Assembly: GCA_900100475.1 (NCBI GenBank)
Contig: FMTU01000010.1
Span: 62,001 to 126,000, forward strand
Source: Sphingobium faniae
Lineage (GTDB): Bacteria; Pseudomonadota; Alphaproteobacteria; Sphingomonadales; Sphingomonadaceae
DNA length: 64,000 bases
Direction of reading: 5' to 3'
Part shown: in pieces, positions 1 to 64,000 of the stretch
Numbering within the stretch: the stretch's first letter is position 1
How the letters are laid out: each line of letters begins with the position of its first letter
Program-made: the position numbers and the translations under genes
The notes under the pieces: model-generated
Databases searched by the model: none
Told to the model about the DNA's origin: nothing
What the model saw: only the letters and a program-made list of their open reading frames with translations

Positions 1-113
1 AGCGGGGTGAACGGGGTTTCGTCATTGAGTATGACATCGCGCACGATGGCGCTGCTGCGCTCGCGTGCGCCGAGGATATATCGTTCCGCTTCCGTTCGCG
101 TTTGACTGTTCAA
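1..113 (-). other. Possible coding fragment cut by the window edge
   Basis: One minus-strand frame reads TEAERYILGARERSSAIV and runs off the left edge. The composition is protein-like, but I do not recognise the family. The frame follows an in-frame TAA at 120-122 and has only a TTG at 113 as a possible start, with no ribosome site. It may be the remnant of a gene whose body lies outside the window. Confidence 0.2.
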
Positions 114-930
114 GTTGGGTTAGGGCGCGCGCGGGACTGGAAAGCAGGCTCATCCGACCCCTTGCAGCCACATGTGCTTGCCCAGCACCATTTCTCTGAC
201 AGTGCCAACAGACCGGAAAGCCGGACGGGCTGGTAACCGTCCGGGACGCGGCCAAGGCGCATAGCGGGGTTGTTGCCGTTCTCTACCAGTATCCGGGATT
301 TCTATTCGGTCTTGTCGAAACTCCCCGCCAGAACATCATAGAGGATGGACTGACGCAGTCCGCACCGCAAGCCTGCGCCATGATTGAACAAAGTGGCGAC
401 CTTGAGAAACTTTTCGCGAAATACCAACGGGCAATCAACGGTGTTCACCGGTCCTTCTACAACCCGTCGTTTGTGGACCAAGCCGGGCGGCGGGTTACCT
501 TTCGTCCGACATATGCAGCAGAATGTCGATGCCGCACTCGCTCCCAGCGCGACCGGAGCCGAAGGCGCCGGCATTCCGCATTCCATTCCTTTCGCTACTG
601 CTCGGCAAGGCGATGCAGCGGCGTATCGCCAATTCCGGTGCAAACGCCGAAGATTGCGCGGCGACATTAACGATGGCCGGTTGAGCGGCGACTATGATGG
701 CCGGTAGGATCGGTTGTCTGGCCTGATCGCAGGGAGGGGCGCAGCCCCGACCGGAGAGCAGGCCAGACAACCGATGGCGAGAGTTTTCCCCTCCGACTGG
801 GGCTCTGCTGGGCGGCGTGGGGTGGTGGTATCGGAACAACTATCGAACATAACGACGATAGGATCCGATGCCTGGCCTCCACCTTACTGATCAGCAGGTA
901 CATCGCTACATGGTCCATCGTCGTCATCAC
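114..930. other. Stretch with no supported gene
   Basis: Short open frames exist on both strands, but none has a ribosome site, a recognisable motif or a convincing protein composition. Together with the transposase fragment to its right, this looks like decayed insertion or plasmid DNA at the edge of the catabolic island. Confidence 0.4.
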
Positions 931-1071
931 TCCCAGGCCGTCGCGGCCGCCATACCAGCGGTAGAACGTCCGGCGGGGGATGCCGAGTTGGTCCAGGGCG
1001 CGTTTGACGGGCAGATGCGACTGCTCGACGATCCGGATGATCTCGAGTTTTTCGGATGCGGCATATCTCAT
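931..1071 (-). pseudogene. Truncated IS3-type transposase (helix-turn-helix start)
   Basis: From an ATG at 1071 the frame reads MRYAASEKLEIIRIVEQS, followed by LPVKRALDQLGIPRRTFYRWY. This is the N-terminal helix-turn-helix of IS3-family OrfB-like transposases. Homology stops after about 47 residues (GGRDGLG), and the DDE catalytic core is absent. It is an inactive fragment marking an old insertion downstream of the aldehyde dehydrogenase gene. Family-level recognition is by eye; the exact IS name is unknown. Confidence 0.6.
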
Positions 1072-1079
1072 GCGTCGTC

Positions 1080-1110
1080 GCGCACAATGGTCCCCTGGAC
1101 CATTGTGCGC
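1080..1110. repeat. Perfect 14-bp inverted repeat with 3-nt centre
   Basis: GCGCACAATGGTCC at 1080-1093 is exactly complementary to 1097-1110, around a CCT centre. It sits 9 bp upstream of the transposase fragment's ATG. It may be an operator or hairpin of that IS, or a relic of a junction. There is no T-tract, so it is not a typical terminator. Confidence 0.6.
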
Positions 1111-1410
1111 ATCCGCGATCATGCTTTTTTTGAGCAGGCGGTTTACCGGCACATGCTCAAGGCACATTTCGAGGCGCCGGACTTTCTCATTTCTGCAACC
1201 AGGCTCGCTGAGGCAGCGGGGTATGAGTGCTACGGCGCGGCCAACCTGCATTACGGCAAGCTAGGAAAGCTGATAGCCACTGAAACGGATTTCAGCCCTC
1301 CGAGGCGGGCCAACGACCCGATTCGACGCCGATTGACAGCTGGCGGCTTCAACGCCAGCGGGCGCCTTTCTGCCGCTTTGTGCGATTGTTCAGTGCCGGT
1401 CGGCCGGTCT

Positions 1411-2898
1411 TCAAATTCGGGTTGGGATGCCGTCCAGGATCACCGTCTTCGACTCCAGGAACGGATGCAATCCTTCGACACCTCCCTCGCGTCCAATGCC
1501 GGACTGCTTGAAGCCGCCAAATCCGATCGAGAAATCCGTGCGGAACCAGTTATGCCCGACCGTCCCCGCCTTGAGCTGGCGGGCCACCTGAAAGGCGCGG
1601 TCGGCATCATTTGTGAAAACCGAGGCGTTCAGCCCGAACGGGGAGTCATTCGCGATCGCGATGGCGTCCTCTTCGCTCTCCGCCGGGATGATGCTCACCA
1701 CCGGGCCGAAAATCTCCTGGCGCGCGATCGTCATGTCGTTGTCGACATTGGCGAAAACGGTCGGCTCGATGAAGAAGCCACGCTCCAGATGTTGGGGGCG
1801 TCCACCGCCGGCGGCCACTTTGGCGCCCTCGGCGCGGCCCTTTGCGATAAAGTCCTCCACCCGCGCGCGCTGGCGCTCCATGGCCAGAGGGCCCATCATC
1901 GTCTCGGCAGCAAAGGGATCGCCGACCTTGATCTCCCGGAATGCCGATGACAGGGCGTCTGCGAATCTGTCATGGCGATGGCGAGATACCACAAGCCGGG
2001 TCAGCGACGAGCAAACCTGTCCGCTCAGCACAGGGGCGTAAGTCGCGATATGTCGGGCCGCTTCCTCGACATCGTAATCGTCAAGTATGACGCCTGCCGA
2101 CTTGCCGCCAAGCTCCAGCGTGCAGCGGGCGACACGTTCTCCGCAGAGCGCGCCGATCCGCTTGCCAGCGACGCTCGATCCGGTGAAGCTGATCTTGTCT
2201 ACGCCGGAATGTCGCACGAGGAGTTCCGAGACGGCCCGATCGGCGGTCAGCACGTTGAACACGCCCGCCGGAAGCCCGACAGCCTGCGCAACCTCCGCAA
2301 GCTGGAGCGGACCGCCCGGGGATTCCGGCGAAGCCTTCAAGATGACCGTGCATCCAGCAAGAAGAGCAGGAGCGCACTTCCAGGCTGACATGCCGAGCGC
2401 CCCGTTCCAGGGGACAATGGCACCCACGACTCCGACCGGCTCACGCACGAGATAGCCGGCCGCGGCGCCCGGCGAATAGCGCGGCTCATGCTGCTCGACC
2501 CAGGAGAAACTGGTCGCGAGGTCCGCATAATAATCGAAGGTCTCGGCGACCATCGAGCCGATCTGCCCCGACATCCAACTGGCGACACCAATTTCCGACG
2601 TCCAGACGGTCCCGATCGTTTCCGCCCGACGACGAATCTCGGCGGCCATCGCGCGGAGATACTCCGCCCGCTCGGCATGCGTAAGACGCGGCCATGGTCC
2701 TTCGTCGAAGGCCTTTCTGGCGGCGGCCACGGCCCGCTCCAGGTCTACTGCCTGCGCCTCGGCGACGCGTACGAACAATTGTTCGGTGGATGGTGAAATT
2801 ACGTCGAACATGGCGTCGCTCGAAGGCGCTATCCACTCGCCTCCGATGAAGAACTGATCGGGGCGTTCGAGCAGAGTTCCTGCCGCTTGGCTGGCCAT
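1411..2898 (-). CDS. NAD(P)-dependent aldehyde dehydrogenase
   Basis: This 495-residue ALDH-superfamily enzyme oxidises an aldehyde to the acid in the cytoplasm. Visible landmarks are the oxyanion Asn in IVPWNGAL (about N165), the cofactor loop FTGSSVAG, the general base in LELGGKS (about E262) and the nucleophile in SGQVCSSL (about C296). Length is normal for the family. I chose the ATG at 2898, which has GGAG nine bases upstream inside the end of the preceding gene, rather than a TTG at 2913. It follows the alcohol dehydrogenase by 4 nt and is the last gene of the P450 operon. It probably takes the aldehyde made by that dehydrogenase. Substrate specificity cannot be read from sequence. Confidence 0.92.
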   Translation of the reverse strand: MASQAAGTLLERPDQFFIGGEWIAPSSDAMFDVISPSTEQLFVRVAEAQAVDLERAVAAARKAFDEGPWPRLTHAERAEYLRAMAAEIRRRAETIGTVWTSEIGVASWMSGQIGSMVAETFDYYADLATSFSWVEQHEPRYSPGAAAGYLVREPVGVVGAIVPWNGALGMSAWKCAPALLAGCTVILKASPESPGGPLQLAEVAQAVGLPAGVFNVLTADRAVSELLVRHSGVDKISFTGSSVAGKRIGALCGERVARCTLELGGKSAGVILDDYDVEEAARHIATYAPVLSGQVCSSLTRLVVSRHRHDRFADALSSAFREIKVGDPFAAETMMGPLAMERQRARVEDFIAKGRAEGAKVAAGGGRPQHLERGFFIEPTVFANVDNDMTIARQEIFGPVVSIIPAESEEDAIAIANDSPFGLNASVFTNDADRAFQVARQLKAGTVGHNWFRTDFSIGFGGFKQSGIGREGGVEGLHPFLESKTVILDGIPTRI

Positions 2899-2902
2899 GT
2901 TT

Positions 2903-4009
2903 CTAGTCTCCAAATGTCAGGACCGCCTTGAGGCAGCGGCCGGAATGCTGGTCCTCGACCGCATGGTTGATTTGGTCGAAGGGGTAGGTCGAAATCAGCC
3001 GGTCAAAGGGAAAGCGACCGGCGCGATGATGGGCGATGAGCTCGGGGATGAGCACATCGGGGTCGCTGTCGCCCTCGACGATACCCTTCACGGAAATTCC
3101 GCGGGTAACGGCAGAAAACAGGGGGACGGCGAGGCTTGCGGCAGGATCCATTGGTGCGGCGACAAGGCCGATGCTGCCGTCCGTGGCGAGCCATTCCATG
3201 GCGCCCTCAATCGCTGAAATCACACCGCTGCTGTCGAAGACATAATCGACGCCTGCCTGCGCGACGTCCTTGATCCTTTCGCCGACCGGCTCGCCAAAGG
3301 GATCGAGCGCGATGGTGGCGCCGATCTCGAGGGCCAGTTTCCGCCGCTCGGGTCGGGGTTCGATCAAGATGATGGGATCGCAGTCCAGAAGGGCTGTTGC
3401 CATGACGGCGCTCAAACCTACAGCGCCGCCTCCGATGACCACGATTGAGGCCCCAGGGCGGCATTGAAGCGACCGCAACACCGCCCCAGCGCCGGTCTGC
3501 ACACCGCAGCCTAAAGGCGCATAGACTGCCGACGGGAGCGCCGCGTCGATCTTAACGACATTTCGTTCATAGGCGAGCACATGACTTGCAAAGGACGACT
3601 GACCGAAGAAATTGCTCGCTATGGACATTCCATCGCTGGCAATGGCCGTGCTGCCATCCGGGCGCATGCCGCTGAAGTTCAGCAAAGCCAGATTTTCGCA
3701 ATAAGCAGGCTTGTCCATGGCGCAGCGCGAACATTCTCCGCACGACCTAAATGTCAGCAGAACCTTGTCGCCCGGTCTGACCTTGGTGACGTTCGCCCCG
3801 ACCTTTTCGACGATCCCGGCACCCTCATGGCCCAGCACGGCGGGTCGCCCGAACTGGCCCACGGTTTCTCTGAAGATCAGGTCGGTGTGGCAAATGCCCA
3901 CCGCCTCGATCCGTACGAGAATCTCATCGTCGCGCGGATCATCCAGGCTGACTTCCTCGATTGCGAACTCAGCACCTGGTTGGCGAGTGACGGCGGCCCT
4001 GATCTTCAT
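2903..4009 (-). CDS. Zinc-dependent alcohol dehydrogenase (aryl/allylic-alcohol type MDR)
   Basis: A 368-residue medium-chain zinc dehydrogenase that oxidises an alcohol to an aldehyde with NAD. Catalytic zinc ligands appear as C40 (GICHTD), H61-E62 (GHEGAG) and a later Cys in LGCGVQTGAG. Four cysteines at about 90, 93, 96 and 104 bind the structural zinc. A Rossmann motif VIGGGAVG follows. The pattern resembles benzyl-alcohol and geraniol dehydrogenases (XylB/AreB/GeoA type), so aromatic, terpenoid or alkyl alcohols are all possible. The start at 4009 has GGAAGAG just upstream and gives the canonical MKIRAAV N-terminus; a longer frame reaching 4186 lacks support. It is coupled to the aldehyde dehydrogenase 4 nt downstream. 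Confidence 0.9.
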   Translation of the reverse strand: MKIRAAVTRQPGAEFAIEEVSLDDPRDDEILVRIEAVGICHTDLIFRETVGQFGRPAVLGHEGAGIVEKVGANVTKVRPGDKVLLTFRSCGECSRCAMDKPAYCENLALLNFSGMRPDGSTAIASDGMSIASNFFGQSSFASHVLAYERNVVKIDAALPSAVYAPLGCGVQTGAGAVLRSLQCRPGASIVVIGGGAVGLSAVMATALLDCDPIILIEPRPERRKLALEIGATIALDPFGEPVGERIKDVAQAGVDYVFDSSGVISAIEGAMEWLATDGSIGLVAAPMDPAASLAVPLFSAVTRGISVKGIVEGDSDPDVLIPELIAHHRAGRFPFDRLISTYPFDQINHAVEDQHSGRCLKAVLTFGD

Positions 4010-4040
4010 ATAGTTCTCTTCCAACTCCTCGATAAGTCCT

Positions 4041-4075
4041 ACGTGCAGGCGCCCCCCTTTAGCGCGCCTGCACGT
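4041..4075. promoter_or_regulatory. Intercistronic stem-loop between receptor and dehydrogenase genes
   Basis: ACGTGCAGGCGC (4041-4052) and its exact complement (4064-4075) form a 12-bp stem with an 11-nt loop, in the 82-nt gap between the TonB-receptor stop and the alcohol dehydrogenase start. No T-run follows on the minus strand. An mRNA-stability or partial-termination element that sets different levels for receptor and enzymes is likelier than a full terminator. Confidence 0.55.
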
Positions 4076-4091
4076 AAGCCAAGTAAATAGC

Positions 4092-6506
4092 CTAGAAATT
4101 GTAGCTAAGCTCCGCTCCAAACATTCTTGGAAGTCCTGGGGAAGCAGTATTGTATCCGATGGACGTTCCGAACGCGACGCCGCCAATATAATATTTCTTG
4201 TTGAGAATGTTCTTCATGTAGAACGCAGCCGATAGATTACTTCCTCCAATTTCCTTCAGTTCGATCCTGCCGTTCAGCAGTGCATATCCCGGCAGCTTCG
4301 TGCCCGGGTTGACCGTGTTGTCGAGGTGCGAGAAGTAATAATGGGACTGCGCGAAAACATCGCCACGGACATTGAGTTTGCCGATCGCTTCCGGCGTGGG
4401 GAGCGTCAGCATGACGAAGCCACTGCCCGACCAGCGCGGAGTGTCGCCATAGGGGCCATAGGTGTACCCGGCCGTCAGCCCCTTGGTGAAGCGCGCGTTT
4501 GTATAGGCGAGATTGCCGCCCAGCGTCAGCCAGTTGGTTGGGGCGATGCTGCCGTCAACCTCGAATCCCGTGATCTGCGCCTGGGGAATATTGGCTGTCA
4601 GGGACACATAGCCGCCGCTCGGCAACTGGAAATTGTTCGAGCGCTGGACGCCGTTAACCCATTGATTGAAGACAGCGAAGCTGAAGGTGGTTGGCCGACC
4701 CGCGACCCTGCCGTTGAACTTCGCGCCTCCCTCAATATCCTTCGTGGTTTCAGGCAGAAAGAGGTTCCCGCCTTGGTCGAAGGGCACAGGATTGGAAGGG
4801 GCTGACCCGTTGAAGCCGCCGCTGCGCCAGCTGCCGCGATGAGCGACGTACAGCATCAACGTCGGAGTGACCTGATAGTCGATGCCTACGAGCCAGCTCG
4901 GCTTGTGGAAAAGGATCGACTCGCTCGGTTGCCCGCCATAGACAGCATTCGGAAAAAGGGGGAAGCTGATGTCGGTATGCTCCCAGGTGTAGCGAAATCC
5001 ACCGGAGACCTTGAGCCCGTCGACACCGACAGCGGATCCGAGATCATAGGAAGCCTGCGCGTAGACAGCCTCGTTCTCGACGTTCGTCCTGTAGACATAA
5101 TTTGCGACGAAGGGCTCGATAATCGGCGATACGTCGAGGAAATTGTCGAGGAGAATATTTTCGAACTTGATCTTCGAAAAATAGAAGCCGGCGGTATATT
5201 CCAGCCTTCCGTCGAGCGCTTTGCCCTGGATCTGGAGTTCGTCCGAGATGGACTTCTGGTTCGTGATATAGCCGGAATAGCCACCATCACTGATGTAGCT
5301 GGTGATAAGGAAGGGGCTGCCCGACACTTCCGATGCCTGCGCGAGCCTAGAGTTCGAATATCCGAAAATATTCTTGAGGGTGGCGTTGTCGGTCAGCTCG
5401 TAGCTGGTCGTATTGATCGTATAGAAATTCTTCGACCGGAAGAAATTAAGCGTCGCAGCCGAGTTGGCCACATAGGGACCAGCTGCCTGTCGAGCCGCCA
5501 GCTCGGCAATGATGCCGCCCGGATTGCGACCAGGGTTTTTTGCAAGATATGCCGCCCAGACCTCGGGGGAATAGGAAGATGGGCTGTAGAGGCAGGCCGC
5601 CGTTGAGGCGAGCCCGGCTGCGCCGCAGGCATTGACCGAATAGAGGACGTTCACCGCGGGATTTCCCTTGGAGAACATATACTGGATATACGTCTTGTTG
5701 GTGAGGCGCTCCGTGGGCTTCAGGACAAGGGTTGCGCGCCCGCCCTGAGTGCGTTCGGATCCAAGCGACGTGTTGTCGAAGACATTATACTGGTAGCCGT
5801 CAATGCTCTTGACCTCGAACGCCAGCCGCAGCTGGACCTTCTCGGAAACGGGCAGGTCGATCGCACCCGTACCCTCGATGAGGTTGAAATTACCGGCCCT
5901 CAAGGTGACGTCGCCGCCGAAGCTGTCGCCGGGCTCCGTGGTGGTGTAAAGCACCGCGCCGCCGGTCGTGTTACGGCCGAAAAGCGTGCCCTGCGGTCCT
6001 TTCAGCACCTGGACGGAGCTGAGATCGAAGAAGGACGACGCGCCGCCCGGCGTGATCTGGACCTCATTCACATAAGGCAGGACTGCGGGCGTCGATCCGG
6101 TGAACTGCTCGACGGTCTGGCCGCGGATGGAGAAGATCGTGGCGATCGGCGAGGCAGCGGCGCGGACCGTTAGACCCGGAACCGCGCTCTGCAGGTCCGT
6201 CTCGGTTCTTATCGCGCGCTCTTTCAGCGCTTCGCCGCCCAGCGCGGTCACTGAGATCGGAACCCGCGACAAATTCTCGGCCTTTCGGCGAGCCGTCACG
6301 ACGATGTCGCCGATCCCGACCGTATCGGCGGGCTGCGCGGCATTGGATTGATCCTGCGGTCGGTCCTGTGCGATGGCGAGGCTGCTAAGGGCGGCATAGG
6401 CGACGGATGCCGCCATGGCTGCCATCATCGTCTTACGCAAAGAAATCATCCGGGTGTGTCCCGGCAAAACATTTAAATATTGATCTTCAGTATCCTTGTT
6501 AGCCAT
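4092..6506 (-). CDS. TonB-dependent outer-membrane receptor
   Basis: An 804-residue TonB-dependent receptor, the usual size for sphingomonad substrate importers. It has a long signal sequence (hydrophobic core about 25-45, ending IAQ) and a TonB box region GDIVVTARR near residue 66. A plug domain follows, with LKGPQGTLFGRNTTGGAV, and then a beta-barrel ending in AELSYNF with the terminal aromatic residue expected for barrel assembly. The start at 6506 has GGGAGAG upstream; a second Met at residue 20 is possible. It lies between ferredoxin and alcohol dehydrogenase genes on the same strand. It therefore probably imports the hydrophobic substrate or inducer of this pathway rather than iron, though the ligand is inferred from context only. 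Confidence 0.92.
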   Translation of the reverse strand: MANKDTEDQYLNVLPGHTRMISLRKTMMAAMAASVAYAALSSLAIAQDRPQDQSNAAQPADTVGIGDIVVTARRKAENLSRVPISVTALGGEALKERAIRTETDLQSAVPGLTVRAAASPIATIFSIRGQTVEQFTGSTPAVLPYVNEVQITPGGASSFFDLSSVQVLKGPQGTLFGRNTTGGAVLYTTTEPGDSFGGDVTLRAGNFNLIEGTGAIDLPVSEKVQLRLAFEVKSIDGYQYNVFDNTSLGSERTQGGRATLVLKPTERLTNKTYIQYMFSKGNPAVNVLYSVNACGAAGLASTAACLYSPSSYSPEVWAAYLAKNPGRNPGGIIAELAARQAAGPYVANSAATLNFFRSKNFYTINTTSYELTDNATLKNIFGYSNSRLAQASEVSGSPFLITSYISDGGYSGYITNQKSISDELQIQGKALDGRLEYTAGFYFSKIKFENILLDNFLDVSPIIEPFVANYVYRTNVENEAVYAQASYDLGSAVGVDGLKVSGGFRYTWEHTDISFPLFPNAVYGGQPSESILFHKPSWLVGIDYQVTPTLMLYVAHRGSWRSGGFNGSAPSNPVPFDQGGNLFLPETTKDIEGGAKFNGRVAGRPTTFSFAVFNQWVNGVQRSNNFQLPSGGYVSLTANIPQAQITGFEVDGSIAPTNWLTLGGNLAYTNARFTKGLTAGYTYGPYGDTPRWSGSGFVMLTLPTPEAIGKLNVRGDVFAQSHYYFSHLDNTVNPGTKLPGYALLNGRIELKEIGGSNLSAAFYMKNILNKKYYIGGVAFGTSIGYNTASPGLPRMFGAELSYNF

Positions 6507-6548
6507 TTCAATCTCTCCCGTTATTATAGTATATTTATGTTTTGATAT

Positions 6549-6869
6549 TCAGAATTGTGCGTCGGGAACTAGCAAGAGCAGGCCGTTCATTTCGTCGGTT
6601 AATTGGACCTGGCAGGCGAGGCGGCTATTCGCTTGAACACCTTCATTGAGGTCGATCATCAATTGCTCGGTGTCGGCATCGGCAGGACCGACGACCGGCA
6701 TCCAGGCAGGATCGACATAGACGTGACAGGTCGCGCAGGCGCACTGTCCGCCGCAATCGCCGTCAATGCCGGGTACGCCGGCATTGAGGGCAGCTTCCAT
6801 GGCGCTGATCCCGTCGGGCGCCTCCACGGCATATTCGGTACCTTGCTGGACGAACCTGATCTTTGGCAT
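6549..6869 (-). CDS. [2Fe-2S] ferredoxin (adrenodoxin/putidaredoxin type)
   Basis: A 106-residue electron-transfer protein. The cluster ligands follow the C-x5-C-x2-C...C pattern: C39, C45, C48 and C86, seen in DCGGQCACATC and RLACQ. C43 is an additional cysteine in the loop. Length is typical. The ribosome site GAGG precedes the ATG at 6869. It starts 19 nt after the P450 stop on the same strand, so it almost certainly delivers electrons to that P450. No ferredoxin reductase gene is present in the window, so the reductase must be encoded elsewhere. Confidence 0.93.
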   Translation of the reverse strand: MPKIRFVQQGTEYAVEAPDGISAMEAALNAGVPGIDGDCGGQCACATCHVYVDPAWMPVVGPADADTEQLMIDLNEGVQANSRLACQVQLTDEMNGLLLLVPDAQF

Positions 6870-6888
6870 TCGTTCCTCGTTCGAATTT

Positions 6889-8142
6889 TCAAGCGTGTAT
6901 GCGGACCGGCAGCGACACGATCCCGCGGATATTGTTGGAGTAGGCGCGCCGAACCGGGCCAGTCACCTCGATCCGCTTCCAGCCCTTCTTGAGAATTTCT
7001 TCCCACAGGATACGGAGCTGCATCTCGGCGAGGCGGTTGCCTACGCAACGATGGATACCGAAACCGAAGGACAGATGCTGCCGGGGACGGGGGCGGTCGA
7101 TGATGAACCGATCGGCATGTTCGATGGCCTCGCTGTCGCGATTGCCGGAAATATACCACATCGCGACTTTATCGCCCTTGCGGATGAGCTTGCCGCCCAG
7201 TTCGACGTCTTGGGTCGCGCGTCGGCCCATATAGATGAGCGGCGTCTGGAAGCGGATGATTTCCGGAACCATGCTTTCGATGAGTGCGGGATTGGCGTTC
7301 AGCTTCGCCCATTCTTCAGGATGATCGTGCAGCGCCAGAATGCTGCCCGACATGCTGTTGCGGGTTGTATCATTACCGCCGACGATCAGCAGGATGACAT
7401 TGGAGATATAGTCCTGGATGGACATGTCCTGCGCCTCAGGTGAATGCGCGAGCAGGGATATGAGGTCGGAGGTCGGAGGTGCGGCTCGCCGTTCCTCTCG
7501 CAGCGCAAGGAATGTTTGGGCGAAAAGCTTAAGCTCTTGGTCGCGCTGTTCCCAGGAATCGATCACACCGTCTCCCGGGATGCCGACGCTGACATCGGAC
7601 CAGCGAACCAGTTGATGACGATCCTTGAGGGGATAGTTCACCAGTGTCGCCAGCATCTGGGCGGTCAGCTCGATCGAGACCGTCGGAACCCAGTCGAACT
7701 CGGCGCCGATAGGCAGCATATCGAGAACTTCCTGCACCCGCCTTCTGATCGTCGCCTCGAGCTTAGCAATATTGGCAGGCGACATGGCCGGCGTGACGAT
7801 TTTGCGCTGCTTGTCGTGCTCGGGGGGATCCATCGCCAGAAAAGGAAGCATGACGGTTGCGTCTTCGGTCTGGCCGCTGTGCCGGCCATCGTCGAGCATC
7901 ACGGCATGATGGGCCGAGAAAATCTTGTGGTTGCTGTCCACTGCGACAATGTCTTCGTATCGCGTGACGGACCAATAGGCGCCATAGGCGCTGTCCGCGC
8001 AATAATGGACAGGGTCTTCGCGGCGAAGACGCTCGAACAGGGGCCAGTGCGCATCCTCCTGATAGAGTTTCGGATCCGAGACATCTATCTGGTCAATCGG
8101 GATGCTCTGCGGGTCGACCATGGTGGTCGCGCTGCTGTCCAT
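6889..8142 (-). CDS. Cytochrome P450, CYP153-like
   Basis: A 417-residue soluble bacterial P450. The heme-binding loop FGFGIHRC places the cysteine ligand at about C366. The I-helix reads VGGNDTTRNSMSG near 254-266 and the K-helix ExxR is EIIR (294-297). The I-helix wording and the LGGKLIRKGDKVAMWYISGN segment are those I associate with CYP153 terminal hydroxylases of alkanes and terpenoids; CYP108-like enzymes are close relatives. The ATG at 8142 is preceded by AGAGAGG. As first gene of the operon it would hydroxylate the substrate, with the next gene supplying ferredoxin and the downstream dehydrogenases oxidising the alcohol. The real substrate is not determinable here. Confidence 0.9.
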   Translation of the reverse strand: MDSSATTMVDPQSIPIDQIDVSDPKLYQEDAHWPLFERLRREDPVHYCADSAYGAYWSVTRYEDIVAVDSNHKIFSAHHAVMLDDGRHSGQTEDATVMLPFLAMDPPEHDKQRKIVTPAMSPANIAKLEATIRRRVQEVLDMLPIGAEFDWVPTVSIELTAQMLATLVNYPLKDRHQLVRWSDVSVGIPGDGVIDSWEQRDQELKLFAQTFLALREERRAAPPTSDLISLLAHSPEAQDMSIQDYISNVILLIVGGNDTTRNSMSGSILALHDHPEEWAKLNANPALIESMVPEIIRFQTPLIYMGRRATQDVELGGKLIRKGDKVAMWYISGNRDSEAIEHADRFIIDRPRPRQHLSFGFGIHRCVGNRLAEMQLRILWEEILKKGWKRIEVTGPVRRAYSNNIRGIVSLPVRIHA

Positions 8143-8301
8143 TTCACCTCTCTCCGTTGGCGCGATACTGAAATTGGTTATCGGGCAGCGGTATTTGAAA
8201 GTAAAATTGATTGTTATGACGATTTTGATAAGCCTAGCTAATGACGATCCGTTAGGCAGCGGATCGCTCAGCCACGCCCCTTGAGCGCACGCGCCGCAGA
8301 G

Positions 8302-10551
8302 CTACTCATATTTTGACCCGGACCTTCGTCCCTGATCGCTTATATTGCGGGCTTGGCCTGCCGAGACGACCGAGCGAGGCTCGGATATTCTGGAGATATG
8401 GACGGGAATATTGCTCTGGACAGGCATGCCGTCGATCGGCTGGACATCCTCGATCCGCATCGAGATAAGGGCACTCACGTTCCAGCCATGGGGGATGGAG
8501 ACGACGCCGGGAAGCAGCGAGGAATCTGCCTTGACCGTCGCAGTGAGCGAGCCGTGGCGACCGGCAATCTCCACCATGTCATTGTCCGCGATGCCATCCC
8601 GCTTAAGGTCTTCCGGGTTCATGTGAAGGCGGTTGACCCCACGCCGAACGGTCTGGGCATTGAATCGATACGCGGTGTTCATGGCCTCGACGCTTCGCCT
8701 GTTGATGAGCCGATAGGGCAGTTCGCGGTCGGACACGTCCCAGGGTAGCTCTGCTATTTCCCGGGAGAAATCCTCCGGGCAAATGTCCAGCCGATTTCCG
8801 TCATCCTCTTTAGGCATTGTCACGATGGGCTTGCCCAGTTCGAGGATCATGCCGTGCGGATGGTCGCAAAGGTCGGCAAAGGAAATTCCCGCCTGTTCGC
8901 AATACCAGGCGATGAGCCTGTCCGACGTCCAGTTTTCGGTCGGGTCGAGGTCCATCCCGCCGGGAATGCTGTCAAAATCGACCCCGAATATGAACGGCTT
9001 GGCCTTGATCTTCTGCCCCAGGCGATTGGCGATGCCGTTGAAGAATTTCCATTCCTCGATTGTCCCTTCCGGAGGCGACATCACGGGAGGGGAGTATTGC
9101 AGAAAGGGCGTATGGACCGAGAAGTCGAACGGCATCCCGAAATCATGCACTTCATACTGGAGGGGCGGAGCGATGACATAGTCCGCCACGTCAGCCGTCT
9201 CGGTCATGCGCGGATCGATGACGACGAGAAGATCGAGTTGCTCTAGCGCCTGTCTTGCGCGCTCCGGCTCTCCCCAAGTCGCTAATGGATTTGCCCCGAG
9301 TACGAAGAGGACGCGGATCTGACCATCGCCCGGCTGCAGGATGTCGTCGGCCAGCCTCGAGGTGGGATACTCTCCATAGAGGCGACCAAAGCCGCTGCGC
9401 AGCTTGGGTTCTTGCTCCCACATGCGGTTAGGCGGATAGACCTGCTCCTGAAGGCCGCGCTTGGCGAACACGCCGGGATAGCGAACCTCATCGCCCGCCC
9501 GCACATAGCCGCCGCAAAGGGCGTTCAAGGCTTCGGCAAAATGCACCGCCTTGTCACCGAAAGTCGCCATGGTCGTGCCTGTGCCGAAATCGACAGACAC
9601 ACGCCTTGGATGAGCGAGGCAACGCGCCGCTTCATAGAGCTGGGCGGGGTCGATCCCCGCCAAGGCTGCAACCTTATGCGGTTCGAATGGTTCGACTGTA
9701 TCGCGAAGTACATCGAGATTAGTAATATGCCTGGCGCAAAATGCAGCGTCGTATAGTCGCTCCTTGAGCAGGATATGGATGAGTGAAGCGAAAATGGCGG
9801 CGTCAAAGCCGGGTCGCGGCTGAATATGGAGATTGGCCATCCGCGCCGTTTCGGTCGCGCGCGGATCGATGACGATGAGCTTGCCGCCTCGGACCTTGAG
9901 GTTTCGGATGTTCTTGACCTGATTGTTTGTCGGAAGGACACCCATGCCTGGCCAATGCGAAACGACGGGATTGGTCCCTGAGAGAAGCAGGACGTCGGTG
10001 TCGAAGATGGTCCGCTTGCCCGTCGCGAATATGCCCATCCGGCCGCTGGCGATGTAGCGCGCCGACTGATCGATCGACATCGTCGAGAATATCTTCTTGA
10101 TGCCAAGAGTGCTACAGAAAGATTTGGCAATCGGTAGGGTGAGAGCTCTGCCATAGGCGGATGTTCCATAGTAGAGTGCGGCCGCAGATGGCCCATGCAG
10201 CTCTATGATCGCACCGAATCGCGCCGCGATTTCGTCGCTGGCGAGCGCAGGCGAGATCGCTTTCCATTCCTCGCCTCTCTTCACGAAGCATTCGCGAAGC
10301 CGTCCTTCGCCGCCCTGCATGAACTCGACCGCCATATTGCCCTTGATGCACATGAACCCGCTCGAAAATGGATTGAGCCGGTCTGGCACATGGGACTGGA
10401 TCGTGTCGCCGGTGATCTCGAACTTGACCCCGCATCCCGCAGAACAGTTCCGGCAAAAGCTGAACGCTGTACGGTCGCCTTCGCATGTTGTGTCATTATT
10501 CTGCATTGTGGCGTGTCCCGGAGGAAGCGGCCCGTGAATGCGCTGGGTCAT
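8302..10551 (-). CDS. Molybdopterin-dependent oxidoreductase (DMSO-reductase superfamily)
   Basis: A roughly 749-residue single-subunit bis-MGD enzyme. The N-terminus carries a [4Fe-4S] motif, C33-x2-C36-x3-C40 and C68. A molybdopterin body follows, and a C-terminal dinucleotide-binding domain includes NRLHMNPEDLKRDGI and VSIPHGWN. There is no Tat signal, so it should act in the cytoplasm. I cannot identify the Mo/W ligand: the usual position reads STMSIDQS, with no obvious Cys, Sec or Ser assignment. No electron-transfer or membrane subunit gene is adjacent. The start is either the ATG at 10551 or the in-frame ATG at 10506, both with weak ribosome sites. It is divergent from a LysR gene and 159 nt upstream of the P450 operon, so it may belong to the same catabolic unit. 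Confidence 0.85.
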   Translation of the reverse strand: MTQRIHGPLPPGHATMQNNDTTCEGDRTAFSFCRNCSAGCGVKFEITGDTIQSHVPDRLNPFSSGFMCIKGNMAVEFMQGGEGRLRECFVKRGEEWKAISPALASDEIAARFGAIIELHGPSAAALYYGTSAYGRALTLPIAKSFCSTLGIKKIFSTMSIDQSARYIASGRMGIFATGKRTIFDTDVLLLSGTNPVVSHWPGMGVLPTNNQVKNIRNLKVRGGKLIVIDPRATETARMANLHIQPRPGFDAAIFASLIHILLKERLYDAAFCARHITNLDVLRDTVEPFEPHKVAALAGIDPAQLYEAARCLAHPRRVSVDFGTGTTMATFGDKAVHFAEALNALCGGYVRAGDEVRYPGVFAKRGLQEQVYPPNRMWEQEPKLRSGFGRLYGEYPTSRLADDILQPGDGQIRVLFVLGANPLATWGEPERARQALEQLDLLVVIDPRMTETADVADYVIAPPLQYEVHDFGMPFDFSVHTPFLQYSPPVMSPPEGTIEEWKFFNGIANRLGQKIKAKPFIFGVDFDSIPGGMDLDPTENWTSDRLIAWYCEQAGISFADLCDHPHGMILELGKPIVTMPKEDDGNRLDICPEDFSREIAELPWDVSDRELPYRLINRRSVEAMNTAYRFNAQTVRRGVNRLHMNPEDLKRDGIADNDMVEIAGRHGSLTATVKADSSLLPGVVSIPHGWNVSALISMRIEDVQPIDGMPVQSNIPVHISRISEPRSVVSAGQARNISDQGRRSGSKYE

Positions 10552-10701
10552 CGGCCCCCAAGGCAGTCAGTATGGCTCCCCGAGCCGCTATTCCGATCAG
10601 GCTGGTTCCGGCATTCATGACGGCTCTCCGATATTATTTCCTGAGGCGAATATGAGCGCGGGTTCTTCAGCTGGGAAATTGATTATTTTGGCCGATATGA
10701 T

Positions 10702-10716
10702 TAATTGGCCTAATTA
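10702..10716. promoter_or_regulatory. Candidate LysR operator overlapping the regulator start
   Basis: TAATTGGCCTAATTA has perfect TAATT/AATTA arms around GGCCT and ends on the first base of the lysR ATG. It lies in the 164-bp divergent spacer between the molybdo-enzyme and the regulator, which suits autoregulation and control of the neighbour. The T-to-A spacing is 13 rather than the classic 11, so this is a candidate only. Confidence 0.4.
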
Positions 10717-11636
10717 TGAATCTGCGCCAGCTCCACCATGTCGTCGCGCTCTCCGAGTACCGCAATTTTGGGCGTGCCGCTGAATCGATTGGCCTCACGC
10801 AATCTGCCCTTACGCAAAGCATTCGCAATTTGGAGGAGGAATTCGGCGTTGCGCTGTTCGACCGCTCCGGGCGCGAAGTGGTGGCCACAGCCTTCGGCAT
10901 GACGGTGCTACACGCAGCGCGCCAGACATTGCGGCAGATGAGCGGCCTGCGGCGAGAAATCGAACTCATGAAGAGTTTGAAGGCTGGACGCCTCCAGGTT
11001 CGCTGCAATGCCTGGGCTGCCGAGGTTCTGGTGGGACCGGCTCTCAATCACATGCTCCTTGGCTATCCGGATCTGCGGTTTGCCGTGCGGTCGGCCAGTA
11101 GTGAGCAGGCCATCGAGGAACTCGTCGCCGGAGAGGCGGACATCTACGTCGGGCTCCCTCTGGAGCTTCCGGACAATCGCATCATCTGGCGTGACGTCAT
11201 GCTGCCGCCGCTGACCCTCGTCTGTCGGCCGGATCATCCGCTCTTAAAGCTCAAACTGCCCCATGCCAGCGATTGCATCAACTATCCAATAGCTGTTCCT
11301 CGTCTGCCGCGCTGGTACGCCGACATTCTCAGCCGCAGCATTGGCGGTCCCTTCGATCCCGACAACCGCGCCATCGAGTCCTTCTTCGTCGAGAGCGACG
11401 ATTTCGGCATCATGCGCCAGCTAGTGCGAACGACCGACCTGGTGACGTGCATGCTGCCGTCCATGGTGGCCGACGAGGTGTCACGCGGCTTGTTGAGCAC
11501 CATTACATTGCCGGAACTTGGCTTTCCCCTCCGCGCAGTCGTCGGGTTCGCCGCCCGGCGGCCTCTGTCCCCTGCAGGCATAGTGCTGCTCGACGAATTG
11601 CTTGCTGAAGCCGAGCGTCTCGCCGAAACTGGATAA
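10716..11636 (+). CDS. LysR-family transcriptional regulator
   Basis: A 306-residue regulator with an N-terminal winged helix-turn-helix (MNLRQLHHVVALSEYRNF, then AAESIGLTQSALTQSIRNLE) and a C-terminal periplasmic-binding-protein-like effector domain. Family length is normal. The start gives the canonical LysR N-terminus but has no clear Shine-Dalgarno, and an AT-rich dyad overlaps it. It is divergent from the molybdopterin oxidoreductase and upstream of an amidase in the same direction. It is the only regulator in the catabolic island and probably activates one or both flanking units in response to a pathway intermediate. Confidence 0.92.
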   Translation: MNLRQLHHVVALSEYRNFGRAAESIGLTQSALTQSIRNLEEEFGVALFDRSGREVVATAFGMTVLHAARQTLRQMSGLRREIELMKSLKAGRLQVRCNAWAAEVLVGPALNHMLLGYPDLRFAVRSASSEQAIEELVAGEADIYVGLPLELPDNRIIWRDVMLPPLTLVCRPDHPLLKLKLPHASDCINYPIAVPRLPRWYADILSRSIGGPFDPDNRAIESFFVESDDFGIMRQLVRTTDLVTCMLPSMVADEVSRGLLSTITLPELGFPLRAVVGFAARRPLSPAGIVLLDELLAEAERLAETG

Positions 11637-11788
11637 ACGCAGTCATCGCGTCCAGCGACGCGAACCAAATTTGCGCAATCATTTTGTATTTGTTCCGCAT
11701 TCTTCGGGCGTCATTCTCTTTGACGAGACGAAGATCATTGACCCAATATCGCCGCAAGATGTGCAATTAGGTGGAGGGGCAGTTGGTC

Positions 11789-13222
11789 ATGGCATTTGCC
11801 GAGCTGGAATCTGATACTCTTGTCAAACTTGGACAAAGGATTGCCGAACGGGAGATTTCCTCTGTCGAGATCACCCGGCATTTGCTGGACAGGATTTCCC
11901 GGCTCAACCCCTATCTTCACGCCTTCGCGACCATCGCTGCGGAAGAAGCACTACGCGACGCTGCCGCCGCTGACGAAGATTTGCTGAGCCATGGCAGGAG
12001 GGGGCCTGTCCATGGCGTTCCCATCGCGCTCAAGGACCTGATCTCCACAAGCGAGCAACCCACCGCGTGCGGGATGCCGCTTCTTGCAGGTCAGAGGACC
12101 GGTTTCGACGCCACCATCGTCACAAGGCTCAAGGCGGCAGGCGCGGTCATCATCGGCAAGGCTGAGATGACCGAAGGAGCGGGGATCTGCCATCATCCGG
12201 AGATTTCCGTGCCCGTTAATCCCTGGGACGCGAGCCGTTCGAGTGGCTTCTCCTCAAGCGGTTGCGGTGTAGCGGTCGCGGCCGGGCTCTGCGCCGCGGC
12301 GATCGGTTCGGACACCGGCGGATCGATTCGCATCCCGGCTGTCATGAACGGTGTGACCGGACTGAAGCCGAGCTGGGGCCGGATCAGCCGGAGCGGCCTT
12401 TTCCCGGTTACCCAGGGCTATGACACGGCCGGTCCCATGACCCGCAGCGCCGCCGATGCCGCCGCGCTCCTGGGCATCATGGCGGGGCCGGATCCCGCCG
12501 ATCCGACGGCGTTGCCTGAACGCGTTCCGGACTATCTGGCCCAAATTGGCAAGGGCATCGGTCGTCTGGTCATTGGTTTCGACCAAGCTACGATCAGCGA
12601 TTGCTGCGATGCCGAGACGGCAGCGATGCTCGAACAAGTAGCCTCGGTCTTTGTCTCGCTTGGCGCGCGACTGAGGCCGGTAAGCCTGCCCGCGTTCGAC
12701 ATGGTGCCGATACTGCCCTTGATGAGCGCCGGGATGATGCCGGCCCATCGCGATCTCTTTCCCGCGCATCGCGATCGCTATGGCCCAGCGCTCTGCGCCA
12801 TGCTCGACCAGGCGCTTGCGACAAGCGGGATTGAGGTCGCCGAGGCCATCAACTGTGTCGATCGCCTGTGCGGCCAGCTGGCTCTCCTCTTTGCTGATGT
12901 CGATCTGCTTCTGCTGCCTGTTCTGACCCGCGTGACGCCGCAAGTGGGGGCTGCCGAGCGCGATTTTGCTGAGAGGCCTGAGCGACTGTTCGATCTGGTG
13001 CGCTTTACTGGTCCGGTCAACGTGAGCCGGAACCCCGCTATCGCGCTGCCAGGTGGGATTGACTCGAATGGCATGCCGATGGGTTTCCAACTGGTTGCGC
13101 GCCATTTCGAGGAGGTACTGCTGCTACGTGCAGGTTACGCGTGGCAACAGCTGACTGACTGGCATCGCGCTTGGCCGAACCTACGACAGGAACCTTCGGT
13201 CGTCCCCGGCCGAACGGCCTGA
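11789..13222 (+). CDS. Amidase-signature family hydrolase
   Basis: A 477-residue amidase-signature enzyme hydrolysing a carboxamide in the cytoplasm. The Ser-cisSer-Lys triad is visible as Lys in GVPIALKDL, the cis-Ser in the segment SSGFSSSGCG, and the nucleophile in GSDTGGSIRIPA. The glycine/serine loop SSGFSSSGCGVAVAAG departs from the common GGSSGGSA form, so the family relation is safer than any substrate. The ATG at 11789 has GGAGGGG upstream; a GTG at 11771 overlaps that site and is less likely. The gene is 152 nt downstream of lysR, same strand. It may release an acid from an amide or handle a nitrile-derived amide. It is not the GatA of a GatCAB operon, since gatB and gatC are absent. 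Confidence 0.85.
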   Translation: MAFAELESDTLVKLGQRIAEREISSVEITRHLLDRISRLNPYLHAFATIAAEEALRDAAAADEDLLSHGRRGPVHGVPIALKDLISTSEQPTACGMPLLAGQRTGFDATIVTRLKAAGAVIIGKAEMTEGAGICHHPEISVPVNPWDASRSSGFSSSGCGVAVAAGLCAAAIGSDTGGSIRIPAVMNGVTGLKPSWGRISRSGLFPVTQGYDTAGPMTRSAADAAALLGIMAGPDPADPTALPERVPDYLAQIGKGIGRLVIGFDQATISDCCDAETAAMLEQVASVFVSLGARLRPVSLPAFDMVPILPLMSAGMMPAHRDLFPAHRDRYGPALCAMLDQALATSGIEVAEAINCVDRLCGQLALLFADVDLLLLPVLTRVTPQVGAAERDFAERPERLFDLVRFTGPVNVSRNPAIALPGGIDSNGMPMGFQLVARHFEEVLLLRAGYAWQQLTDWHRAWPNLRQEPSVVPGRTA

Positions 13223-13404
13223 CCTGTTTCGCCTCGGCGGCTCGGGCAGGCGGCCCTAAGCGCCGCTGGCTCGCAACAAGAGCGGCCTGCGTCGCATCCG
13301 GCAGGGAAGGAAGAGCGCTCCGCTTGCAACCCGCTTCCCGGCGGCTCGAACTCATCGACGCGCCGAGCGCGTGTCTCTGTCCTGTAGACCGCTTTGCTGG
13401 CCTG

Positions 13405-13741
13405 GCGCTAGGTCCAGCGACCCACAAATTGCGTCGCAATCTCGTCGCCGGATCGAACCGAGCTGCCGGACATCGGCTTTTGCGCAGCGCCCAGATCCTC
13501 CAGGAGCAGCTCTGCGGCGCGAAGCCCGATCGCCATGGCCGGGCCGTTGCGGTGCTGACGCCCGCCGGGCTCAGCGACCAGGAGAAGCAGTTGGCTCGCT
13601 TCTATTCCGGTGGTCAGGTTCTGAAATTCAACCGGGATCAGGTCGGTGCAGGTCTGGCGTGCGACGGCGAATATCGGGTTGTATCCGTGGTCCGCGATGC
13701 GAAAGGCCGGCAGCTTGTTCGATTGCAGTACCGGGCAGGTC
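13405..13741 (+). pseudogene. Remnant of a MobF relaxase/helicase (TraI/TrwC/TraA type)
   Basis: An open frame contains HGRAVAVLTPAGLSDQEKQ and ARFYSGGQVLKFNRD, followed by GEYRVVSVVRDAKGR. This matches the segment between helicase motifs in conjugative relaxase-helicases (pattern: LTxAEK, YxxGDVVxFxRD, KGxxxxV). No relaxase N-terminus (HUH, catalytic Tyr) or complete helicase is present, and the flanks are not coding. It is a leftover of conjugative DNA between the amidase and the IS element. The assignment is from family memory; a profile search would settle it. Confidence 0.5.
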
Positions 13742-13950
13742 GCGCCTCCATTTCAAGGCTGGCAGGGGAATTCTCGAACGCGTGAACCGGGAAGGGCAGG
13801 GCAGGTGATGGCAAAGCACACTGCCCGAACTTTTCGTGCGCCACTTGGCGTGAGAAAGCCGCTATTGTAGAGTTTGCGAGCTCAGGCTCGCTTCACTCGC
13901 GGGTGGGGAACGTGCGACGATAATGCAAAATCGCCCTTTGAATTTGCAAC

Positions 13951-14806
13951 CTAGGTTACGTTGACAAAGTGGATTTCTAATTGGCCTGATTTCTGATTCA
14001 GAGCTTCTTTTTACGAGGAGTGATGATGGGCCGGGGCGATCTCTGACGGACGAGGAATGGGGCGTGATCTCGGTGCTGCTGCCGTCGGAGCGAGGGCGTA
14101 AATCGCGGCCTGCCCATGACAATCGGCGTTTCCTCAACGGCATGCTGCATGTGTTGCGGGTTGGGTGCCCATGGCGCGACATGCATGAGCGATACGACTT
14201 GTGGAACTCGGTCTATGTGCGGTTCCGGTGCTGGGCCGAACAGGGCGTATGGGATGCGATCCTGGCGACGCTGGTCGAACTGGGACTGACGGACGACTGG
14301 CAGCACATGATCGACAGCACCATAGTTCGCGGCCATGTTTCGGCGGTGGGCGAAAAAGGGGGGGCGTGCGCAGGCTTTTGGTCGATCACGCGGCGGCTTT
14401 ACGTGCAAGGTCCATGCCCGCTGTGACCATCAGGGACGCCCTCTCGGCTTCATCCTGACCGGTGGCGAGACTTCCGATTATAGCGCTGTCGATGCCCTGA
14501 TGGCGATCCCCGTCACCAAGCCCAAGGCCCTGCTCGCCGACAAGGGTTATGATGGTGACGCCGTTCGCGAAAACCTGCTGATACAGGGCATCCTGCCGAT
14601 CATCCCGCCCAAGTCCAATCGCCGTGAGCCTATCCCGTGCGATTTCCAACGCTATCGGGATCGCAACCGTATCGAGCGCATGTTCGGTCAACTCGAAGTT
14701 CCGCCGCGTCGCAACGCGCTACGACAAAACCGCTCTGTCCTTCGCCAGCTTCCTCAACCTCGCAGCTATCCGCAAATGGATACCTCACTTTGTCAACGCA
14801 GCCTAG
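13951..14806 (+). mobile_element. Decayed IS5-family (IS427-like) insertion sequence
   Basis: The 856-bp element is bounded by imperfect inverted repeats. The left end reads CTAGGTTACGTTGACAAAGTG (13951-13971). The complement of 14786-14806 reads CTAGGCTGCGTTGACAAAGTG, so 19 of 21 positions match. CTAG occurs at both outer ends and may be target-site duplication or part of the repeat. Size and a two-phase transposase frame fit the IS427 group of IS5. Multiple frameshifts make it non-autonomous. Confidence 0.8.
14023..14806 (+). pseudogene. IS5/IS427-type transposase with three frame breaks
   Basis: The pieces read in order: MMGRGDL from 14023; then LTDEEWGVISVLLPSERGR through HMIDSTIVRGH (DDE first Asp in MIDST); then, after an A5G7 run near 14352-14363, GRSRGGFTCKVHARCD and ADKGYDG (second Asp) to RNRIERMFGQL (Glu); then FRRVATRYDKTALSF to the end at 14806. 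Break 1 is a CT duplication near 14041. Break 2, at the A5G7 run, may be the natural IS frameshift site, although the shift needed here is +1 rather than -1. Break 3, near 14695, is one extra base before AAGTTCCGCCG. The DDE residues survive but no full transposase can be made. Confidence 0.75.
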
Positions 14807-15425
14807 CTGACAACCTTACCAGTAGAAGGAGAGAGGGAAGGGTGGAAGTAGAGTATGATATTGATAAATAAGGATAATATAGGACGATAGGTCGCCAGAT
14901 TCTTCTGCGGGCATGATCGCAAGGCGCGCAGCAAAAATCCTTTGTTTTCAACCCCAAAATCAAACATTTCGGGCGCTGCCGGGCCCACCAATTGCTTCCG
15001 TCGCGGTCTGGTCATTAACAGGCAAATTGATTGCGCCGAATAAGGCAGCCCCCATTTGTAAGCGGCGCGCTGCCTAAATTCCAAATACCCCGGCAAGTCA
15101 TTATACCCCGGCAAGTCATTGCGGGCGGCATTGGTATATGTGCATCGGTATATGGTGCTTTGATCGCCATCATGCTATGTAGATGAGACGTTCGGAAGAT
15201 CCGGATAGAATAATCGTAGTAAAAACTTTGGCAATTATTCTTGCATTCGGATCATGTTGCAAAGCCCTCGGGTCGCGGTGAGGGTGAAATGACGAGCGAA
15301 GCAGGCGCTGGACCGGTTCCCGCGCCTGTTTCTGTTCATGGACCTTCAAAGGCGGCCGGGGGCGGAAACGATTGAGCGGCGCGCGTGTTTACCACTTGTT
15401 GACCAACTTGTGATGAACAGGTGTT
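14807..15425. other. Gene-free spacer between IS element and pilus locus
   Basis: Apart from the tandem 18-mer, the only structure I see is a GC-rich 7-bp stem (15302-15308 with 15322-15328) followed by TTTCTGTT, a weak terminator candidate on the plus strand. A minus-strand frame at 14803-15114 has no ribosome site or recognisable motif and is not called. Confidence 0.4.
15085..15120. repeat. Two perfect tandem 18-bp units
   Basis: ATACCCCGGCAAGTCATT occurs at 15085-15102 and again at 15103-15120. It lies in the 619-bp gap between the IS and the next gene. It is probably a recent slippage duplication. Confidence 0.8.
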
Positions 15426-16241
15426 ATGCGAAATGATTGGCGAGCCGGAATGATGAAGGGGTGGCAGATGCTGGGTGACACCCTGCACCGCAAGAGCGTC
15501 GCGGCCGTCAACATGATCGAATTGAACCTGCGCGGCATCGTGGCGGGATGGGTGCTGGTGGCGGGGTTGATGTGCGGCATCCGCATCGCCTTTCCCGCTA
15601 CCCCGCTGGCGCAAGGCGCGGCAGGGATAATGGCGGCATTCCTGCCCTATCTGGCGGTCGTGGGCCTGCCCCTGTGCTCGCTGGCGCTGGGATTGAAGCT
15701 GTTCCCGCGTGGAGCGCTGTTCGATCAGCCCGCCATCCGGTTGGCGCAACTGGGCCGCTGGCGGCGCGTGGATTGCGTGACGGCGCGCGACATGAACCAT
15801 TATGGGCTGTTCGGGGTGATGGCGTCGCTGCTGATCGGCCTGCTCATCAACATCCCGGTCCGCACGGCCGAGTTCCTGACCGCCATGCCCGCGCTGGGCG
15901 GCCATGCGCCGCACTGGTTCACCGGCATCTATGCGATGATGCTGGCGGACTGCGTGATCATCAGCAGCCTGTATCTGTTCGCCTTCGCCATGGCGCTCCG
16001 GAAGCATCCGCTCTTTCCCCGTTTCCTGCTGCTGGTCTGGGGGCTGGACCTTGTGGCGCAGATCGGCATCGCGCATGGCACGGCGATGCTGGGGCCGATG
16101 CCCGATGGCGTTCGCGAGGCGATTGCCGACCTGCTGGGCGGAAACCTCAAGAAAGTGTTGATCAGCGCGGCGATCTGGCTGCCCTATCTGCTGTTGTCGG
16201 AGCGGGTGAACCTGACCTTCCGGCACCGCCTGCCCGCCTGA
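15426..16241 (+). CDS. Multi-pass membrane protein (DUF2569-like)
   Basis: A 271-residue integral membrane protein with about five or six hydrophobic segments. The first segment has the form GIVAGWVLVAGLMCGIRIAF. The C-terminus, AIWLPYLLLSERVNLTF, is the type ending of DUF2569 proteins. No catalytic motif is visible and the role is unknown. It lies just upstream of flp on the same strand, but 417 bp and a strong promoter candidate separate them, so it need not be part of the pilus operon. The ATG at 15426 has only AGGTG close upstream; the ATG ATG pair at codons 9-10 is an alternative. Confidence 0.7.
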   Translation: MRNDWRAGMMKGWQMLGDTLHRKSVAAVNMIELNLRGIVAGWVLVAGLMCGIRIAFPATPLAQGAAGIMAAFLPYLAVVGLPLCSLALGLKLFPRGALFDQPAIRLAQLGRWRRVDCVTARDMNHYGLFGVMASLLIGLLINIPVRTAEFLTAMPALGGHAPHWFTGIYAMMLADCVIISSLYLFAFAMALRKHPLFPRFLLLVWGLDLVAQIGIAHGTAMLGPMPDGVREAIADLLGGNLKKVLISAAIWLPYLLLSERVNLTFRHRLPA

Positions 16242-16372
16242 CGGGCGTTTTCTTTCCCGATCTCCTATCCGGCTGGCCCGTCCTCACGTCAATCAGAGGA
16301 TATTGTGTCGAGTTCTATCACGATGACTTGCATTATTATATAGGAGGACTATTAACTATCTTTTATGTCCTT

Positions 16373-16390
16373 CTATAACTAAAGTTATAG
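16373..16390. promoter_or_regulatory. Perfect CTATAACT-AA-AGTTATAG dyad upstream of flp
   Basis: The 8-bp arms are 16373-16380 and 16383-16390. A 10-nt core, TCTATAACTA, recurs upstream of the giant adhesin (31793-31802). A related CCTATAACTAA appears on the minus strand just upstream of the response-regulator start (29999-30009). The dyad lies in an AT-rich island about 105-122 bp upstream of the flp -35 box. I read it as a candidate regulator-binding site. Confidence 0.5.
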
Positions 16391-16440
16391 ATGGTTGATT
16401 CGGATTTGACTTTATCATTATTTGCTCCGACAGCCATTAT

Positions 16441-16451
16441 GGTTAACAAAA
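16441..16451 (+). promoter_or_regulatory. GGTTAACAAAA box; complement contains TTAACCAT
   Basis: This 11-nt string is repeated exactly at 31849-31859 before the adhesin. Read on the other strand with its flank it gives GTTAACCATAATGG, which contains the TTAACCAT half-site known for the alphaproteobacterial cell-cycle regulator CtrA. CtrA controls pilA in Caulobacter. Binding here is inference. Confidence 0.4.
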
Positions 16452-16494
16452 TTTCACGATAAGGCACTGAAATAAAAGCTTAAAAAAAGGTATA

Positions 16495-16523
16495 TTGACA
16501 GTTTTGGGGAATGGGCGGTTATA
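16495..16523 (+). promoter_or_regulatory. Sigma70-type promoter candidate for flp
   Basis: A consensus -35 TTGACA (16495-16500) is followed after 17 bp by GTTATA (or, at 18 bp, TTATAG) as -10. It is preceded by an A-rich stretch (AAATAAAAGCTTAAAAAAAG) of the UP-element kind. It would give a leader of about 130 nt before the pilin start. That leader is GC-rich and includes a 7-bp hairpin (16621-16627 with 16631-16637) just ahead of the ribosome site. Confidence 0.55.
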
Positions 16524-16658
16524 GGCCCTGTCTTCGCGGAAAAGTGCCTGCCTGGCAGTCGTCGGACAAGACGGCGTCGGGGTCGCAAGGTGAGGCCCCG
16601 CCGCGCAAGTCAAGTGGGAAAGCCGGATGGTCCGGCTGGTAAATCGGGGTGACTAGAC

Positions 16659-16865
16659 ATGAACATTTTCAAGACTCTGTGGAATGACGAGAGCGGCGCT
16701 TCGGCGGCGGAATATGCGTTGATCCTGGCGATCGTGGGCACGGGTATCGCCATTGCTGCGGCGACTCTGGGTGGCGCCATCAGCAATGCAATGGATCAGG
16801 CCTCGACCTGCATACAGCAGGAGGGTGTTGGCACCGGCGATCTCACCAAGTGCCAAGCGGAGTAG
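16659..16865 (+). CDS. flp: Flp/Fap-type major pilin prepilin
   Basis: A 68-residue class IVb prepilin, the structural subunit of the Flp/Tad pilus. After a short charged leader (MNIFKTLWNDESG) the processing site is G13-A14, followed by the diagnostic Glu at +5 and Tyr at +6 (ASAAEYA). A single hydrophobic helix, LILAIVGTGIAIAAATLGGAI, follows. The prepilin peptidase encoded at the end of this locus should cut it. Two cysteines in the C-terminal tail (STCIQQ and TKCQAE) could form a disulfide. GGGGTGA precedes the ATG. A long hairpin follows the stop and may protect its mRNA. Confidence 0.95.
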   Translation: MNIFKTLWNDESGASAAEYALILAIVGTGIAIAAATLGGAISNAMDQASTCIQQEGVGTGDLTKCQAE

Positions 16866-16876
16866 TAAAGCATTGA

Positions 16877-16910
16877 TACGGAATGTCCGCTTTTAAGCGG
16901 ACATTCCGTA
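16877..16910. promoter_or_regulatory. Long perfect hairpin just after flp
   Basis: TACGGAATGTCCGC (16877-16890) pairs exactly with 16897-16910, and TT/AA extends the stem to 16 bp around a TT centre. It starts 11 nt after the pilin stop codon. No T-tract follows. Its probable role is to raise pilin over downstream gene expression, as a 3' stabiliser or processing site. It covers an ATG (16883) that would otherwise be taken as the cpaB start. Confidence 0.7.
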
Positions 16911-16948
16911 AGTTCGAATACCTAATTCGGCTTTCGGGGGAGTGGGCC

Positions 16949-17878
16949 GTGGGGCAGCGCCGATCTTTAATTATCTTGGCTTTTGCAGTTCTGCTGGGCT
17001 TTGCGGCGGTCTTTATCGCTAACAGCTTTCTGTTAAAGAAAGAGCAGCAGCAGGCGCAGGTGCCCGAAGGCATGGCGAAGGTCGTCGTCGCGCGCGTCCC
17101 CCTGCCTTATGGCACCGCCATCACCAATGAGAATATCCGCGTGGTCGACTGGCCGCGCGGTTCCTTGCCTGTGGGCACTTTTCATTCGCCGCTGCAACTG
17201 ACCTCCGCGGGCAAGCAGCGCGTGGTGATCCGCCCGGTCGAGGCAAACGAACCCCTGTTGGCCAGCAAGCTGTCGGGCGAAGGCGGTCGCGCTTCCATGG
17301 CGGGCCTGCTGCGCGCGGACATGCGCGCCACTGCCGTGCGCGTGAGCGACGTCGCGGCGGCGGGCGGCTTCGTGCTGCCGGGCGACACGGTCGACGTGCT
17401 GGTCACGCGGCAGGAACAGGGCGTGGGCGACGGGCCGACGCAGCAGATCACCGACGTGCTGTTGCAGGGCGTCCGCGTGATCGCCATCGACCAGAACGCC
17501 AATGACAATACGAAAGACCCGTCCGTGGGCAAGACCGCGACGCTGGAAACCAGCCAGGTGGACGCGCAGAAGCTGGCGCTCGCCCAGAATGTCGGCCAGT
17601 TGACGCTGGTGCTGCGCAATGTGGCGGACCAGCCCAATGCGGCGGTGCAGACGGTGGGTGTAGAGGATCTGCGCGACGGCGCCTATGTCGGCGGCTATCG
17701 CGGAGCATCGCCGGCCTATGCGGGCCTGCCCGCCGGGTTCATGCCCAGCGCCCCGCGCTATCGTCCGGCCGCACGGGCCGCTCCTGCGGGCGCGCCCAGG
17801 CTCAAGTCCACCGCCACGGTCGAAATCGTGCGCGGCACAAAGGGCAGCTCTTACGAGGTGAAGCGCTATGGCAGGTAA
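16949..17878 (+). CDS. cpaB: Flp pilus assembly protein CpaB/RcpC
   Basis: A periplasmic, membrane-anchored Tad assembly factor thought to stabilise the secretin. I place the start at GTG 16949, giving 309 residues: GGGGGAG lies 6 nt upstream. The protein then begins VGQRRSLIILAFAVLLGF, the normal CpaB anchor with the helix at the N-terminus. The in-frame ATG at 16883 would add 22 residues but is buried in the hairpin and lacks a ribosome site. An SAF/antifreeze-like domain follows (VVVARVPLPYGTAIT, about 45-105), then the RcpC domain with MRATAVRVSDVAAAGGFVLPGD. The tail is Pro/Ala-rich. It overlaps the start region of cpaC. Confidence 0.9.
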   Translation: MGQRRSLIILAFAVLLGFAAVFIANSFLLKKEQQQAQVPEGMAKVVVARVPLPYGTAITNENIRVVDWPRGSLPVGTFHSPLQLTSAGKQRVVIRPVEANEPLLASKLSGEGGRASMAGLLRADMRATAVRVSDVAAAGGFVLPGDTVDVLVTRQEQGVGDGPTQQITDVLLQGVRVIAIDQNANDNTKDPSVGKTATLETSQVDAQKLALAQNVGQLTLVLRNVADQPNAAVQTVGVEDLRDGAYVGGYRGASPAYAGLPAGFMPSAPRYRPAARAAPAGAPRLKSTATVEIVRGTKGSSYEVKRYGR

Positions 17879-17888
17879 GGGGGGACAT

Positions 17889-19430
17889 ATGCGGCGGGCA
17901 CCGGGAATGCGCGTGGCGCTGGGCGCCTTCGCGCTGGCGATGGTCGGCGGGATGCCGGTGGCAGGCGCGCAGACGCAGCTTGCGGCAGGCGTGCAGAGCA
18001 GCGACGCGATGCATGCGGGGCAGCTCGACGTGCCGCTCAACAAGAGCCAAGTGCTGACCGTCGACCGCCCCTTCGCCAAGGCGCTGGTGGGCAGCGACGA
18101 GGTGGCCGACATCCTGCCGATGACCAACCGCTCGCTCTATGTGCTGGGCAAGAAGGTCGGGACGACCAGCCTGACGCTGTATGACAGCCGCAACATGTTG
18201 ATCGCGGTGGTGGACGTGGCGGTCGGTCCGGACGTGGTGACGCTGAAGCGGCAGTTGGGCGAACTGATGCCCGGCGAGCCGATCGGCGCGCGCATCTCCA
18301 ACGACGCGCTGGTGCTGACGGGCACCGCCTCCAGCGCGGCGGCGATCCAGCGCGCGGTGGAAATCGCCAAGACCTATGCGGGCGGCGCGGAGAAGGTCGT
18401 CAATATGCTGACGATCGGCGCGTCGCAGCAGGTGATGCTCGAAGTGCGCTTTTCGGAGGTGAACCGCGGCGCAGCGAAGCAACTGGGCTTCAACCATAGT
18501 TTCGTCGGCAACAAGGTGGCGGGCAGCATCGGCGATCTGTCGGGCACTTCCATCATCGGTACCAATAATGATCGCGAGCCGACCATCATTCTCGACGGGT
18601 TGAAGGACGTGTTCGGCGTGGGCACGGCATCCTATTCCATCGGCAGCCTCAACATCTTTTCCGCGCTGGACGCGCTGGAACGCAAGGGGCTGGTCAAGAC
18701 GCTGGCCGAACCGACGCTGGTGGCGCTGTCGGGGGAAACGGCGTCCTTCCTCGCGGGCGGCGAATTTCCGATCCCGGTGATCCAGAACAGCAATAATGGC
18801 GGCGGCGGCGGTTCCGGCAATAATGGCGGCGGTGGCGGTGGCATCACCATCGAATTCAAGCCCTTTGGCGTCAGTCTGGGCTTCACGCCGACGGTGTTGA
18901 GCGACGGCATCATCAACCTGGTGGTGGAACCGGAGGTCAGCTCCATCGACCCGTCCGCTTCCGTGACGATCAACGGGCTGGTCATTCCGGGGCTGTTGAC
19001 GCGGCGGGCCAAGACGGTGGTGGAACTGCGCGACGGGCAATCCTTCGCGATTGCGGGACTGCTGCGGAACGACTTCCAGGACACGGTGCGGCAATTGCCG
19101 ATCCTGGGTTCCATCCCGATCATCGGGTCGCTGTTCCGTTCCACCGGCTTCCAGAAGCAGGAGACGGAACTGGTCATCGTCGTCACGCCGCGTCTGGTGC
19201 AACCGATGCGGCCGGAAGATGTGCGGTTGCCGACCGACCGGGTGGGCAATCCGCATGAACTGGATCTGTTCATGATGGGACGGACGGACAAGGCGATGGG
19301 GATCAATCCGCTGGACCCCAATGCCATGCCGCCCGAATCCGGGAAAGGCAGGGCGGCGGCGCCCTCCCTCGCGCCTGCGCCCGCACCGTCCGCGTCGCAG
19401 CCTGACACGCCAAGCGGCTATGAACCGTAA
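17889..19430 (+). CDS. cpaC: Tad secretin CpaC/RcpA
   Basis: The outer-membrane channel of the Tad pilus, 513 residues from the ATG at 17889, which has GGGGGGA upstream (an ATG at 17868 overlaps cpaB and is less likely). It has a signal peptide ending near VAGAQT and an N-terminal pilus-formation domain (DVPLNKSQVLTVDRPFAKA, NRSLYVLGKKVGTTSLTLYD). BON-like and secretin domains follow, with LSGETASFLAGGEFPIPV and GLLTRRAKTVVELRDGQSF. The insertion near residue 300 is almost only Gly, Asn and Ser. The C-terminal 40 residues are Pro/Ala-rich. It should pair with CpaB and the lipoprotein next door. Confidence 0.95.
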   Translation: MRRAPGMRVALGAFALAMVGGMPVAGAQTQLAAGVQSSDAMHAGQLDVPLNKSQVLTVDRPFAKALVGSDEVADILPMTNRSLYVLGKKVGTTSLTLYDSRNMLIAVVDVAVGPDVVTLKRQLGELMPGEPIGARISNDALVLTGTASSAAAIQRAVEIAKTYAGGAEKVVNMLTIGASQQVMLEVRFSEVNRGAAKQLGFNHSFVGNKVAGSIGDLSGTSIIGTNNDREPTIILDGLKDVFGVGTASYSIGSLNIFSALDALERKGLVKTLAEPTLVALSGETASFLAGGEFPIPVIQNSNNGGGGGSGNNGGGGGGITIEFKPFGVSLGFTPTVLSDGIINLVVEPEVSSIDPSASVTINGLVIPGLLTRRAKTVVELRDGQSFAIAGLLRNDFQDTVRQLPILGSIPIIGSLFRSTGFQKQETELVIVVTPRLVQPMRPEDVRLPTDRVGNPHELDLFMMGRTDKAMGINPLDPNAMPPESGKGRAAAPSLAPAPAPSASQPDTPSGYEP

Positions 19431-19440
19431 GGGAGGAAGC

Positions 19441-19746
19441 ATGATGCGTTATTCCATCTTGGCCTGTTGCGCGCTGATCCCGCTGGCGGCGGCCTGCACT
19501 CCCAATGATCCGACGCTGGGAGCGGCGATCCGCACAAACTATGCCCAGCAGGTCATCAATCCCGACCCGCATTATGACGGGCAGGAAATGGAAGGCGGCG
19601 ACGGTGCGCGGGCGGCGGCGGCCGTCGAACGCTATCGCACCGACAAGGTGAAGCAGCCGCGCACGATCCGCACGACCTCCGGCAGCGGCAGCGGCAGCGG
19701 CGGTGGTGGAGGCGGCGGCGGCGGGTCCGGCTCGGGCGGTTTCTAG
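19441..19746 (+). CDS. Small Tad-locus lipoprotein with Gly/Ser tail
   Basis: About 101 residues. A lipobox (LAAAC) follows a short signal peptide (MMRYSILACCALIPL), so the mature protein should be an outer-membrane lipoprotein. The middle reads PDPHYDGQEMEGGDGARAA, with VERYRTDKVKQPR after it. The last 25 residues are nearly all Gly and Ser. Its place between the secretin and tadG suggests the CpaD/pilotin position, but I see no solid CpaD similarity. GGGAGG precedes two adjacent ATGs (19441, 19444). Confidence 0.8.
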   Translation: MMRYSILACCALIPLAAACTPNDPTLGAAIRTNYAQQVINPDPHYDGQEMEGGDGARAAAAVERYRTDKVKQPRTIRTTSGSGSGSGGGGGGGGGSGSGGF

Positions 19747-19763
19747 GACGAAAGGGTGAAGCC

Positions 19764-21317
19764 ATGTCGATCAGGAGCAGAGGGCTGATAGCCGCAACCG
19801 GCGGCGCTGTCGCGCCGACGGTCGCGCTGTCGCTTTTTGGCCTGATCGCGGCAGGCGGCATCGCGTTCGACTATGCGCGGCTGGCGGCGATGGACACGGA
19901 GTTGCAGAGCGCGGCTGATCAGGCGGCGCTGGCGGCCGCAAGCCAGTTGGACGGGAAGCCGGGCGCTTGTGCAAGAGCCGCGAAGGCCGCGCGCGATCTG
20001 GTGGCGAATGACACGCGCTTCGCCAATGACGGCGAGGGGTTGGCGGTGACGATCCCCGACGAACCGGATTGCGACGCGGCGGGCGATGTCCGTTTCTATG
20101 AGACGAAGGACAAGTCCACGGCCGCCGTCGACGACGCCACGGCCAAGTTCGTCGAAATTCAGGTGGGAACCCGTCGCGCCAACTATGCCTTCACGCCGAT
20201 CGTGGCCGCGTTCCATGGGGATTCATCCGCGAAAGCCTATGCCGGAGTGGATGGCGCGCTCTGCGCCGTGGTGCCTTTCTTCATTTGCAATCCCGATGAG
20301 CCGTTGGGCAATACGAATCCGCTCTATCCTGTCTCGATTGCGCCCGGCACGGGTATCCAGATGTTGGAGGGGGGGCAGCAGAAAGGACCGGGCAATTTCG
20401 GTTTCCTGGTCTTTGCAGGCAGGGGGGCGAACAATCTGGCGGAAGCCCTGTCCAAGGATGCAGTCCTTGATGATTGTGCAAGCGTATCACCTTCGGTTGA
20501 TACTGAGCCTGGTCAAATGACTTCGGTTTTTGATGCATTGAATCGGCGCTTTGATGTGATTGCTAACGGGAATACTTGCCCGCAAGGGCCGTGTTCACCC
20601 TCCACGAACGTCGTGAAGGACTTGGTGTTGCCGAATAATAGCTGCTCCAAAAAATGGCAGGAAAATGATGCGACAGCAGCGAACCTCTTGACCAACAGTC
20701 CCGGTCGTTACCGGCCGTCAAGCAATGCTCCGCTGGCTGTCACGGTGACGCCGACCGCCATGGGGTTGCCCCGTGATATATGTCATGCTGTCAGCAATGG
20801 CGGGTCTTGCACGAAGGGTCAGATTGGCGACGGGGTATGGGATCGAGGAGCCTATTTTCGCTCCAACCATCCGGGTCTCGATTGGTCGAATACGTCCGGC
20901 TTGGGATCAAGTGTAACCCGGTATCAGACCTATCTATGGGAAGCCGAAAACGCGAGCAATATGCCTCTCTCCAAGGCGATGACTGCGGGGACATTCAATA
21001 GCGGTCCTATTTGCAGCGCACCGGGCATCGCGCCGAATTCCGATACTGACCGGCGGCGATTGACGTCGGCTGTGGTCAATTGTCGGGCGGCGGGCAAGAT
21101 CAATGGACGTAAGACGATCTCTGTCGCCGCTTTTTCCGACATTTTCCTTGTTGAGCCGAGCTTTAGTCGGACGAAATGCAATAGCGGCAGCGGTTGTAAC
21201 ACAGCGATAACCGGTAATCAGGACATCTACGTCGAGTTTATCGGGGCGTCCGGCACAGGACAGGGCGGCGGTACGCCCCAGATCACGCGGCGCGAAACGC
21301 CGCGCCTGATCGAATAG
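19764..21317 (+). CDS. tadG: TadG-like minor pseudopilin / assembly protein
   Basis: A 517-residue protein with an N-terminal TadE/TadG helix (APTVALSLFGLIAAGGIAFDYARL) followed by the family motif LQSAADQAALAAASQLDG. A large, cysteine-containing extracytoplasmic domain follows. Cysteines recur as FICN, CPQGPC, CSKKW, DICHAV, KCNSGSGCN. The first quarter is GC-rich like its neighbours. From about 20,450 onward the DNA is clearly more AT-rich with different codon use, suggesting replacement or rapid divergence of the exposed part. AAGGGTGAA precedes the ATG. Confidence 0.85.
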   Translation: MSIRSRGLIAATGGAVAPTVALSLFGLIAAGGIAFDYARLAAMDTELQSAADQAALAAASQLDGKPGACARAAKAARDLVANDTRFANDGEGLAVTIPDEPDCDAAGDVRFYETKDKSTAAVDDATAKFVEIQVGTRRANYAFTPIVAAFHGDSSAKAYAGVDGALCAVVPFFICNPDEPLGNTNPLYPVSIAPGTGIQMLEGGQQKGPGNFGFLVFAGRGANNLAEALSKDAVLDDCASVSPSVDTEPGQMTSVFDALNRRFDVIANGNTCPQGPCSPSTNVVKDLVLPNNSCSKKWQENDATAANLLTNSPGRYRPSSNAPLAVTVTPTAMGLPRDICHAVSNGGSCTKGQIGDGVWDRGAYFRSNHPGLDWSNTSGLGSSVTRYQTYLWEAENASNMPLSKAMTAGTFNSGPICSAPGIAPNSDTDRRRLTSAVVNCRAAGKINGRKTISVAAFSDIFLVEPSFSRTKCNSGSGCNTAITGNQDIYVEFIGASGTGQGGGTPQITRRETPRLIE

Positions 21318-21325
21318 GTGTGGCG

Positions 21326-21868
21326 ATGCGGAGGATGAACCTGTTCAGGGCGAAAAACGGAACGGCGGCAGCGGAAATGGCGCTGGTCGCGCCATTGCTC
21401 ATCATCCTGATGTTCGGGTCCGTCGAACTGGGCAATTACTTCATGAGCGAGCATGTGGTGGTGAAGGCGGTGCGTGACGGCGCGCGCTATGCAGGGCGGC
21501 TGGGCTTTACCAACTTCGGCTGCACTTCGGCATCCACCGGGCAAACGCCGGGAGGACCCGTCGTCGACAATACGCGCAATCTGGTGCGGACGGGGCAGAT
21601 CACGGGTGGCTCTGCGCGGCTGACGGGATGGACCGATCCGGAATCCATCAACGTGACCTATGATTGCGTGGAATCAGCCAGCGATCCGTCCAATCCTACC
21701 TATTCAGGCATTTACGAAGGATCATCCTATGTTCCTGTCGTCAAGGTGGAGATCGTGACGTCCGGCGACCACCGGCTCAAATATAATTCGCTGTTCAACA
21801 ATCTGGGGTTCGCCGGCAACGCATTATATCTGCGCGCCCAATCGCAATCGGCGGTAATGGGGCTATGA
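21326..21868 (+). CDS. tadE: TadE-like pseudopilin (first copy)
   Basis: A 180-residue protein with a short leader and the TadE helix NGTAAAEMALVAPLLIILMFG, where the Glu corresponds to the pseudopilin +5 residue. The motif YFMSEHVVVKAVRDGARYAGRL follows, typical of TadE. Start options are GTG 21320, ATG 21326 and ATG 21335; 21326 has AGGTG at reasonable spacing. It overlaps the next gene by 4 nt (ATGA), so the pair is translationally coupled. Confidence 0.85.
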   Translation: MRRMNLFRAKNGTAAAEMALVAPLLIILMFGSVELGNYFMSEHVVVKAVRDGARYAGRLGFTNFGCTSASTGQTPGGPVVDNTRNLVRTGQITGGSARLTGWTDPESINVTYDCVESASDPSNPTYSGIYEGSSYVPVVKVEIVTSGDHRLKYNSLFNNLGFAGNALYLRAQSQSAVMGL

Positions 21869-22518
21869 AAAGACGCATCACCACTCTTTGCCGTGACAGA
21901 ATGGGCGCAACCGCGGTGGAATTCGCGATGGTGCTGCCCTTGTTGTTGCTCCTGCTACTGGGGATCATCGACGCAGGGCGCTGGATGTGGACCTTGAATC
22001 GCGCGGAAAAGGCAACGCAGTTCGGGGTGCGCTATGCTGTGGTCACGGATATGGTGCCCAATGGGTTGACGAACTACAGCTTTGCCGCGCAGGGAAATGT
22101 GCCGCAGGGGCAGGTCGTGGACCAGAGCAACTTTGGAGGAGCCAGTTGCACATTCAATGGGACCGTCGCCACCTGCACGTGCAAGACGGCAAAATGCGGT
22201 CCCGCCAATCTCATCAATAATCAAGCGAATGCCAATGCGGCATTCGGCCTGATCGTAAAATGCATGCATCGTATATTGGGGGAACTGCCCGGCAGCGCCG
22301 TACAGGTCGATTATATCAATTCAGGTCTTGGATTTTCAGGCGATCCCAATGGCCCCGATATTTCGCCTTTGGTGCGTGTCAGCATCGTGAAAGATGGTAT
22401 CCCCTTCACGCCCATTGCGCTTTTCAACCAATTGACCTTCCCCATGCCGCAGGTATCGGCGGAACTGACGATGGAAGATGGGCAGGGAAGCGATTTCTCC
22501 AAATGTCCGTCGTCATGA
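21865..22518 (+). CDS. TadE-like pseudopilin (second copy)
   Basis: A 217-residue protein with the helix MGATAVEFAMVLPLLLLLLLG after a basic leader (MKRRITTLCRDR); the Glu of AVEFA is the pseudopilin Glu. The segment DAGRWMWTLNRAEKATQFGVRYAVV follows. The C-terminal domain has four clustered cysteines (ASCTFN, TCTCKTAKC). The 4-nt overlap with the preceding gene indicates coupling. It probably forms a minor pseudopilin complex with TadE and TadG. Confidence 0.85.
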   Translation: MKRRITTLCRDRMGATAVEFAMVLPLLLLLLLGIIDAGRWMWTLNRAEKATQFGVRYAVVTDMVPNGLTNYSFAAQGNVPQGQVVDQSNFGGASCTFNGTVATCTCKTAKCGPANLINNQANANAAFGLIVKCMHRILGELPGSAVQVDYINSGLGFSGDPNGPDISPLVRVSIVKDGIPFTPIALFNQLTFPMPQVSAELTMEDGQGSDFSKCPSS

Positions 22519-22556
22519 AGGAATGGTGGTGAAATAGTGAACGACGGGCAGTCAAA

Positions 22557-23780
22557 TTGAAAGGTCATCGAACCGTGGGCATCGGGACAAAGGCAGGGGA
22601 ACCGGATATCTGGACGCTCGATAGCGGGCGGAACGGCATCGACGTAGTCCTTTCCGAGGAGGAAGTGCGCTCGTCGGACCTGACGGCGGGCGAGGGTGCC
22701 GGGCAGGTGCTGCGGTTGACCATGCTGGCGGCTGATCGGCCGCTGCCGCCCGCCCTGATCGAGCAGGCCCGCGCCGTGCTGCTGGAGGTCAGCCCGGACA
22801 GCATCGCGTCGATGGAGCGGCTGAAGGGCTTGCGTCGATCGCATCCCGACCTGCCCATAGTCGCGGCGGTGCGGGACGCGAGCCTGCCCGTCATGCGGGA
22901 ACTCCTGCGGGGTGGCGTGGCCGATGTCGTCAGCCTGCCGCTGCGCGCCGACGAGTTGACCAATGTACTGCGCGACCTGGCGGCCTTGTTGGAAAAGCGG
23001 CAGGCCACCGTCGGTCTTGGCCAGTTGATCACCTCCATCAAGACGGTGGGCGGCGTCGGCGCGACCACCATATTGACGCAGATGGCCAGCCTCGACGCCC
23101 GCTCCGGCGCGGCGACGGGGCGCCGCGTGTGCCTGATCGACCTGGACGTGCAGTTCGGCAATGCGGCGACCTATCTGGGCGTGGACAGCCCGCTGACGCT
23201 CCGCGACCTGCTGGCGGCGGGCAATCGCGTCGATGCGGAACTGCTGCGGACGGTCGCGGTCCAGACCCGGTCGGGGCTGAACCTCATCACCGCGCCCAAC
23301 GACATCATGCCGCTGGAGGCGGTCGATCCCGAACAGATTTATCGCATCATTGACCTGGCGCGGCAGGAATATGATGCCGTCTATCTGGACCTGCCTGGCA
23401 ACTGGACGAACTGGTCGCTTTCGCTGGTCGCGCGATCCGATATATTGCTGCTGATCGTGGAACTCAGCATCGCAAGCCTGCGGCAGGCGCGGCGGCAGAT
23501 CGCGCTGTTGCGGAACGAAGGCATCAATCCCACGCAATTGCATGTCGTGGCCAATCGCGTGGAAAAGCGGCTGTTCCGCGCCATCGGTCTGGAGGAAGCG
23601 GAAAAGGCGCTGGACCAGCCGATCGAATTCAGCATCGCCAACGACTTCCCGCTGGTCAATTCGGCGCTGGATCAGGGTGTGCTGATCGAGGATCTGAAGG
23701 CCAAAAGCCGCGTGTGCAAGGATTTCCAGGCGCTGGTCGAAAGTTGCGTGGCGCAGGCATCGCGGGGTGAACAGGGCTGA
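22557..23780 (+). CDS. cpaE: Tad localisation ATPase-like protein CpaE/TadZ
   Basis: A 407-residue protein with an N-terminal receiver-like domain (about 40-140) and a C-terminal ParA/MinD-type domain. The nucleotide loop reads VGGVGATTI: as in CpaE proteins, the usual P-loop lysine is replaced, so ATP hydrolysis may be weak or absent. LIDLDVQFGNAATYL and DYPLVNS-like FPLVNSALDQG segments fit the family. CpaE recruits the pilus ATPase to its site in the cell. The start is a TTG at 22557 with no good ribosome site; a GTG at 22575 (GIGTKAG) is possible. It overlaps cpaF by 1 nt. Confidence 0.9.
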   Translation: MKGHRTVGIGTKAGEPDIWTLDSGRNGIDVVLSEEEVRSSDLTAGEGAGQVLRLTMLAADRPLPPALIEQARAVLLEVSPDSIASMERLKGLRRSHPDLPIVAAVRDASLPVMRELLRGGVADVVSLPLRADELTNVLRDLAALLEKRQATVGLGQLITSIKTVGGVGATTILTQMASLDARSGAATGRRVCLIDLDVQFGNAATYLGVDSPLTLRDLLAAGNRVDAELLRTVAVQTRSGLNLITAPNDIMPLEAVDPEQIYRIIDLARQEYDAVYLDLPGNWTNWSLSLVARSDILLLIVELSIASLRQARRQIALLRNEGINPTQLHVVANRVEKRLFRAIGLEEAEKALDQPIEFSIANDFPLVNSALDQGVLIEDLKAKSRVCKDFQALVESCVAQASRGEQG

Positions 23781-25141
23781 TGTGGAAGATCGACAAATCC
23801 GGCCCGGCCTCTGTCGAGCGCATGGAAGCGGCGGAAGAGGCGAGCGAACTGCGCCGCGAACGGGACGAGCAGCGGCATATCGACCTCAAGGTCGCGCTGC
23901 ACCAGAAGCTGCTGGACCTCATCAACCTGTCAGCGCTGGACAGCATGTCGCGCCCGCAGGTGGAGGCGGAGATCGGAGAGATTGTCTATGAGCAGCTCGC
24001 GCTCCAGAAACATGCGCTCAATCAGGAGGAAAGGCGGCGGCTGGTCGGTGATATCCTCGACGAATTGCTGGGGCTGGGGCCGCTGGAGCCGTTGCTGAAG
24101 GACAGCACCGTCAACGACATTCTCGTCAACGGCTATAATCTGGTGTTCGTGGAGCGGCAGGGACGGCTGGAGGAAACGCCCGTCCGCTTCAAGGATGAGA
24201 AGCATCTTCTGCGCATTGTCCAGAAGATCGTTTCGGCGGTCGGGCGGCGGGTGGATGAATCCGCGCCCTATGTCGATGCGCGTCTGGCCGATGGGTCGCG
24301 CGTCCATGCCATCGTGCCGCCACTGGCGGTGGACGGGTCGCTGCTGTCCATCCGCAAATTCGCCAGCGTGCCGATCAACATGGCGAAGCTGGTCGCGCTG
24401 GGCAGTATCCCCGAAGCGGTGGCCGACGTGTTGCAGGCGGTGGTCGCGGGGCGGCGCAACATATTGATTTCCGGCGGCACCGGGTCGGGTAAGACGACGC
24501 TGCTCAACGCCATGTCGGCTTCCATCGCGGTGGATGAACGAATCCTGACGATCGAGGATTCGGCCGAACTGCAATTGCAGCAGCGCCATGTCGCGCGCCT
24601 TGAAACGCGGCCCGCCAATCTGGAAGGGCGGGGCGAAGTGACGCAGCGAGATCTGGTGAAGAACGCGCTGCGCATGCGGCCCGACCGCATCATTGTGGGC
24701 GAGGTGCGCGCCGGCGAAGCCTTCGACATGCTTCAGGCGATGAACACCGGCCATGACGGGTCGATGACCACGGTCCACGCCAACACGCCCCGCGACGCGC
24801 TGGCGCGGCTGGAACAGATGATCGGTATGAGCGGCATCGACATTTCACCCCGCTCGGCTCGCGCGCAGATCGCCTCGGCGATCAATGTGGTGGTGCAGGT
24901 GGGACGACTGGCCGACGGGCGCAGGCGCCTGCTCAGCCTGTCGGAGATCACCGGCATGGAAGGGGAAGTCATCACCATGCAGGAGATATTCCGTTTCCGC
25001 ATGACGGGCCGCGACGAACATGGCGCGGTGCTGGGCCGGTTCGAGGCGACCGGGATCAGGCCACATTTCCTGGGCGAACTGACCGATCGCGGGCTGCACC
25101 TGCCGCCTGAACTGTTCCGGCCAGAGACGGCGATCCACTGA
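23780..25141 (+). CDS. cpaF: Tad secretion ATPase CpaF/TadA
   Basis: A 453-residue hexameric traffic ATPase driving Tad pilus assembly at the inner membrane. An N-terminal charged segment is followed by the VirB11/TadA core: LVNGYNLVFVERQGRL, Walker A ISGGTGSGKTT (about 230), Asp box ILTIEDSAELQL, Walker B RIIVGEVRAGEAFDMLQAM and His box MTTVHANTPRDAL. Length is standard. It shares one base with cpaE upstream and one base with tadB downstream, so translation of the whole block is coupled. Confidence 0.96.
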   Translation: MWKIDKSGPASVERMEAAEEASELRRERDEQRHIDLKVALHQKLLDLINLSALDSMSRPQVEAEIGEIVYEQLALQKHALNQEERRRLVGDILDELLGLGPLEPLLKDSTVNDILVNGYNLVFVERQGRLEETPVRFKDEKHLLRIVQKIVSAVGRRVDESAPYVDARLADGSRVHAIVPPLAVDGSLLSIRKFASVPINMAKLVALGSIPEAVADVLQAVVAGRRNILISGGTGSGKTTLLNAMSASIAVDERILTIEDSAELQLQQRHVARLETRPANLEGRGEVTQRDLVKNALRMRPDRIIVGEVRAGEAFDMLQAMNTGHDGSMTTVHANTPRDALARLEQMIGMSGIDISPRSARAQIASAINVVVQVGRLADGRRRLLSLSEITGMEGEVITMQEIFRFRMTGRDEHGAVLGRFEATGIRPHFLGELTDRGLHLPPELFRPETAIH

Positions 25142-26142
25142 TGCCCGGCTATGTCATCCGCATCATGGTCCTGGTGCTGCTGTTCGCGGCGGTGATACTG
25201 GCGATTGAGGGCGTAGTCGGCTGGTATCGCAGCCGGGTGGGCACGACGCGAGCCGTCAACAAGCGGCTGAAGCTGATCGCGGGCGGCGCGCAGCGCAATG
25301 TCGTTCTGTCGAAGCTGCGCCGCGACGATGAAGCCGCCCGCTACGACCCGGAAAGGCTGTCGGGACGCGCGGCGCTGGGCATCGTGCATATGCTGCATGG
25401 CGCGGGAATCCCCTATTCCGCGCAGATGGTGATGAGCGGCATGGCGCTGGCGGTGGCGATCCTGTTCGCGCTGGTGATGCTGCTGGCGGGGCTGGGCGGC
25501 TATGCGCTGACTGGCGGAGTGGCTGTGCTGGCGCTCGTGTTCGCGGTGGCGCTGGGCGCGGGACTGCCGCTGGCGCTGATCTCGCGATTGAACCAGCGGC
25601 GGCACAAGAAGATGGAGGACCAGTTCCCGGTCGCGCTCGACACTTTCGTCCGCGCGTTGCGGGCCGGACATCCGATCGCGGCGGCGCTGGAACTGCTGAC
25701 GGTCGAGATGAAGGATCCCATCGGCACGGAATTCGGCATCGTGGCGGATGAAGTCACCTATGGCGCGGACCTGCGCGATGCATTGCAGCGCATGGCGGAA
25801 CGGTGGGGGATGAACGACCTGCACATGTTCGTCGTGTCGCTTTCGATTCAAAGCGAGACAGGCGGAAATCTGGCGGAAATCCTGGAAAATCTGTCCAGCG
25901 TCATCCGCGAGCGGCACAGCCTTTTCATGAAGGTGCGTGCGTTGAGTTCGGAAGGACGGACGACGGCGCTGATGCTGACGGTGCTGCCGATCCTGGCCTT
26001 CATCGCGCTGTTCCTGATGAACCCCGGTTTCTATCTGGACGTGGCGCAGGACAGCATGTTCATCACCGGCTTCGTCGGCCTGGCCCTGCTCTATGTGATC
26101 GGGTTCGTCACGATCCGGCGCATGGTCGATATCAAGGTATAG
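25141..26142 (+). CDS. tadB: Tad inner-membrane platform protein TadB
   Basis: A 333-residue T2SF/GspF-domain protein. It has one N-terminal helix, a pair of helices around 100-150 (LAVAILFALVMLLAGLGG) and two C-terminal helices. The cytoplasmic GspF domain reads DQFPVALDTFVRALRAGHPI with ELLTVEMKDPIG. It forms the inner-membrane platform with TadC and engages CpaF. The start overlaps the cpaF stop (TGATG). Confidence 0.95.
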   Translation: MPGYVIRIMVLVLLFAAVILAIEGVVGWYRSRVGTTRAVNKRLKLIAGGAQRNVVLSKLRRDDEAARYDPERLSGRAALGIVHMLHGAGIPYSAQMVMSGMALAVAILFALVMLLAGLGGYALTGGVAVLALVFAVALGAGLPLALISRLNQRRHKKMEDQFPVALDTFVRALRAGHPIAAALELLTVEMKDPIGTEFGIVADEVTYGADLRDALQRMAERWGMNDLHMFVVSLSIQSETGGNLAEILENLSSVIRERHSLFMKVRALSSEGRTTALMLTVLPILAFIALFLMNPGFYLDVAQDSMFITGFVGLALLYVIGFVTIRRMVDIKV

Positions 26143-26151
26143 GGGGCGGAC

Positions 26152-27108
26152 ATGGGGGAATTGTTCACGTCCCGCTATCTGATCCTGGGAATGGTGTTCG
26201 TCGCCGTCGTGGGAATCGTGATGGCGGCCAGCATGATCGCCAGCCGCAACGCCGCTGTGCGTCGCCGCCTCGAACATCTGGGCGGCGGGGTGGCGGAGAC
26301 GGGCAGCGTGACGCTGCGCGGCGCCCAGGTCAGCAATGAATGGACCCGTATTGCCGCGCGGCTGGAAAAGGCGGGCCTGTCGCTTGCCGACACGAAGAAT
26401 GAGGCGCTGCGGAAGCGGTTGATCGAGGCGGGCTATGTCAGCCCGGAAGCGCCGCGCATCTTCACCCTCATCCGGCTGATGCTGACGCTGGGCCTGCCCG
26501 CGCTGATGCTGATGTTCAGCCTGGCGTCGCCCGAACCACCGAGCGTTCTGAAGCTCTATATCTTCGGCGTGGGGGTGGCGGTGTTCGGTCTTTACCTCCC
26601 CAACCTGTGGATCGCGGCGAAGGCGGACCGGCGGCGCGAAGCCGTCGTCAACGGCTTTCCCGACGCGCTGGACCTGATGCTGGTCTGCGTCGAGGCGGGG
26701 CTGGGACTGGAGGCCGCGCTGGACAGGGTGGGGCGGGAACTGGCGATTTCGCAGCCGCTGGTGTCGCAGATGCTGGGCAAGGTCGTGCTGGAACTGCGGG
26801 CAGGCCGCAGCCGCGCCGACGCCCTGCGCGGCATGGCCGACGATAATGAGATCGACGAGATCCGCTCCTTCGCCACCATGCTGATCCAGTCGGACCAGCT
26901 TGGTACCAGCGTGGGGCAGACGTTGCGGGTCTATGCCGCCGAAATGCGGGAAAAGCGGCGGATGCGGGCGGAGGAAAAGGCGCACAAGCTGCCGGTCAAG
27001 CTGTCCGTGCCGCTGGTCGCCTGCATGTTGCCGGTGATGATCGGCGTCCTGATGCTGCCGGCGATGATCCGGGTGATCCGGGAAATGCTGCCGGCGATGG
27101 GGGGGTAG
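26152..27108 (+). CDS. tadC: Tad inner-membrane platform protein TadC
   Basis: A 318-residue T2SF-domain protein paralogous to TadB, with an N-terminal helix, a central helix pair, the GspF motif NGFPDALDLMLVCVEAGLGL, and two C-terminal helices (LSVPLVACMLPVMIGVLML). The ATG at 26152 has GGGGGCGG upstream. It ends exactly one base before the tadD ATG. Confidence 0.95.
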   Translation: MGELFTSRYLILGMVFVAVVGIVMAASMIASRNAAVRRRLEHLGGGVAETGSVTLRGAQVSNEWTRIAARLEKAGLSLADTKNEALRKRLIEAGYVSPEAPRIFTLIRLMLTLGLPALMLMFSLASPEPPSVLKLYIFGVGVAVFGLYLPNLWIAAKADRRREAVVNGFPDALDLMLVCVEAGLGLEAALDRVGRELAISQPLVSQMLGKVVLELRAGRSRADALRGMADDNEIDEIRSFATMLIQSDQLGTSVGQTLRVYAAEMREKRRMRAEEKAHKLPVKLSVPLVACMLPVMIGVLMLPAMIRVIREMLPAMGG

Positions 27109-27879
27109 ATGAAAAGGTCAGGCTGCATCCTGATGATGATCGCCGCTGGCGGGCTGTCGGCCTGTTCGGGTGGGAGGAAAATGGAAGTGCGCGCGATGGG
27201 CGAACAGCGCGCGCTTCAGCCAGCCGACCTCGCTTCGGCCCAGGCCTTGTTCCGGCGGGGGGAATATGCGCTGGCCATCGAAGCCTATCGGCGGCTTCTG
27301 CGCGTTCAGCCGGACAATGCGGAGGTCTATAACGGGCTGGCGGTCAGCTATGCGGCGCTGGGGCGGCATGATGTGAGCGGCCGCTTCTTCGAACTGGCAC
27401 TATCACTCGATCCGGCGAGCGTGAAGGTGCGGCGCAACTATGCGCTGAGCCTGGAGTGGCAGGGACGGGTCGCAGATGCGCGGGTGTTGCTGGTGCAAGG
27501 GGGCAGAGGGGCCATGCAGTCGCGCCTGAGCCTGGCCCAGATCGCCGCGCGCGCCCTTCCGGCGGATGCGAGAGTGCAGCAATTGGCGGCGGGGCCGTAT
27601 CTCGACCGCCAGTCCGATCGCGAGGTGCAGCTTTCCACCGCACAGCCGGACAGGTCGGTGGCGCTGGGAAGCTGGGCGAGCAGCCTGAGCGTGACGATCA
27701 TCGACAGGCAGATGGCGGACAAGCCCGATGAGGCCGTCGCCCCGAATGAGGGAGCGATGGATAAGCCGTCCGATGAGGTCGCGGGCGAGAGGAAGCGCTT
27801 TTCGGCCCGTTCGGCCCATGGGGATGGCGGCTTCACGCGGCTGTGGACCCGTATCCGCGATATGGAAGCGGGGGGATGA
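27109..27879 (+). CDS. tadD: Tad TPR lipoprotein TadD
   Basis: A 256-residue lipoprotein with lipobox LSAC after a short signal peptide, and TPR repeats over about 45-150 (SAQALFRRGEYALAIEAYRR, PDNAEVYNGLAVSYAALGR, DPASVKVRRNYALSLEWQG). TadD proteins help place or assemble the secretin. The C-terminal 80 residues are polar and less conserved. The gene abuts tadC and overlaps the next gene by 4 nt. Confidence 0.88.
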   Translation: MKRSGCILMMIAAGGLSACSGGRKMEVRAMGEQRALQPADLASAQALFRRGEYALAIEAYRRLLRVQPDNAEVYNGLAVSYAALGRHDVSGRFFELALSLDPASVKVRRNYALSLEWQGRVADARVLLVQGGRGAMQSRLSLAQIAARALPADARVQQLAAGPYLDRQSDREVQLSTAQPDRSVALGSWASSLSVTIIDRQMADKPDEAVAPNEGAMDKPSDEVAGERKRFSARSAHGDGGFTRLWTRIRDMEAGG

Positions 27880-28676
27880 GGATGTTGGCCGCCCTGCTTG
27901 TCCTGGGCGTGGGTCTGTCCCCGCTCGCGCTTTGGGCGGAAGGCGGTGGGGACGCATCGCAGGCTGATCGGGACAATCTCTATCTGGATCAGGTGGAGGC
28001 GGCGGCGGACGAAGGCCGTTTCGTGCAGGCCACGGCCATGCTCGGCCAGACCCATGCCTCGCGGGACACGCACAGGCCGGCCGTAACCCAGGCGCAGTTG
28101 CTGGCAGCGGCCGGGCGGCCGGGAGAGGCGCTGGCGGCGCTTCAGAAGATCGAGGCGGCGGGCTATCGTTCCTGCCGCCTGTCGTGGTTGACTGGCGGCC
28201 TGCTCGATAAAGGCGGGAAAGCCGATGAGGCGGAGCCTTATCTGTGGGATGCGGTCGGCCAATGTCCCGGCATGTGGCGCGCATGGGAAGCGCTAGCACT
28301 GCATTTCGACCGGCGCGGGCAATGGGACAAGAGCGGTTCGGCTTATGAACAGGCTTTTCGCCTGACCGACCGCCCCGCACGGGTCGCTAATAATTATGGC
28401 ATGTCGCTGTTCCGGCAGGGGCAGGTGAGGGAGGCCGCCAATCTGTTCGCTGAAGCGGTCAGCCTGGACCAGGCCAATGCCCGCTATCGGAATAATGAGG
28501 ACGCCGCGCGGTTGCAGGCGGGGCTGGCCCTGCGCGCCGCCTCGGCAGGAGTGGACAGTGAAGACCGCGCGTTGCGTGTTGCGCAGGCGGCGGAACGGGC
28601 GCGGCAGATGCAGGAAGCCCTCACGCCGGATCACGCGACAGGGGATGGAACAGCGGAGGGGAAGGGGGCGCCATGA
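27876..28676 (+). CDS. Secreted TPR protein of the Tad locus
   Basis: About 266 residues with a signal peptide (MRMLAALLVLGVGLSPLALWAEG) and TPR-like repeats (QAEAAADEGRFVQATAMLG region, AWEALALHFDRRGQWDKSG, VANNYGMSLFRQGQVREAA). It is probably periplasmic. It starts with ATGA overlapping the tadD stop and itself overlaps the peptidase gene by 4 nt. I would describe it as a second TadD-like scaffold; no enzymatic motif is visible. Confidence 0.82.
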   Translation: MRMLAALLVLGVGLSPLALWAEGGGDASQADRDNLYLDQVEAAADEGRFVQATAMLGQTHASRDTHRPAVTQAQLLAAAGRPGEALAALQKIEAAGYRSCRLSWLTGGLLDKGGKADEAEPYLWDAVGQCPGMWRAWEALALHFDRRGQWDKSGSAYEQAFRLTDRPARVANNYGMSLFRQGQVREAANLFAEAVSLDQANARYRNNEDAARLQAGLALRAASAGVDSEDRALRVAQAAERARQMQEALTPDHATGDGTAEGKGAP

Positions 28677-29200
28677 CGCAGATCATATTGGCTCTGGCCG
28701 CATTATTGTTGATATTGGCGGCGGTGCAGGACGTGGCGATGCTACGCATATCGAATCTTTTCCCGCTGGCGCTGATCGCCCTGTTCGGTGTGTGGGCGGC
28801 TCATATCGGCTTTTCCACGGCGTTGTGGTCCAACGCTTTGTCCTTCCTTATCGCGCTGGGCGTGGGAACATTTCTCTTTGCGCGGCAATGGCTGGGCGGG
28901 GGCGACGTGAAACTGCTGGCGGCGAGCGCGCTCTGGTTTCCGATCAAGGGGCTGCTGCCGTTGACGGTCTATGTGACCTTGCTGGGTGGCTTGCTGGCGC
29001 TGGTCTTCATCCTGCTGCGCCGGATCGTTCCGGCCGGAAACCGCGAGGGCGGGATTCCCGCGCTGAAAGCCAAGGGGCCGGTGCCTTATGGCGTGGCGAT
29101 CGCAGCGGGCGTGATCGCCTGTCTCTATCTCTACGGACCGCATCCTGCGCCTGCGAGCGGGATTCCATCCTATATGCGGGGATCGCTGGGGCTGGAATAG
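28673..29200 (+). CDS. cpaA: Prepilin peptidase CpaA/TadV
   Basis: A 175-residue A24-family aspartic membrane peptidase that processes the Flp prepilin and TadE/TadG pseudopilins. The two catalytic aspartates are visible at D20 (AVQDVAMLRISN) and D78 (LGGGDVKLLAA). Six hydrophobic segments fit the short CpaA form, which lacks a methyltransferase domain. KGPVPYGVAIAAG near the end is the family's last conserved block. It is the last gene of the pilus operon. Confidence 0.95.
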   Translation: MTQIILALAALLLILAAVQDVAMLRISNLFPLALIALFGVWAAHIGFSTALWSNALSFLIALGVGTFLFARQWLGGGDVKLLAASALWFPIKGLLPLTVYVTLLGGLLALVFILLRRIVPAGNREGGIPALKAKGPVPYGVAIAAGVIACLYLYGPHPAPASGIPSYMRGSLGLE

Positions 29201-29212
29201 GGGCGGTCCATA

Positions 29213-29322
29213 TTAGAGCGCGCTGCGTTAAATCAGACGCAGGGCGTGCACTTTATTCATTTCTTACCGCACCGTTTTTTTTGCGAAAAGCCGGTTCCCA
29301 CTTTTGCGCACGATGTTCTAAG
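29213..29322. repeat. Intergenic palindromic repeat of the alphaproteobacterial type
   Basis: The gap between the convergent peptidase and response-regulator genes begins AGAGCGCGCTGCG. It contains TGCGT/ACGCA and GCGAAAAGCCGGTTCCCACT before TTGCGCACGATGTTCT. This matches the layout of dispersed 100-bp repeats I know from Rhizobiales and sphingomonads (AGAGC..., AAACCGGTTTCCACTTTT..., ATGCTCT). It may act as a bidirectional end of transcription. The repeat status needs a genome search. Confidence 0.45.
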
Positions 29323-29347
29323 TCTTGAAGCACAAGAAACCGAATGG

Positions 29348-29980
29348 TTATTCCGTGTCGTCCGGGATCATAGAGACGATCAGTTCGGCCCGCGACCTGA
29401 CGCCCAGTTTCTGGAAGATACTGTGCAGATGGACCTTGACCGTGCCTTCAGTCAGCCCGCATTTTTCCGCGATGGCGCGGTTCCGCAGGCCGGTGCGGAT
29501 CAACTGCGAAATCTCCTTCTCCCGCTCGGTCAGCGGGCTGGTGGGCTTGAGCTTCTTATCCCGCGCCTGAATGCTGTAGCGGAGAGCCTTGTCCATGATG
29601 TCGGGGTCGATGCAATTTTCTCCCGCCGCAACCTTGGCGATGCAGGCCAGCAGTTCCTGCGGATCGCTTTCCTTCAGCACGATGCCGTTGACGCCCATTT
29701 CTATGGCAGCCAGCGTCTGCGCCGGGGAAATATACACGGTCAGGAAGATGGCCGGTACGCTGCACCCGCTTGCGCGTAATTCACCCAATATGTAGAGGCC
29801 GCCGCCTTCCTTCATGCTGAGGTCCAGCACCAGGATTTCCGGGTCGCTATTGGCGATCAGTTCCAGAGCTTCCGGCTCCGTCCTGGCGCCGCCCAATACG
29901 TCGTGGCCATTGCTCCCCAGAAATTGAGTGAGTCCATCCAGAAATATTGGATGATCGTCTACTATGATCAGCTTGGCCAT
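29348..29980 (-). CDS. NarL/FixJ-family response regulator
   Basis: A 210-residue two-component regulator. The receiver domain has D8-D9 (VDDHPIF), phosphoacceptor about D53 (LVLDLSM) and Lys in VLKESDP. The switch Ser/Thr region reads LTVYIS. The C-terminal LuxR-type helix-turn-helix reads LTEREKEISQLIRTGLRNRAIA, then LTEGTVKVHLHSIFQKLGV. It shares one base with the kinase stop, so the pair is coupled. It lies between the pilus and adhesin loci; either could be its target. Confidence 0.95.
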   Translation of the reverse strand: MAKLIIVDDHPIFLDGLTQFLGSNGHDVLGGARTEPEALELIANSDPEILVLDLSMKEGGGLYILGELRASGCSVPAIFLTVYISPAQTLAAIEMGVNGIVLKESDPQELLACIAKVAAGENCIDPDIMDKALRYSIQARDKKLKPTSPLTEREKEISQLIRTGLRNRAIAEKCGLTEGTVKVHLHSIFQKLGVRSRAELIVSMIPDDTE

Positions 29981-31746
29981 TATATTGACGACCTATCGTT
30001 AGTTATAGGTATTTGAATGGAAAGAAGGGAGCTTTTGTCCAGCTTATCGAAATATGCTCTTCCTCCTATGGAAGTCAATCTTTGAGTCAGGGAGCGGGAT
30101 TGCACGATCAATTCTTTGCCGTCGTCCGTCAGAGGCGCTTTGCCGCCGCGACGACCGGAGTCATCGCGAAATGCGATCATCAGATGGCCGCCGGCGACCG
30201 ATATGGCGATGGACAGCCTGCGGGCCTTTGCATGTTGCACGGCATTGGCCGCCATCTCGCGGATCAGGAATTCCACCTGGATGGCGATGGTGCGGGACAC
30301 CGCGATTTTCTCCTGATCGAAGACCGGGTGGCAAGCAATGCCCCATTGGCTCGACGCGATCGCGGAACATTGCCTGACCCGCGCGACCAGATCCTCCTGC
30401 ATGTTCATGCTGCGCGCGCTTTCGTTCAGCAACTCGCGCAAATTGGCCTGTTCGTGGATGATGAGTTCCTCCAGTTCCCGCATGTCGTGCGACAAGTCGA
30501 CAGGTTTCTGGCCGCCGATCTGGCCGCGAATCGTGGCAAGGCGCATCCGCATCGCCGCCAGCGTCTGAAGCACGCTGTCATGCAGGTCGCGGCTCAGGGC
30601 CTGCCGCGCTTCGACAAAGGACCGCTCGCGCCACGCGGAAAGGAAATAGAAGCGCTCAAAAAAGGATTCGACGCCTTCCTGAATGGAAATGAGCTGATCG
30701 AGCGCGCCCGCCGCCCAGCCGTGGCGCGTCGCCAGGAAGACCATCCCCGAAACATCTCCAGCGGCGATGGGAAAGCCCACGCCATAGGCCATGCCGAAGA
30801 TACGTGACTGCGCCTCTATCAGTTCCGGGACGGCGCGGAAGCGCAATGTGCCGATGCTGTTGCGGACAAGCACCTCTTCCGATTGGCGGCTGAAGAGGAA
30901 GGGCATGTCGGCGACGCGCGAATCGAGCAGATCGGACGCAAGGCCGTCGGTCAGTTGCGGCGCATCGCAGGCACCATTGTCCCATGCGAAGCAGCGCACT
31001 TCGCCGCTTTGCAGGTTGCGCCAGATCAGTCCGACCTTGCGCGCGTCGCCAATGTGGGCCAGTTCCTCCAGCAGCGCGGAGGTGGGCAGGCTGTGCAGAT
31101 TGCCGCCGATGGCCTGAAGCCGGTCGGCCCAATGCTGCAATTGCCCCCGGCGCAGCATCGTGCCGATGAAAGCCAGCATACCAAGGCATCCGATCAGCAC
31201 GGTCGAACTGTCGATTCGGATCAGGATGTCGTGATGCAGCGTCTGCATCCCCCAGGGTTCGTAATGATGCCGCAGCAACAGGAGCAGGATTACCGCCGCG
31301 GCAGCTATCGCCGCGATGGTTCGTCCCAGCCGCTCATATATGGTCCAGAGAAGGATGAGCGCGGCCCCCAGCGCGGGCAGTTCCAATGGCCGGAGCAGGG
31401 CGACCATCAGCATCAGCAACTGGAAATCGACCAGCAGGATCAAAGGGCGGATCGCCATTTCCATCCGCGCTGGCAGAAAAAGGGCCGCCGGGAAGAGAAT
31501 AGCCCAAACCGAAAGTCCGATGGTTACATGATTCAGTGTTGGCGTCAGGTTCGGATATTGGCTGCTAATGGCCTGAAAGCTCGCCTGGGCGAGGAAAGCG
31601 ATGGCGATGCGGGCAACCGCCAGAACGATCATGGGTGAGCGGCTGACCCAGGCCGCCACCCGATACAGAGCGTGCGCTGAAAGTCTTTCGATTCGTTCCA
31701 ATGCGTCTCCTCCGAGTCGGCCGCTCCGGCGTTGAGCGTTAACCAT
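29980..31746 (-). CDS. Membrane sensor histidine kinase (HisKA_3 type)
   Basis: A 588-residue kinase with four to six N-terminal membrane helices (about 35-190), a GAF-like sensory region (210-370), a HisKA_3 dimerisation motif with the phosphoacceptor in SRDLHDSVLQTL, and a C-terminal ATPase domain. The N box (REMAANAVQHAKA) is good. The G1 box is reduced to RDDSGRRG, and the usual GLxGM G2 box is replaced by IVQSRSLTQRLTSIGG, so ATP handling may be unusual. The ATG at 31746 overlaps a TTAACCAT box and has a poor ribosome site; a TTG at 31701 has GGAGGAG upstream and is a good alternative (573 residues). Confidence 0.88.
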   Translation of the reverse strand: MVNAQRRSGRLGGDALERIERLSAHALYRVAAWVSRSPMIVLAVARIAIAFLAQASFQAISSQYPNLTPTLNHVTIGLSVWAILFPAALFLPARMEMAIRPLILLVDFQLLMLMVALLRPLELPALGAALILLWTIYERLGRTIAAIAAAAVILLLLLRHHYEPWGMQTLHHDILIRIDSSTVLIGCLGMLAFIGTMLRRGQLQHWADRLQAIGGNLHSLPTSALLEELAHIGDARKVGLIWRNLQSGEVRCFAWDNGACDAPQLTDGLASDLLDSRVADMPFLFSRQSEEVLVRNSIGTLRFRAVPELIEAQSRIFGMAYGVGFPIAAGDVSGMVFLATRHGWAAGALDQLISIQEGVESFFERFYFLSAWRERSFVEARQALSRDLHDSVLQTLAAMRMRLATIRGQIGGQKPVDLSHDMRELEELIIHEQANLRELLNESARSMNMQEDLVARVRQCSAIASSQWGIACHPVFDQEKIAVSRTIAIQVEFLIREMAANAVQHAKARRLSIAISVAGGHLMIAFRDDSGRRGGKAPLTDDGKELIVQSRSLTQRLTSIGGRAYFDKLDKSSLLSIQIPITNDRSSI

Positions 31747-31859
31747 GCCTGTTCATGATGCTATGATCTACGGTATATAAGGCAATTATTTATCTATAAC
31801 TATAGATCTATTGCGTAAGTTAATATGTCGCGACAAGGTGTTTTAATTGGTTAACAAAA
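31739..31859. promoter_or_regulatory. Shared regulatory boxes in the kinase/adhesin spacer
   Basis: Three sites are visible: TTAACCAT at 31739-31746; the dyad TCTATA-AC-TATAGA at 31793-31806, whose first ten bases (TCTATAACTA) match the flp upstream dyad; and GGTTAACAAAA at 31849-31859, identical to 16441-16451. The two latter boxes are in the same order and similar spacing (55 versus 68 bp) at both promoters. No clear -35/-10 pair is visible for the adhesin. The rest of the 374-bp spacer (31747-32120) is AT-rich with no gene. Confidence 0.45.
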
Positions 31860-32120
31860 GTTGAATTTGGATGACTCTCCATTTCGGCTCCCATAGATAT
31901 GAGTAACGAATTGGATAAGTACTTTAATAAATGATTAATCCGGGGCCGGGCGACTTTAGGAAAGTCAGCCTGGTGGGAGATCGAGCAAACACCGCATTAG
32001 CGAAGCCGCTCATGCAGCAAGATGGGAAGCATCCGTTCCGTTGGCAGTCATGCTTCGGGGTGAGTGGTTTTCTGCGCGCTTCTTCCACCGTCCCCCGCAG
32101 CAGCGTGTTGGGGAAGAGAG

Positions 32121-35100
32121 ATGGATTTCGAGCGCGATTGGAATTTCTCTGCAGCCGATGATCGCCAACAGGCGTTGGGGCAGGATGTCGCGGCTGCATT
32201 GCGGGCGGGGGCAAGCGATCTTCAGCCCGGCAAGATGCCGCATATCGTGCCGGGGCCGGATGGCACGGTCGTCCTGCCTGCGGGAACGGACCTGAACCGG
32301 ATTCAGGTCGCCGGCAGCGATCTGGTGGTGACGCTGCCCGATGGGACGCAGATGGTCATCGACGGGGGCGCCGTATTCGTGCCGCGGATGATCGTCGGCG
32401 ACGTGGAAATTCCCGCCGCCAACCTCGCCGCGCTGCTGATCGGCGAGGAGCCGCAGCCCGCCGCCGGTCCGCCGCAAAGTTCGGGCGGCAATTTCGTCGA
32501 TCCTCAGGGCGACATCGGTGATCGCCATGGGCTGGGCGACCTGCTGCCCCCGACCGAATTGGCGTTCGGCCAGCCCGAGCAGCAGGAGATTATCCCGGTC
32601 GCGCCGGACGATGACGATCAGCCCGAAATAACCATCGTCACGCCCGACCAGCCGGCCGGTGCCAGCAATGCGACGGCCCAGGTCAGCGAAGCCGGTCTCG
32701 GACCGCGCGAGGGCGAACCGGCCGGCTCCGCAGCCCAAAGCGACAGCGAAAAGACCAGCGGCTCCATCGTCATCGCGGCGCTGGACCAGCCCGCGACCGT
32801 GACCATCAACGGCATTGTCGTGACGGGCATAGGGCAAATGATTGAAACGGACCTTGGCGTCCTGACGATCCGGTCGATCGGCAATGGGGAGATCGGATAC
32901 AGCTATACGCTGACCGACAACATCATCGGCCCGCCGCCGTCCGAAATCTTCACGATCATCGTCACCGACGCGGATGGCGATCAGGCGACCGCCACACTCA
33001 CCATCTCCATCGCGGACGATGCGCCGACCGCCATCGGCGATGTGGACAGCGTGACCGAGGATGGTCCTCTGATCGCCGATGGCAATGTGCTGACCGGAAC
33101 CGGCGGCGCGGACGCCAATGGTACGGACGGCGTGGCCGATGTGCAGGGAGCCGATGGCGCGGTGGTTTCGACCACCGGCACTTTTCAGGGAAGCTATGGC
33201 GTCCTGACGCTTCAGGCCGACGGCAGCTATGTCTATGTGCTGGCCAACGGCAATGCGGCGGTCCAGAATCTGGTCCCCGGCCAGACGCTGACGGAAAGCT
33301 TCAACTACTCCATCACCGACGGCGATGGAGACATATCGACCGCCACGCTGACCATCACGATCAACGGCGCGGGCGATGCCGTCACGATCACGGGTCTGGA
33401 TCGCGATCCCGCCGCCAACGGCGCGGAAGCGGTGGTTCTGGAAAATGATCTTGCTGATGGCAGTTCGCCCGACGCGGCGGCGCTGACGCAGGGCGGGGCC
33501 TTCGCCATCGCCGCTCCTGATGGACTGTCGACCGTGACCGTGGGCGGCGTGACGGTGCTCTCCAATGGTAGCTTCGTCGCCGGACAGGTCATCACGACGC
33601 CGCAGGGAGTGCTGACCATCACCGGCTTCACCCCGGCCGCTCAGGCGGGGACATCGGTAACGGCGGGCACGTTCACCTACAGCTTCGCGCTGACCGGCAA
33701 CAGTCTGGACCATGGCGCGGCGGGGACGGACAGCCTTTTCCAGAGCTTCGATGTGGTCGCCACGGATCGCGACGGATCGAACGCCAGCGCGACGCTGGAC
33801 ATTCGTATCGTCGATGACGTGCCGGTCGCCCATGACGATGTGGATCGCGTCGCGGCGGGTTCCTACGAGCCAGAAGGCGGCAATGTCATCACCGGCGCGG
33901 GGACCGTGTCCGGGGCAGCGGGGGCAGACGTCAAGGGCGCCGACGGGGCGAGTGTGGCTGGCGTGGCCGCGGGGGCCGGGGGAGCGGCTCAGGTCGCGGC
34001 GGGAACAGTCGGGACGGCGATCGCGGGGACATATGGCACGCTGATCCTCGATGCGGACGGTGGCTACAGCTATGTCCGCGCGACGGGCACGCCGGGGGGC
34101 GTCAGCGACAGCTTCACCTATACGCTGCGCGACGGCGACGGCGATCTCAGCGCCGCGACGCTGCGCATCGACATTGCCGACAGCCCGGTCGTCATCATCT
34201 CCATTCCCCGCGCCGGGGATGGAGCGAGCGTCGAGGAAGCCGGCCTCGATCATCCGGCCGGGTCCAAGGCAGCCTCCGATGCCGAAACCACGACGGGCAC
34301 CATCACCTATTCCGCGCCCGATGGCCCGGCGATCATCTCCGTCAACGGCACGTCCATCACCGGCGTCGGTCAGACCATTGTCACCGACAAGGGCGTATTG
34401 ACCATCACCGGCCTGACCGATGGCGGCATTGATTATTCCTATACGTTGACGACCAGCACGACGGGCAACGACGTGACCGACAGCTTCCAGCTGACCATCA
34501 CGGACACCGATGACAACAGCGCCACCGACAGCCTGGTCATCACCATCGTCGACGATGTTTCGACAGCCACGCCTGACATCGATTCCGTTCGCGAGGACGG
34601 CCCGTTGACGGCGGACGGCAATGTCATGACCGGTTCGGGCGGGACGGACGCCAATGCAACGGATGGCAACAAGGACGTGGCGGGCGCGGATGGCGCGCAA
34701 GTCACGGGGATTTCTTTTGGGGGAGCGACCGGCGCGGTGGGGGCGCCGGTCGCTGGAAGCTATGGCGTGCTTCAGATTGAGGCGGACGGCAGCTACCGCT
34801 ATGTGTTGAACAACGGGAACGGCGCCGTTCAGGGACTCGATTCCACGCAGACGCTGAAGGAAATCTTCACTTACACCATCACTGACGGGGATGGCGATCC
34901 ATCGGCGGCGACGCTGACCATCACCATCCATGGCCGCGATGACGGCGTGACCATCACCGGCCTGGGCGGTCAGGGAGCCGAAGAGGTCGTGTATGAAAGC
35001 GATCTGGCGGACGGCAGTTCGCCGGATGCGGCCGCGCTGGTCCAGACGGGCAGCTTCACGCTCGAAGCGCTGGACGGCGTGTCGACGATCACCGTGGATG

Positions 35101-38100
35101 GAAAATCCGTCTTTTCGGGCGGTGGCTTCACGGGGGCGACGATCACCAACGCTTATGGCACGTTGCAGATCACCGGCTTCACGCCCGTGACCGGTGCCGA
35201 CGGCGACGTGATCGGCGGCGAACTCTTCTACAAATATACGCTGAACGACAATAGCCTGCTGCACAAGGGCGCCAATGACGGCAGCCTGACCGACAGCTTC
35301 CTGGTGGTGGTGACGGACACGGACAGCTCTGTCGCCAATGCAAGCCTCGACATCCGCGTGGTCGATGACGTCCCCATGGCGCATGACGATGTTGCGATCC
35401 AGACCAGCGAAAATACGCCGATCCTGATCGACGTCTTTGCCAATGATGTCGCCGGCGCGGACGGCGTCGACCTTTCCAGCGGCGTGGTGCTGGAAAGCGG
35501 CGCGGCCAAGGGCACGGTTGTCTATCAGGGAAATGGCGTTTTCCTTTACACTGCTGCGCCCGGCGCGGAAGGGGAAGACAGCTTCACCTACAAAATCATC
35601 GACGGCGATGGAGATCCGTCCATCGCCACGGTGACGATCACGCTGGCGGGCGATTCCAAGCCCAGCGTCCAGGTGTCCGATCTCACCGTTTGGGAAGCGG
35701 GCCTTCCGAACGGCACGCAGGCATCCGGCAATCTGGAAACCGACAGCGGCGTCATGACCATTGCGACCGGCGGCGACGCGCTGGCCAAAGTGGAAGTGCA
35801 GGGCAAGGACGGCTGGGTCGAAGTGACGGCCGCCACTGCCGGATCGCCGATCATCGTGTCGGGACTGGCGGGGCAACTCACCGTCACGTCCGATGGCGCG
35901 GGGCATTACAGCTACAGCTATACGTTGACCGCCAACGACCCGAATCATCCCGATCATGATCCGACCGATGGCGATGGCATCAGCGGCGCTGCCGATCCCA
36001 GGGCGGGAGACAGTTTCGCGGTTCGCGTGACGGACAGCGACGGCGATGTGTCGCCTGCGGACAGCATCCATGTGACCGTGCTGGACGACGCGCCGACGCT
36101 GACGGTAGGCGGCGCGACGAGCGTGGTGGAAGGCGCTACGGCGACGGGCACATGGTCGGAGGTGATTGGTGCGGACCAGCCGGGGGCGAGCACGGTCGTG
36201 CTGGTGGGCGCGAACAGCTATGCCATCGGAACGCCGATCAACACCGGCGTCGGCACGCTGACGGTCAAGGCCGATGGGACGTGGAGCTTCGCCGCCAGCA
36301 ACAATCTGAACAACAATGCTAATCCGTCTTTGAGCTTCACGGTGAAGGTCACGGATGCCGATGGCGACGTAGCGCAGGACACGCAGACCATCGGCATCAC
36401 CGATGGCGCGGGCCCCATGGCGGGAGCGGCGCTCGATCTGGCGCTGGACGATCAGAATCTGGCGGATGGGACGACGCCGGGCAATCCGGACTTTGCTTCG
36501 GGACTGGCGAGCTTTACCGCCGGTTCGGATGCCCTGACAGGGTTCGCCTTCGCCGCGGGCACGGGCGCGCTGGGCGGCGGGCTGACGTGGAACCGCGTGT
36601 CGGGGACGCTGATCGAAGGCTGGGACGGCCCGGTGAATACGGGCACGAAGATCGTGTCGCTGACGCTGTCGGCTCCAGCCTCCATCGCAGCGGGCGCGAG
36701 CGGCACGGTGACGGTCACGGCGACCCTGCTCGACAATTATGACAGCCATCCGGGCGTCAATCTGGATGACCTTGTCGCGCTGGGCAATATCGGCGTGGTG
36801 GCGTCCGATCAGGATGGCGACAGCGCGACCGTGACAGTCAATCTGACCGTGTCCGACGATGTCCCGACGGCGGTGGATGATGGACAGATCGCCAGCGTCG
36901 ACGACAATGCATCGGGCATTGTGATTGGCACGCTGTCCGGTCTGCTCGCCAATGACAGCTTCGGTGCGGATGGGCAGGGCTCGCCGTCGATCACGATCGC
37001 GACCGGAAGCCTGGGCGGCACAGTGACGATCAATGGCGGCAATCTGGTCTACGCCTCGCACCATGATATCACCGCGCCCTATGCGTCGGTGGTCGAGACG
37101 TTCACCTACACCATCAAGGATGGCGACGGCGATACGGCGACGGCAACCTTCACCGTCCAGTTGACGGACAGCGGCCCGACGCTTTCGCAGGCGGCGGCAT
37201 CCTTCACGGTTGACGAAGACGGATTGAACGGTGGCATCACAGCCCCCGCGCCCGGCGATGTTCCCGGCGCGGATGTCGTCAGGACGGGCACGCTCGCGGG
37301 CCTGAACTTCGGTGGGGACGGCCCGGGCGACATCGTGCTGGCGGCCATGGCGGATACCGGACTGCGGACGCTGTCAGGCCATGTCGTCGAAACGGTGTGG
37401 AACCCGGCGACGCATATGCTGACCGGGCAGGACGCCACCAACGGCACGCCTGTCTTTACATTGCAGATCACGAATGTTGTGACGGGAGCCTATCAATTCG
37501 AGTTGCTGGCCCCCATCAAGCACAGCAATCCGGCAAGCGAGGATGACAAATCGCTTTCCATCGGCGTGACGGTGAGGGACGCGGAGGGCGAGAGCGCTCA
37601 TGGCGCGATCAGCATCACGATCAACGATGACAGCCCGGCCCTGACGGTGGGAAGCGCCGCCGCCGGCGCGCTGGCGGTGGACGAAACGTCGCTGTCCACC
37701 GATGGGACCGCCAGTTTCGCCGGCCTGTTCACGCCTCAATATGGCGCGGACGGCGTGGGATCGGTGGGCAACTATGTGCTGGGTGTCAGTGCATCGGGCG
37801 CGGCGTCCGGCGTTTTCGATACCGCGACCGGCCATCAGGTTTTCCTGTTCCAGGAGGGCGGCAAGGTCGTTGGCCGTGCCGGCGCCAATGCGGGGACCGC
37901 CGCGGGAGGTCCGGTCGTCTTCCAGCTCAGTGTCGATGCGGCGGGCGTGGTCACGCTCGACCAGCAGCGCGCGGTGCTGCATTCGCCCGATAGCGGACCC
38001 AACCAGCCCCTGTCGATCACCACCGCCAGCCTCATCACGCTGACGGCGACGGTGACGGACGGGGATGGCGATACGGTGTCGGCGACGGCCCATATCGCCA

Positions 38101-40199
38101 CCGCCATCACCTTCTTCGACGATGTGGGCAATCTGGGGAGCTTCTCCAACATTTCGGTCATCAATGGCGCCAATGTCGTCGGACACGGCACCTTCGCCTA
38201 TGATCCGGGCGCCGATGGCCATGGATCGTTCGCGATCACGGCGCCTCCTCTTGCAGGCATCACCTATTCGACGGTCCAAAATGCCACCGGCGCCTTGCTC
38301 ACCGCGACGACCGATCCGGATGGCGCGGGCGGCAACCCGCCGGTTACGGTCTTCACCTTGCAGGTCAATGCGGACGGCACATCGGTCTTCACCCTGGTGG
38401 AGCCTCAGGTCGGGACGATGGAGACGCTGTCGTTGCTGGGGCTTAAGGCAGGAGGGCCGACGAACTTTGTCGAGTCATCCGATGGCAGCGTCGAATTCAC
38501 CGGCATCGGGGGGGGCATCAACTCCTCCAACAATGGCTTTGGCGTTGGAAACCCGTTTGTCCGTTACGATCAGGGCTTCACCGTCGAATTCCACACGCCG
38601 GGGCAATCGGGGGATGAAGCGCCGGGCGCAAATCCTGAAATGGTGAGTTCGCTCGTTCTCAAGAATGAAAAGGTCAACGGCTCGCTGCAAATCAAGGTGA
38701 CGGTCTATAATGATGTGACCGGGCAGTCGGAAGTGGTCCATACCAATCTTAGCATCACGGAGTCTTCTCTAACCGTCATCGACCCGATAATGGCAGAGTT
38801 CAACCGCGTCGTGATCGAAGGTGTCGGCGGCAGTGGTCAGGGCGTCCGCTTCACGTCGATCGACATCCACAAATCCATCCTTCCGGCCGATCTGGACCTC
38901 AGCTTTCAGATCCAGGCCACCGACAGGGATGGCGATCCGACTTCCACATCGACGCTCAACGTCTTTGTCGATGCGGCCAGTCCCGCGCCGCCGATCGCGA
39001 TCGACCTGGACGGAGACGGGCTGGAGTTCGTGGGACTCGCGGCGGGCGTCACGCATGACTATGGTCACGGCCAGGTCGCGACGGCCTGGGTGGCTGCCGA
39101 CGACGGGCTGCTCGCCCATGCGACAGGCAGCGTTCATGACATTAATTTCGCGGATGACGCCGCTGGCGCGTCGAGCGATCTTGAAGGGCTGCGCCTGGCC
39201 TATGACGGCAATGGCGACGGGGTGTTCGATGCGAAGGACGCGGCCTTTGGCGAGTTCGGCATATGGCAGGACGCCAACAGCAACGGAAAGGTCGATGCAG
39301 GCGAATATGTCTCGCTGACCGATGCGGGCATCCAGTCGATACAGCTTGTTTCGGACGGCCGATCCTATGGCGCTGCAAATGGCGATGTGAAGGTGCTGGG
39401 CGAAGCGGTCTTCACGACCGTCGATGGCCGCACCGGCACCATCGGTGACGCGATCTTCGCGAGCGGCGGCAGGGAAAGCGATAGCGGCAAGGTTGCCGCT
39501 GCGTCTACCTCCACGACAGGGTTCAATCAGGCGCTGGTCGCGGCGAGCCTCGTCGCAGCGGCGAACCTCCAGCCGGAGTCCGGCGATGTCGCCGCAGCGG
39601 CGGGGCAGGCTGATGATCCGAATGCCGGGACGAGCGATCAGCCGGTGCTGACCCAGAGCATGTTCGCACCGCTTGAGTCCATCGCTTCGGACCAGCCTTC
39701 CAACGCTCTGGCCGATGGCGTGCAGGATAAGACGGAAGCGTCGCCGACCGCGGCGCGCTCCAGCCATGGCGCAGGAGAGGAAACCGTCCATCATGCCGGT
39801 CTTGGCGCCGATCTTGAGGCTGGCACCGCCGCGCCCGACGTTGCGGACGGGGCGGATCAGGCATCGCCCGCCTTGCATCAGGCATTGCTGGCCCAGCCGA
39901 TCGACCTCGCCGGTTTCGACGGCGCGGCGGCGATGCTGCCTGCGGACCACGCGCCCGCTCCGGCCCATGCGGCGATGGTGGCGCAGGTCGTGAGCGAAGC
40001 GCTGGGCCATGCGGACGCGCCGAACATCGACGCGCTGCTCGCCGCATTGCCGAACGGGCCGCACACGGCCCCGGTTTTTGGCGGAGGCGCGGCGGAACTG
40101 CTTGATGGCGGACATATGGCGGCGATCGCGGGCGGCGCAGGCGGCGCCTTCGATGCGGCCATGGTCATGCACGAAGCCATGGCTCTCGCGCACGCCTGA
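32121..40199 (+). CDS. Giant LapA-like, T1SS-exported cell-surface adhesin with VCBS/BapA-type repeats
   Basis: A 2,692-residue adhesin. The start at 32121 has GGGAAGAG upstream and removes a spurious 19-residue extension. Residues 1-110 resemble the LapA retention module (VAGSDLVVTLPDGTQMVI, IPAANLAALLIGEEP), followed by P113-A114-A115-G116, the kind of site LapG proteases cut. A long run of about 100-residue immunoglobulin-like repeats ends in patterns such as FTIIVTDADGDQATATLTIS. Blocks starting near 32,670, 34,220 and 35,680 repeat about every 500 residues. Near the C-terminus (39,190-39,310) are EF-hand-like loops DGNGDGVFDAKD and DANSNGKVDAGE. No GGxGxDxUx RTX nonapeptides occur. The last 250 residues are Ala-rich and presumably hold the secretion signal. 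The exporter genes follow directly. Confidence 0.9.
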   Translation: MDFERDWNFSAADDRQQALGQDVAAALRAGASDLQPGKMPHIVPGPDGTVVLPAGTDLNRIQVAGSDLVVTLPDGTQMVIDGGAVFVPRMIVGDVEIPAANLAALLIGEEPQPAAGPPQSSGGNFVDPQGDIGDRHGLGDLLPPTELAFGQPEQQEIIPVAPDDDDQPEITIVTPDQPAGASNATAQVSEAGLGPREGEPAGSAAQSDSEKTSGSIVIAALDQPATVTINGIVVTGIGQMIETDLGVLTIRSIGNGEIGYSYTLTDNIIGPPPSEIFTIIVTDADGDQATATLTISIADDAPTAIGDVDSVTEDGPLIADGNVLTGTGGADANGTDGVADVQGADGAVVSTTGTFQGSYGVLTLQADGSYVYVLANGNAAVQNLVPGQTLTESFNYSITDGDGDISTATLTITINGAGDAVTITGLDRDPAANGAEAVVLENDLADGSSPDAAALTQGGAFAIAAPDGLSTVTVGGVTVLSNGSFVAGQVITTPQGVLTITGFTPAAQAGTSVTAGTFTYSFALTGNSLDHGAAGTDSLFQSFDVVATDRDGSNASATLDIRIVDDVPVAHDDVDRVAAGSYEPEGGNVITGAGTVSGAAGADVKGADGASVAGVAAGAGGAAQVAAGTVGTAIAGTYGTLILDADGGYSYVRATGTPGGVSDSFTYTLRDGDGDLSAATLRIDIADSPVVIISIPRAGDGASVEEAGLDHPAGSKAASDAETTTGTITYSAPDGPAIISVNGTSITGVGQTIVTDKGVLTITGLTDGGIDYSYTLTTSTTGNDVTDSFQLTITDTDDNSATDSLVITIVDDVSTATPDIDSVREDGPLTADGNVMTGSGGTDANATDGNKDVAGADGAQVTGISFGGATGAVGAPVAGSYGVLQIEADGSYRYVLNNGNGAVQGLDSTQTLKEIFTYTITDGDGDPSAATLTITIHGRDDGVTITGLGGQGAEEVVYESDLADGSSPDAAALVQTGSFTLEALDGVSTITVDGKSVFSGGGFTGATITNAYGTLQITGFTPVTGADGDVIGGELFYKYTLNDNSLLHKGANDGSLTDSFLVVVTDTDSSVANASLDIRVVDDVPMAHDDVAIQTSENTPILIDVFANDVAGADGVDLSSGVVLESGAAKGTVVYQGNGVFLYTAAPGAEGEDSFTYKIIDGDGDPSIATVTITLAGDSKPSVQVSDLTVWEAGLPNGTQASGNLETDSGVMTIATGGDALAKVEVQGKDGWVEVTAATAGSPIIVSGLAGQLTVTSDGAGHYSYSYTLTANDPNHPDHDPTDGDGISGAADPRAGDSFAVRVTDSDGDVSPADSIHVTVLDDAPTLTVGGATSVVEGATATGTWSEVIGADQPGASTVVLVGANSYAIGTPINTGVGTLTVKADGTWSFAASNNLNNNANPSLSFTVKVTDADGDVAQDTQTIGITDGAGPMAGAALDLALDDQNLADGTTPGNPDFASGLASFTAGSDALTGFAFAAGTGALGGGLTWNRVSGTLIEGWDGPVNTGTKIVSLTLSAPASIAAGASGTVTVTATLLDNYDSHPGVNLDDLVALGNIGVVASDQDGDSATVTVNLTVSDDVPTAVDDGQIASVDDNASGIVIGTLSGLLANDSFGADGQGSPSITIATGSLGGTVTINGGNLVYASHHDITAPYASVVETFTYTIKDGDGDTATATFTVQLTDSGPTLSQAAASFTVDEDGLNGGITAPAPGDVPGADVVRTGTLAGLNFGGDGPGDIVLAAMADTGLRTLSGHVVETVWNPATHMLTGQDATNGTPVFTLQITNVVTGAYQFELLAPIKHSNPASEDDKSLSIGVTVRDAEGESAHGAISITINDDSPALTVGSAAAGALAVDETSLSTDGTASFAGLFTPQYGADGVGSVGNYVLGVSASGAASGVFDTATGHQVFLFQEGGKVVGRAGANAGTAAGGPVVFQLSVDAAGVVTLDQQRAVLHSPDSGPNQPLSITTASLITLTATVTDGDGDTVSATAHIATAITFFDDVGNLGSFSNISVINGANVVGHGTFAYDPGADGHGSFAITAPPLAGITYSTVQNATGALLTATTDPDGAGGNPPVTVFTLQVNADGTSVFTLVEPQVGTMETLSLLGLKAGGPTNFVESSDGSVEFTGIGGGINSSNNGFGVGNPFVRYDQGFTVEFHTPGQSGDEAPGANPEMVSSLVLKNEKVNGSLQIKVTVYNDVTGQSEVVHTNLSITESSLTVIDPIMAEFNRVVIEGVGGSGQGVRFTSIDIHKSILPADLDLSFQIQATDRDGDPTSTSTLNVFVDAASPAPPIAIDLDGDGLEFVGLAAGVTHDYGHGQVATAWVAADDGLLAHATGSVHDINFADDAAGASSDLEGLRLAYDGNGDGVFDAKDAAFGEFGIWQDANSNGKVDAGEYVSLTDAGIQSIQLVSDGRSYGAANGDVKVLGEAVFTTVDGRTGTIGDAIFASGGRESDSGKVAAASTSTTGFNQALVAASLVAAANLQPESGDVAAAAGQADDPNAGTSDQPVLTQSMFAPLESIASDQPSNALADGVQDKTEASPTAARSSHGAGEETVHHAGLGADLEAGTAAPDVADGADQASPALHQALLAQPIDLAGFDGAAAMLPADHAPAPAHAAMVAQVVSEALGHADAPNIDALLAALPNGPHTAPVFGGGAAELLDGGHMAAIAGGAGGAFDAAMVMHEAMALAHA

Positions 40200-40254
40200 C
40201 GGGGAATGCCGGGAAAATAACACACTGTCTCGCGGGGATATGGGGAGATTGGTT

Positions 40255-40968
40255 ATGGGATACGGAACAGGGATGATCGCATCCGTCAGCCTGATGGCTG
40301 TCGCGATGCCTTTGACGGCATGGGCGGCGCCGGCGTCGCCTTTGCTGCAACTCGACAGGTCATCGCTCAAGGAGGAACTGCGGAGCCGTTATGACGCGGC
40401 GGTCGCGGCGGCTGGCGATCCGGCCACGCGCGCCGCGCAGGACAGCCGCTTCACCTGGGCGGTCGAAGGCAAGAACCAGTGCGGCATCGCGCTCGGCTTT
40501 CTGAAATCCGGCACGAAGGATGCAGACAGCATCAACAAGTGCGACGCCTTTGTGGCCCGCCTTTCGGCGACGCCACCGCCGCCGGCGTCTCCCGCGCCGC
40601 CAGCCCTACCCGCGCTGGACTGCGTATCGGCGCCGGCGGTGTCCATCTTCTTCGACTGGAATCAGGACGTGCCCCTGCCTGAAGGGGCGGACACGATCTC
40701 CACTCTGGCCCGGTCGGCCGCGCAATGCGGCTGGGGCAACCTGACCGCGACGGGCTATACCGACACGTCGGGCACGACGGTCTATAATGACGGGCTGTCG
40801 CTCCGTCGCGCGCGCAACGTCGCCTCCATGCTGGAGCAGGCGGGCGTGGCGCCTGGTTCCCTGGCCGTGGAAGGCCGGGGCGAAACGCAGCTCAAGATCG
40901 AAACCGCCGATGGCGTTCGCGAACCGATGAACCGTCGGGTCGAAGTGACCGCCACGAGCGCGCAATAA
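40255..40968 (+). CDS. OmpA-domain protein of the adhesin locus
   Basis: A 237-residue protein with a signal peptide (ending TAWAAP), a short polar N-terminal domain with two cysteines, a proline linker (ATPPPPASPAPPALPA) and a C-terminal OmpA peptidoglycan-binding domain. The domain reads FFDWNQDVPLPEG, then GYTDTSGTTVYNDGLSLRRARNV and NRRVEV. GGGGAG precedes the ATG at 40255; an ATG at 40240 is also in frame. It lies 55 nt after the adhesin and 13 nt before the TolC gene. It probably ties the export channel or adhesin to peptidoglycan. Confidence 0.85.
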   Translation: MGYGTGMIASVSLMAVAMPLTAWAAPASPLLQLDRSSLKEELRSRYDAAVAAAGDPATRAAQDSRFTWAVEGKNQCGIALGFLKSGTKDADSINKCDAFVARLSATPPPPASPAPPALPALDCVSAPAVSIFFDWNQDVPLPEGADTISTLARSAAQCGWGNLTATGYTDTSGTTVYNDGLSLRRARNVASMLEQAGVAPGSLAVEGRGETQLKIETADGVREPMNRRVEVTATSAQ

Positions 40969-40981
40969 GGGGGAGCGGAAG

Positions 40982-42373
40982 ATGATCATGCACAAGACAT
41001 GCGGGAGCCTGATCGCCCTTTGCATCGCGGCGATGGGCGGATCGGCCCTGGCCCAGTCGACGGACCTCAAGAGCGCGATCGAGGCTGCGCTCGACAGCCA
41101 TCCCGAAATCAATCAGGCGATCCAGAACAAGCAGGCGATCGAGTTCGAGCGCGAACAGGCGAAGGGCCTGTTCCTGCCGCGCATCAGCGTCGAAGGGTCG
41201 GCGGGCATCCGCCGCCTGGAGAACCGCACACGCCGGTCGCTGGGCCTGGAGGACCAGACGCTCTATCCGATGGAAGCCGATGCGGTCATCGAGCAGACCC
41301 TCTTCGATTCAGGCTATCGCAGCGCGGAAAAGCGGCGGCAGGCCGCGCGCACCGATGGCGCTGCGCTGCGCGTCGGGGAACGGGCGCAGTTCGTGGCGCT
41401 GAACGTCACGCGTCAATATCTCGACTATATGCTGCAACAGCGGATCGTCGCGGCGTCGGAGGACAATATCGCCTTCCACCGCAAGCTGCTGGGCGACCTC
41501 AATGAAGGCGTGTCGCGCGGGTCGATCAGCATTGCCGACCAGCAGCAGGCCGAAGAGCGGCTGCAATCGGCGCTGGTGCGGAAAAGCGAGGCGGAGCAGG
41601 ACATGGTCAATGCCGAAATCTCCTTCCGCACGCTGACCGGCCTTTCCATTGATCAGGTGACGATGCCGGATGCCGTCACCGCCGCCGTGCCGCCGACGCT
41701 GGAGGACGCCATCGCGACCGCGCGCACCGACAACCCCCTCATCCGCGAGGCCGAGGCGGACATTCAGGCCGCCTATGCCGTCGTGGACGAGGCGAAAGCC
41801 GAGCTTGGGCCGACGGTGTCGCTGGAAGGGCGAGGCCGGGTTGGTCAGGACATGGACGGTTTCCGGGGCAGCACCAATGATGTCCAGGGCCGGGTCGTCG
41901 TCCGCTGGCAGCTCTATAATGGCGGCATCAACCGCGCGAAGGTGCAGGAAATGACCCGCCGCGCGAGCGAGGCCCGCTTCCGCCTGAGCCAGCGCGAGCG
42001 CGAGGCGGAGGATGACGTCCGCACGGCCTGGAACCGCTGGGACACGGAAAAGAAGCGGCTGGTGGACCTCCAGCGGCAGAGCACCGTGTCCGACGCGCTG
42101 CTGGTGTCCTATCGCGAACAGTTCAATGTCGGGCGGCGCTCGCTGCTGGACGTGCTGGACACGCAGAACACCCGCTATAATACGCTGGTGCGGGCGGAAA
42201 CGTCGCGTTTCTCGGAGATTTTTGCGCAATATCAGATCCTTGCGGCGGCCAACAAGCTGCTGGACGCCATGGGCCTGCCTGCGCCGTCCGACGCCGGGGC
42301 TTCCGCGCGCAAGGCATATGATGTGCCCGACCTGCCGCCTGCCGAATTGCAGAGGCGCCGTTATCCGGGCTGA
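40982..42373 (+). CDS. TolC-like outer-membrane channel (LapE-like)
   Basis: A 463-residue outer-membrane efflux protein of the type I secretion class. The signal peptide ends at ALAQ. Two TolC repeats follow, each with the coiled-coil helical segments (SIADQQQAEERLQSALVRKS and YREQFNVGRRSLLDVLDTQN, the latter diagnostic of T1SS TolC proteins). By analogy with LapE it would both export the adhesin and hold its retention module. It is in the operon with the ABC and adaptor genes. Confidence 0.92.
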   Translation: MIMHKTCGSLIALCIAAMGGSALAQSTDLKSAIEAALDSHPEINQAIQNKQAIEFEREQAKGLFLPRISVEGSAGIRRLENRTRRSLGLEDQTLYPMEADAVIEQTLFDSGYRSAEKRRQAARTDGAALRVGERAQFVALNVTRQYLDYMLQQRIVAASEDNIAFHRKLLGDLNEGVSRGSISIADQQQAEERLQSALVRKSEAEQDMVNAEISFRTLTGLSIDQVTMPDAVTAAVPPTLEDAIATARTDNPLIREAEADIQAAYAVVDEAKAELGPTVSLEGRGRVGQDMDGFRGSTNDVQGRVVVRWQLYNGGINRAKVQEMTRRASEARFRLSQREREAEDDVRTAWNRWDTEKKRLVDLQRQSTVSDALLVSYREQFNVGRRSLLDVLDTQNTRYNTLVRAETSRFSEIFAQYQILAAANKLLDAMGLPAPSDAGASARKAYDVPDLPPAELQRRRYPG

Positions 42374-42412
42374 GTTTCCAACAAGGGGCGTGAAGGCGCC
42401 GCGGGGTAGACA

Positions 42413-44584
42413 ATGCTGAACCGAAGCAGCGCGGGCAGTCTGGCCGAATGGCTGGACGATGCCCTGACGCCCAATGACGAACTGGCCGAATGCATCGCCC
42501 ATGTGGCGCGGCATTTCGACCGGTCGGCCGGGATCATCGGCCTGCGGGCGGGGCTCGCGCTGGACGAAAAGGGTTGCCTGCCATTCCATCAGGCGGAGTC
42601 CGCGCTCGATCAGGTCGGGCTGCTGGCCCATCCCGTGCGCGGACGGCTGGACAAATGGCGGGCGCATGACTTGCCCGCCATCCTGCCGCTGACCGAAGGG
42701 CGCTATCTGCTGCTGATGGACATGCAGGGCGGCGACGCGCTGGTCCACCTGCCGGGCATGGATGAGGCGATCTGGGTGCCGTCGGATCAGATCGCGCCCC
42801 GCTTCACGGGCGATGCGCTGGCCGTGCAGGCCGACCATGGGCGCGAACGATCGGAAGAACGGCCTTGGGACGAACGGGTGCGCCAGCACTGGTTCTGGCG
42901 CGAAGTATGGCGCGTGCGCGGTTCCTTCCTCTATGTCATGCTGGCGGCGGCGGTCATCAACCTGCTGGCCTTTGCGCTGCCGCTTTTCACGATGAACGTC
43001 TATGACCGGATCATCCCCAACAAGGCGGCGGCGAGCCTGTGGGTGCTGGGCGTCGGCGTGCTGCTGGCCTTTTCGCTCGACTTCGCGCTTCGCCTGGCGC
43101 GGTCGCGGCTGGTCGATGAAGCCGGTCGGGAGATTGACGAGCGGCTGTCGCAGCGCCTGTTCGAAAAGGTGATGAACGTGCCGCTCTCCGACCGGGCGGG
43201 GAGCACGGGCGCGCTGGCGCGGCGGGTGTCGGAATTTGAGATGGTGCGCGAATTCTTCGCCTCCACCACGGTCGTTCTGGCTGTCGATGTGGCCTTCCTG
43301 TTCCTGTTCGTCGCGCTGATCGCCCTGCTGGGCGGTTGGCTTGCCATGGTGCCGGTGGTCATGATGGGGATCATGGCGGCGGCGGGCTTTTTCCTGCAAC
43401 GGTCGATGGCGCGCCTGGCGCGTGACGCGCAGGCCGACGCCAGCCTGCAAAGCTCCACGCTGGTGGAAGCGATTGGCGGCATCGAGACGCTGAAGGCCTG
43501 CCGTGCCGAAGGGCGGATGCTCGACCGCTGGCGCCGCTATGCACGGATGAGCGCGGCGACGCAGGAAAAGCTGCGGCGGCTCAGCGCGACCAGCGTGACG
43601 CTGGCGGCGCTATGCCAGCAGGTGACGAGCATCGCGCTGGTGATCGGCGGCTTCTACATGTTCTCGGCGGGCAATATTTCGATGGGCGCGATCATCGCCA
43701 TCGTGATGCTGGCGGGGCGGTCGCTCGCGCCGGTCGGGCAGCTTGCCTTCGTGATCGTGCGGGCGCGGCAGGCGATGACGACGCTCGACAGCCTGCAAAC
43801 GCTGATCGACCAGCCCGACGAGCGGCTGGACGGGGCGCGGGGCATCATCCCCAGGATTCGCAATGGCGCGATCGTCGCGCAGGACATGCTGTTCGCTTAT
43901 CCGGGCGCGAGCCAGCCGAGCCTCAAGGGCATCAACCTGCGGATCGAGCCGGGCGAGCGGATCGGCATCATCGGGCGGGTGGCGTCGGGCAAATCGACGC
44001 TGGGCCGGGTGCTTTGCGGCCTCTATCCGCCCAGCGGCGGGCTGATGCTGGTGGATGACATCGACAGCCGCCAATATCATCCGCACGAATTGCGCGCCGC
44101 CTTCCGCTATGTCGGGCAGGACGCGGAACTGTTCAGCGGGTCGGTGCGCGAAAACCTGATGCTCGGCACGCAACGGGCAGATGACGAGCAACTGGTGGAG
44201 GCGCTGGAACGATCGGGCGCAGGGCGCTTCTTCGGGCGGGACGCGGCGGGCTTTGACCTGCATATCGGGGAGCGGGGCAGCCGCCTTTCGGGCGGGCAGC
44301 GCAGCTTTCTGGTGCTGGCCCGCGCCCTGGTCGATCCGTGCCGCCTGCTGTTCCTCGATGAACCGACCGGCGCGATGGATCATCAGACCGAAACGCTTTT
44401 CATCGACCATCTGGCAAAGGCGCTGCGGCCTGACCAGACGCTGATTGTGTCGACCCATCGGCATGGGCTGCTCAATCTGGTCGATCGCGTGCTGGTGATC
44501 GACCAGGGCATAGTGGTCGCCGACGGCCCGCGCGACCGGATCATCGGCCAGCTTCAGGGCATGGCGAAGGAAGGGGCGCAATGA
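42413..44584 (+). CDS. Type I secretion ABC exporter (LapB-like)
   Basis: A 723-residue fused permease-ATPase. The first 130 residues form a C39-peptidase-like domain without a catalytic cysteine, as in exporters of LapA and RTX proteins. Six transmembrane helices follow (about 165-445), then the nucleotide-binding domain with Walker A IGRVASGKST, signature RLSGGQRS, Walker B LLFLDEPTGAMD and H-loop VSTHRHG. The P-loop has Val-Ala in place of the common Pro-x-Gly. Adhesin, channel and adaptor genes are all in the same operon. The stop overlaps the next ATG by 4 nt. Confidence 0.93.
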   Translation: MLNRSSAGSLAEWLDDALTPNDELAECIAHVARHFDRSAGIIGLRAGLALDEKGCLPFHQAESALDQVGLLAHPVRGRLDKWRAHDLPAILPLTEGRYLLLMDMQGGDALVHLPGMDEAIWVPSDQIAPRFTGDALAVQADHGRERSEERPWDERVRQHWFWREVWRVRGSFLYVMLAAAVINLLAFALPLFTMNVYDRIIPNKAAASLWVLGVGVLLAFSLDFALRLARSRLVDEAGREIDERLSQRLFEKVMNVPLSDRAGSTGALARRVSEFEMVREFFASTTVVLAVDVAFLFLFVALIALLGGWLAMVPVVMMGIMAAAGFFLQRSMARLARDAQADASLQSSTLVEAIGGIETLKACRAEGRMLDRWRRYARMSAATQEKLRRLSATSVTLAALCQQVTSIALVIGGFYMFSAGNISMGAIIAIVMLAGRSLAPVGQLAFVIVRARQAMTTLDSLQTLIDQPDERLDGARGIIPRIRNGAIVAQDMLFAYPGASQPSLKGINLRIEPGERIGIIGRVASGKSTLGRVLCGLYPPSGGLMLVDDIDSRQYHPHELRAAFRYVGQDAELFSGSVRENLMLGTQRADDEQLVEALERSGAGRFFGRDAAGFDLHIGERGSRLSGGQRSFLVLARALVDPCRLLFLDEPTGAMDHQTETLFIDHLAKALRPDQTLIVSTHRHGLLNLVDRVLVIDQGIVVADGPRDRIIGQLQGMAKEGAQ

Positions 44585-45609
44585 ACCGGATGCGCGCCAG
44601 CCTGCTGTTCCGCAGCACCGCCGTAGCGGCTCCGGTGGCTGTGCTGATCGCGGGCGCGGCGTTCTGGAATCTCCATCGGGGAGAAGATGCGCCAAAGCCC
44701 GCCGTCTACGCTTCCACCACTGCCCATGAACGGACCATTCCCCGTCAATATGCGGCGCTGGTCCGCATGACGGAGGAGACCGGGGCCGCGCCCCAAGGGG
44801 ACGCCGCGCGGCAGGAAAACAGCCGCCTCGCCTTCGCGAAGGACGCCACTCGCGCCGCCGCGCCCTTTCGCATGGGACAGGCCGGGATGGATCATGATCG
44901 CGCCCTGCAATGCCTGACGCAGGCCATTTATTATGAAGCCGCGCGCGAGCCGGAGGACGGCCAGCGGGCAGTGGCGCAGGTCGTGCTGAACCGGCTGCGG
45001 CATCCGGCCTTCGCCAAGACGGTGTGCGGAGTTGTCTATGAACGGTTCCATGCCACGGTGTGCCAGTTCAGCTTCGTCTGCGACGGATCGCTGGCGCGGC
45101 GGCCCTTGCCCGGCCTTTGGGAGAAGGCGCGCCGCATCGCCGGGCAGGCGCTTGCCGGCACAGTCTATGCGGGCGTCGGCACCGCGACCCATTATCATGC
45201 CGATTATGTGTTCCCCCGCTGGGCGCCGCATCTGGCGAAGATTGAGCAGATCGGGGCGCATATCTTCTATCGCTGGCCCGGCGGCTGGGGCCTGCCCCGC
45301 GCCTTCACCGGCCTTTATGCGGGCAACGAACATATTCCCGCCTTCGACCCCGCGCGTTTCGCGGCGGTGGAGGAAGCGCGGATCGACTATCCGCCTGTCG
45401 CCGCGCTGCCCGAAAGGCGGGCGGCGGACGATCTGGGCGGACGGCTCGACCCGGCGAAGGGATGGACGCTTTCGATCCCCGATCCATCGCAGACGCGCGG
45501 TTCGCTGGACACCATGCTGGCGCAGCAGCAGCAGGGCGCGCCTTCCGCGCGCGCTGGTCAGACGGTGGCTCTGGCGGACGGGCAGGGACAAAAAGGGGTG
45601 AACCCATGA
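44581..45609 (+). CDS. SleB/CwlJ-type cell-wall hydrolase inside the exporter operon
   Basis: A 342-residue protein with an N-terminal membrane anchor or signal (APVAVLIAGAAFWNL) and a Hydrolase_2 domain (about 105-230). The domain reads LTQAIYYEAAREPEDGQRAV (catalytic Glu), VVLNRLRHPAF, CQFSFVCDG, GTATHYHADYVFP and W. Such enzymes cut peptidoglycan. The 4-nt overlaps with both the ABC exporter before and the adaptor after make it a built-in part of the secretion operon. It probably opens the wall for the channel complex. The C-terminal 100 residues are polar and unassigned. Confidence 0.87.
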   Translation: MNRMRASLLFRSTAVAAPVAVLIAGAAFWNLHRGEDAPKPAVYASTTAHERTIPRQYAALVRMTEETGAAPQGDAARQENSRLAFAKDATRAAAPFRMGQAGMDHDRALQCLTQAIYYEAAREPEDGQRAVAQVVLNRLRHPAFAKTVCGVVYERFHATVCQFSFVCDGSLARRPLPGLWEKARRIAGQALAGTVYAGVGTATHYHADYVFPRWAPHLAKIEQIGAHIFYRWPGGWGLPRAFTGLYAGNEHIPAFDPARFAAVEEARIDYPPVAALPERRAADDLGGRLDPAKGWTLSIPDPSQTRGSLDTMLAQQQQGAPSARAGQTVALADGQGQKGVNP

Positions 45610-46898
45610 TGGGGCGATGGATCAACTGGCTGCGGGAGAAAAGCGGCAGCCAACAGGTCATTCTTTACAGCGGCGGCGGCATGATCGTCTTTCTGCTATG
45701 GGCCGGCCTCGCCCCGGTGGACGAGGTGACGCACGGGCAGGGCCGCGTCATCCCCTCCAGCAAGGCGCAGGTCATCCAGAGCGCCGAGCCGACCACGATT
45801 GAGGAAATCCTGGTCCGGTCCGGGCAGAAGGTCGGCAAGGGGCAGTTGCTCGTCCGGCTGGACGACGCGATGCTGGCGTCCGAACTGGGGCAAATTCAGG
45901 CAGAGACGCGATCGCTGACCGCGCGGGCCGACCGGCTGGCCAGCGAAGGGACGGGCGCGGCGGCCACATCCTGCAACCCCGGCGCGGACGGGCGCGTCAG
46001 CAGCGAGTGCCAGCAGGAACAGGCGCTGGCGCAGGTGCGCGAATCCGCGCTTCGCAGCCGTCAGACGGGCCTGTCCGCGCAGGTCGAGCAGCGCCGCCGC
46101 GAAATGGGCGAGGCACAGGCGACCATCGACAGCCTGACCGGCAGCGTGCAGCTTTCGCGCAAGCGGGTGGAGATGCTGGAGCCGCTGGCGGCCAAGTCGA
46201 TCGTGCCGCAGACCGAATTGCTCGACGCGCGGCGCGAACTGGTCGACGCGCAGGGCCGCCTCGCCGCCGCCCGCCAGCAGGCTTCGCGCGCTGCCGCCGC
46301 CATTCAGGAGGCGCAGGCACAGCTTGCGGAGGCCAATTACCAGTTCCGGCAGGATGCGCTCAACGAACGCAGCCAGCTTGAGGCGAAGATCGCGGTCAAC
46401 AGCGAATCCCTGCGCGGCGCGCGCGGCCGGGCGCAGCGGGCGGAAATCCGTTCCCCGGTCGATGGCGTGGTGAACGATGTGCAGGTGACGACCATCGGCG
46501 GCTTCGTCAATGCGGGGCAGAAGATCATGCAGATCGTGCCCGTGGGGGAAAAGCTGCTGGTAGAAGCGCGGGTGAAGCCGAACGACATTGCCTTCATCAA
46601 GACGGGCGACAGGGCGGTGGTGAAGGTGACGGCCTATGACTTCTCCATCTATGGTGGCCTGTCGGGCACGGTGCAGCAGGTGTCGGCCGACAGCGTCTAT
46701 GACGAAGCGACGCGGGAGGCCTATTTCACCGTGGTGGTGGAAACCGACCGTGCCTATCTGGGGTCGGGCAAGCACCGCCTGCCGATCACGCCCGGCATGG
46801 TGTGCGACGTGGAGATATTGACGGGCCGCAAATCCGTGCTCGCCTATCTGCTCAAGCCCGTAATGAAAGCGCGGGACGAGGCGTTGCGGGAGCGTTGA
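45606..46898 (+). CDS. Type I secretion membrane-fusion protein (LapC/HlyD-like)
   Basis: A 430-residue periplasmic adaptor. The single N-terminal helix (LYSGGGMIVFLLWAGLA) is followed by DEVTHGQGRVIPSSKAQVIQ, the hallmark of HlyD-family adaptors. A lipoyl half-domain, a long coiled coil (about 100-290) and a C-terminal beta-barrel (RSPVDGVVNDVQVTTIGG, PGMVCDVEILTG) follow. The ATG at 45606 overlaps the preceding stop (ATGA); GGGGTGA lies upstream. It completes the ABC-adaptor-channel set for the adhesin. Confidence 0.93.
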   Translation: MMGRWINWLREKSGSQQVILYSGGGMIVFLLWAGLAPVDEVTHGQGRVIPSSKAQVIQSAEPTTIEEILVRSGQKVGKGQLLVRLDDAMLASELGQIQAETRSLTARADRLASEGTGAAATSCNPGADGRVSSECQQEQALAQVRESALRSRQTGLSAQVEQRRREMGEAQATIDSLTGSVQLSRKRVEMLEPLAAKSIVPQTELLDARRELVDAQGRLAAARQQASRAAAAIQEAQAQLAEANYQFRQDALNERSQLEAKIAVNSESLRGARGRAQRAEIRSPVDGVVNDVQVTTIGGFVNAGQKIMQIVPVGEKLLVEARVKPNDIAFIKTGDRAVVKVTAYDFSIYGGLSGTVQQVSADSVYDEATREAYFTVVVETDRAYLGSGKHRLPITPGMVCDVEILTGRKSVLAYLLKPVMKARDEALRER

Positions 46899-46957
46899 TC
46901 CGGAGCGGTTGCCAGACAATCGGGCCTGGCCGCTGGTACAGAAATTGGGGCGCGGGT

Positions 46958-48040
46958 TTATCGCGCGGCGAACTGCGTGGCACGGGGCGGCGTCACCCGA
47001 TAGCCGTGCGTCCACCGGCCAAAGGCGTTGAAGCTCAGAACCGGGCGATAGTCGCTGATCTGCGAAGAGGGCAATATCCGGTCCGTCATATTGTCGAGGA
47101 CCATCAGTTCCCCGTCGATCTGCACCGCCAGCACCGCATGATCCGCCCTGCGGACAAGATCCTTGACGATGACGAGGAACATCGAGCGCGGATGGAAACC
47201 CGCGGCTTCCAGCAGCTTCATCTTGGCGATGGCGTAATCCTCGCAATCACCCCTGCCTTGCTGGAGCGACTGAGCGGCCGTGGCCCAATGATCGGCCCCC
47301 GGCCTGTCATCGGTGAACCGGAGTTGCCTGTTGACCCAGATGTTGATGATCTCCGCCTGTTTCTGCCGGTCGGCATGGCGTGAACTCTGGACGATGGCGC
47401 TCCATTTGCCGCTTTGCGGAAGCGCGCGATTGGCGCTGGCCCATTTCGCGTCCAGCGAACTTTGCCGCAGCGGCAGCGCTACCGATCCGAAAATATCGGG
47501 CTTGCCCGACAGCCCCGTCGATGAAAGCAGCGCGGGCGCAGGGCGGGGGCTGATGATGAAGGGCGAGGCCTGCGGGACCGCCGCCGGGAGGATCGGTGTG
47601 GTGGCGGCGGTCAACCCTTGCATATAGGCAGGCACCGCGACGGGCACGCGGAAATGATCGTCCGATGCCCTGAACATGATGGCCATTCCCTGAATCCGCA
47701 GGGCGGGAAGCTGGCCGATAATGTCCGTTATGCGCTGGTTGTTGATGATCGGCGAAGCGGCGGGATGGACGGCATGTGCCTGTCCGTTCGCATGGGGTTC
47801 GTCCATCTGGCGGGCGCTGATTTCCATCAGCCGATTGCTTCCGCCGAACAGGTCCTGGCTCAGCCGCCTGTTGACCAGTGCGTCCCTATAGGAATCGGCG
47901 ACGCCCGAGCGGACGGAATCGATCGCGGTGATCCGGCTCGTCGCGGCAAGCCCTTGCGCCATCGCGGCTCCATGGGCCGCGCCCAGCAACGCAAGGCTGG
48001 CCATGACATGGGCTGACAGGGAGGAGGCAGGATGGGACAT
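46958..48040 (-). CDS. lapG: LapG-like periplasmic cysteine protease (BTLCP/DUF920)
   Basis: A 360-residue protease of the bacterial transglutaminase-like family. It has a signal peptide (MASLALLGAAHGAAMAQ) and a catalytic Cys in RGDCEDYAIAKMKLLEAAG (about C266), His in RRADHAVLAV (about H301) and Asp in MVLDNMTD (about D316). LapG cuts the retention module of LapA-type adhesins and frees them from the cell. The adhesin nearby has the PAAG target. It is longer than typical LapG because of about 100 extra residues, Pro/Ala-rich, ahead of the catalytic domain. The start is the ATG at 48040; the frame extends to a TTG at 48061 without a ribosome site. It is convergent with the adaptor gene, 59 nt away. 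No LapD receptor is in the window. Confidence 0.88.
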   Translation of the reverse strand: MSHPASSLSAHVMASLALLGAAHGAAMAQGLAATSRITAIDSVRSGVADSYRDALVNRRLSQDLFGGSNRLMEISARQMDEPHANGQAHAVHPAASPIINNQRITDIIGQLPALRIQGMAIMFRASDDHFRVPVAVPAYMQGLTAATTPILPAAVPQASPFIISPRPAPALLSSTGLSGKPDIFGSVALPLRQSSLDAKWASANRALPQSGKWSAIVQSSRHADRQKQAEIINIWVNRQLRFTDDRPGADHWATAAQSLQQGRGDCEDYAIAKMKLLEAAGFHPRSMFLVIVKDLVRRADHAVLAVQIDGELMVLDNMTDRILPSSQISDYRPVLSFNAFGRWTHGYRVTPPRATQFAAR

Positions 48041-48204
48041 GGCCCGCAATATGCCGGGCAAGCCATAATATTCAGTGCGCTCGCTTGGTTAATGGTCGCG
48101 TAACCGGGGCTTTTGGCCGCGTTATGACGGCAGGAAGCGATGGCCGCTGCGTCGTCGCGGCCATGGCGGGGAAGTGGGAAGGGCCGCCCGGAACAATGGC
48201 GCGC

Positions 48205-49476
48205 CTACATGCGCAGCACGATGGAAATCAGGGGATAGACGCCGTTTCTGCTGCCACGCTTGACATATTTCATGCCGCCTTCCGCCCAGATATGCCCTCC
48301 CGGCGAATAGCGGATGCCCAGATAATGCGCGTCCTGATTGAACCCTCTCTTATAGTCGTCGTGGCGGAGCCGGTAGAGCGCGGACCAGCTATCGTTGATC
48401 TGATAGTTCAACTGGCCGAGGGCCGTGCCCCGGATCGTATTGTCCAGATCGGGATTGGTGATGTAGTTCGCCGCGACCCTGAAGCGCCGCGTCAGGGCAT
48501 ATTCGGCGCCGATCCTGACCAGCGCGGTATTGCGAAGATCGTGCACGCTGGCCGCGTCGTCATCCAGATCGCGCAGCGCGCCCGTCCCCACGACGGTCGC
48601 GAAGCGCGGGTTCCACTGGGACCGGATTTCGGCTTCCACCTTGTGCGAGGTGAAGGTCGCTCCCGAATTTTCAAGCCGCGTGGGGCGCGCTGTATAACGC
48701 GCCGTCACGACATGCCGGTGGGTGATCGGGAAGGCGTAGCGGACCCGGTATTCCTGAAATCTGTCGATGGCGGAAAAATCGCTGACCGGGCCGTCATAGC
48801 GATAGTCCGAAAAGCGCGCCGTCAGTTCCAGGAAGTGATTGACGCCGAAATAATGGATATATCCGACCTTATTGTCCTTGCGCAGATAGACGTCCGGCCG
48901 CTCTTCCTGTTCATGTTCATAATAGACTTCCTCCCTTGAGAGGAAGGGGGCGGCGCCGCCGATTTTCCAGCTCTCGAACGAAAGGTCGTTTTCGTAGAAG
49001 GCATAGAGGCGCGGACTGGCCTCTCGCCGGAACTGGCGGATGCTGCGCTCCACGTCGCTGTCGTCCGGCCATCGCGCGGCCGCATCGGCATAGCGGGCGC
49101 GGGCGCGGCCGAAATCATGATCGTAACGATAGGATACCGCCACGCCCAGCGCCGCGTCAGTGCTGTCAGGCTCCAGTTGCAGGGCCTTTTCATAGGCTTC
49201 GCGCGATTCCCGAAGCTGGCCGTTCCACCGCAGCAGCTTGCCCAGCGCCCGCCAGGATTCCGCATCGTTCGGATCGGCGGCCAGCGCAGAGCGATAGGCG
49301 GCCATGGCGTCCTGCCAGCGATAGTCCCTGAGCTGCCGGTCGGTTTCCTCCGTCAGGGACAGGCCGGTGCCCGAATTGCCGCCCGCATTGGTCTGCGCCA
49401 TGGCCGTTTCGGCGGCGATGCCGAGGCAGGCGAGCGTGAGAGGCCCGATCGTTCGGATGATATTCGTGCCAGACAT
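48205..49476 (-). CDS. TPR plus outer-membrane beta-barrel protein (PgaA/YaiO-like exporter)
   Basis: A 423-residue protein with a signal peptide ending TAMAQ and TPR repeats at about 45-145 (QDAMAAYRSALAADPNDAES, LRESREAYEKALQLEPDSTD, GRARARYADAAARWPDDSD). The C-terminal region (155-423) alternates polar and aromatic residues as in a beta-barrel (FYENDLSFESW, YIHYFGVNHFLELTARFSDY). The layout is that of PgaA, the PNAG exporter, at reduced size. The ATG at 49476 has GGAAGG upstream. It follows the glycosyltransferase-hydrolase fusion by 20 nt and probably exports its polymer. Confidence 0.82.
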   Translation of the reverse strand: MSGTNIIRTIGPLTLACLGIAAETAMAQTNAGGNSGTGLSLTEETDRQLRDYRWQDAMAAYRSALAADPNDAESWRALGKLLRWNGQLRESREAYEKALQLEPDSTDAALGVAVSYRYDHDFGRARARYADAAARWPDDSDVERSIRQFRREASPRLYAFYENDLSFESWKIGGAAPFLSREEVYYEHEQEERPDVYLRKDNKVGYIHYFGVNHFLELTARFSDYRYDGPVSDFSAIDRFQEYRVRYAFPITHRHVVTARYTARPTRLENSGATFTSHKVEAEIRSQWNPRFATVVGTGALRDLDDDAASVHDLRNTALVRIGAEYALTRRFRVAANYITNPDLDNTIRGTALGQLNYQINDSWSALYRLRHDDYKRGFNQDAHYLGIRYSPGGHIWAEGGMKYVKRGSRNGVYPLISIVLRM

Positions 49477-49496
49477 TCGTGCCTTCCTTTTGTCGT

Positions 49497-51863
49497 TCAG
49501 GCCGATCCGCCTTCCTTCATGTCCCGGATGACCCGCCAATGCTCCGCGCGGAGCATGTGGGCGGGGGTGAGCCATATCTTGCGCGCGCCGCCACGCACCG
49601 CCGCGAACATGGCGGTCTTCATGTCCTCTGCCGTCAGGACGCTGCCCGACGCGCCCCAAAGCCCGATGGAGTGCCAGTAATTCTGGGCGCCCAGCGTACG
49701 GCTCATATATGAGGCGACGGACTGGCTTTCCTCGGCGGGGATATGGTCCAGCGCGAAATAGTCCCAGACCACGAACTGATCGACAAAGGGAGCCAGCAGC
49801 GGATAATCCTGCCCATTTTCCATGCTGTTGAGCAGGAAATCGCTGCGGCTGATCCTGACGTCGAAGAACAGGTTCTTGCTTGCGCGCTCGACGGTGGCGG
49901 ACAGGCGGGCGAGGATGGAGGCAACCTGCCGCGACCGCCATATGCCGATGGCCGGGTCGTCCCGGTCGATCTGGCCGTTCTTCCGCCTTGGCCAGTCGCC
50001 CCGGCCGGTGGCGTCCGCAAAGGCGCCTTTGCACCGCTCGCAGAAGCAATAGCTGTCGTAGAAAAGCTCGGTGATGTTGATGCTGTCGGCCTGATTGTGC
50101 CGGGCCAGCGCGTCGCAGGCTTCGGTCAGCAAGTCGCCAAACTCGCCCGCCGCCAGCCAGGTGGAGCACACGAATTCCCGGCTGGGCCAGCCGCTCCAGT
50201 GGATCGCGGCATATTGAGGATGGCGGGCCACATAGCGGGGGGCCAGCACGTCCAATATGGTGGTCGTGACGAAGCCCCGTTCCCGCAGCGCACTGACCGC
50301 TTCGTCCAGCATGTCGCCGTCATGGGACCGTTGATGGTCGCTCCACCATTTCCGCTGCCCGTCCCAGCGGAAATAGGTCCAGTCGGGGCGCCCTGCCGAA
50401 ATGGCGACCCGGTTGATGAAGGAGGACGCAGGGTTTTGCATGAAGAGGCGATAGGAATCGCGCCAGTCGGTCCAGTCCGCGAAATGGATCGCCGCGGCGA
50501 GTTGCGTGCTGGCCATCCTGATTGCGGCATCGCTCGATGGGCCATGGCCAAGCCGCGCCTGCAACGCATATCCGCCCGCCAGCCCGCCGCCCAGGAACAG
50601 GCCTCCGTTGAACACGACGCTGCGTCGGCTGGCGGCGGGGGCGCTGGCGGGCGACAGATCCAGCACGCTGCGGCGCTCCGGCTTGTTCCAGTTCTCCGAC
50701 CGCGACCGGAACTCGGCCCAGAGCGAATAGACGACAATGGCGTTATAGAAATGGCTGAGCGGCAGCAGCACCGCCAGATAGGGAAGATACAGCAGGTCGC
50801 GCGGCGATTTGTCGAGAAGGATGGCCGTCACCGCCGTCAGGATGAGCGATCCGACGCCCAGATAGGCGATCCACTCCAATGTCTTGAGGTGCAGCAGCCC
50901 GGTGTGGAGTGCGAAGGGCAGCAGGGCGAGGGCGAACCACTGAACCAGCGGAATGGCGATGAGGTTGAGCGTCAGCGTCGGCAGGAACCATCCGAACAGC
51001 CCATATCTGGGACGCAGGATCATGCCCTTGTAAAGCCGGGCGATCTTCATGTAGCTGCGGGTCCAGCGGACGCGTTGCCGCCACAGGCCGCGAAGATTAT
51101 TGGGACATTCCGCCAGAACGCGGGCCTGCGCGCCATAGACGATCCGCGCATCATGACGGTGCAGCCTGAACGTCAGTTCCAGATCTTCGCCCCAGATGTT
51201 GCGAAAACCCCCGATGCGCCGCAGGGTGTCGGTGCGGACCAGCCCCAGATTGCCGGGGATGATCGGCAGGATATTGGCCATGGACAGGGCGCGGCGCACA
51301 TAGCCGGTGCCGATATGCGACGTGACGACCAGCATCTTCTGCAACAGGCCCTGGGGTCGCAGCGGTGTGTCGTTGCCGCCCACGGCCTGCGTCCGGGGAT
51401 CGACGAAATAGGATATGCCGTTGCGGATCGTGTTCCGTTCGAACAGGGTGTCGGCGTCGGTGAAAAGCACGATTTCCCCGCGCGCCTCAGCCAATCCCCG
51501 GTTGAGCGCCGATGCCTTGCCGCCATTGTCCTTGACCAGATGGCGGATGGCGTTGCTGTCGATATGACGTTGAAGCGCGCGCTCCGTCCCGTCTGTCGAC
51601 CCGTCATTGATGACGATCACCTCGAAATCGGGATAGTCCGATTTCAGGATCGACTGGATGCAAAGGGCAATGGTGCGCTCTTCATTATAGGCGGGAACCA
51701 ATATGGTGACGCTGGGGGTGTAGGCTTCCGTTCGGGCGCGGCGGAGAATCCTGCGCTCCCAGAAGGGATAGGTGAGCGCCAGCGGCATGTAGAACAGCGA
51801 GAGCAGGCCGAAATAGAAACAGGCCGCCCCGAACAGCGCGAAGAGAAGGGACAGGGGCCACAT
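49497..51863 (-). CDS. Fusion: processive GT2 glycosyltransferase plus extracytoplasmic glycoside-hydrolase-like domain
   Basis: A 788-residue membrane protein. Residues 1-30 form a helix. Residues 50-270 are a GT2 domain with D87 (NDGSTDG), D136/D138 (FTDADTLF), D227 (GEDLEL) and QRVRW at 263-267, the signature of processive synthases such as PgaC, NodC and hyaluronan synthase. About four helices follow to residue 385. A further helix near 415-435 (VVFNGGLFLGGGLAGGYAL) leads to a 330-residue TIM-barrel-like domain containing ITELFYDSYCFCERCKGAF, reminiscent of GH-like and PgaB C-terminal domains. The layout suggests synthesis in the cytoplasm and trimming of the chain outside. It overlaps the ATP-grasp gene by 1 nt. 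Confidence 0.85.
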   Translation of the reverse strand: MWPLSLLFALFGAACFYFGLLSLFYMPLALTYPFWERRILRRARTEAYTPSVTILVPAYNEERTIALCIQSILKSDYPDFEVIVINDGSTDGTERALQRHIDSNAIRHLVKDNGGKASALNRGLAEARGEIVLFTDADTLFERNTIRNGISYFVDPRTQAVGGNDTPLRPQGLLQKMLVVTSHIGTGYVRRALSMANILPIIPGNLGLVRTDTLRRIGGFRNIWGEDLELTFRLHRHDARIVYGAQARVLAECPNNLRGLWRQRVRWTRSYMKIARLYKGMILRPRYGLFGWFLPTLTLNLIAIPLVQWFALALLPFALHTGLLHLKTLEWIAYLGVGSLILTAVTAILLDKSPRDLLYLPYLAVLLPLSHFYNAIVVYSLWAEFRSRSENWNKPERRSVLDLSPASAPAASRRSVVFNGGLFLGGGLAGGYALQARLGHGPSSDAAIRMASTQLAAAIHFADWTDWRDSYRLFMQNPASSFINRVAISAGRPDWTYFRWDGQRKWWSDHQRSHDGDMLDEAVSALRERGFVTTTILDVLAPRYVARHPQYAAIHWSGWPSREFVCSTWLAAGEFGDLLTEACDALARHNQADSINITELFYDSYCFCERCKGAFADATGRGDWPRRKNGQIDRDDPAIGIWRSRQVASILARLSATVERASKNLFFDVRISRSDFLLNSMENGQDYPLLAPFVDQFVVWDYFALDHIPAEESQSVASYMSRTLGAQNYWHSIGLWGASGSVLTAEDMKTAMFAAVRGGARKIWLTPAHMLRAEHWRVIRDMKEGGSA

Positions 51864-52756
51864 CAGCCCAGATGCCTCTGCTCATGCAGCAGCGCCATGT
51901 TCGCGATGATGTCGGGGACCATCTGGACATGGGCGCCGATCCGCGCGTTGATTTCCAATATGCGCGGCCTTCCATCCCGGTCGCGGCGAATGTCCATGTC
52001 CAGGGGACCGGCCAGGCCCAGCGTTCGGGCCGCGGCGACGGCAAGGCTTTGCACGTCGCGGGGACGCCGGGGCCTTAGTGCCAGCGCATTGCCGACCCGT
52101 CCTTCCCGCAATTGCGTCTTTTCGAAAATGCCCTTGGCCAGCAGCCTGAACGGCGGGTCGGGATGGATCAGCAACTGGACGTCATATTCCTTGCCCGGCA
52201 TGAATTCCTGCCAGAGCAGCAGGTCGTCGGCATCCATGTTCGCCGGCTCATCATGGATGACGACGCCACGGCCGCCTCGCCCGATGCGGGGTTTGGAAAT
52301 CAGGGGATAGCGCAGCCACCGCATCGGTGAACGCCCCAATGCGCTGCGGGGCACGGCGATGTCATGCGCGGCAAGCGCCTGCGCCGTTTGCCATTTGTCG
52401 TGGCAGATGGCGACGGGATGGGATCTGGAGATGAAGACGGCCACGCCCGCCGACCGGAAGAACATCGCATGATCGGCGATCAGGGGCAATTCCTCCGCGA
52501 CGGTGGGGAACAGCCAGGATGCGCCCTTTGCCCCGGCCAATGCGTGCAGGATCGGCAGATAATCGGCGTCCGTGGCGGGCGGGACCAGTGCAAATTCCTG
52601 GGCTTCGCAATCGCCCACCCGTTGCATGTCGACACCGACGACATGATAGTCGAGCGCGCGCAACGACTGCACGGCCGCCCGTCCGGCCGGGCCGCCCACA
52701 CCGGTTATCAGGACCGAGCGCCGGGGCCCTGCCCGCCGCGCCGATGCCTGCTGCAT
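51863..52756 (-). CDS. ATP-grasp ligase (carbamoyl-phosphate-synthase/PylC-like)
   Basis: A 297-residue enzyme starting at the ATG at 52756, which overlaps the deacetylase stop (TGATG). An N-terminal Rossmann-like fold reads SVLITGVGGPAGRAAVQSLR. The ATP-grasp domain follows with PLISKPRIGRGGRGVVI (ATP-binding lysine and glycine loop), WQEFMPGKEYDVQLLI and the metal-binding PRILEINARIGAH. Such enzymes join a carboxylate to an amine or other nucleophile through an acyl phosphate. Its place between a sugar deacetylase and a polysaccharide synthase suggests acylation of a freed amino sugar, but the substrate is unknown. No signal peptide is present, so it is cytoplasmic. Confidence 0.85.
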   Translation of the reverse strand: MQQASARRAGPRRSVLITGVGGPAGRAAVQSLRALDYHVVGVDMQRVGDCEAQEFALVPPATDADYLPILHALAGAKGASWLFPTVAEELPLIADHAMFFRSAGVAVFISRSHPVAICHDKWQTAQALAAHDIAVPRSALGRSPMRWLRYPLISKPRIGRGGRGVVIHDEPANMDADDLLLWQEFMPGKEYDVQLLIHPDPPFRLLAKGIFEKTQLREGRVGNALALRPRRPRDVQSLAVAAARTLGLAGPLDMDIRRDRDGRPRILEINARIGAHVQMVPDIIANMALLHEQRHLG

Positions 52757-53688
52757 CACATCGCTCCCAGCACGGCGCGAATGGCGATAAACCCTTCGGC
52801 GAAACGCACTTTCGCCTGATTGCCGCGCACCCGCGCGATGCTGCGGATCAGTTCCGGCTTGAAATAGGATTTGCGGGTCTGGCTGCTGTGGCATTGCAGG
52901 GCGCGGATCTTGAAGTCCAGGCAGTCCGACACATCGACGAAGAAATTCGGCCTGAATTCGGGCGGCGTGTTGGGATTTTCATAACATAGGACGGTCGGGA
53001 CATTCCGACACGCTTCGACCGTGGCGTTGAACACCATCCGATGATCGGAATGGCGGTCGAAATTATTGTGGGTGAAAACCACGTCCGGATTATATTTCCT
53101 GATCGCTTCTTCTATCGCCGATTTGATGCCGTCCCGCCGCGACGTCATGCCGCAGTCGGGGAAGTTGAGGATGGTCAGCGATGACAATCGCATGACCTCG
53201 CCCCCTTTGTGGGCTTCGCGGCGGCGGCTGTTGTGCAGGGGGGTCGGACTGGCGCCCAGTCCATTTTCTCCGCTGGAAAGAATCAGCGCATGCGTGGCAA
53301 AGCCCTGCTTGCGATAATGGAGCAAGGCCGCGCCGCAGCCGAATTCGACATCGTCGGGATGGGCGCCGATCGCCAGAATGGCCTTTGTCGGAGCGGGCGC
53401 CGCCTGCCTGCCCCTATTATACCGAAAACCAATGCCGGCCATGGTGACGACGGAAAAGGCGATAGCGGTATGGGAGAACAGGTCGCTTCTGAACGATAAA
53501 TCGCTGCCAAGGGCGTTCATGAAAACATGACCGTAGATGAAGGCGCATGTCAGAAATGCGATATTGATCATCGACAGAACGGGAAATCGCCATCTCGATT
53601 CAATGATGTTGTAATATAGACATTCGGAAGCGATTATCATGATGATCATGAAAACACAAAAATACTGGATGCCGCTGGCGCTTCTCAT
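52756..53688 (-). CDS. Membrane-anchored PIG-L/LmbE-type deacetylase
   Basis: A 310-residue protein. Three hydrophobic segments (about 8-32, 38-60 and 75-95) precede a PIG-L domain with the zinc motif AIGAHPDDVEFGCG, the Ser-Gly-Glu-Asn-Gly segment LSSGENG, and HSDHR near residue 205. PIG-L enzymes remove N-acetyl groups from sugars such as GlcNAc. The positively charged RYNRGR after helix 3 suggests that the catalytic domain is cytoplasmic. The ATG at 53688 has GGAAGGTGGG upstream. It is the first gene of the coupled polysaccharide operon. It takes the role that a CE4 deacetylase (PgaB) has in PNAG systems. Confidence 0.88.
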   Translation of the reverse strand: MRSASGIQYFCVFMIIMIIASECLYYNIIESRWRFPVLSMINIAFLTCAFIYGHVFMNALGSDLSFRSDLFSHTAIAFSVVTMAGIGFRYNRGRQAAPAPTKAILAIGAHPDDVEFGCGAALLHYRKQGFATHALILSSGENGLGASPTPLHNSRRREAHKGGEVMRLSSLTILNFPDCGMTSRRDGIKSAIEEAIRKYNPDVVFTHNNFDRHSDHRMVFNATVEACRNVPTVLCYENPNTPPEFRPNFFVDVSDCLDFKIRALQCHSSQTRKSYFKPELIRSIARVRGNQAKVRFAEGFIAIRAVLGAM

Positions 53689-54127
53689 AACCCACCTTCC
53701 CCTTACGCACTGGACTGGCAGCGTCCCAAAAGAAAAAGCGACCTTTGTTATATATAAGAAGTCATATTTTCGCATGAGACATGGATTCGAATCGAAGCCA
53801 TATCGTTAACATATGAGAAATATAACAGCGTCAGCGGAAAGATGTTAAATTAAATAATGATCATTCGATTATCAATATAAAACAGATGTTTATGATGTTA
53901 TTAGTATGATTTGTAAAATTTTACGCATGTCATATATATCAGAGTGGATATTTGAATTTATATTATAAGATACATCTCGTTCGATATAGATGTGCTTGCG
54001 TTCCAATAGTCGGCCACTTTTGGCGTGGTCGATCATTGGCTCCATCGCGTTGTGCCGGCGCAACTCGCGCATAACGCTACTCCGCGAGAATGCGCGAAAT
54101 AAACTTGCGCCTTGCCTTTTCTGGAGG
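53689..54127. other. AT-rich spacer upstream of the polysaccharide operon
   Basis: No gene is supported. The stretch 53,790-53,990 is the most AT-rich part of the neighbourhood, with several short dyads, and should contain the promoter of the deacetylase operon on the minus strand. I cannot assign a -35/-10 pair with confidence. Confidence 0.4.
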
Positions 54128-54301
54128 ATTAACCTGCCGCCAATATGCCTTGCCCATCGTGTCGGGCGGGCGGTTGGCGCCGTGAACATCATCTTTTTCC
54201 GCAGCGCATTGAAGATCGAAGAAGCGGCGTCGCGCTATCTCGGCCCCTTGAGAGCGCGGATCGAGAAGATCGAGGCCGAACTGGCCGAAGCGCAATCGTG
54301 A
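54128..54301 (+). pseudogene. C-terminal remnant of an IclR-family regulator
   Basis: The frame ends GAVNIIFFRSALKIEEAA, then SRYLGPLRARIEKIEAEL and a stop. This matches the last 45 residues of IclR/MhpR-type regulators (pattern: LGxLNxVFFRSAMxxEEAAxRYLPxL). The DNA-binding and most of the effector domain are missing and no start is present. It marks a deletion or insertion junction between the AT-rich spacer and the FUSC gene. Confidence 0.55.
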
Positions 54302-54328
54302 ATGCCATCCCGTCTGACCGGGCCGACA

Positions 54329-55477
54329 TCAGTCGAGAGAGTTGCTGCGAACCGCATGCCGCGCAAGCATATGTTGGTCCTCCAGCGACGACGAGAGTAT
54401 CGCGATCACGATACCGATGGCGGCCCCGAGAACGGTGTCCAGGATGCGCTCCGACACCAGCGTGGTTGCCGTCACCTCCGGCGCGGCGAGCTGGGTCATC
54501 AGCAGCGCCATCGGGGTGATCAGTATTTGTCCCAGACCGTAATTGGCGCCGATGATCAGTTCGGTCGCATATTGCAGGATGACCAGCAGCGCGAGGATGG
54601 TCCAGACCGACGGAGTCTGGGCAAGGATCAGCCCGGCCGCCAGCGCGCCGACGATCGTGCCCGCCATACGCTGGAGCGCGCGGTGCATGTTGATGTGGAG
54701 ATGAGCCCCTTGCAGCACCGCGAGCGCGCCCATCGCCGCCCAGACGGGGTGCCTCCCGCCGAACGCATGCGCGATCGAGATAGCGATCGCCGCGGCGACC
54801 GTGCTGCGTGCCGAGGCGATCAGCAAGCCGCGCATGGGGCGGACTGGTTCGGCGGGCAAAGTACGATCGGAGGTCGATTGCTGACGGAAATGCTCGGTCG
54901 CCGCGCAAATGCCCCAGGCCAGTAAACCGACAACGTCAGTGGCGGCGCTGCGTTCCAGCACGTCCTGAAACGAAGCGGCATCGCTCATGCCGGCGCCGGC
55001 GGCGAAAATGAAGATCAGCGGTCCGGGCGGTCCGAACCGTCCCGCGAAGGCGACGAGGAAAAAGATGCCGCAGGCCAGCGTCAGCAGGATCAGCCTTGCC
55101 GTCAGGGGAAGGCCCAGCCACCCCGCCGCCGAGATGACGAAAACGGCCAGGGTCTGGCAAAGTACGCATAGGAAAAGGATCCGGTTGCGGCCTCGTTCGG
55201 GCGCAAAGCGGCCGAAGAGCGCGACCAGCGCGCCGAGCGCGGCAAAGCCGATCAGATGCGCCCAGGGCGACAGATAGACGAGCGGCAGCGCGATCGCGGC
55301 GGCCGCAGCGGACTGAAGCCCCGCCAGCGAAGCGTTGCGCCAATGCGGCTGGGGGGCGAGCGCGAGGCTGTCCCGCATCTGTCGCGGATGCAGCAGATGG
55401 CGGATCGCATCGACCCGCCGCATTGCCAGCGGCCGATCTTCCCCCGGCACAGCTTCATGAGGTCCACATGCCGGCAT
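54329..55477 (-). CDS. FUSC-family aromatic-acid exporter-like membrane protein
   Basis: A 382-residue integral membrane protein with two sets of about five helices (50-175 and 225-365). The second ends in the FUSC motif region (HPVWAAMGALAVLQGAHLH, RMAGTIVGALAAGLIL, GANYGLGQILITPMALL). FUSC proteins (AaeB/FusC group) export aromatic acids and similar compounds. It lacks the long cytoplasmic domain of AaeB. The ATG overlaps the MarR stop (TGATG), so regulator and transporter are one unit, presumably induced by the exported compound. Confidence 0.85.
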   Translation of the reverse strand: MPACGPHEAVPGEDRPLAMRRVDAIRHLLHPRQMRDSLALAPQPHWRNASLAGLQSAAAAAIALPLVYLSPWAHLIGFAALGALVALFGRFAPERGRNRILFLCVLCQTLAVFVISAAGWLGLPLTARLILLTLACGIFFLVAFAGRFGPPGPLIFIFAAGAGMSDAASFQDVLERSAATDVVGLLAWGICAATEHFRQQSTSDRTLPAEPVRPMRGLLIASARSTVAAAIAISIAHAFGGRHPVWAAMGALAVLQGAHLHINMHRALQRMAGTIVGALAAGLILAQTPSVWTILALLVILQYATELIIGANYGLGQILITPMALLMTQLAAPEVTATTLVSERILDTVLGAAIGIVIAILSSSLEDQHMLARHAVRSNSLD

Positions 55478-55947
55478 CAGCGGTGGCCCTTTGCCGCTGA
55501 TTGCTCCAGAGCCTGCATGCGCCGATCGATCCGGCCGAAATATTCCAGCATCGCCGTGATCTCGTCGTCCGAGATATCCATCAGCATCCGCGCTTCTCCC
55601 CGGCCAAGTTCTTCGCGGATTCCAGCCACCCGGCGCTCGCCTTCCGCTGTCAGATGGATCAGCCGCGCGCGGCCATCGGTCTCGTCCCGGCTCCGCTCGA
55701 TCAAACCTTCGCGCGCGAGAATATCGAGCACCCGCACCAGGCTCGAACCATCGACGCCGACCAGCATCGCCAGTTCCTTTTGCGTAATGCCGCCGCCGGT
55801 TTCCTGAAGATGGATGAGCGGCACCCAGGTCGTGGCGGTCAGCCCCGCCTCGGCGAGGCAGCTATCCAGCGCCCGGCGCCAGCGTCGCGCCAGCAAGGAG
55901 AAGGAAATGCCGAAACGGGCGCGATGAGATGTCGGGGAGGTAAGCAT
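55477..55947 (-). CDS. MarR-family transcriptional regulator
   Basis: A 156-residue winged-helix repressor. Recognition-helix region: ITQKELAMLVGVDGSSLVRVLDILAREGLI; wing: RSRDETDGRARLIHLTAEG, the usual MarR DxR(x)RxxxLTxxG form. It is coupled to the FUSC exporter downstream. A near-palindrome lies just upstream of its start, so autorepression released by a phenolic or aromatic ligand is likely. Confidence 0.93.
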   Translation of the reverse strand: MLTSPTSHRARFGISFSLLARRWRRALDSCLAEAGLTATTWVPLIHLQETGGGITQKELAMLVGVDGSSLVRVLDILAREGLIERSRDETDGRARLIHLTAEGERRVAGIREELGRGEARMLMDISDDEITAMLEYFGRIDRRMQALEQSAAKGHR

Positions 55948-55958
55948 GACCCGACAAT

Positions 55959-55988
55959 ATATAGTTTGATTTGAAATTCAATCTATAT
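55959..55988. promoter_or_regulatory. MarR operator candidate
   Basis: ATATAGTTTGA (55959-55969) and the complement of 55978-55988 (ATATAGATTGA) match at 10 of 11 positions around an 8-nt spacer. It is 12 bp upstream of the marR ATG in an AT-rich pocket, the usual place for a MarR autoregulatory site. Confidence 0.55.
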
Positions 55989-56806
55989 TGCACCGCAGCG
56001 ATATATGACGTTCGGCAAATCTAACGTTTTTGAAGCTGCTATCGCCGTCACCGGGGCTTCCATCAATATCGGTAGAGAACCGTCCGCTCTTCAAGACGGA
56101 GTTCTGCTCGATGGAGGTCAGCGGCCCGGTAATATCGAATGTGGCGCGTCCGGAATCGGCATCGCCCAAATAGCGGTTGCGCATACCGTCAGGTCCAAGA
56201 ATCCGGTCGGAGAGTTCTCGAGAGAAAGTTGCCGCCGGATCGCTCGAACGCGGCTATCGCGCTGCGCACATCGTAATCATCGCCTGGCCTTCTGCGCCGC
56301 CGCCCAGGAAATGCTCGATCGTGTCGGGTCCGGCCTGCTTGCCGGCCTTGAACCGGGTGCTGGTGCCGTTTCGGGCCGATTGCTGGAACCCGACCGAACT
56401 GGAGACCAGCACGTCATTGTCGGCGAATGAAAACCGCGCGGCCGCCATTGGCGATGGCGCCGAACTGGCTCTCGTTGATGAGCCCGACGCGCCACATCTG
56501 CGCGGCAGTATCGGCGGTGAGGTTGAGGCTGAGATCGCCGTTCTGCGCCATGGCGATCTCGCGCTTCGACATATCGACGCCGTGATCCTTGAGCAGGTTC
56601 TGCATGCGGGTCAGGCGCTCATTCTCGACGATGCGGGTGAGCCGTTCGTTGCGGGCGCGATCGGCGATGCCGGCCGCGCCGCCCTCGGCCATATCGGTCT
56701 GGTTGCCGACACCCTGGCTCAAGGTGCGGATGAAGCTGTCGAGCCGCGCCGCCTGGCGCACCGACATGCCGGTCAAAGCGATCGATAATTTGGCGAATCT
56801 CCCCAT
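55978..56806 (-). pseudogene. C-terminal remnant of a conjugation protein (TraG-like)
   Basis: Three consecutive pieces in different frames read as one protein. The first is VDMSKREIAMAQNGDLSLNL and INESQFGAIANGGRA (to about 56,440). The second is RFSFADNDVLVSSSVGFQQS and QAGPDTIEHFLGGGAEGQA (to about 56,295). The third is RELSDRILGPDGMRNRYLGD and ITGPLTSIEQNSVLKSGR. I recognise this as the C-terminal region of TraG mating-pair stabilisation proteins of sphingomonad plasmids. At least two frameshifts and loss of the N-terminal body make it non-functional. Confidence 0.6.
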
Positions 56807-56836
56807 ATCAAATTGATTTCATTGGGAAGTTTTGGT

Positions 56837-56877
56837 GCACCCGAGAGGATTCGAACCTCTGGACTCTGCCTTCGGAG
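56837..56877 (-). repeat. att repeat 1 (3' part of tRNA-Arg(CCG))
   Basis: On the minus strand it reads CTCCGAAGGCAGAG, then CAGAGGTTCGAATCCTCTCG and GGTGC, that is the anticodon loop (CCG), T-arm and acceptor strand of tRNA-Arg, with CCA following. The 5' half of a tRNA is absent, so this is an attachment-site copy, not a gene. It differs from copy 2 at one base. Confidence 0.85.
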
Positions 56878-56976
56878 TGCAGGGCTTGGCTCTAACTACG
56901 GACAGAGGCGGACGCTGAAACCCGCTAAATTACTAGGTTTCCAATCCACACTTGTCCCGATCCATCCCCTAATGTA

Positions 56977-56995
56977 TTCCATACGCATTCCATAC
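56977..56995 (+). repeat. Paired TTCCATAC sites, left end (integrase arm-site candidates)
   Basis: TTCCATAC at 56977-56984 and 56988-56995, spaced 11 bp start to start, about 100 bp inside att repeat 1 and directly upstream of the integrase. An identical pair with the same spacing lies inside the other end (62158-62176). Confidence 0.65.
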
Positions 56996-57017
56996 GGAAC
57001 GGAAAGAGGCGGCTGGC

Positions 57018-58178
57018 ATGGCGATGGACCTGAGCAAAGTTGGCGAGCGGGACCGGCTCAAGGCGCAGCGCGAGCCGCACTGGCAGAGGCTTCGCGCCGG
57101 GTGCTTCCTTGGCTTCCGTCCCTCCAAGCGCGGCGGCAAGGGAACGTGGATCGCCCGCGCCTATGACGAGGATGCCGGGAAATATCGCGTGAAGTCCCTA
57201 GGCGACTTCGGAACGCTGCCGGGCAACGAAATGTTCGCAGCCGCCAAGAAGGAGGCCGAGAAGCTGGCCGAACTGGTGGAAGCGGGCGGGCAGGTGCGCG
57301 CCAAGATCGAAACCGTTGCCGATGCCTGCAAGGAATACGCAAAGACGCGCCCTGAGGCCGGGCACCGCTTCCGGCGCTATGTCTATGACGATGCCATTGC
57401 CAAGGTGAAGCTCGACAAGCTGCGCCGTCGCCACGTCAAGGAATGGCGCGACCGGTTGGAGGCGCAACCGGCCCTTGTAAGCCGCCGCAAGAAAGGCGAG
57501 CCGATCCACCGGGAGCGCGCCGCTTCGACCGTCAACCGCGACATGGCGGTTTTCAGGGCGGCGCTGGCCAAGGTGCTTTCGCCCGGCGCTCCGAATAGCG
57601 AGGCGGCATGGCAGGAAGCCTTGAAGGCCGCTCCGAATGCCAACGGGCGGCGCACCCTCTACCTTGATCGCAGCCAGCGCCGGAAGCTGCTCGACAAGAC
57701 GGACGCCGAAGCCGCGCCGTTCGTTCGGGCGCTTTGCCTGTTGCCATTGCGTCCCGGCGCGCTGGCCGCGCTCACGGCTGGCGACTTCGACAAGCGCACG
57801 GCGGAATTGACCATCGGCAAGGACAAGACGGGCAAGCCCCGGCGAATCCAGTTGCCGCAAGAGGCGGCGAAGCTGCTGGCCGCTCAGGCGAAGAACAAGC
57901 TGCCGGGCGCGGCACTGCTCATGCGCGCCAACGGCAAGGCATGGAACAAGAATAGCTGGAAACTTCCCATTGCCGCCGCCGTCGCCGCTGCCGAGCTGCC
58001 GGGCGATGCAACGGCATACACCTTGCGCCACAGCACGATCACCGACCTTGTGAGCGCCGGGCTTCCGCTGCTCACCATCGCGCAAATTTCAGGCACCAGC
58101 GCCGAAATGATCGAGCGCCACTATGGGCATCTTGCCAGCGATGCAGCCGTTAAGGCGCTTGGGGAGCTGGCGCTATGA
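57018..58178 (+). CDS. Tyrosine-recombinase integrase of element 1
   Basis: A 386-residue phage-type integrase. Catalytic residues are visible as R245 (LLPLRPGALAAL), Lys in GKDKTGKPR, TLRHS with R337-H338, and nucleophile Y369 (IERHYGHL). The segment ISGTSAEMI replaces the more usual LGHS, a form common in this integrase subgroup. The N-terminal part is basic (SAM-like arm-binding). AAAGAGG precedes the ATG. It lies about 140 bp from att repeat 1. The stop overlaps the next gene's start (ATGA). Confidence 0.93.
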   Translation: MAMDLSKVGERDRLKAQREPHWQRLRAGCFLGFRPSKRGGKGTWIARAYDEDAGKYRVKSLGDFGTLPGNEMFAAAKKEAEKLAELVEAGGQVRAKIETVADACKEYAKTRPEAGHRFRRYVYDDAIAKVKLDKLRRRHVKEWRDRLEAQPALVSRRKKGEPIHRERAASTVNRDMAVFRAALAKVLSPGAPNSEAAWQEALKAAPNANGRRTLYLDRSQRRKLLDKTDAEAAPFVRALCLLPLRPGALAALTAGDFDKRTAELTIGKDKTGKPRRIQLPQEAAKLLAAQAKNKLPGAALLMRANGKAWNKNSWKLPIAAAVAAAELPGDATAYTLRHSTITDLVSAGLPLLTIAQISGTSAEMIERHYGHLASDAAVKALGELAL

Positions 58179-58516
58179 ACTATTACGACACTTGGGAACG
58201 GCGCGCGCGGGACGCTGCCAAGCCTCATATGGCCAGAGTGGTCAAAGCGCGGCGCTCACTGTCCGGGCTGGATCGGGACGCGCTGGAGGCCGTTGCAGAG
58301 GCGGCTATCGCCATGCTCGACGAAATGTCCGACCCGGACGAGGATTGTTGCCCCGCCGGGGATGATGGCTGCGGCGCATTTTGGGGCGGCGAGCATTACG
58401 GCAAGCATTGGGGCAGCCAATGGGAAGGCGAGGCCGACACTGCCCCTGTCCCCGACTACGGCGACGATCAACGCGAGATATTGGGCCGCTTCGGAGTGGC
58501 GTTCCGTGTGGACTGA
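58175..58516 (+). CDS. Small acidic Cys/Gly/Trp-rich protein, unknown
   Basis: A 113-residue protein I do not recognise. The N-terminal half is helical and charged. The middle reads DPDEDCCPAGDDGCGAFWGG, then EHYGKHWGSQWEGE, with three cysteines and two histidines that could bind metal. It is coupled to the integrase upstream by ATGA overlap and overlapped by the next gene. Confidence 0.6.
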   Translation: MNYYDTWERRARDAAKPHMARVVKARRSLSGLDRDALEAVAEAAIAMLDEMSDPDEDCCPAGDDGCGAFWGGEHYGKHWGSQWEGEADTAPVPDYGDDQREILGRFGVAFRVD

Positions 58517-58832
58517 CAGCGCCGACGAACCCGCTGCCGTGCTGCCCTTCGCGCTCAAGGACCGCTGGATTGTCACGGTCGAGAGCGAGCGGCATTTCGT
58601 GAAGGTGCGCCATCGCACCCGCTGGTATGCCGTGGCGCGGCGCATAGGCCATGAGGATCGCCGCCACTGGTGCGCCAGCCGCGCAGACGCGCTTGTCATT
58701 GCCGGTTGGCAGCGGGAAGCGTTCGAGCGCATGGCCGAGCTAGAGCGATTTGAGGCCCTGTATAACCGACTGACAGTGACGCAGCGGGCGCGATTTGACG
58801 CGTATCTGGAAGCCCTGCGGGGGCAGGAATGA
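58506..58832 (+). CDS. Small basic protein, unknown
   Basis: A 108-residue protein from a GTG at 58506 that overlaps the previous gene's end by 11 nt; no ATG is available in frame. Trp/Arg/His-rich core: RWIVTVESERHFVKVRHRTR and RRHWCASRADALVIAGW, ending in a helical ELERFEALYNRLTVTQRARF. No family recognised. It ends 4 nt into the next gene. Confidence 0.55.
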   Translation: MWTDSADEPAAVLPFALKDRWIVTVESERHFVKVRHRTRWYAVARRIGHEDRRHWCASRADALVIAGWQREAFERMAELERFEALYNRLTVTQRARFDAYLEALRGQE

Positions 58833-59308
58833 CGCACCACGGCGGCGCTCGCCGTGGCGCTGGCCGCCCTCGCAAGTGGCGCTTCGCCGACGTTCTGACG
58901 GTCGGCCAGGCATGTGAAGTCGCTTGGCGCGATGCCAAGGCGAAGGCGTTTGAAGCAGAGAAAGTTAGGCTCTTCAGGACGGAAAGCGACATTCAATCCT
59001 TATGGGATGCCGCACAGCGCGTTCCGGTGGGCAAACGTCGGCAATGGTATGACGGCGACGAAGGCGAAACGCACCGCGCCGATATTGAGACCGAACTTCA
59101 CGCTCTGAACGGAACACCGGACAATCCCGATCCGCCACCACGCATCACCCGCATCATGGCAAAACCGCCAAGGGGAACGAGAAAGCAGATCATTGCAGAG
59201 ATTGCCGAGCAATTCAGCTTGCCCGAATCAGCGGTAGATAATCTTTGGCAGGCTTATCGCCGTTTTGAACGCGAACTTCTGGAACCTGAGGATTTTGCCG
59301 AAACTTGA
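58829..59308 (+). CDS. Basic DNA-binding-like protein with GGARRGAGRPRKW motif
   Basis: 159 residues. The N-terminal GGARRGAGRPRK stretch is an AT-hook-like sequence also found at the start of phage terminase small subunits. The C-terminal half (RKQIIAEIAEQFSLPESAVD, NLWQAYRRFERELL) looks like a helix-turn-helix. The role is unknown: a small-terminase-like packaging protein or a transcription factor would fit. It is coupled by ATGA overlap to the previous gene. Confidence 0.6.
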   Translation: MTHHGGARRGAGRPRKWRFADVLTVGQACEVAWRDAKAKAFEAEKVRLFRTESDIQSLWDAAQRVPVGKRRQWYDGDEGETHRADIETELHALNGTPDNPDPPPRITRIMAKPPRGTRKQIIAEIAEQFSLPESAVDNLWQAYRRFERELLEPEDFAET

Positions 59309-59397
59309 AATTTAGGCACTTCGACAAGCGGCCAATCGGACAAGCCTAAATCCCTGTGCGTCCGCACTTATCGCGGGCAGCAGCACAGGACTTCACC

Positions 59398-59598
59398 ATG
59401 ACATCACAAACAATCAAGCCATCGCACCTGCCGATTCCCGGCGCAGTTGCTTATACCGGATCGTCGCGCTCCGCGCTCTATGAGGCGCTGAAGCTCGGGA
59501 AGATTGAGGCCCGGAAATGCGGGCGGCGCACACTCGTTTCCGTGGCGTCACTCGACGAATATCTGGCCAGCCTCCCGACCTTTCAGGCGGGAGCATGA
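59398..59598 (+). CDS. Excisionase/AlpA-like helix-turn-helix protein
   Basis: A 66-residue protein with the MerR-like excisionase fold: IPGAVAYTGSSRSALYEALKLGKIEARKCGRRTLVSVASLDEYL in shortened form, that is a helix-turn-helix followed by a beta wing and the final DEYLASLP helix. It probably directs excision of element 1 or controls its integrase. The ATG at 59398 lies 89 nt after the previous gene, so a separate promoter is possible. Confidence 0.8.
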   Translation: MTSQTIKPSHLPIPGAVAYTGSSRSALYEALKLGKIEARKCGRRTLVSVASLDEYLASLPTFQAGA

Positions 59599-59601
59599 GC
59601 C

Positions 59602-59793
59602 ATGCCCAACCCACAAATGCAAAACCCGGGGCTGGCACCCCGGGCTTCGCGCAATCAACTTGGCGGCTGGTTGCATTCCCCCTCTATCGCATCGGACTGG
59701 CGGGCGCAAATGCTTGCAGCCCGTTTCTGCCTGTCGCCTTGGATGGCGCGGGATATGGCGCGGCTCTGCTTTGGGGAGGGCTGCAATGACTGA
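59602..59793 (+). CDS. Small conserved-looking element protein
   Basis: 63 residues ending SPWMARDMARLCFGEGCND. A competing frame (59595-59789) with start overlap to the excisionase gene covers the same DNA. I prefer this one for its Trp/Arg-containing, protein-like C-terminus, with limited confidence. Function unknown. Confidence 0.45.
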   Translation: MPNPQMQNPGLAPRASRNQLGGWLHSPSIASDWRAQMLAARFCLSPWMARDMARLCFGEGCND

Positions 59794-59989
59794 GCGGCCC
59801 TTTCCCGATCACCGGGCAGCGGCGCTTGCCCTGCTTAACGGCACAAGCCGCCTGAGCCGGAAGGCCGGGCAATTCCTTGGCCAGCTTGCCGTCGCTTCCA
59901 CGCCCATGAGCGAAGCGCAGGCCAGTTGGCTGGCGAAGCTGCTGGACCGCGCGGGCTTGCCGCCGATGGCAGAGGGAGGCGCGAAATGA
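59786..59989 (+). CDS. Small protein, unknown
   Basis: 67 residues (MTERPFPDHRAAALALLNG, then RLSRKAGQFLGQLAVASTPM). GGGGAGGG lies 6-8 nt before the ATG. Similar short proteins sit beside rep-like genes in other integrated elements, but I cannot name a family. It overlaps both neighbours by a few bases. Confidence 0.6.
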   Translation: MTERPFPDHRAAALALLNGTSRLSRKAGQFLGQLAVASTPMSEAQASWLAKLLDRAGLPPMAEGGAK

Positions 59990-60276
59990 GTGCCTATCCC
60001 GATGCACCGGGGCACCGGAACGTGGAAACCTCGATTGCCGCTGCCGACGACATAGCGCCCAAGTTGGGGCGGCTCCAGCGAATGGCAGAGGGCGCAATCC
60101 GCGATGCTGGCGCGCATGGCCTTACCGCCGATGAACTGGCGGGACGGCTCGATATGGACCGCTGGTCGATCCAGCCGCGCACCAGCGAATTGAGGCGCAA
60201 GGGGCTTATCCGTGACAGCGGGCAGCGCAGGCCGAATAGCACCGGCAAGCTGGCCATTGTCTGGATCGCCGCATGA
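59986..60276 (+). CDS. Winged-helix DNA-binding protein
   Basis: A 96-residue protein with a clear winged-helix core: AHGLTADELAGRLDMDRWSI, then QPRTSELRRKGLIRDSGQRR. The pattern is that of small regulators in phages and integrated plasmids. It is coupled by ATGA overlaps to the genes before and after (rep-like). Confidence 0.75.
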   Translation: MSAYPDAPGHRNVETSIAAADDIAPKLGRLQRMAEGAIRDAGAHGLTADELAGRLDMDRWSIQPRTSELRRKGLIRDSGQRRPNSTGKLAIVWIAA

Positions 60277-61088
60277 TCGCTGCCGTCATGCCCAAGTCGC
60301 TCGATAGCGCCCGGCATGGCGGCGCTTTGAAACTTCACCGGGATCGCGGTTTCGGTGAAGTTTCAATTTCGCCGCACCAGCCGCAATCGCCCGCAAATCC
60401 GCCGATTGTCGGAACTGGCACGGGGCTTGCGATTAATTACCTTATCTCAGGTGTGGCAGCCCTTTCCGCTGGAGGCACTGGCAGGGGCGGCGCACGCAAC
60501 CGCGCCGACCGGGAGAGCCATGCCCTGACAGTAGCTCAAATTGGCAATCTCAAGGCCGCTGAGCGCCATGCCGAAAAAATTGGGCTGCCGTTCACCCGCA
60601 TGATCTCGATTCACTGGCAGGCGGCTGGAGTGCCCATGGCTGGCATGGCAAAGGCGACCGGGCGATTTACCGATCTCATGGCGAAGGCTCTGGCCCGGCA
60701 TGGCAGCGGGACGGCATGGCTCTGGACGCATGAGAGCGGCAACGGAAAAGGCGGGCACTGCCACTTGCTCGCGCATGTGCCTGCCGATCTCGTTCCCGTT
60801 GTTACGGCGCTGCAACGGGGCTGGCTGCGCCGGATCACACTGCGCAGTTATCGCGCGCGCGTGATCCACAGCAAACCGATAGGCGGACGGCTGGGGCTGG
60901 AGGCAGGCAATCCCGATCTCCACGCCGTCAATCTGGAGGCCGCGCTTGCCTATGTCCTGAAAGGGGCAGGCCCTGAGGCCGCGTCACAATTCGCCCTGGA
61001 GCGGCTGGAGCCGGGCGGGCGCGTGATCGGCAAGCGTTGCGGCACCTCTCAAAACATCGGCGCGAAGGCGCGCAAGACAAAGGACTGA
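60273..61088 (+). CDS. Putative HUH endonuclease (rolling-circle Rep-like)
   Basis: 271 residues. The motif GHCHLLAHVP supplies the metal-binding His-x-His (H162, H164). AYVLKG supplies a catalytic Tyr with Lys three residues later (Y227, K230). FTRMISIHW is a candidate motif 1. This order matches HUH replication or mobilisation endonucleases with a single Tyr. The protein probably nicks and replicates the excised element. The first 70 residues look variable, and an ATG at 60288 may be the real start. Assignment is by motif only. Confidence 0.6.
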   Translation: MIAAVMPKSLDSARHGGALKLHRDRGFGEVSISPHQPQSPANPPIVGTGTGLAINYLISGVAALSAGGTGRGGARNRADRESHALTVAQIGNLKAAERHAEKIGLPFTRMISIHWQAAGVPMAGMAKATGRFTDLMAKALARHGSGTAWLWTHESGNGKGGHCHLLAHVPADLVPVVTALQRGWLRRITLRSYRARVIHSKPIGGRLGLEAGNPDLHAVNLEAALAYVLKGAGPEAASQFALERLEPGGRVIGKRCGTSQNIGAKARKTKD

Positions 61089-61090
61089 CA

Positions 61091-61780
61091 ATGGCCAATC
61101 GCAAGAAACCGGACGGCGGCATGAATACTAACAATGCCCTGACTGTCGAGCAAACCACGGAAGAAACCGGCGCTCAGGCGATGGCCCGCAAATTGCTCCA
61201 GCCGACCTTGAAAAACGCGGCGGCTGCATCGGCATTCACCGGCAAGATGATGGGGAGCGACTTGGAATTGCCGGGTATCGGTGACTACGCCGATCACGTT
61301 CATATTGCGGCCCGCGATGCAGCGGCGGGCGATCTCGCTATGGCCAGCAAGATTCTGGCGGCTCAGGCAATCACCCTCGATAGCATGTTTGCCGAGCTGG
61401 CGCGGCGAGCGGCGAACAATATGGGCGAATACATCAACACCGCCGAACGCTATGGGCGGCTGGCGCTCAAGGCTCAAAGCAACTGCCGGGCAACTCTGGA
61501 GGCGCTGGCCAAGCTGCACCAGCCGCGCGAGCAAACCGTGCGCCATGTGCATGTGAACGAGGGCGGGCAGGCCGTCATTGCCGATCAATTCCACCACCAC
61601 GCCGGGGGGCACCGAAATGCAGAATCCGCCGAACAACCCCATGCAGCCGGAACCGGCGCGGCTGGCAGCGGCCCCGAGATGCTTGGCCACGACGCGGAAG
61701 GGAACGGTTTGCCAATCCCCGGCGATCAAGGGGGCGAAGCGATGCCGGATGCACGGCGGCAAGGGCAGCGGCGCACCTGA
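61091..61780 (+). CDS. Element protein of unknown function, overlapped by the next gene
   Basis: 229 residues. The helical core (ASKILAAQAITLDSMFAELA, NMGEYINTAERYGRLALKAQ, NCRATLEALAKLHQPR) is a type I know from alphaproteobacterial integrated elements and prophages without an assigned role. The tail is His/Gly/Ala-rich. Its last 164 nt are shared with the following gene in another frame. Confidence 0.65.
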   Translation: MANRKKPDGGMNTNNALTVEQTTEETGAQAMARKLLQPTLKNAAAASAFTGKMMGSDLELPGIGDYADHVHIAARDAAAGDLAMASKILAAQAITLDSMFAELARRAANNMGEYINTAERYGRLALKAQSNCRATLEALAKLHQPREQTVRHVHVNEGGQAVIADQFHHHAGGHRNAESAEQPHAAGTGAAGSGPEMLGHDAEGNGLPIPGDQGGEAMPDARRQGQRRT

Positions 61781-61871
61781 GGGCAACCGCAATGCATGGA
61801 AGCACGGGGGGCGCTCTGCCGACACAATGGCAGTCGCTCGATACATGAGGGGGATGGCGCGGCAGGTGTAG
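61617..61871 (+). CDS. HGG-motif small protein (CxxxxxxGxxC...RCRMHGG type)
   Basis: 84 residues from an ATG with GGGGGG 8 nt upstream. A possible zinc-binding start (RCLATTRKGTVCQSPAIKGA, then KRCRMHGG) is followed by GSGAPEGNRNAWKHGG. This HGG-GAPxGNxNAxKHG pattern is a recurrent small protein of phages and integrated elements, often near packaging genes; function unknown. It overlaps the previous gene by 164 nt in a different frame. Confidence 0.75.
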   Translation: MQNPPNNPMQPEPARLAAAPRCLATTRKGTVCQSPAIKGAKRCRMHGGKGSGAPEGNRNAWKHGGRSADTMAVARYMRGMARQV

Positions 61872-62215
61872 GGCTATGACGCGAAGCTGACTGGCACGAA
61901 GCGCGCCGTTTCCGGGTATTTCGGTCAAATCAACGTCGCCCGTCACTTTTGACGGGGAAGCTGCCATTGCCGCTCAGCCCCGGCCTTCCGCCAATTCCAA
62001 CCGCGATTTGCCGCGTTCGGTGTGTATCGAACTGCACCCGCACCAGCCGGGCGAATTGCCCGAATTGGCCGCGACGGTCTGCCTTCCGTTCCGGCAGGAT
62101 CGAGCGCGCGGCGCATCCATGATGCAGCCCGATCCAAGGGGGCATTTCACCCCTGTTTTCCATACTCATTCCATACGAATAAGATTGGGCGACGCTAAGT
62201 GCTTGAAAATATGGC
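61872..62215. other. Right-end non-coding part of element 1
   Basis: No gene is supported. It holds a 7-bp hairpin (CCCGTCA at 61939-61945 with 61950-61956, loop CTTT) without a T-tract, and then the paired TTCCATAC sites before the att repeat. Confidence 0.45.
62158..62176 (+). repeat. Paired TTCCATAC sites, right end
   Basis: TTCCATAC at 62158-62165 and 62169-62176, same orientation and 11-bp spacing as the pair at the other end, about 40 bp inside att repeat 2. Confidence 0.65.
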
Positions 62216-62256
62216 GCACCCGAGAGGATTCGAACCTCTGGCCTCTGCCTTCGGAG
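62216..62256 (-). repeat. att repeat 2; left end of a second element
   Basis: Second copy of the tRNA-Arg(CCG) 3' segment, one mismatch to copy 1. To its right, where the tRNA 5' half should be if the gene were intact, the sequence is unrelated, and a second integrase starts 180 bp away. The intact tRNA gene is therefore expected beyond the right edge of the window. Confidence 0.85.
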
Positions 62257-62434
62257 CTAGAAACGCAACGCTACTCCATGCTGCGCCAGCCTTCGCCAAA
62301 GTCCGATAAGTCGTTGTGATTTATTGGTTTTATTGACAAAGAGGGGTCGCCAAGCTACTCTAATAGCCGCCAACGTTTTCGATCTTCTGGTGAGTTTTTG
62401 GTGAGTTTTTTTGGACCCCTCTGGCGAGGTGAAC

Positions 62435-63784
62435 ATGCCGAAATTAACGAAAATCGTCGTCGACAGGGCGCTGCCGCGCGACAGCCAGTACACGCTCTGG
62501 TGCAGCGAGCTTAAAGGCTTCGGGGTCTTCGTGCTGCCGTCTGGCACTCGTACATACTTCGTGGACTACCGAAACGCCAACAATGTTCGTCGGCGTATGA
62601 AGCTCGGTCGCCATGGTGTCATTACCGCTGAACAGGCCCGCACACTCGCCATCCAGGCATTAGCGGACGTCGCCAAGGGCAATGACCCTCTGGAGAACCG
62701 GAACAGCGCTCGCAAGGCGATCACGGTGAAGGAACTGTGCGAGCTTTATATCAAGGAACTCGATGAGGGCCGGATTCTCGGCAAGGGCGGCCGACCGAAG
62801 AAGGCGACCACCAAGGTTACCGACCTTGGCCGCATCAATCGGCATATCATTCCGCTGATCGGCAGGACTCAGGTGACGCATCTGACCAAAGCCGATGTGA
62901 CCGCCATGATGAAGGATATCATGGCGGGGAAGACGCGCCTTAGCGAAAAGACAGGCAATCTGCGTGGCAGGTCGGTCGTGCGCGGCGGCCATGGGGCGGC
63001 CAGCCGCACCGTTGGCTTGCTCGGCGGCATTCTCACCTATGCGCGCGACGAACTGGGGATTATCGAAATCAATCCCGCCCATGGGGTGCGTAAACCCAAG
63101 GATGCCGTGAAAACTCGCCGCCTGAACGAAGGCGAGTATCGAGCGCTGGGCCGCATCCTGAACGAGGCGGCGTTAGACGATCGCTATACGCGGACCACGG
63201 AGATCGTCCGGTTGCTCGCCCTGACGGGTTGTCGGCGCAGTGAGATTATCGGGGTTCGCTGGACAGAGATCGATACCGCCGGCAGCGCTTTCCGTCTGGA
63301 CGACACCAAGGAGGGGCAGTCCGTCCGTCCGATCGGTCTCCCGGCATTGGAGTATTTTGATGATCGGCGCGCAGAGGGCGCCGAAGACGATAGCCTCTAT
63401 GCCTTCCCAGGCCGGGACGACGAGAAGGCGTTCGGTAGCTTTCCGCGACATTGGGAGAAAATATTCCAAGGCACGGAACTGGAGGGTGTCACGGCCCACG
63501 TCCTCCGGCACAGCTTCGCCAGCATGGCCAATGATCTTGGCTTCACCGAGATCACGATCGCCGCGCTCCTCGGTCACGCGTCCAACTCGATCACAAGCCG
63601 GTATGTGCATACGCTGGATGCGGCTCTTGTCATGGCGGCGGACACCGTGTCGGGTTACATTCAGGCGCTCCTCGAGGGTGCGGAATTGTCCCACACGCAT
63701 TACGCGCTTGATCGCGGTTCCCGAAAGGCGGCGCTAGCCAGATTCCTCGCACCTCGCGATGATGCTGAACGCTTGGCGGCGTAA
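62435..63784 (+). CDS. P4-type tyrosine integrase of element 2
   Basis: A 449-residue integrase. The N-terminal DUF4102-like arm (LKGFGVFVLPSGTRTYFVDY) precedes a core-binding domain and the catalytic domain. Catalytic residues are Arg in ALTGCRRSEII, HVLRHSFAS (His-x-x-Arg-His), LLGHASNSIT and the Tyr in TSRYVH. The ATG at 62435 has GAGGTG upstream; a TTG at 62411 is an unlikely alternative. It is a different integrase type from that of element 1, yet uses the same tRNA site. Its element continues past the window. Confidence 0.94.
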   Translation: MPKLTKIVVDRALPRDSQYTLWCSELKGFGVFVLPSGTRTYFVDYRNANNVRRRMKLGRHGVITAEQARTLAIQALADVAKGNDPLENRNSARKAITVKELCELYIKELDEGRILGKGGRPKKATTKVTDLGRINRHIIPLIGRTQVTHLTKADVTAMMKDIMAGKTRLSEKTGNLRGRSVVRGGHGAASRTVGLLGGILTYARDELGIIEINPAHGVRKPKDAVKTRRLNEGEYRALGRILNEAALDDRYTRTTEIVRLLALTGCRRSEIIGVRWTEIDTAGSAFRLDDTKEGQSVRPIGLPALEYFDDRRAEGAEDDSLYAFPGRDDEKAFGSFPRHWEKIFQGTELEGVTAHVLRHSFASMANDLGFTEITIAALLGHASNSITSRYVHTLDAALVMAADTVSGYIQALLEGAELSHTHYALDRGSRKAALARFLAPRDDAERLAA

Positions 63785-63938
63785 CTCCGTCCGTTCGCAA
63801 TTTCCGGTTCCCCTGGCTCCCACTGGTAGCTGGGGGAACGTTGCCGCAGGATATGGATCGGATAGACAGTCCATTTATCCGGACTTAGATTTGGACTGTC
63901 GTTCAGGAGGCCTCACGCCCACTCTGTCGACAAAAGAA

Positions 63939-63962
63939 AAGGCCCGCCTTACAGCGGGCCTT
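63939..63962. terminator. Intrinsic terminator, probably bidirectional
   Basis: AAGGCCCGC (63939-63947) pairs exactly with GCGGGCCTT (63954-63962) around a 6-nt loop. An A-run stands before the stem and TT plus AAATA after it. It lies 155 bp after the integrase stop. Confidence 0.7.
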
Positions 63963-64000
63963 AAATATCCTTAGACGATGAGGGGGGGCGTTAGCCCGCA

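Follow-up and report, generated by a model that had tools for sequence, protein, structure and literature searches.

The question raised by this locus is whether four adjacent genes of Sphingobium faniae (contig FMTU01000010.1), all on the minus strand and running from 53688 to 48205 of the window (the whole analysed stretch of 64,000 nucleotides), make up a rearranged PNAG pathway or a polysaccharide system of another kind. The preliminary description had read them as following the logic of pgaABCD, with the CE4 deacetylase replaced by a PIG-L enzyme, the hydrolase moved onto the synthase and a ligase added. The four-gene operon is real and conserved, and it is apparently undescribed. On balance we lean, by a modest measure, towards a conserved, uncharacterised synthase-dependent polysaccharide operon that would be worked by a cytosolic-editing scheme, in which the amino-sugar precursor is modified before the chain is made.

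Table 1. Features of the four-gene cluster, in window coordinates
Feature	Position	Strand	Basis
PIG-L/LmbE-type N-deacetylase, membrane-anchored, 310 aa	52756..53688	-	PF02585 104 bits (Pfam), motifs, topology
ATP-grasp ligase, 297 aa	51863..52756	-	PF02655 65 bits, motifs, nearest PDB
Synthase with extracytoplasmic (predicted) glycoside-hydrolase-like domain, 788 aa	49497..51863	-	Pfam, motifs, models
GT2 synthase part, residues 1-400	50664..51863	-	invariant columns, hyaluronan synthase fold
Putative cytosolic gating loop W392-x-K394-x-x-R397	50673..50690	-	invariant, 12 homologues
TM helix, residues 410-438	50550..50636	-	model helix and homologue hydropathy
Glycoside-hydrolase-like TIM barrel, residues 437-788	49500..50555	-	model, PgaB/Cwp19 fold match
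TPR repeats and presumed C-terminal outer-membrane beta-barrel, 423 aa, putative exporter	48205..49476	-	TPR matches, homologues
Sigma-70-like promoter match TTAACA-18-TATATT, 5' of the PIG-L gene	53819..53848	-	consensus match only

At the level of gene organization, the open reading frames and the Pfam search agree with the preliminary description on the four one-strand genes, their place and their domains (Table 1); Glycos_transf_2 scores 103 bits in the synthase and TPR repeats are detected in the fourth protein. The coupling of three of the genes was likewise correctly recognized, since stop and start codons overlap by one base in the TGATG junctions at 52756 and 51863, and the barrel gene begins about 20 bases 3' of the synthase stop. 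A purine-rich, ribosome-binding-like stretch is found before the PIG-L start at 53688. The neighbouring FUSC gene (54329-55477) gave only weak and partial matches when it was searched in the genus, so that no empty site can be defined. For the LapD N-terminal domain, no hit was obtained in the S. faniae genome, and none for the control either.

The likeness to the pgaABCD system (PNAG/dPNAG; E. coli, Bordetella) consists of a GT2 polymerase, an N-deacetylase, a PgaB-like hydrolase fold and a TPR and barrel protein. The differences are that the hydrolase domain of the window is fused to the synthase, that an ATP-grasp enzyme is added, and that a predicted-cytosolic PIG-L is present here whereas a periplasmic CE4 acts there; no CE4 (NodB-type) deacetylase was found among the four proteins, PIG-L being the only deacetylase. 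When compared with the curated families, the synthase reaches 150.6 bits against the PgaC/IcaA equivalog TIGR03937 (cut-off 422.3) and the TPR/barrel protein 23.1 bits against PgaA TIGR03939 (cut-off 366.65), both missing the threshold. By these cut-offs the four genes are not a pga operon and "PNAG-like" is an analogy only. Of the proposed pgaABCD logic, the analysis supports a processive-type synthase, a PgaB-like hydrolase fold attached to it and a TPR/barrel protein as the likely exporter.

In the deacetylase, the His-x-x-Asp ... His metal site of the PIG-L/LmbE family is present, with H110, D113 and H216 invariant in 13 sequences, and the motifs H110-P-D-D113 and H213-x-D215-H216 are kept in 13/13 aligned homologues, the PIG-L of the E. 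coli plasmids included. In LmbE-like proteins, the metal site has been described as His2-Asp and the substrates as N-acetylglucosamine-containing molecules (PMC4101496). The best NCBIfam match of the window protein is BshB1 (TIGR04001), at 104.2 bits below the equivalog cut-off of 182.5. Three N-terminal TM helices precede the catalytic domain, and in relatives from Deferribacteres (L010), Nitrosomonadales (L014) and a myxobacterium (L042) these helices and the PIG-L domain follow a signal-peptide-like hydrophobic N-terminus and a TPR region. Among the 13 homologues with three resolved helices, that of the window included, the TM1-TM2 loop is positive (+2 to +8, with 0-1 acidic residues) and the TM2-TM3 loop near neutral or acidic; the residues after TM3 are mostly positive, most weakly so in L015, L021 and L011. 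The signal peptides, the parity of the three helices and the positive-inside rule all speak for one orientation, in which the PIG-L catalytic domain is predicted to be cytosolic and the TPR region to lie outside.

This topology bears directly on the order of events. In known polymers such as PNAG and Pel, the finished chain loses its acetyl groups outside the cytoplasm, and the preliminary description had treated PIG-L as the replacement of the periplasmic CE4 enzyme; with PIG-L predicted in the cytosol, it was probably wrong on the site of deacetylation. A PNAG-like order, in which the polymer would be made first and then deacetylated (and perhaps re-acylated) by a periplasmic PIG-L during export, would suit the PgaB-like hydrolase fold and the TPR/barrel protein, and the TPR region carried by PIG-L in several relatives recalls the TPR scaffold of PgaA. 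We nevertheless regard it as quite unlikely, because the signal-peptide-like N-terminus, the three TM helices and the positively charged first loop point to a cytosolic PIG-L in the homologues with three resolved helices, because the ATP-grasp enzyme requires ATP and carries no export signal, and because the PIG-L of the second actinobacterial class is joined in one chain with a response-regulator receiver, a cytosolic domain.

Regarding the second protein, its match to PF02655 (ATP-grasp_3) reaches 65.1 bits with a cut-off of 23.2, and both the domain and the conserved ATP/Mg residues are those of the ATP-grasp carboxylate-amine ligases (CarB/PylC-like). A KPRxxRGGRG nucleotide loop and an LE[IV]NxR motif are conserved in nearly all of 18 homologues. 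Neither a TM helix nor a signal was seen in the protein, which is predicted from its sequence to be cytosolic. The closest PDB entries are 2pn1 and carbamoyl-phosphate synthase, and these nearest solved relatives carry out different chemistry; the substrate is not readable from sequence, and the ligase may transfer an amino acid to the deacetylated amine. In the bacillithiol and mycothiol pathways, deacetylation by BshB/MshB (PIG-L) is followed by a cysteine ligase acting on the amine. The pair in the window would resemble them in joining PIG-L deacetylation to amino-acid ligation, with the difference that its ligase is an ATP-grasp enzyme, of another family, and is linked to a polymer synthase.

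The GT2 part of the third protein contains the motifs NDG, DxD (136-138), GED (225-227) and QRVRW (263-267), all of them invariant in 12 sequences. In structure comparison, Chlorella virus hyaluronan synthase aligned with residues 7-386 at Z 32.4 over 370 residues, and hyaluronan, chitin and cellulose synthases matched the fold at Z 24-32; the full-length model has a pLDDT of 83.6 and a pTM of only 0.52. DxD, GED and QxxRW are thus placed on a GT-A fold with interface helices, the features of a processive GT2 enzyme. These modelled features support a hyaluronan/cellulose-synthase-type polymerase of the processive type, with processivity as a prediction. Compared with the hyaluronan, chitin and cellulose synthases, with which it shares the fold, QxxRW, GED and DxD, the window synthase differs in its short N-terminal TM region and its C-terminal hydrolase fusion, and has W-x-K-x-x-R where they have WGTR/K-G or FxVTxK as gating motif. 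It could be argued that the product is a glycolipid and not a polymer, the GT2 enzyme placing N-acetylglucosamine on a lipid, PIG-L deacetylating it and the ligase decorating the amine. The founding substrate of PIG-L is lipid-linked, the deacetylase is membrane-anchored here, and gpgSDF of Pseudomonas (glycosyltransferase and deacetylase) makes glucosaminyl phosphatidylglycerol. However, QRVRW/GED, the hyaluronan-synthase-type fold, the PgaB-like domain and the TPR/barrel protein all point to a polymer, which makes a glycolipid a very improbable product.

The path of the synthase across the membrane determines on which side its C-terminal domain lies. By plain hydropathy, most fused homologues have four helices behind the GT domain, an arrangement that would leave the hydrolase domain inside. 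In chitin synthase, the interface helix IF3, which prediction often mistakes for a TM helix, lies flat on the cytosolic side (PMC9556331), and the cytosolic gating motif is located in the loop that follows it (PMC10592267). We read the window protein in the same way: helix 354-385 would be IF3, the invariant W392-x-K394-x-x-R397 the gating loop, and the model helix at residues 410-438 the segment that takes the hydrolase domain outside. This placement depends on the reading of helix 354-385 as an interface helix, and the side would be reversed if it were a TM helix. In support of an outside location, separate hydrolase-like proteins such as those of Arthrobacter begin with lipoprotein-like signals (seen in L005, L016, L020 and L022).

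The nature of this domain was addressed by several means. The last 350 residues of the synthase match no Pfam family significantly (best DUF4838, E 0.035; GHL6, E 0.2), PF14883 is absent among the matches of the domain, no PDB entry matches it by sequence, and GHL10 and GHL6 give weak matches to some of its relatives. The designation "hydrolase-like" is consequently not demonstrable from sequence families and is supported by structure prediction. The model of the isolated domain, from whose alignment one plasmid-record row was left out, is a TIM barrel (pLDDT 90.9, pTM 0.90). Its top PDB match in Foldseek is the C-terminal domain of PgaB (E 2.4e-10), which VIA-align superposes at Z 27.2 (rmsd 3.0, 314 residues, 13% identity); Cwp19 of C. 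difficile, at Z 26.6, is tied with PgaB, and GH42 galactosidases reach about 24. The transfer of the hydrolase onto the synthase, for which the preliminary description had called for a structure prediction, is in this way supported by a PgaB-like fold, with Cwp19 tied as a match. Profile comparison with six PgaB C-terminal domains produced a nearly end-to-end alignment with a probability of only 43%, which makes a common origin with GH153 likely, short of proof. T162 and E163 of the domain (T598-E599 of the protein) are invariant in 10 sequences and are placed by the model at the end of strand beta-4. The probable catalytic acid of PgaB is D474 (PMC5933820), and T598-E599 are candidate catalytic positions that may be equivalent to PgaB H473-D474. 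The domain was found in 1/94 genomes of the genus and 1/398 of a phylum sample; among 200 genomes of the family it was found only in its own genome, if a single short and weak match broken by stop codons is set aside. No relative came from viral contigs, and the plasmid search retrieved Arthrobacter only, with one full-length relative.

Homologues of the TPR/barrel protein occupy the corresponding place in the loci L013 (56% identity) and L010 (E 4e-29). Together with the TPR matches, they make an exporter likely, as had been proposed from the start. YaiO was considered as a further homologue and is not supported, BLAST showing no similarity between it and the window protein.

Processive synthases deliver their chain straight into the membrane channel. 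With PIG-L, the ligase and the active site of the synthase all predicted on the cytosolic side, this argues for editing before polymerisation, and it is most likely that deacetylation and re-acylation act on the precursor. In the scheme that we infer as to step order, substrate and acyl group, the membrane-anchored PIG-L would strip an N-acyl group, most likely N-acetyl, from an amino-sugar precursor at the cytosolic face, and the cytosolic ligase, using ATP, would couple the amine so exposed with a carboxylic acid, which may be an amino acid. The GT2 synthase would then polymerise the sugar and pass the chain through the inner membrane, its fused hydrolase-like barrel would trim or release the chain at the outer face, and the TPR/barrel protein would carry it across the outer membrane. 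In the Arthrobacter variant, where no barrel or outer-membrane protein was found, the hydrolase is a separate lipoprotein-like protein. Of the elements of this scheme, the domains, the motif conservation and the gene linkage are computed results, and the folds and the topology are predictions.

To follow the conservation of the operon, the genomes of 84,980 species were scanned with two ATP-grasp proteins as the sole seeds, and 44 loci were obtained. Within 6 kb of the ATP-grasp gene, PIG-L is present in 33/44 loci, GT2 in 29/44 and both in 26/44, and the hydrolase-like domain occurs in 9/44, several of the contigs being incomplete MAG fragments. No such domain was detected at L017, L023 and L027, and no PIG-L at L025 and L037. 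The genome of S. faniae contains just two PIG-L matches in 4.8 Mb, which makes chance linkage negligible. Whether the genes would be scattered in other genomes, a point raised in the preliminary description, was thereby answered in favor of linkage, and the pairing of deacetylase with ligase that it recognized is likewise supported. The loci include Stakelama, Deferribacteres, WOR-3, Nitrosomonadales, Anaeromyxobacter and other Myxococcales, Deltaproteobacteria and several actinobacteria; PIG-L, ATP-grasp and a synthase with hydrolase domain recur together in Stakelama, Deferribacteres, WOR-3, Nitrosomonadales and myxobacteria. Stakelama has the identical four-gene order (identity to the window 41% for PIG-L, 47% for the ligase and 58% for the GT2 part), and an Arthrobacter plasmid keeps the order of the window, the hydrolase-like domain being encoded there by a gene of its own alongside those for PIG-L, ATP-grasp and GT2. 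Pairwise distances of the homologues of PIG-L, ATP-grasp and GT2 are correlated (r 0.79-0.95, with 0/2000 permutations as high); this, and the linkage in distant phyla, indicate that the grouping of the genes is more than chance. Co-inheritance as a unit combined with a patchy distribution suggests horizontal spread of the cluster, although its GC content (62.2%, against 62.3% in the window) gives no sign of recent entry.

The same data weigh on a further possibility, namely that deacetylation alone matters for the polymer or its primer and that the ATP-grasp enzyme serves to form or add another product, for example an amino-acid cap for a primer or a small metabolite. ATP-grasp substrates are diverse, and pairs of PIG-L and ATP-grasp with no GT2 found nearby exist in Aenigmatarchaeota (L038, L043, L044) and Bacteroidota (L050, L051). 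A separate role is still unlikely, since the three proteins diverge in step and their genes often overlap or abut, as for one pathway. Elsewhere PIG-L has a different acylating enzyme as its neighbour, namely an acetyltransferase on E. coli plasmids and a formyltransferase in a Flavobacterium MAG (L050), and this recurrence fits a theme in which an acyl group is removed and then replaced.

Gene order, folds and topology predict that the precursor is edited intracellularly and receives its new acyl group from the ATP-grasp enzyme. A broader proposal, a widespread class of polysaccharides with cytosolic deacetylation, ATP-grasp re-acylation by an amino acid or other acid before polymerisation and a PgaB-like hydrolase within the synthase, is offered tentatively, as a possibility on which doubt somewhat prevails. 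If true, it would reveal a family of surface or biofilm polymers that has so far escaped recognition and is common to proteobacteria, myxobacteria, deep-branching MAG lineages and soil actinobacteria, with a new N-acyl chemistry and a synthase bearing its own trimming enzyme. No description of the four-gene system was found in the literature searched, outside of which most subscription papers lie, and none of the papers searched names PIG-L and ATP-grasp together; the text of an Actinoplanes EPS paper contains neither "PIG-L" nor "ATP-grasp". The earlier statement that no described system of exactly this composition was known stands for that literature, and requires the amendment that the composition recurs across phyla and is not confined to one genome.

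The nearest annotated relative in composition is a distant cousin, the E. coli yaiS-yaiP-yaiX-yaiO type, the chromosomal gene names being taken in part from one plasmid annotation. In the searched literature no paper on the function of these genes was found, and the four-gene system provides a frame for testing them. Like the window operon, they combine PIG-L, GT2, an acylating enzyme and an outer-membrane barrel in one operon; they differ from it in having an acetyltransferase, absent among the four window genes, instead of ATP-grasp, and in showing neither a hydrolase domain nor a membrane anchor on PIG-L. A set of this type (PIG-L, GT2, acetyltransferase and the YaiO outer-membrane protein) is intact on E. 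coli plasmids, and its synthase is 29% identical to that of the window.

Beside the operon, the genome carries genes for what looks like a LapA-type adhesin system, made up of a surface protein, a TolC/ABC/HlyD set and a LapG-like protease. The surface protein is repetitive (2711 aa, within window positions 32064-48061) and contains DUF5801, Big_9 and cadherin-like repeats; its gene is followed by those for TolC, a type I ABC transporter and HlyD. Because this apparent adhesin system adjoins a polysaccharide operon, the region may constitute a biofilm locus. About 3 kb from the operon, a tRNA-Arg (ccg) and two integrase genes probably mark an integration hotspot.

Features flanking the operon and its Arthrobacter counterparts
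Feature	Position	Strand	Remark
LapA-type adhesin-like region with LapG-like protease	window 32064-48061		adjoins polysaccharide operon
LapG-like protease	window 46958-48061	minus	directly downstream of TPR/barrel gene
tRNA-Arg (ccg), then two tyrosine integrase genes	window 56833-63784		
Tyrosine integrase genes	window 57018-58178 and 62411-63784		
ECF-type sigma factor gene	L005 5423-6937; L016 5350-6966		Arthrobacter; directly upstream of operon (of PIG-L)

In other genomes, PIG-L and ATP-grasp genes are adjacent in Aenigmatarchaeota (L038, L043, L044) and Bacteroidota (L050, L051), no nearby GT2 of the operon's type being found at these five loci; the pair may be a stand-alone module. In L050, it is preceded by a formyltransferase gene. 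A second actinobacterial arrangement (L024, L028) presents PIG-L fused to a response-regulator receiver domain, followed by ATP-grasp and a different GT2, and lacks the hydrolase domain. This fusion, shown for L024 and L028, suggests that deacetylation is under signal control; L034, L049, L036 and L029 resemble them in gene order and lengths.

Intact PIG-L/GT2/acetyltransferase/YaiO operons are carried by E. coli conjugative plasmids of the IncF and IncI types (L006, L007), and no description of their function was found in the literature searched. In Arthrobacter, the sigma factor gene also bears a zinc-finger (anti-sigma-like) match at both loci; L005 additionally has a PEP carboxylase encoded downstream of its operon.

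Follow-up and report, generated by a model that had tools for sequence, protein, structure and literature searches.

A glycosyltransferase fused to a distant relative of the PgaB hydrolase domain in a Sphingobium faniae operon

Synthase-dependent polysaccharide systems of the PNAG type keep the glycosyltransferase in the inner membrane and the hydrolase in a separate protein. In a stretch of 64,000 nucleotides of Sphingobium faniae DNA (contig FMTU01000010.1, positions 62,001 to 126,000, hereafter the window) one open reading frame appears to combine both, which raises the question what the domain behind the synthase is, on which side of the membrane it lies and whether it may act on the chain that the synthase makes.

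The fusion protein and its operon

Counted from its ATG, the open reading frame 49497-51863 on the reverse strand encodes 788 residues, composed of a processive-type GT2, an extra membrane segment and a PgaB-like, hydrolase-like (GHL) domain. As judged from the Pfam match, motifs and hydropathy, the synthase part comprises residues 1-401 (50661..51863, reverse strand), with the catalytic core at residues about 50-270. It matches Pfam Glycos_transf_2 (PF00535) with 102.7 bits (cut-off 23.3) and carries the motifs DGS at 87, DAD at 136, GED at 225 and QRVRW at 263; the QxxRW motif is a mark of processive GT2 enzymes. With this family match and the D, DxD, ED and QxxRW motifs all present, the processive PgaC/NodC-type GT2 proposed by an earlier, sequence-only reading is borne out. 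The best NCBIfam GT2 match is PgaC/IcaA (TIGR03937), whose 150.6 bits lie below the cut-off of 422.3, and weak matches to HpnB and HpnI were recorded in addition.

Hydropathy analysis gave hydrophobic segments at residues 6-24, 289-319, 332-350 and 360-381, followed, after a positively charged linker with seven K/R and four D/E, by an extra segment at residues 416-434 (50562..50618, reverse strand). This segment is weaker than the others (mean hydropathy 1.33) and glycine-rich, and corresponds to the additional helix that had been read behind the synthase helices. Ahead of this segment lies the stretch SRRSVVFNGGLFLGGG (window 50590-50625), which is reminiscent of a twin-arginine signal. SRRSVVFNGG was considered as a Tat-like signal and the idea dropped, since among the four Myxococcota proteins only L019 retains an RR.

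A hydrophobic segment precedes the domain in all five full-length fused proteins, four of which were scored (1.33-2.46) while that of L017 was recognized by eye, and the net charge of the linker is +1 to +3 in the four scored proteins. Because an Arthrobacter homologue of the domain is a predicted lipoprotein (see below) and because of the linker charge, the C-terminal domain is most likely extracytoplasmic, as the sequence-only reading had it. A cytoplasmic domain, or an accidental fusion without function, would be in keeping with the glycine-rich and moderately hydrophobic segment of the window protein, but we regard it as very improbable in view of the hydrophobic segment in every full-length fusion, the net positive linkers of the four scored proteins, the lipoprotein homologue and the conservation of the domain between phyla.

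The fusion is the third gene of a four-gene operon, whose order from 5' to 3' is PIG-L deacetylase, ATP-grasp protein, GT2-domain fusion and a TPR protein with a predicted outer-membrane beta-barrel (all on the reverse strand). The PIG-L type deacetylase (52756..53775; Pfam and hydropathy) has three N-terminal hydrophobic segments, a PF02585 match of 104.2 bits (cut-off 28.2) and an AHPDD motif at residue 138. The start of the ATP-grasp protein (51863..52756) was set at the TGATG overlap, the mechanical open reading frame beginning at 52894. Both the PIG-L/ATP-grasp and the ATP-grasp/GT2 junctions are TGATG with a one-base stop/start overlap, and the barrel gene (48205..49476), which encodes a probable export port, begins 20 bases past the stop of the fusion. 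For the barrel protein, the YaiO family model TIGR04390, against which E. coli YaiO scores 182.4, is absent among 17 NCBIfam matches. A promoter scan and an Rfam search made no contribution to the present reading. The PIG-L gene (52756-53775) has a G+C content of 0.546, lower than that of the window (0.623) and of the other operon genes (0.62-0.66).

A PIG-L protein followed by an ATP-grasp protein points to a precursor that is deacetylated and modified anew ahead of polymerisation. Loop 1 of the PIG-L protein is strongly positive in three Myxococcota relatives (6-7 K/R, no D/E), so that by the positive-inside rule the PIG-L catalytic domain would be cytoplasmic, an assignment drawn from hydropathy and charge alone. 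In these Myxococcota proteins (L005 4158-5978, L017 5370-7196, L018 5191-7011) the deacetylase is preceded by a signal-like segment at the N-terminus, numerous TPRs and three hydrophobic segments, so that periplasmic TPRs are apparently joined to a cytoplasmic enzyme.

The same two enzymes also permit a different product. In analogy to the logic of mycothiol and bacillithiol, in which a glycosyltransferase, a deacetylase and a ligase cooperate, the GT2 could make a glycolipid or short glycoconjugate that is modified by PIG-L and ATP-grasp, with the C-terminal domain trimming or transferring it. This is consistent with the 104.2 bits that the PIG-L protein scores against the bacillithiol deacetylase BshB1 (NCBIfam; below its cut-off of 182.5), with the recurrence of an ATP-grasp gene in the clusters of the window, of Myxococcota and of Arthrobacter and with the weak HpnB and HpnI matches. 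We nevertheless consider a glycoconjugate quite unlikely, as QRVRW is typical of processive enzymes, the best GT2 family match, below cut-off as it is, is PgaC/IcaA, and the adjoining TPR-barrel protein fits the export of a chain.

A large-adhesin module (window 32064-48061) adjoins the operon. It contains an open reading frame of 2711 residues with Big_9, cadherin-like and DUF5801 domains (32064-40199, forward strand), a LapG-like protease (46958-48061, reverse strand; Peptidase_C93 over and NCBIfam LapG below the cut-off), an OmpA-domain protein, a TolC-type protein, a type I secretion ABC transporter and an HlyD adaptor. The polysaccharide operon and a retained adhesin may form one biofilm locus.

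Conservation and distribution of the C-terminal domain

The C-terminal domain of the fusion comprises about 330 conserved residues. On an Arthrobacter plasmid, which carries PIG-L, ATP-grasp and GT2 (425 residues) genes in this order, the domain follows as a separate protein of 375 residues that shares 35% identity with its window counterpart across 297 residues (E 6e-52 for that pair). Furthermore, fused homologues from four Myxococcota genomes align with it. Consequently, the extension is neither a chance product nor read-through, and the roughly 330 additional residues of the sequence-only reading are real. The Arthrobacter protein has a lipobox-like LTGVAAC, read by eye, which makes it a predicted lipoprotein, and its gene overlaps the GT2 gene by four bases.

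Few genomes carry the domain. Matches came from 1 of 94 genomes of the genus (the window's own) and from 2 of 298 genomes of the family, the second match (G244) being a frame of 67 residues interrupted by three internal stops that was set aside as chance; the phylum and class samples gave 1 of 398 and 1 of 385 genomes, respectively, whereby the genus, family, phylum and class draws overlap. Among Myxococcota, the phylum of the L005 genome, 5 of 195 genomes matched. Four of these matches are full-length fusions of 790-812 residues beside ATP-grasp, TPR-barrel and PIG-L genes, and the fifth is a piece of 269 residues running off its contig. In L005 itself, from a Myxococcales bacterium, genes of the three remaining types accompany a GT2 truncated by the contig end, and no domain match was obtained in this genome, whose contig stops inside the GT2. 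Scans of viral contigs (with the alignments A1 and A3) and of phages revealed no relatives of the domain, and in the plasmid scans the Arthrobacter record was the only one.

In a tree of the GT2 parts the fused set, six rows with L005 counted as fused despite its contig ending before the domain, forms one group (support 87/98). The split Arthrobacter GT2 and E. coli YaiP fall on the side of the fused set, and PgaC and a group of GH18-deacetylase-GT2 proteins on the opposite side (97/94), although YaiP and PgaC have very long branches and their placement is unsure.

Alignment of seven C-terminal-domain homologues (A3; one of them, P0002, is partial and begins just before D538) unveiled four invariant acids, namely D538, E599, D668 and D695, and the family also retains many aromatic residues including W700, Y702, W736 and W776. 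Glu599 (codon 50067..50069, reverse strand) opens the motif ELFYDS (residues 599-604), of which the glutamate alone is invariant. Two features from the motifs of the sequence-only reading did not hold as functional marks: D603 of ELFYDS recurs in Arthrobacter and is substituted in the Myxococcota rows, and the cysteine cluster CFCERC (residues 606-611; 50031..50048, reverse strand) occurs in the window protein alone among the seven homologues, for which reason a family metal site was rejected. The window domain is cysteine-rich (50031-50185), with Cys 566 and Cys 583 beside the cluster, whereas five other counted proteins have no or one cysteine in the domain; a lineage-specific disulfide or metal site is possible.

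Relationship to PgaB

No Pfam or NCBIfam family covers the C-terminal domain above its cut-off. For PF14883 (GHL13), the Pfam family of the PgaB domain, there was no match up to E 1 in the window protein or the six other members (0 of 1 in the window's own genome). Below threshold, the Pfam matches of the members all concern glycosyl-hydrolase-like families or DUF4838, with three of seven members matching GHL10 (best 19.2 bits against a cut-off of 27.9), three of seven GHL6 and one of seven DUF4838. Sequence searches of the PDB returned chance matches alone (LRP2, E 0.0055; DNA polymerase III delta'). AlphaFold2 models reached a mean pLDDT of 39.0 for the GHL domain alone and of 41.9 for the whole protein together with one relative (L005), both too poor for assigning a fold.

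The relationship was assessed by profile-profile alignment of A3 with a PgaB template (GHL13) built from E. coli PgaB and six members of PF14883. The alignment extends over 281 columns with a probability of 57% and a single-pair P of 1e-4. None of 150 column-shuffled and none of 150 block-shuffled templates reached the real score, and the reversed PgaB template scored 14.3 compared with 41.0 for the real one. With match states taken from the first row, P was 2.8e-5 for GHL13, 0.0011 for GHL10, 0.041 for GH18, 0.13 for ATP-grasp, 0.17 for GT2, 0.19 for CE4 and 0.22 for PIG-L, as single-pair values uncorrected for the seven profiles compared, whereby the GHL10 profile of two rows and the partly truncated GH18 profile give weaker comparisons. 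Omission of the template row L031 weakened the match of A3 with PgaB to P 0.025; the pairing of E599 discussed below persisted. These results support the view that, among the seven profiles compared, the domain at residues about 455-783 (49515..50501, reverse strand; bounds from the homologue and profile alignments) is closest to the GH153 domain of PgaB, as a distant relative of it, and the profile alignment points to a possible (beta/alpha)8 fold.

All 13 jackknife runs paired E599 with D466 of E. coli PgaB, the first Asp of FHDD. The probable catalytic residue of Bordetella PgaB is D474, in H473-D474 (PMC5933820, available part); the equivalence of D466 with D474 rests on the common HD motif, D466 going unnamed in that part of the source. 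The position of the catalytic Asp is thus occupied by Glu in all seven domain members, and this Glu could still act as an acid. For the sequence-only proposal of a hydrolase-like domain this means that the remote similarity to PgaB GH153 and an invariant acid speak in its favour, whereas no GH153/PF14883 match exceeds the Pfam cut-off and the catalytic Asp is replaced.

The same replacement leaves room for a non-catalytic, TIM-barrel-like carbohydrate-binding domain that would keep hold of the chain as it appears and pass it on to the TPR-barrel protein. The many retained aromatics W700, Y702, W736 and W776 would suit a binder, and the C-terminal domain of PgaB, too, was initially reported to bind PNAG and to be critical for export (PMC5933820, available part). 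According to the same source, however, the aligned PgaB domain turned out to be an active hydrolase, and four acids invariant in seven divergent homologues are more than simple binding should fix. Pure binding is hence conceivable, and we judge it somewhat unlikely.

Compared with PgaB, the window domain shares the role of a putative extracytoplasmic partner of a PgaC-type GT2, the 281 matched columns and the acid at the catalytic position. It differs in being fused to the C-terminus of the synthase without a CE4 deacetylase domain, in the Glu for Asp exchange and in staying below the Pfam GHL13 threshold; the other charged groove residues of PgaB were not located in the window domain family. 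Furthermore, the deacetylase of the operon is a PIG-L protein that is predicted to be cytoplasmic, whereas deacetylation in the PNAG system is periplasmic.

Related synthases and a proposed mechanism

The E. coli K-12 genes yaiO-yaiX-yaiP-yaiS (L022 4070-8617) look like a relative of the window pathway. Like the operon, yaiS-yaiP-yaiX-yaiO has a PIG-L gene first (YaiS, 35% identical), then a GT2 gene (YaiP, 28%) and an outer-membrane protein gene last. YaiP (398 residues), however, has no GHL domain, the locus is without ATP-grasp, yaiX (an annotated acyltransferase, interrupted by IS2 in MG1655) sits between the GT2 and outer-membrane genes, and the window barrel has no BLASTP similarity to YaiO. 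A literature search on yaiO, yaiP and yaiS yielded, judging by titles, no paper on function.

Within the same family the nearest GT2 relatives (E 1e-40 or better) occur in 15 of 397 genomes, not counting that of the window, all in open frames of 1116-1219 residues. All four that were examined (L038, L039, L040 and L043) are GH18-polysaccharide deacetylase-GT2 proteins, the GH18 part being cut by the locus edge and scoring just under or over the Pfam cut-off. Like the fusion, these proteins and L006 hold a GT2 and a hydrolase-like domain in one polypeptide, together with a deacetylase domain; unlike in the fusion, the hydrolase-like domain is N-terminal and GH18-like. As the GT2 parts fall into separate tree groups (97/94), the two fusions look independent, and the GH18 form is apparently an independent solution to joining synthase and hydrolase. 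The idea of a hydrolase tethered to its synthase is not peculiar to the window protein, and a fusion of GT2 and hydrolase-like domain is already known in the GH18-deacetylase-GT2 form of the same family. A survey also describes pgaB clades of Gram-negative bacteria that have a GT fused at the N-terminus (PMC7112194, available part), so that a GT is likewise joined to an extracytoplasmic modifying enzyme; there the fused enzyme is a deacetylase and, as far as the available part describes them, those members have no hydrolase domain. In a literature search, with most subscription journals outside its coverage, no description of a GT2 with the present C-terminal GHL architecture was found.

Taking the evidence together, we moderately favour the view that the operon encodes a synthase-dependent machine for an exopolysaccharide (or oligosaccharide), with a PgaB-like glycoside hydrolase domain built into the inner-membrane GT2 on its extracytoplasmic side. 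PIG-L would deacetylate a precursor and ATP-grasp would then re-modify it before polymerisation, both presumably facing the cytoplasm. The GT2 would build an amino-sugar-type chain from the cytoplasm and pass it through its own membrane helices, whereupon the tethered (beta/alpha)8-type domain would grip and probably cut the emerging chain, with Glu599 as the main catalytic candidate. The TPR-barrel protein would then carry the chain across the outer membrane. In PNAG export, PgaB is bound by the TPR region of PgaA, which stimulates both its deacetylase and its hydrolase activity (PMC9384988, available part). The sequence-only reading further envisaged that a tethered hydrolase may set the chain length or open a gap for export. 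A fuller version, which we consider unlikely, is a so far undescribed pathway in which the precursor is deacetylated by PIG-L and re-conjugated by an ATP-grasp ligase in the cytoplasm and the synthase, through a new PgaB-related hydrolase family, cuts each chain at the channel mouth, so that synthesis, export and chain length would be set by one molecule.

The role of the hydrolase in polysaccharide export systems is not fully understood and is system specific (PMC5933820, available part). The recurrence of the synthase-domain fusion in unrelated bacteria suggests that the building of a chain and its trimming or guiding are coupled. Since the hydrolase-like domain is fixed to the synthase with one copy per synthase, chain-length control and export could be separated here without altering the dose or place of the domain, and Arthrobacter, which lacks an outer membrane, would offer with its split form a naturally untethered counterpart.
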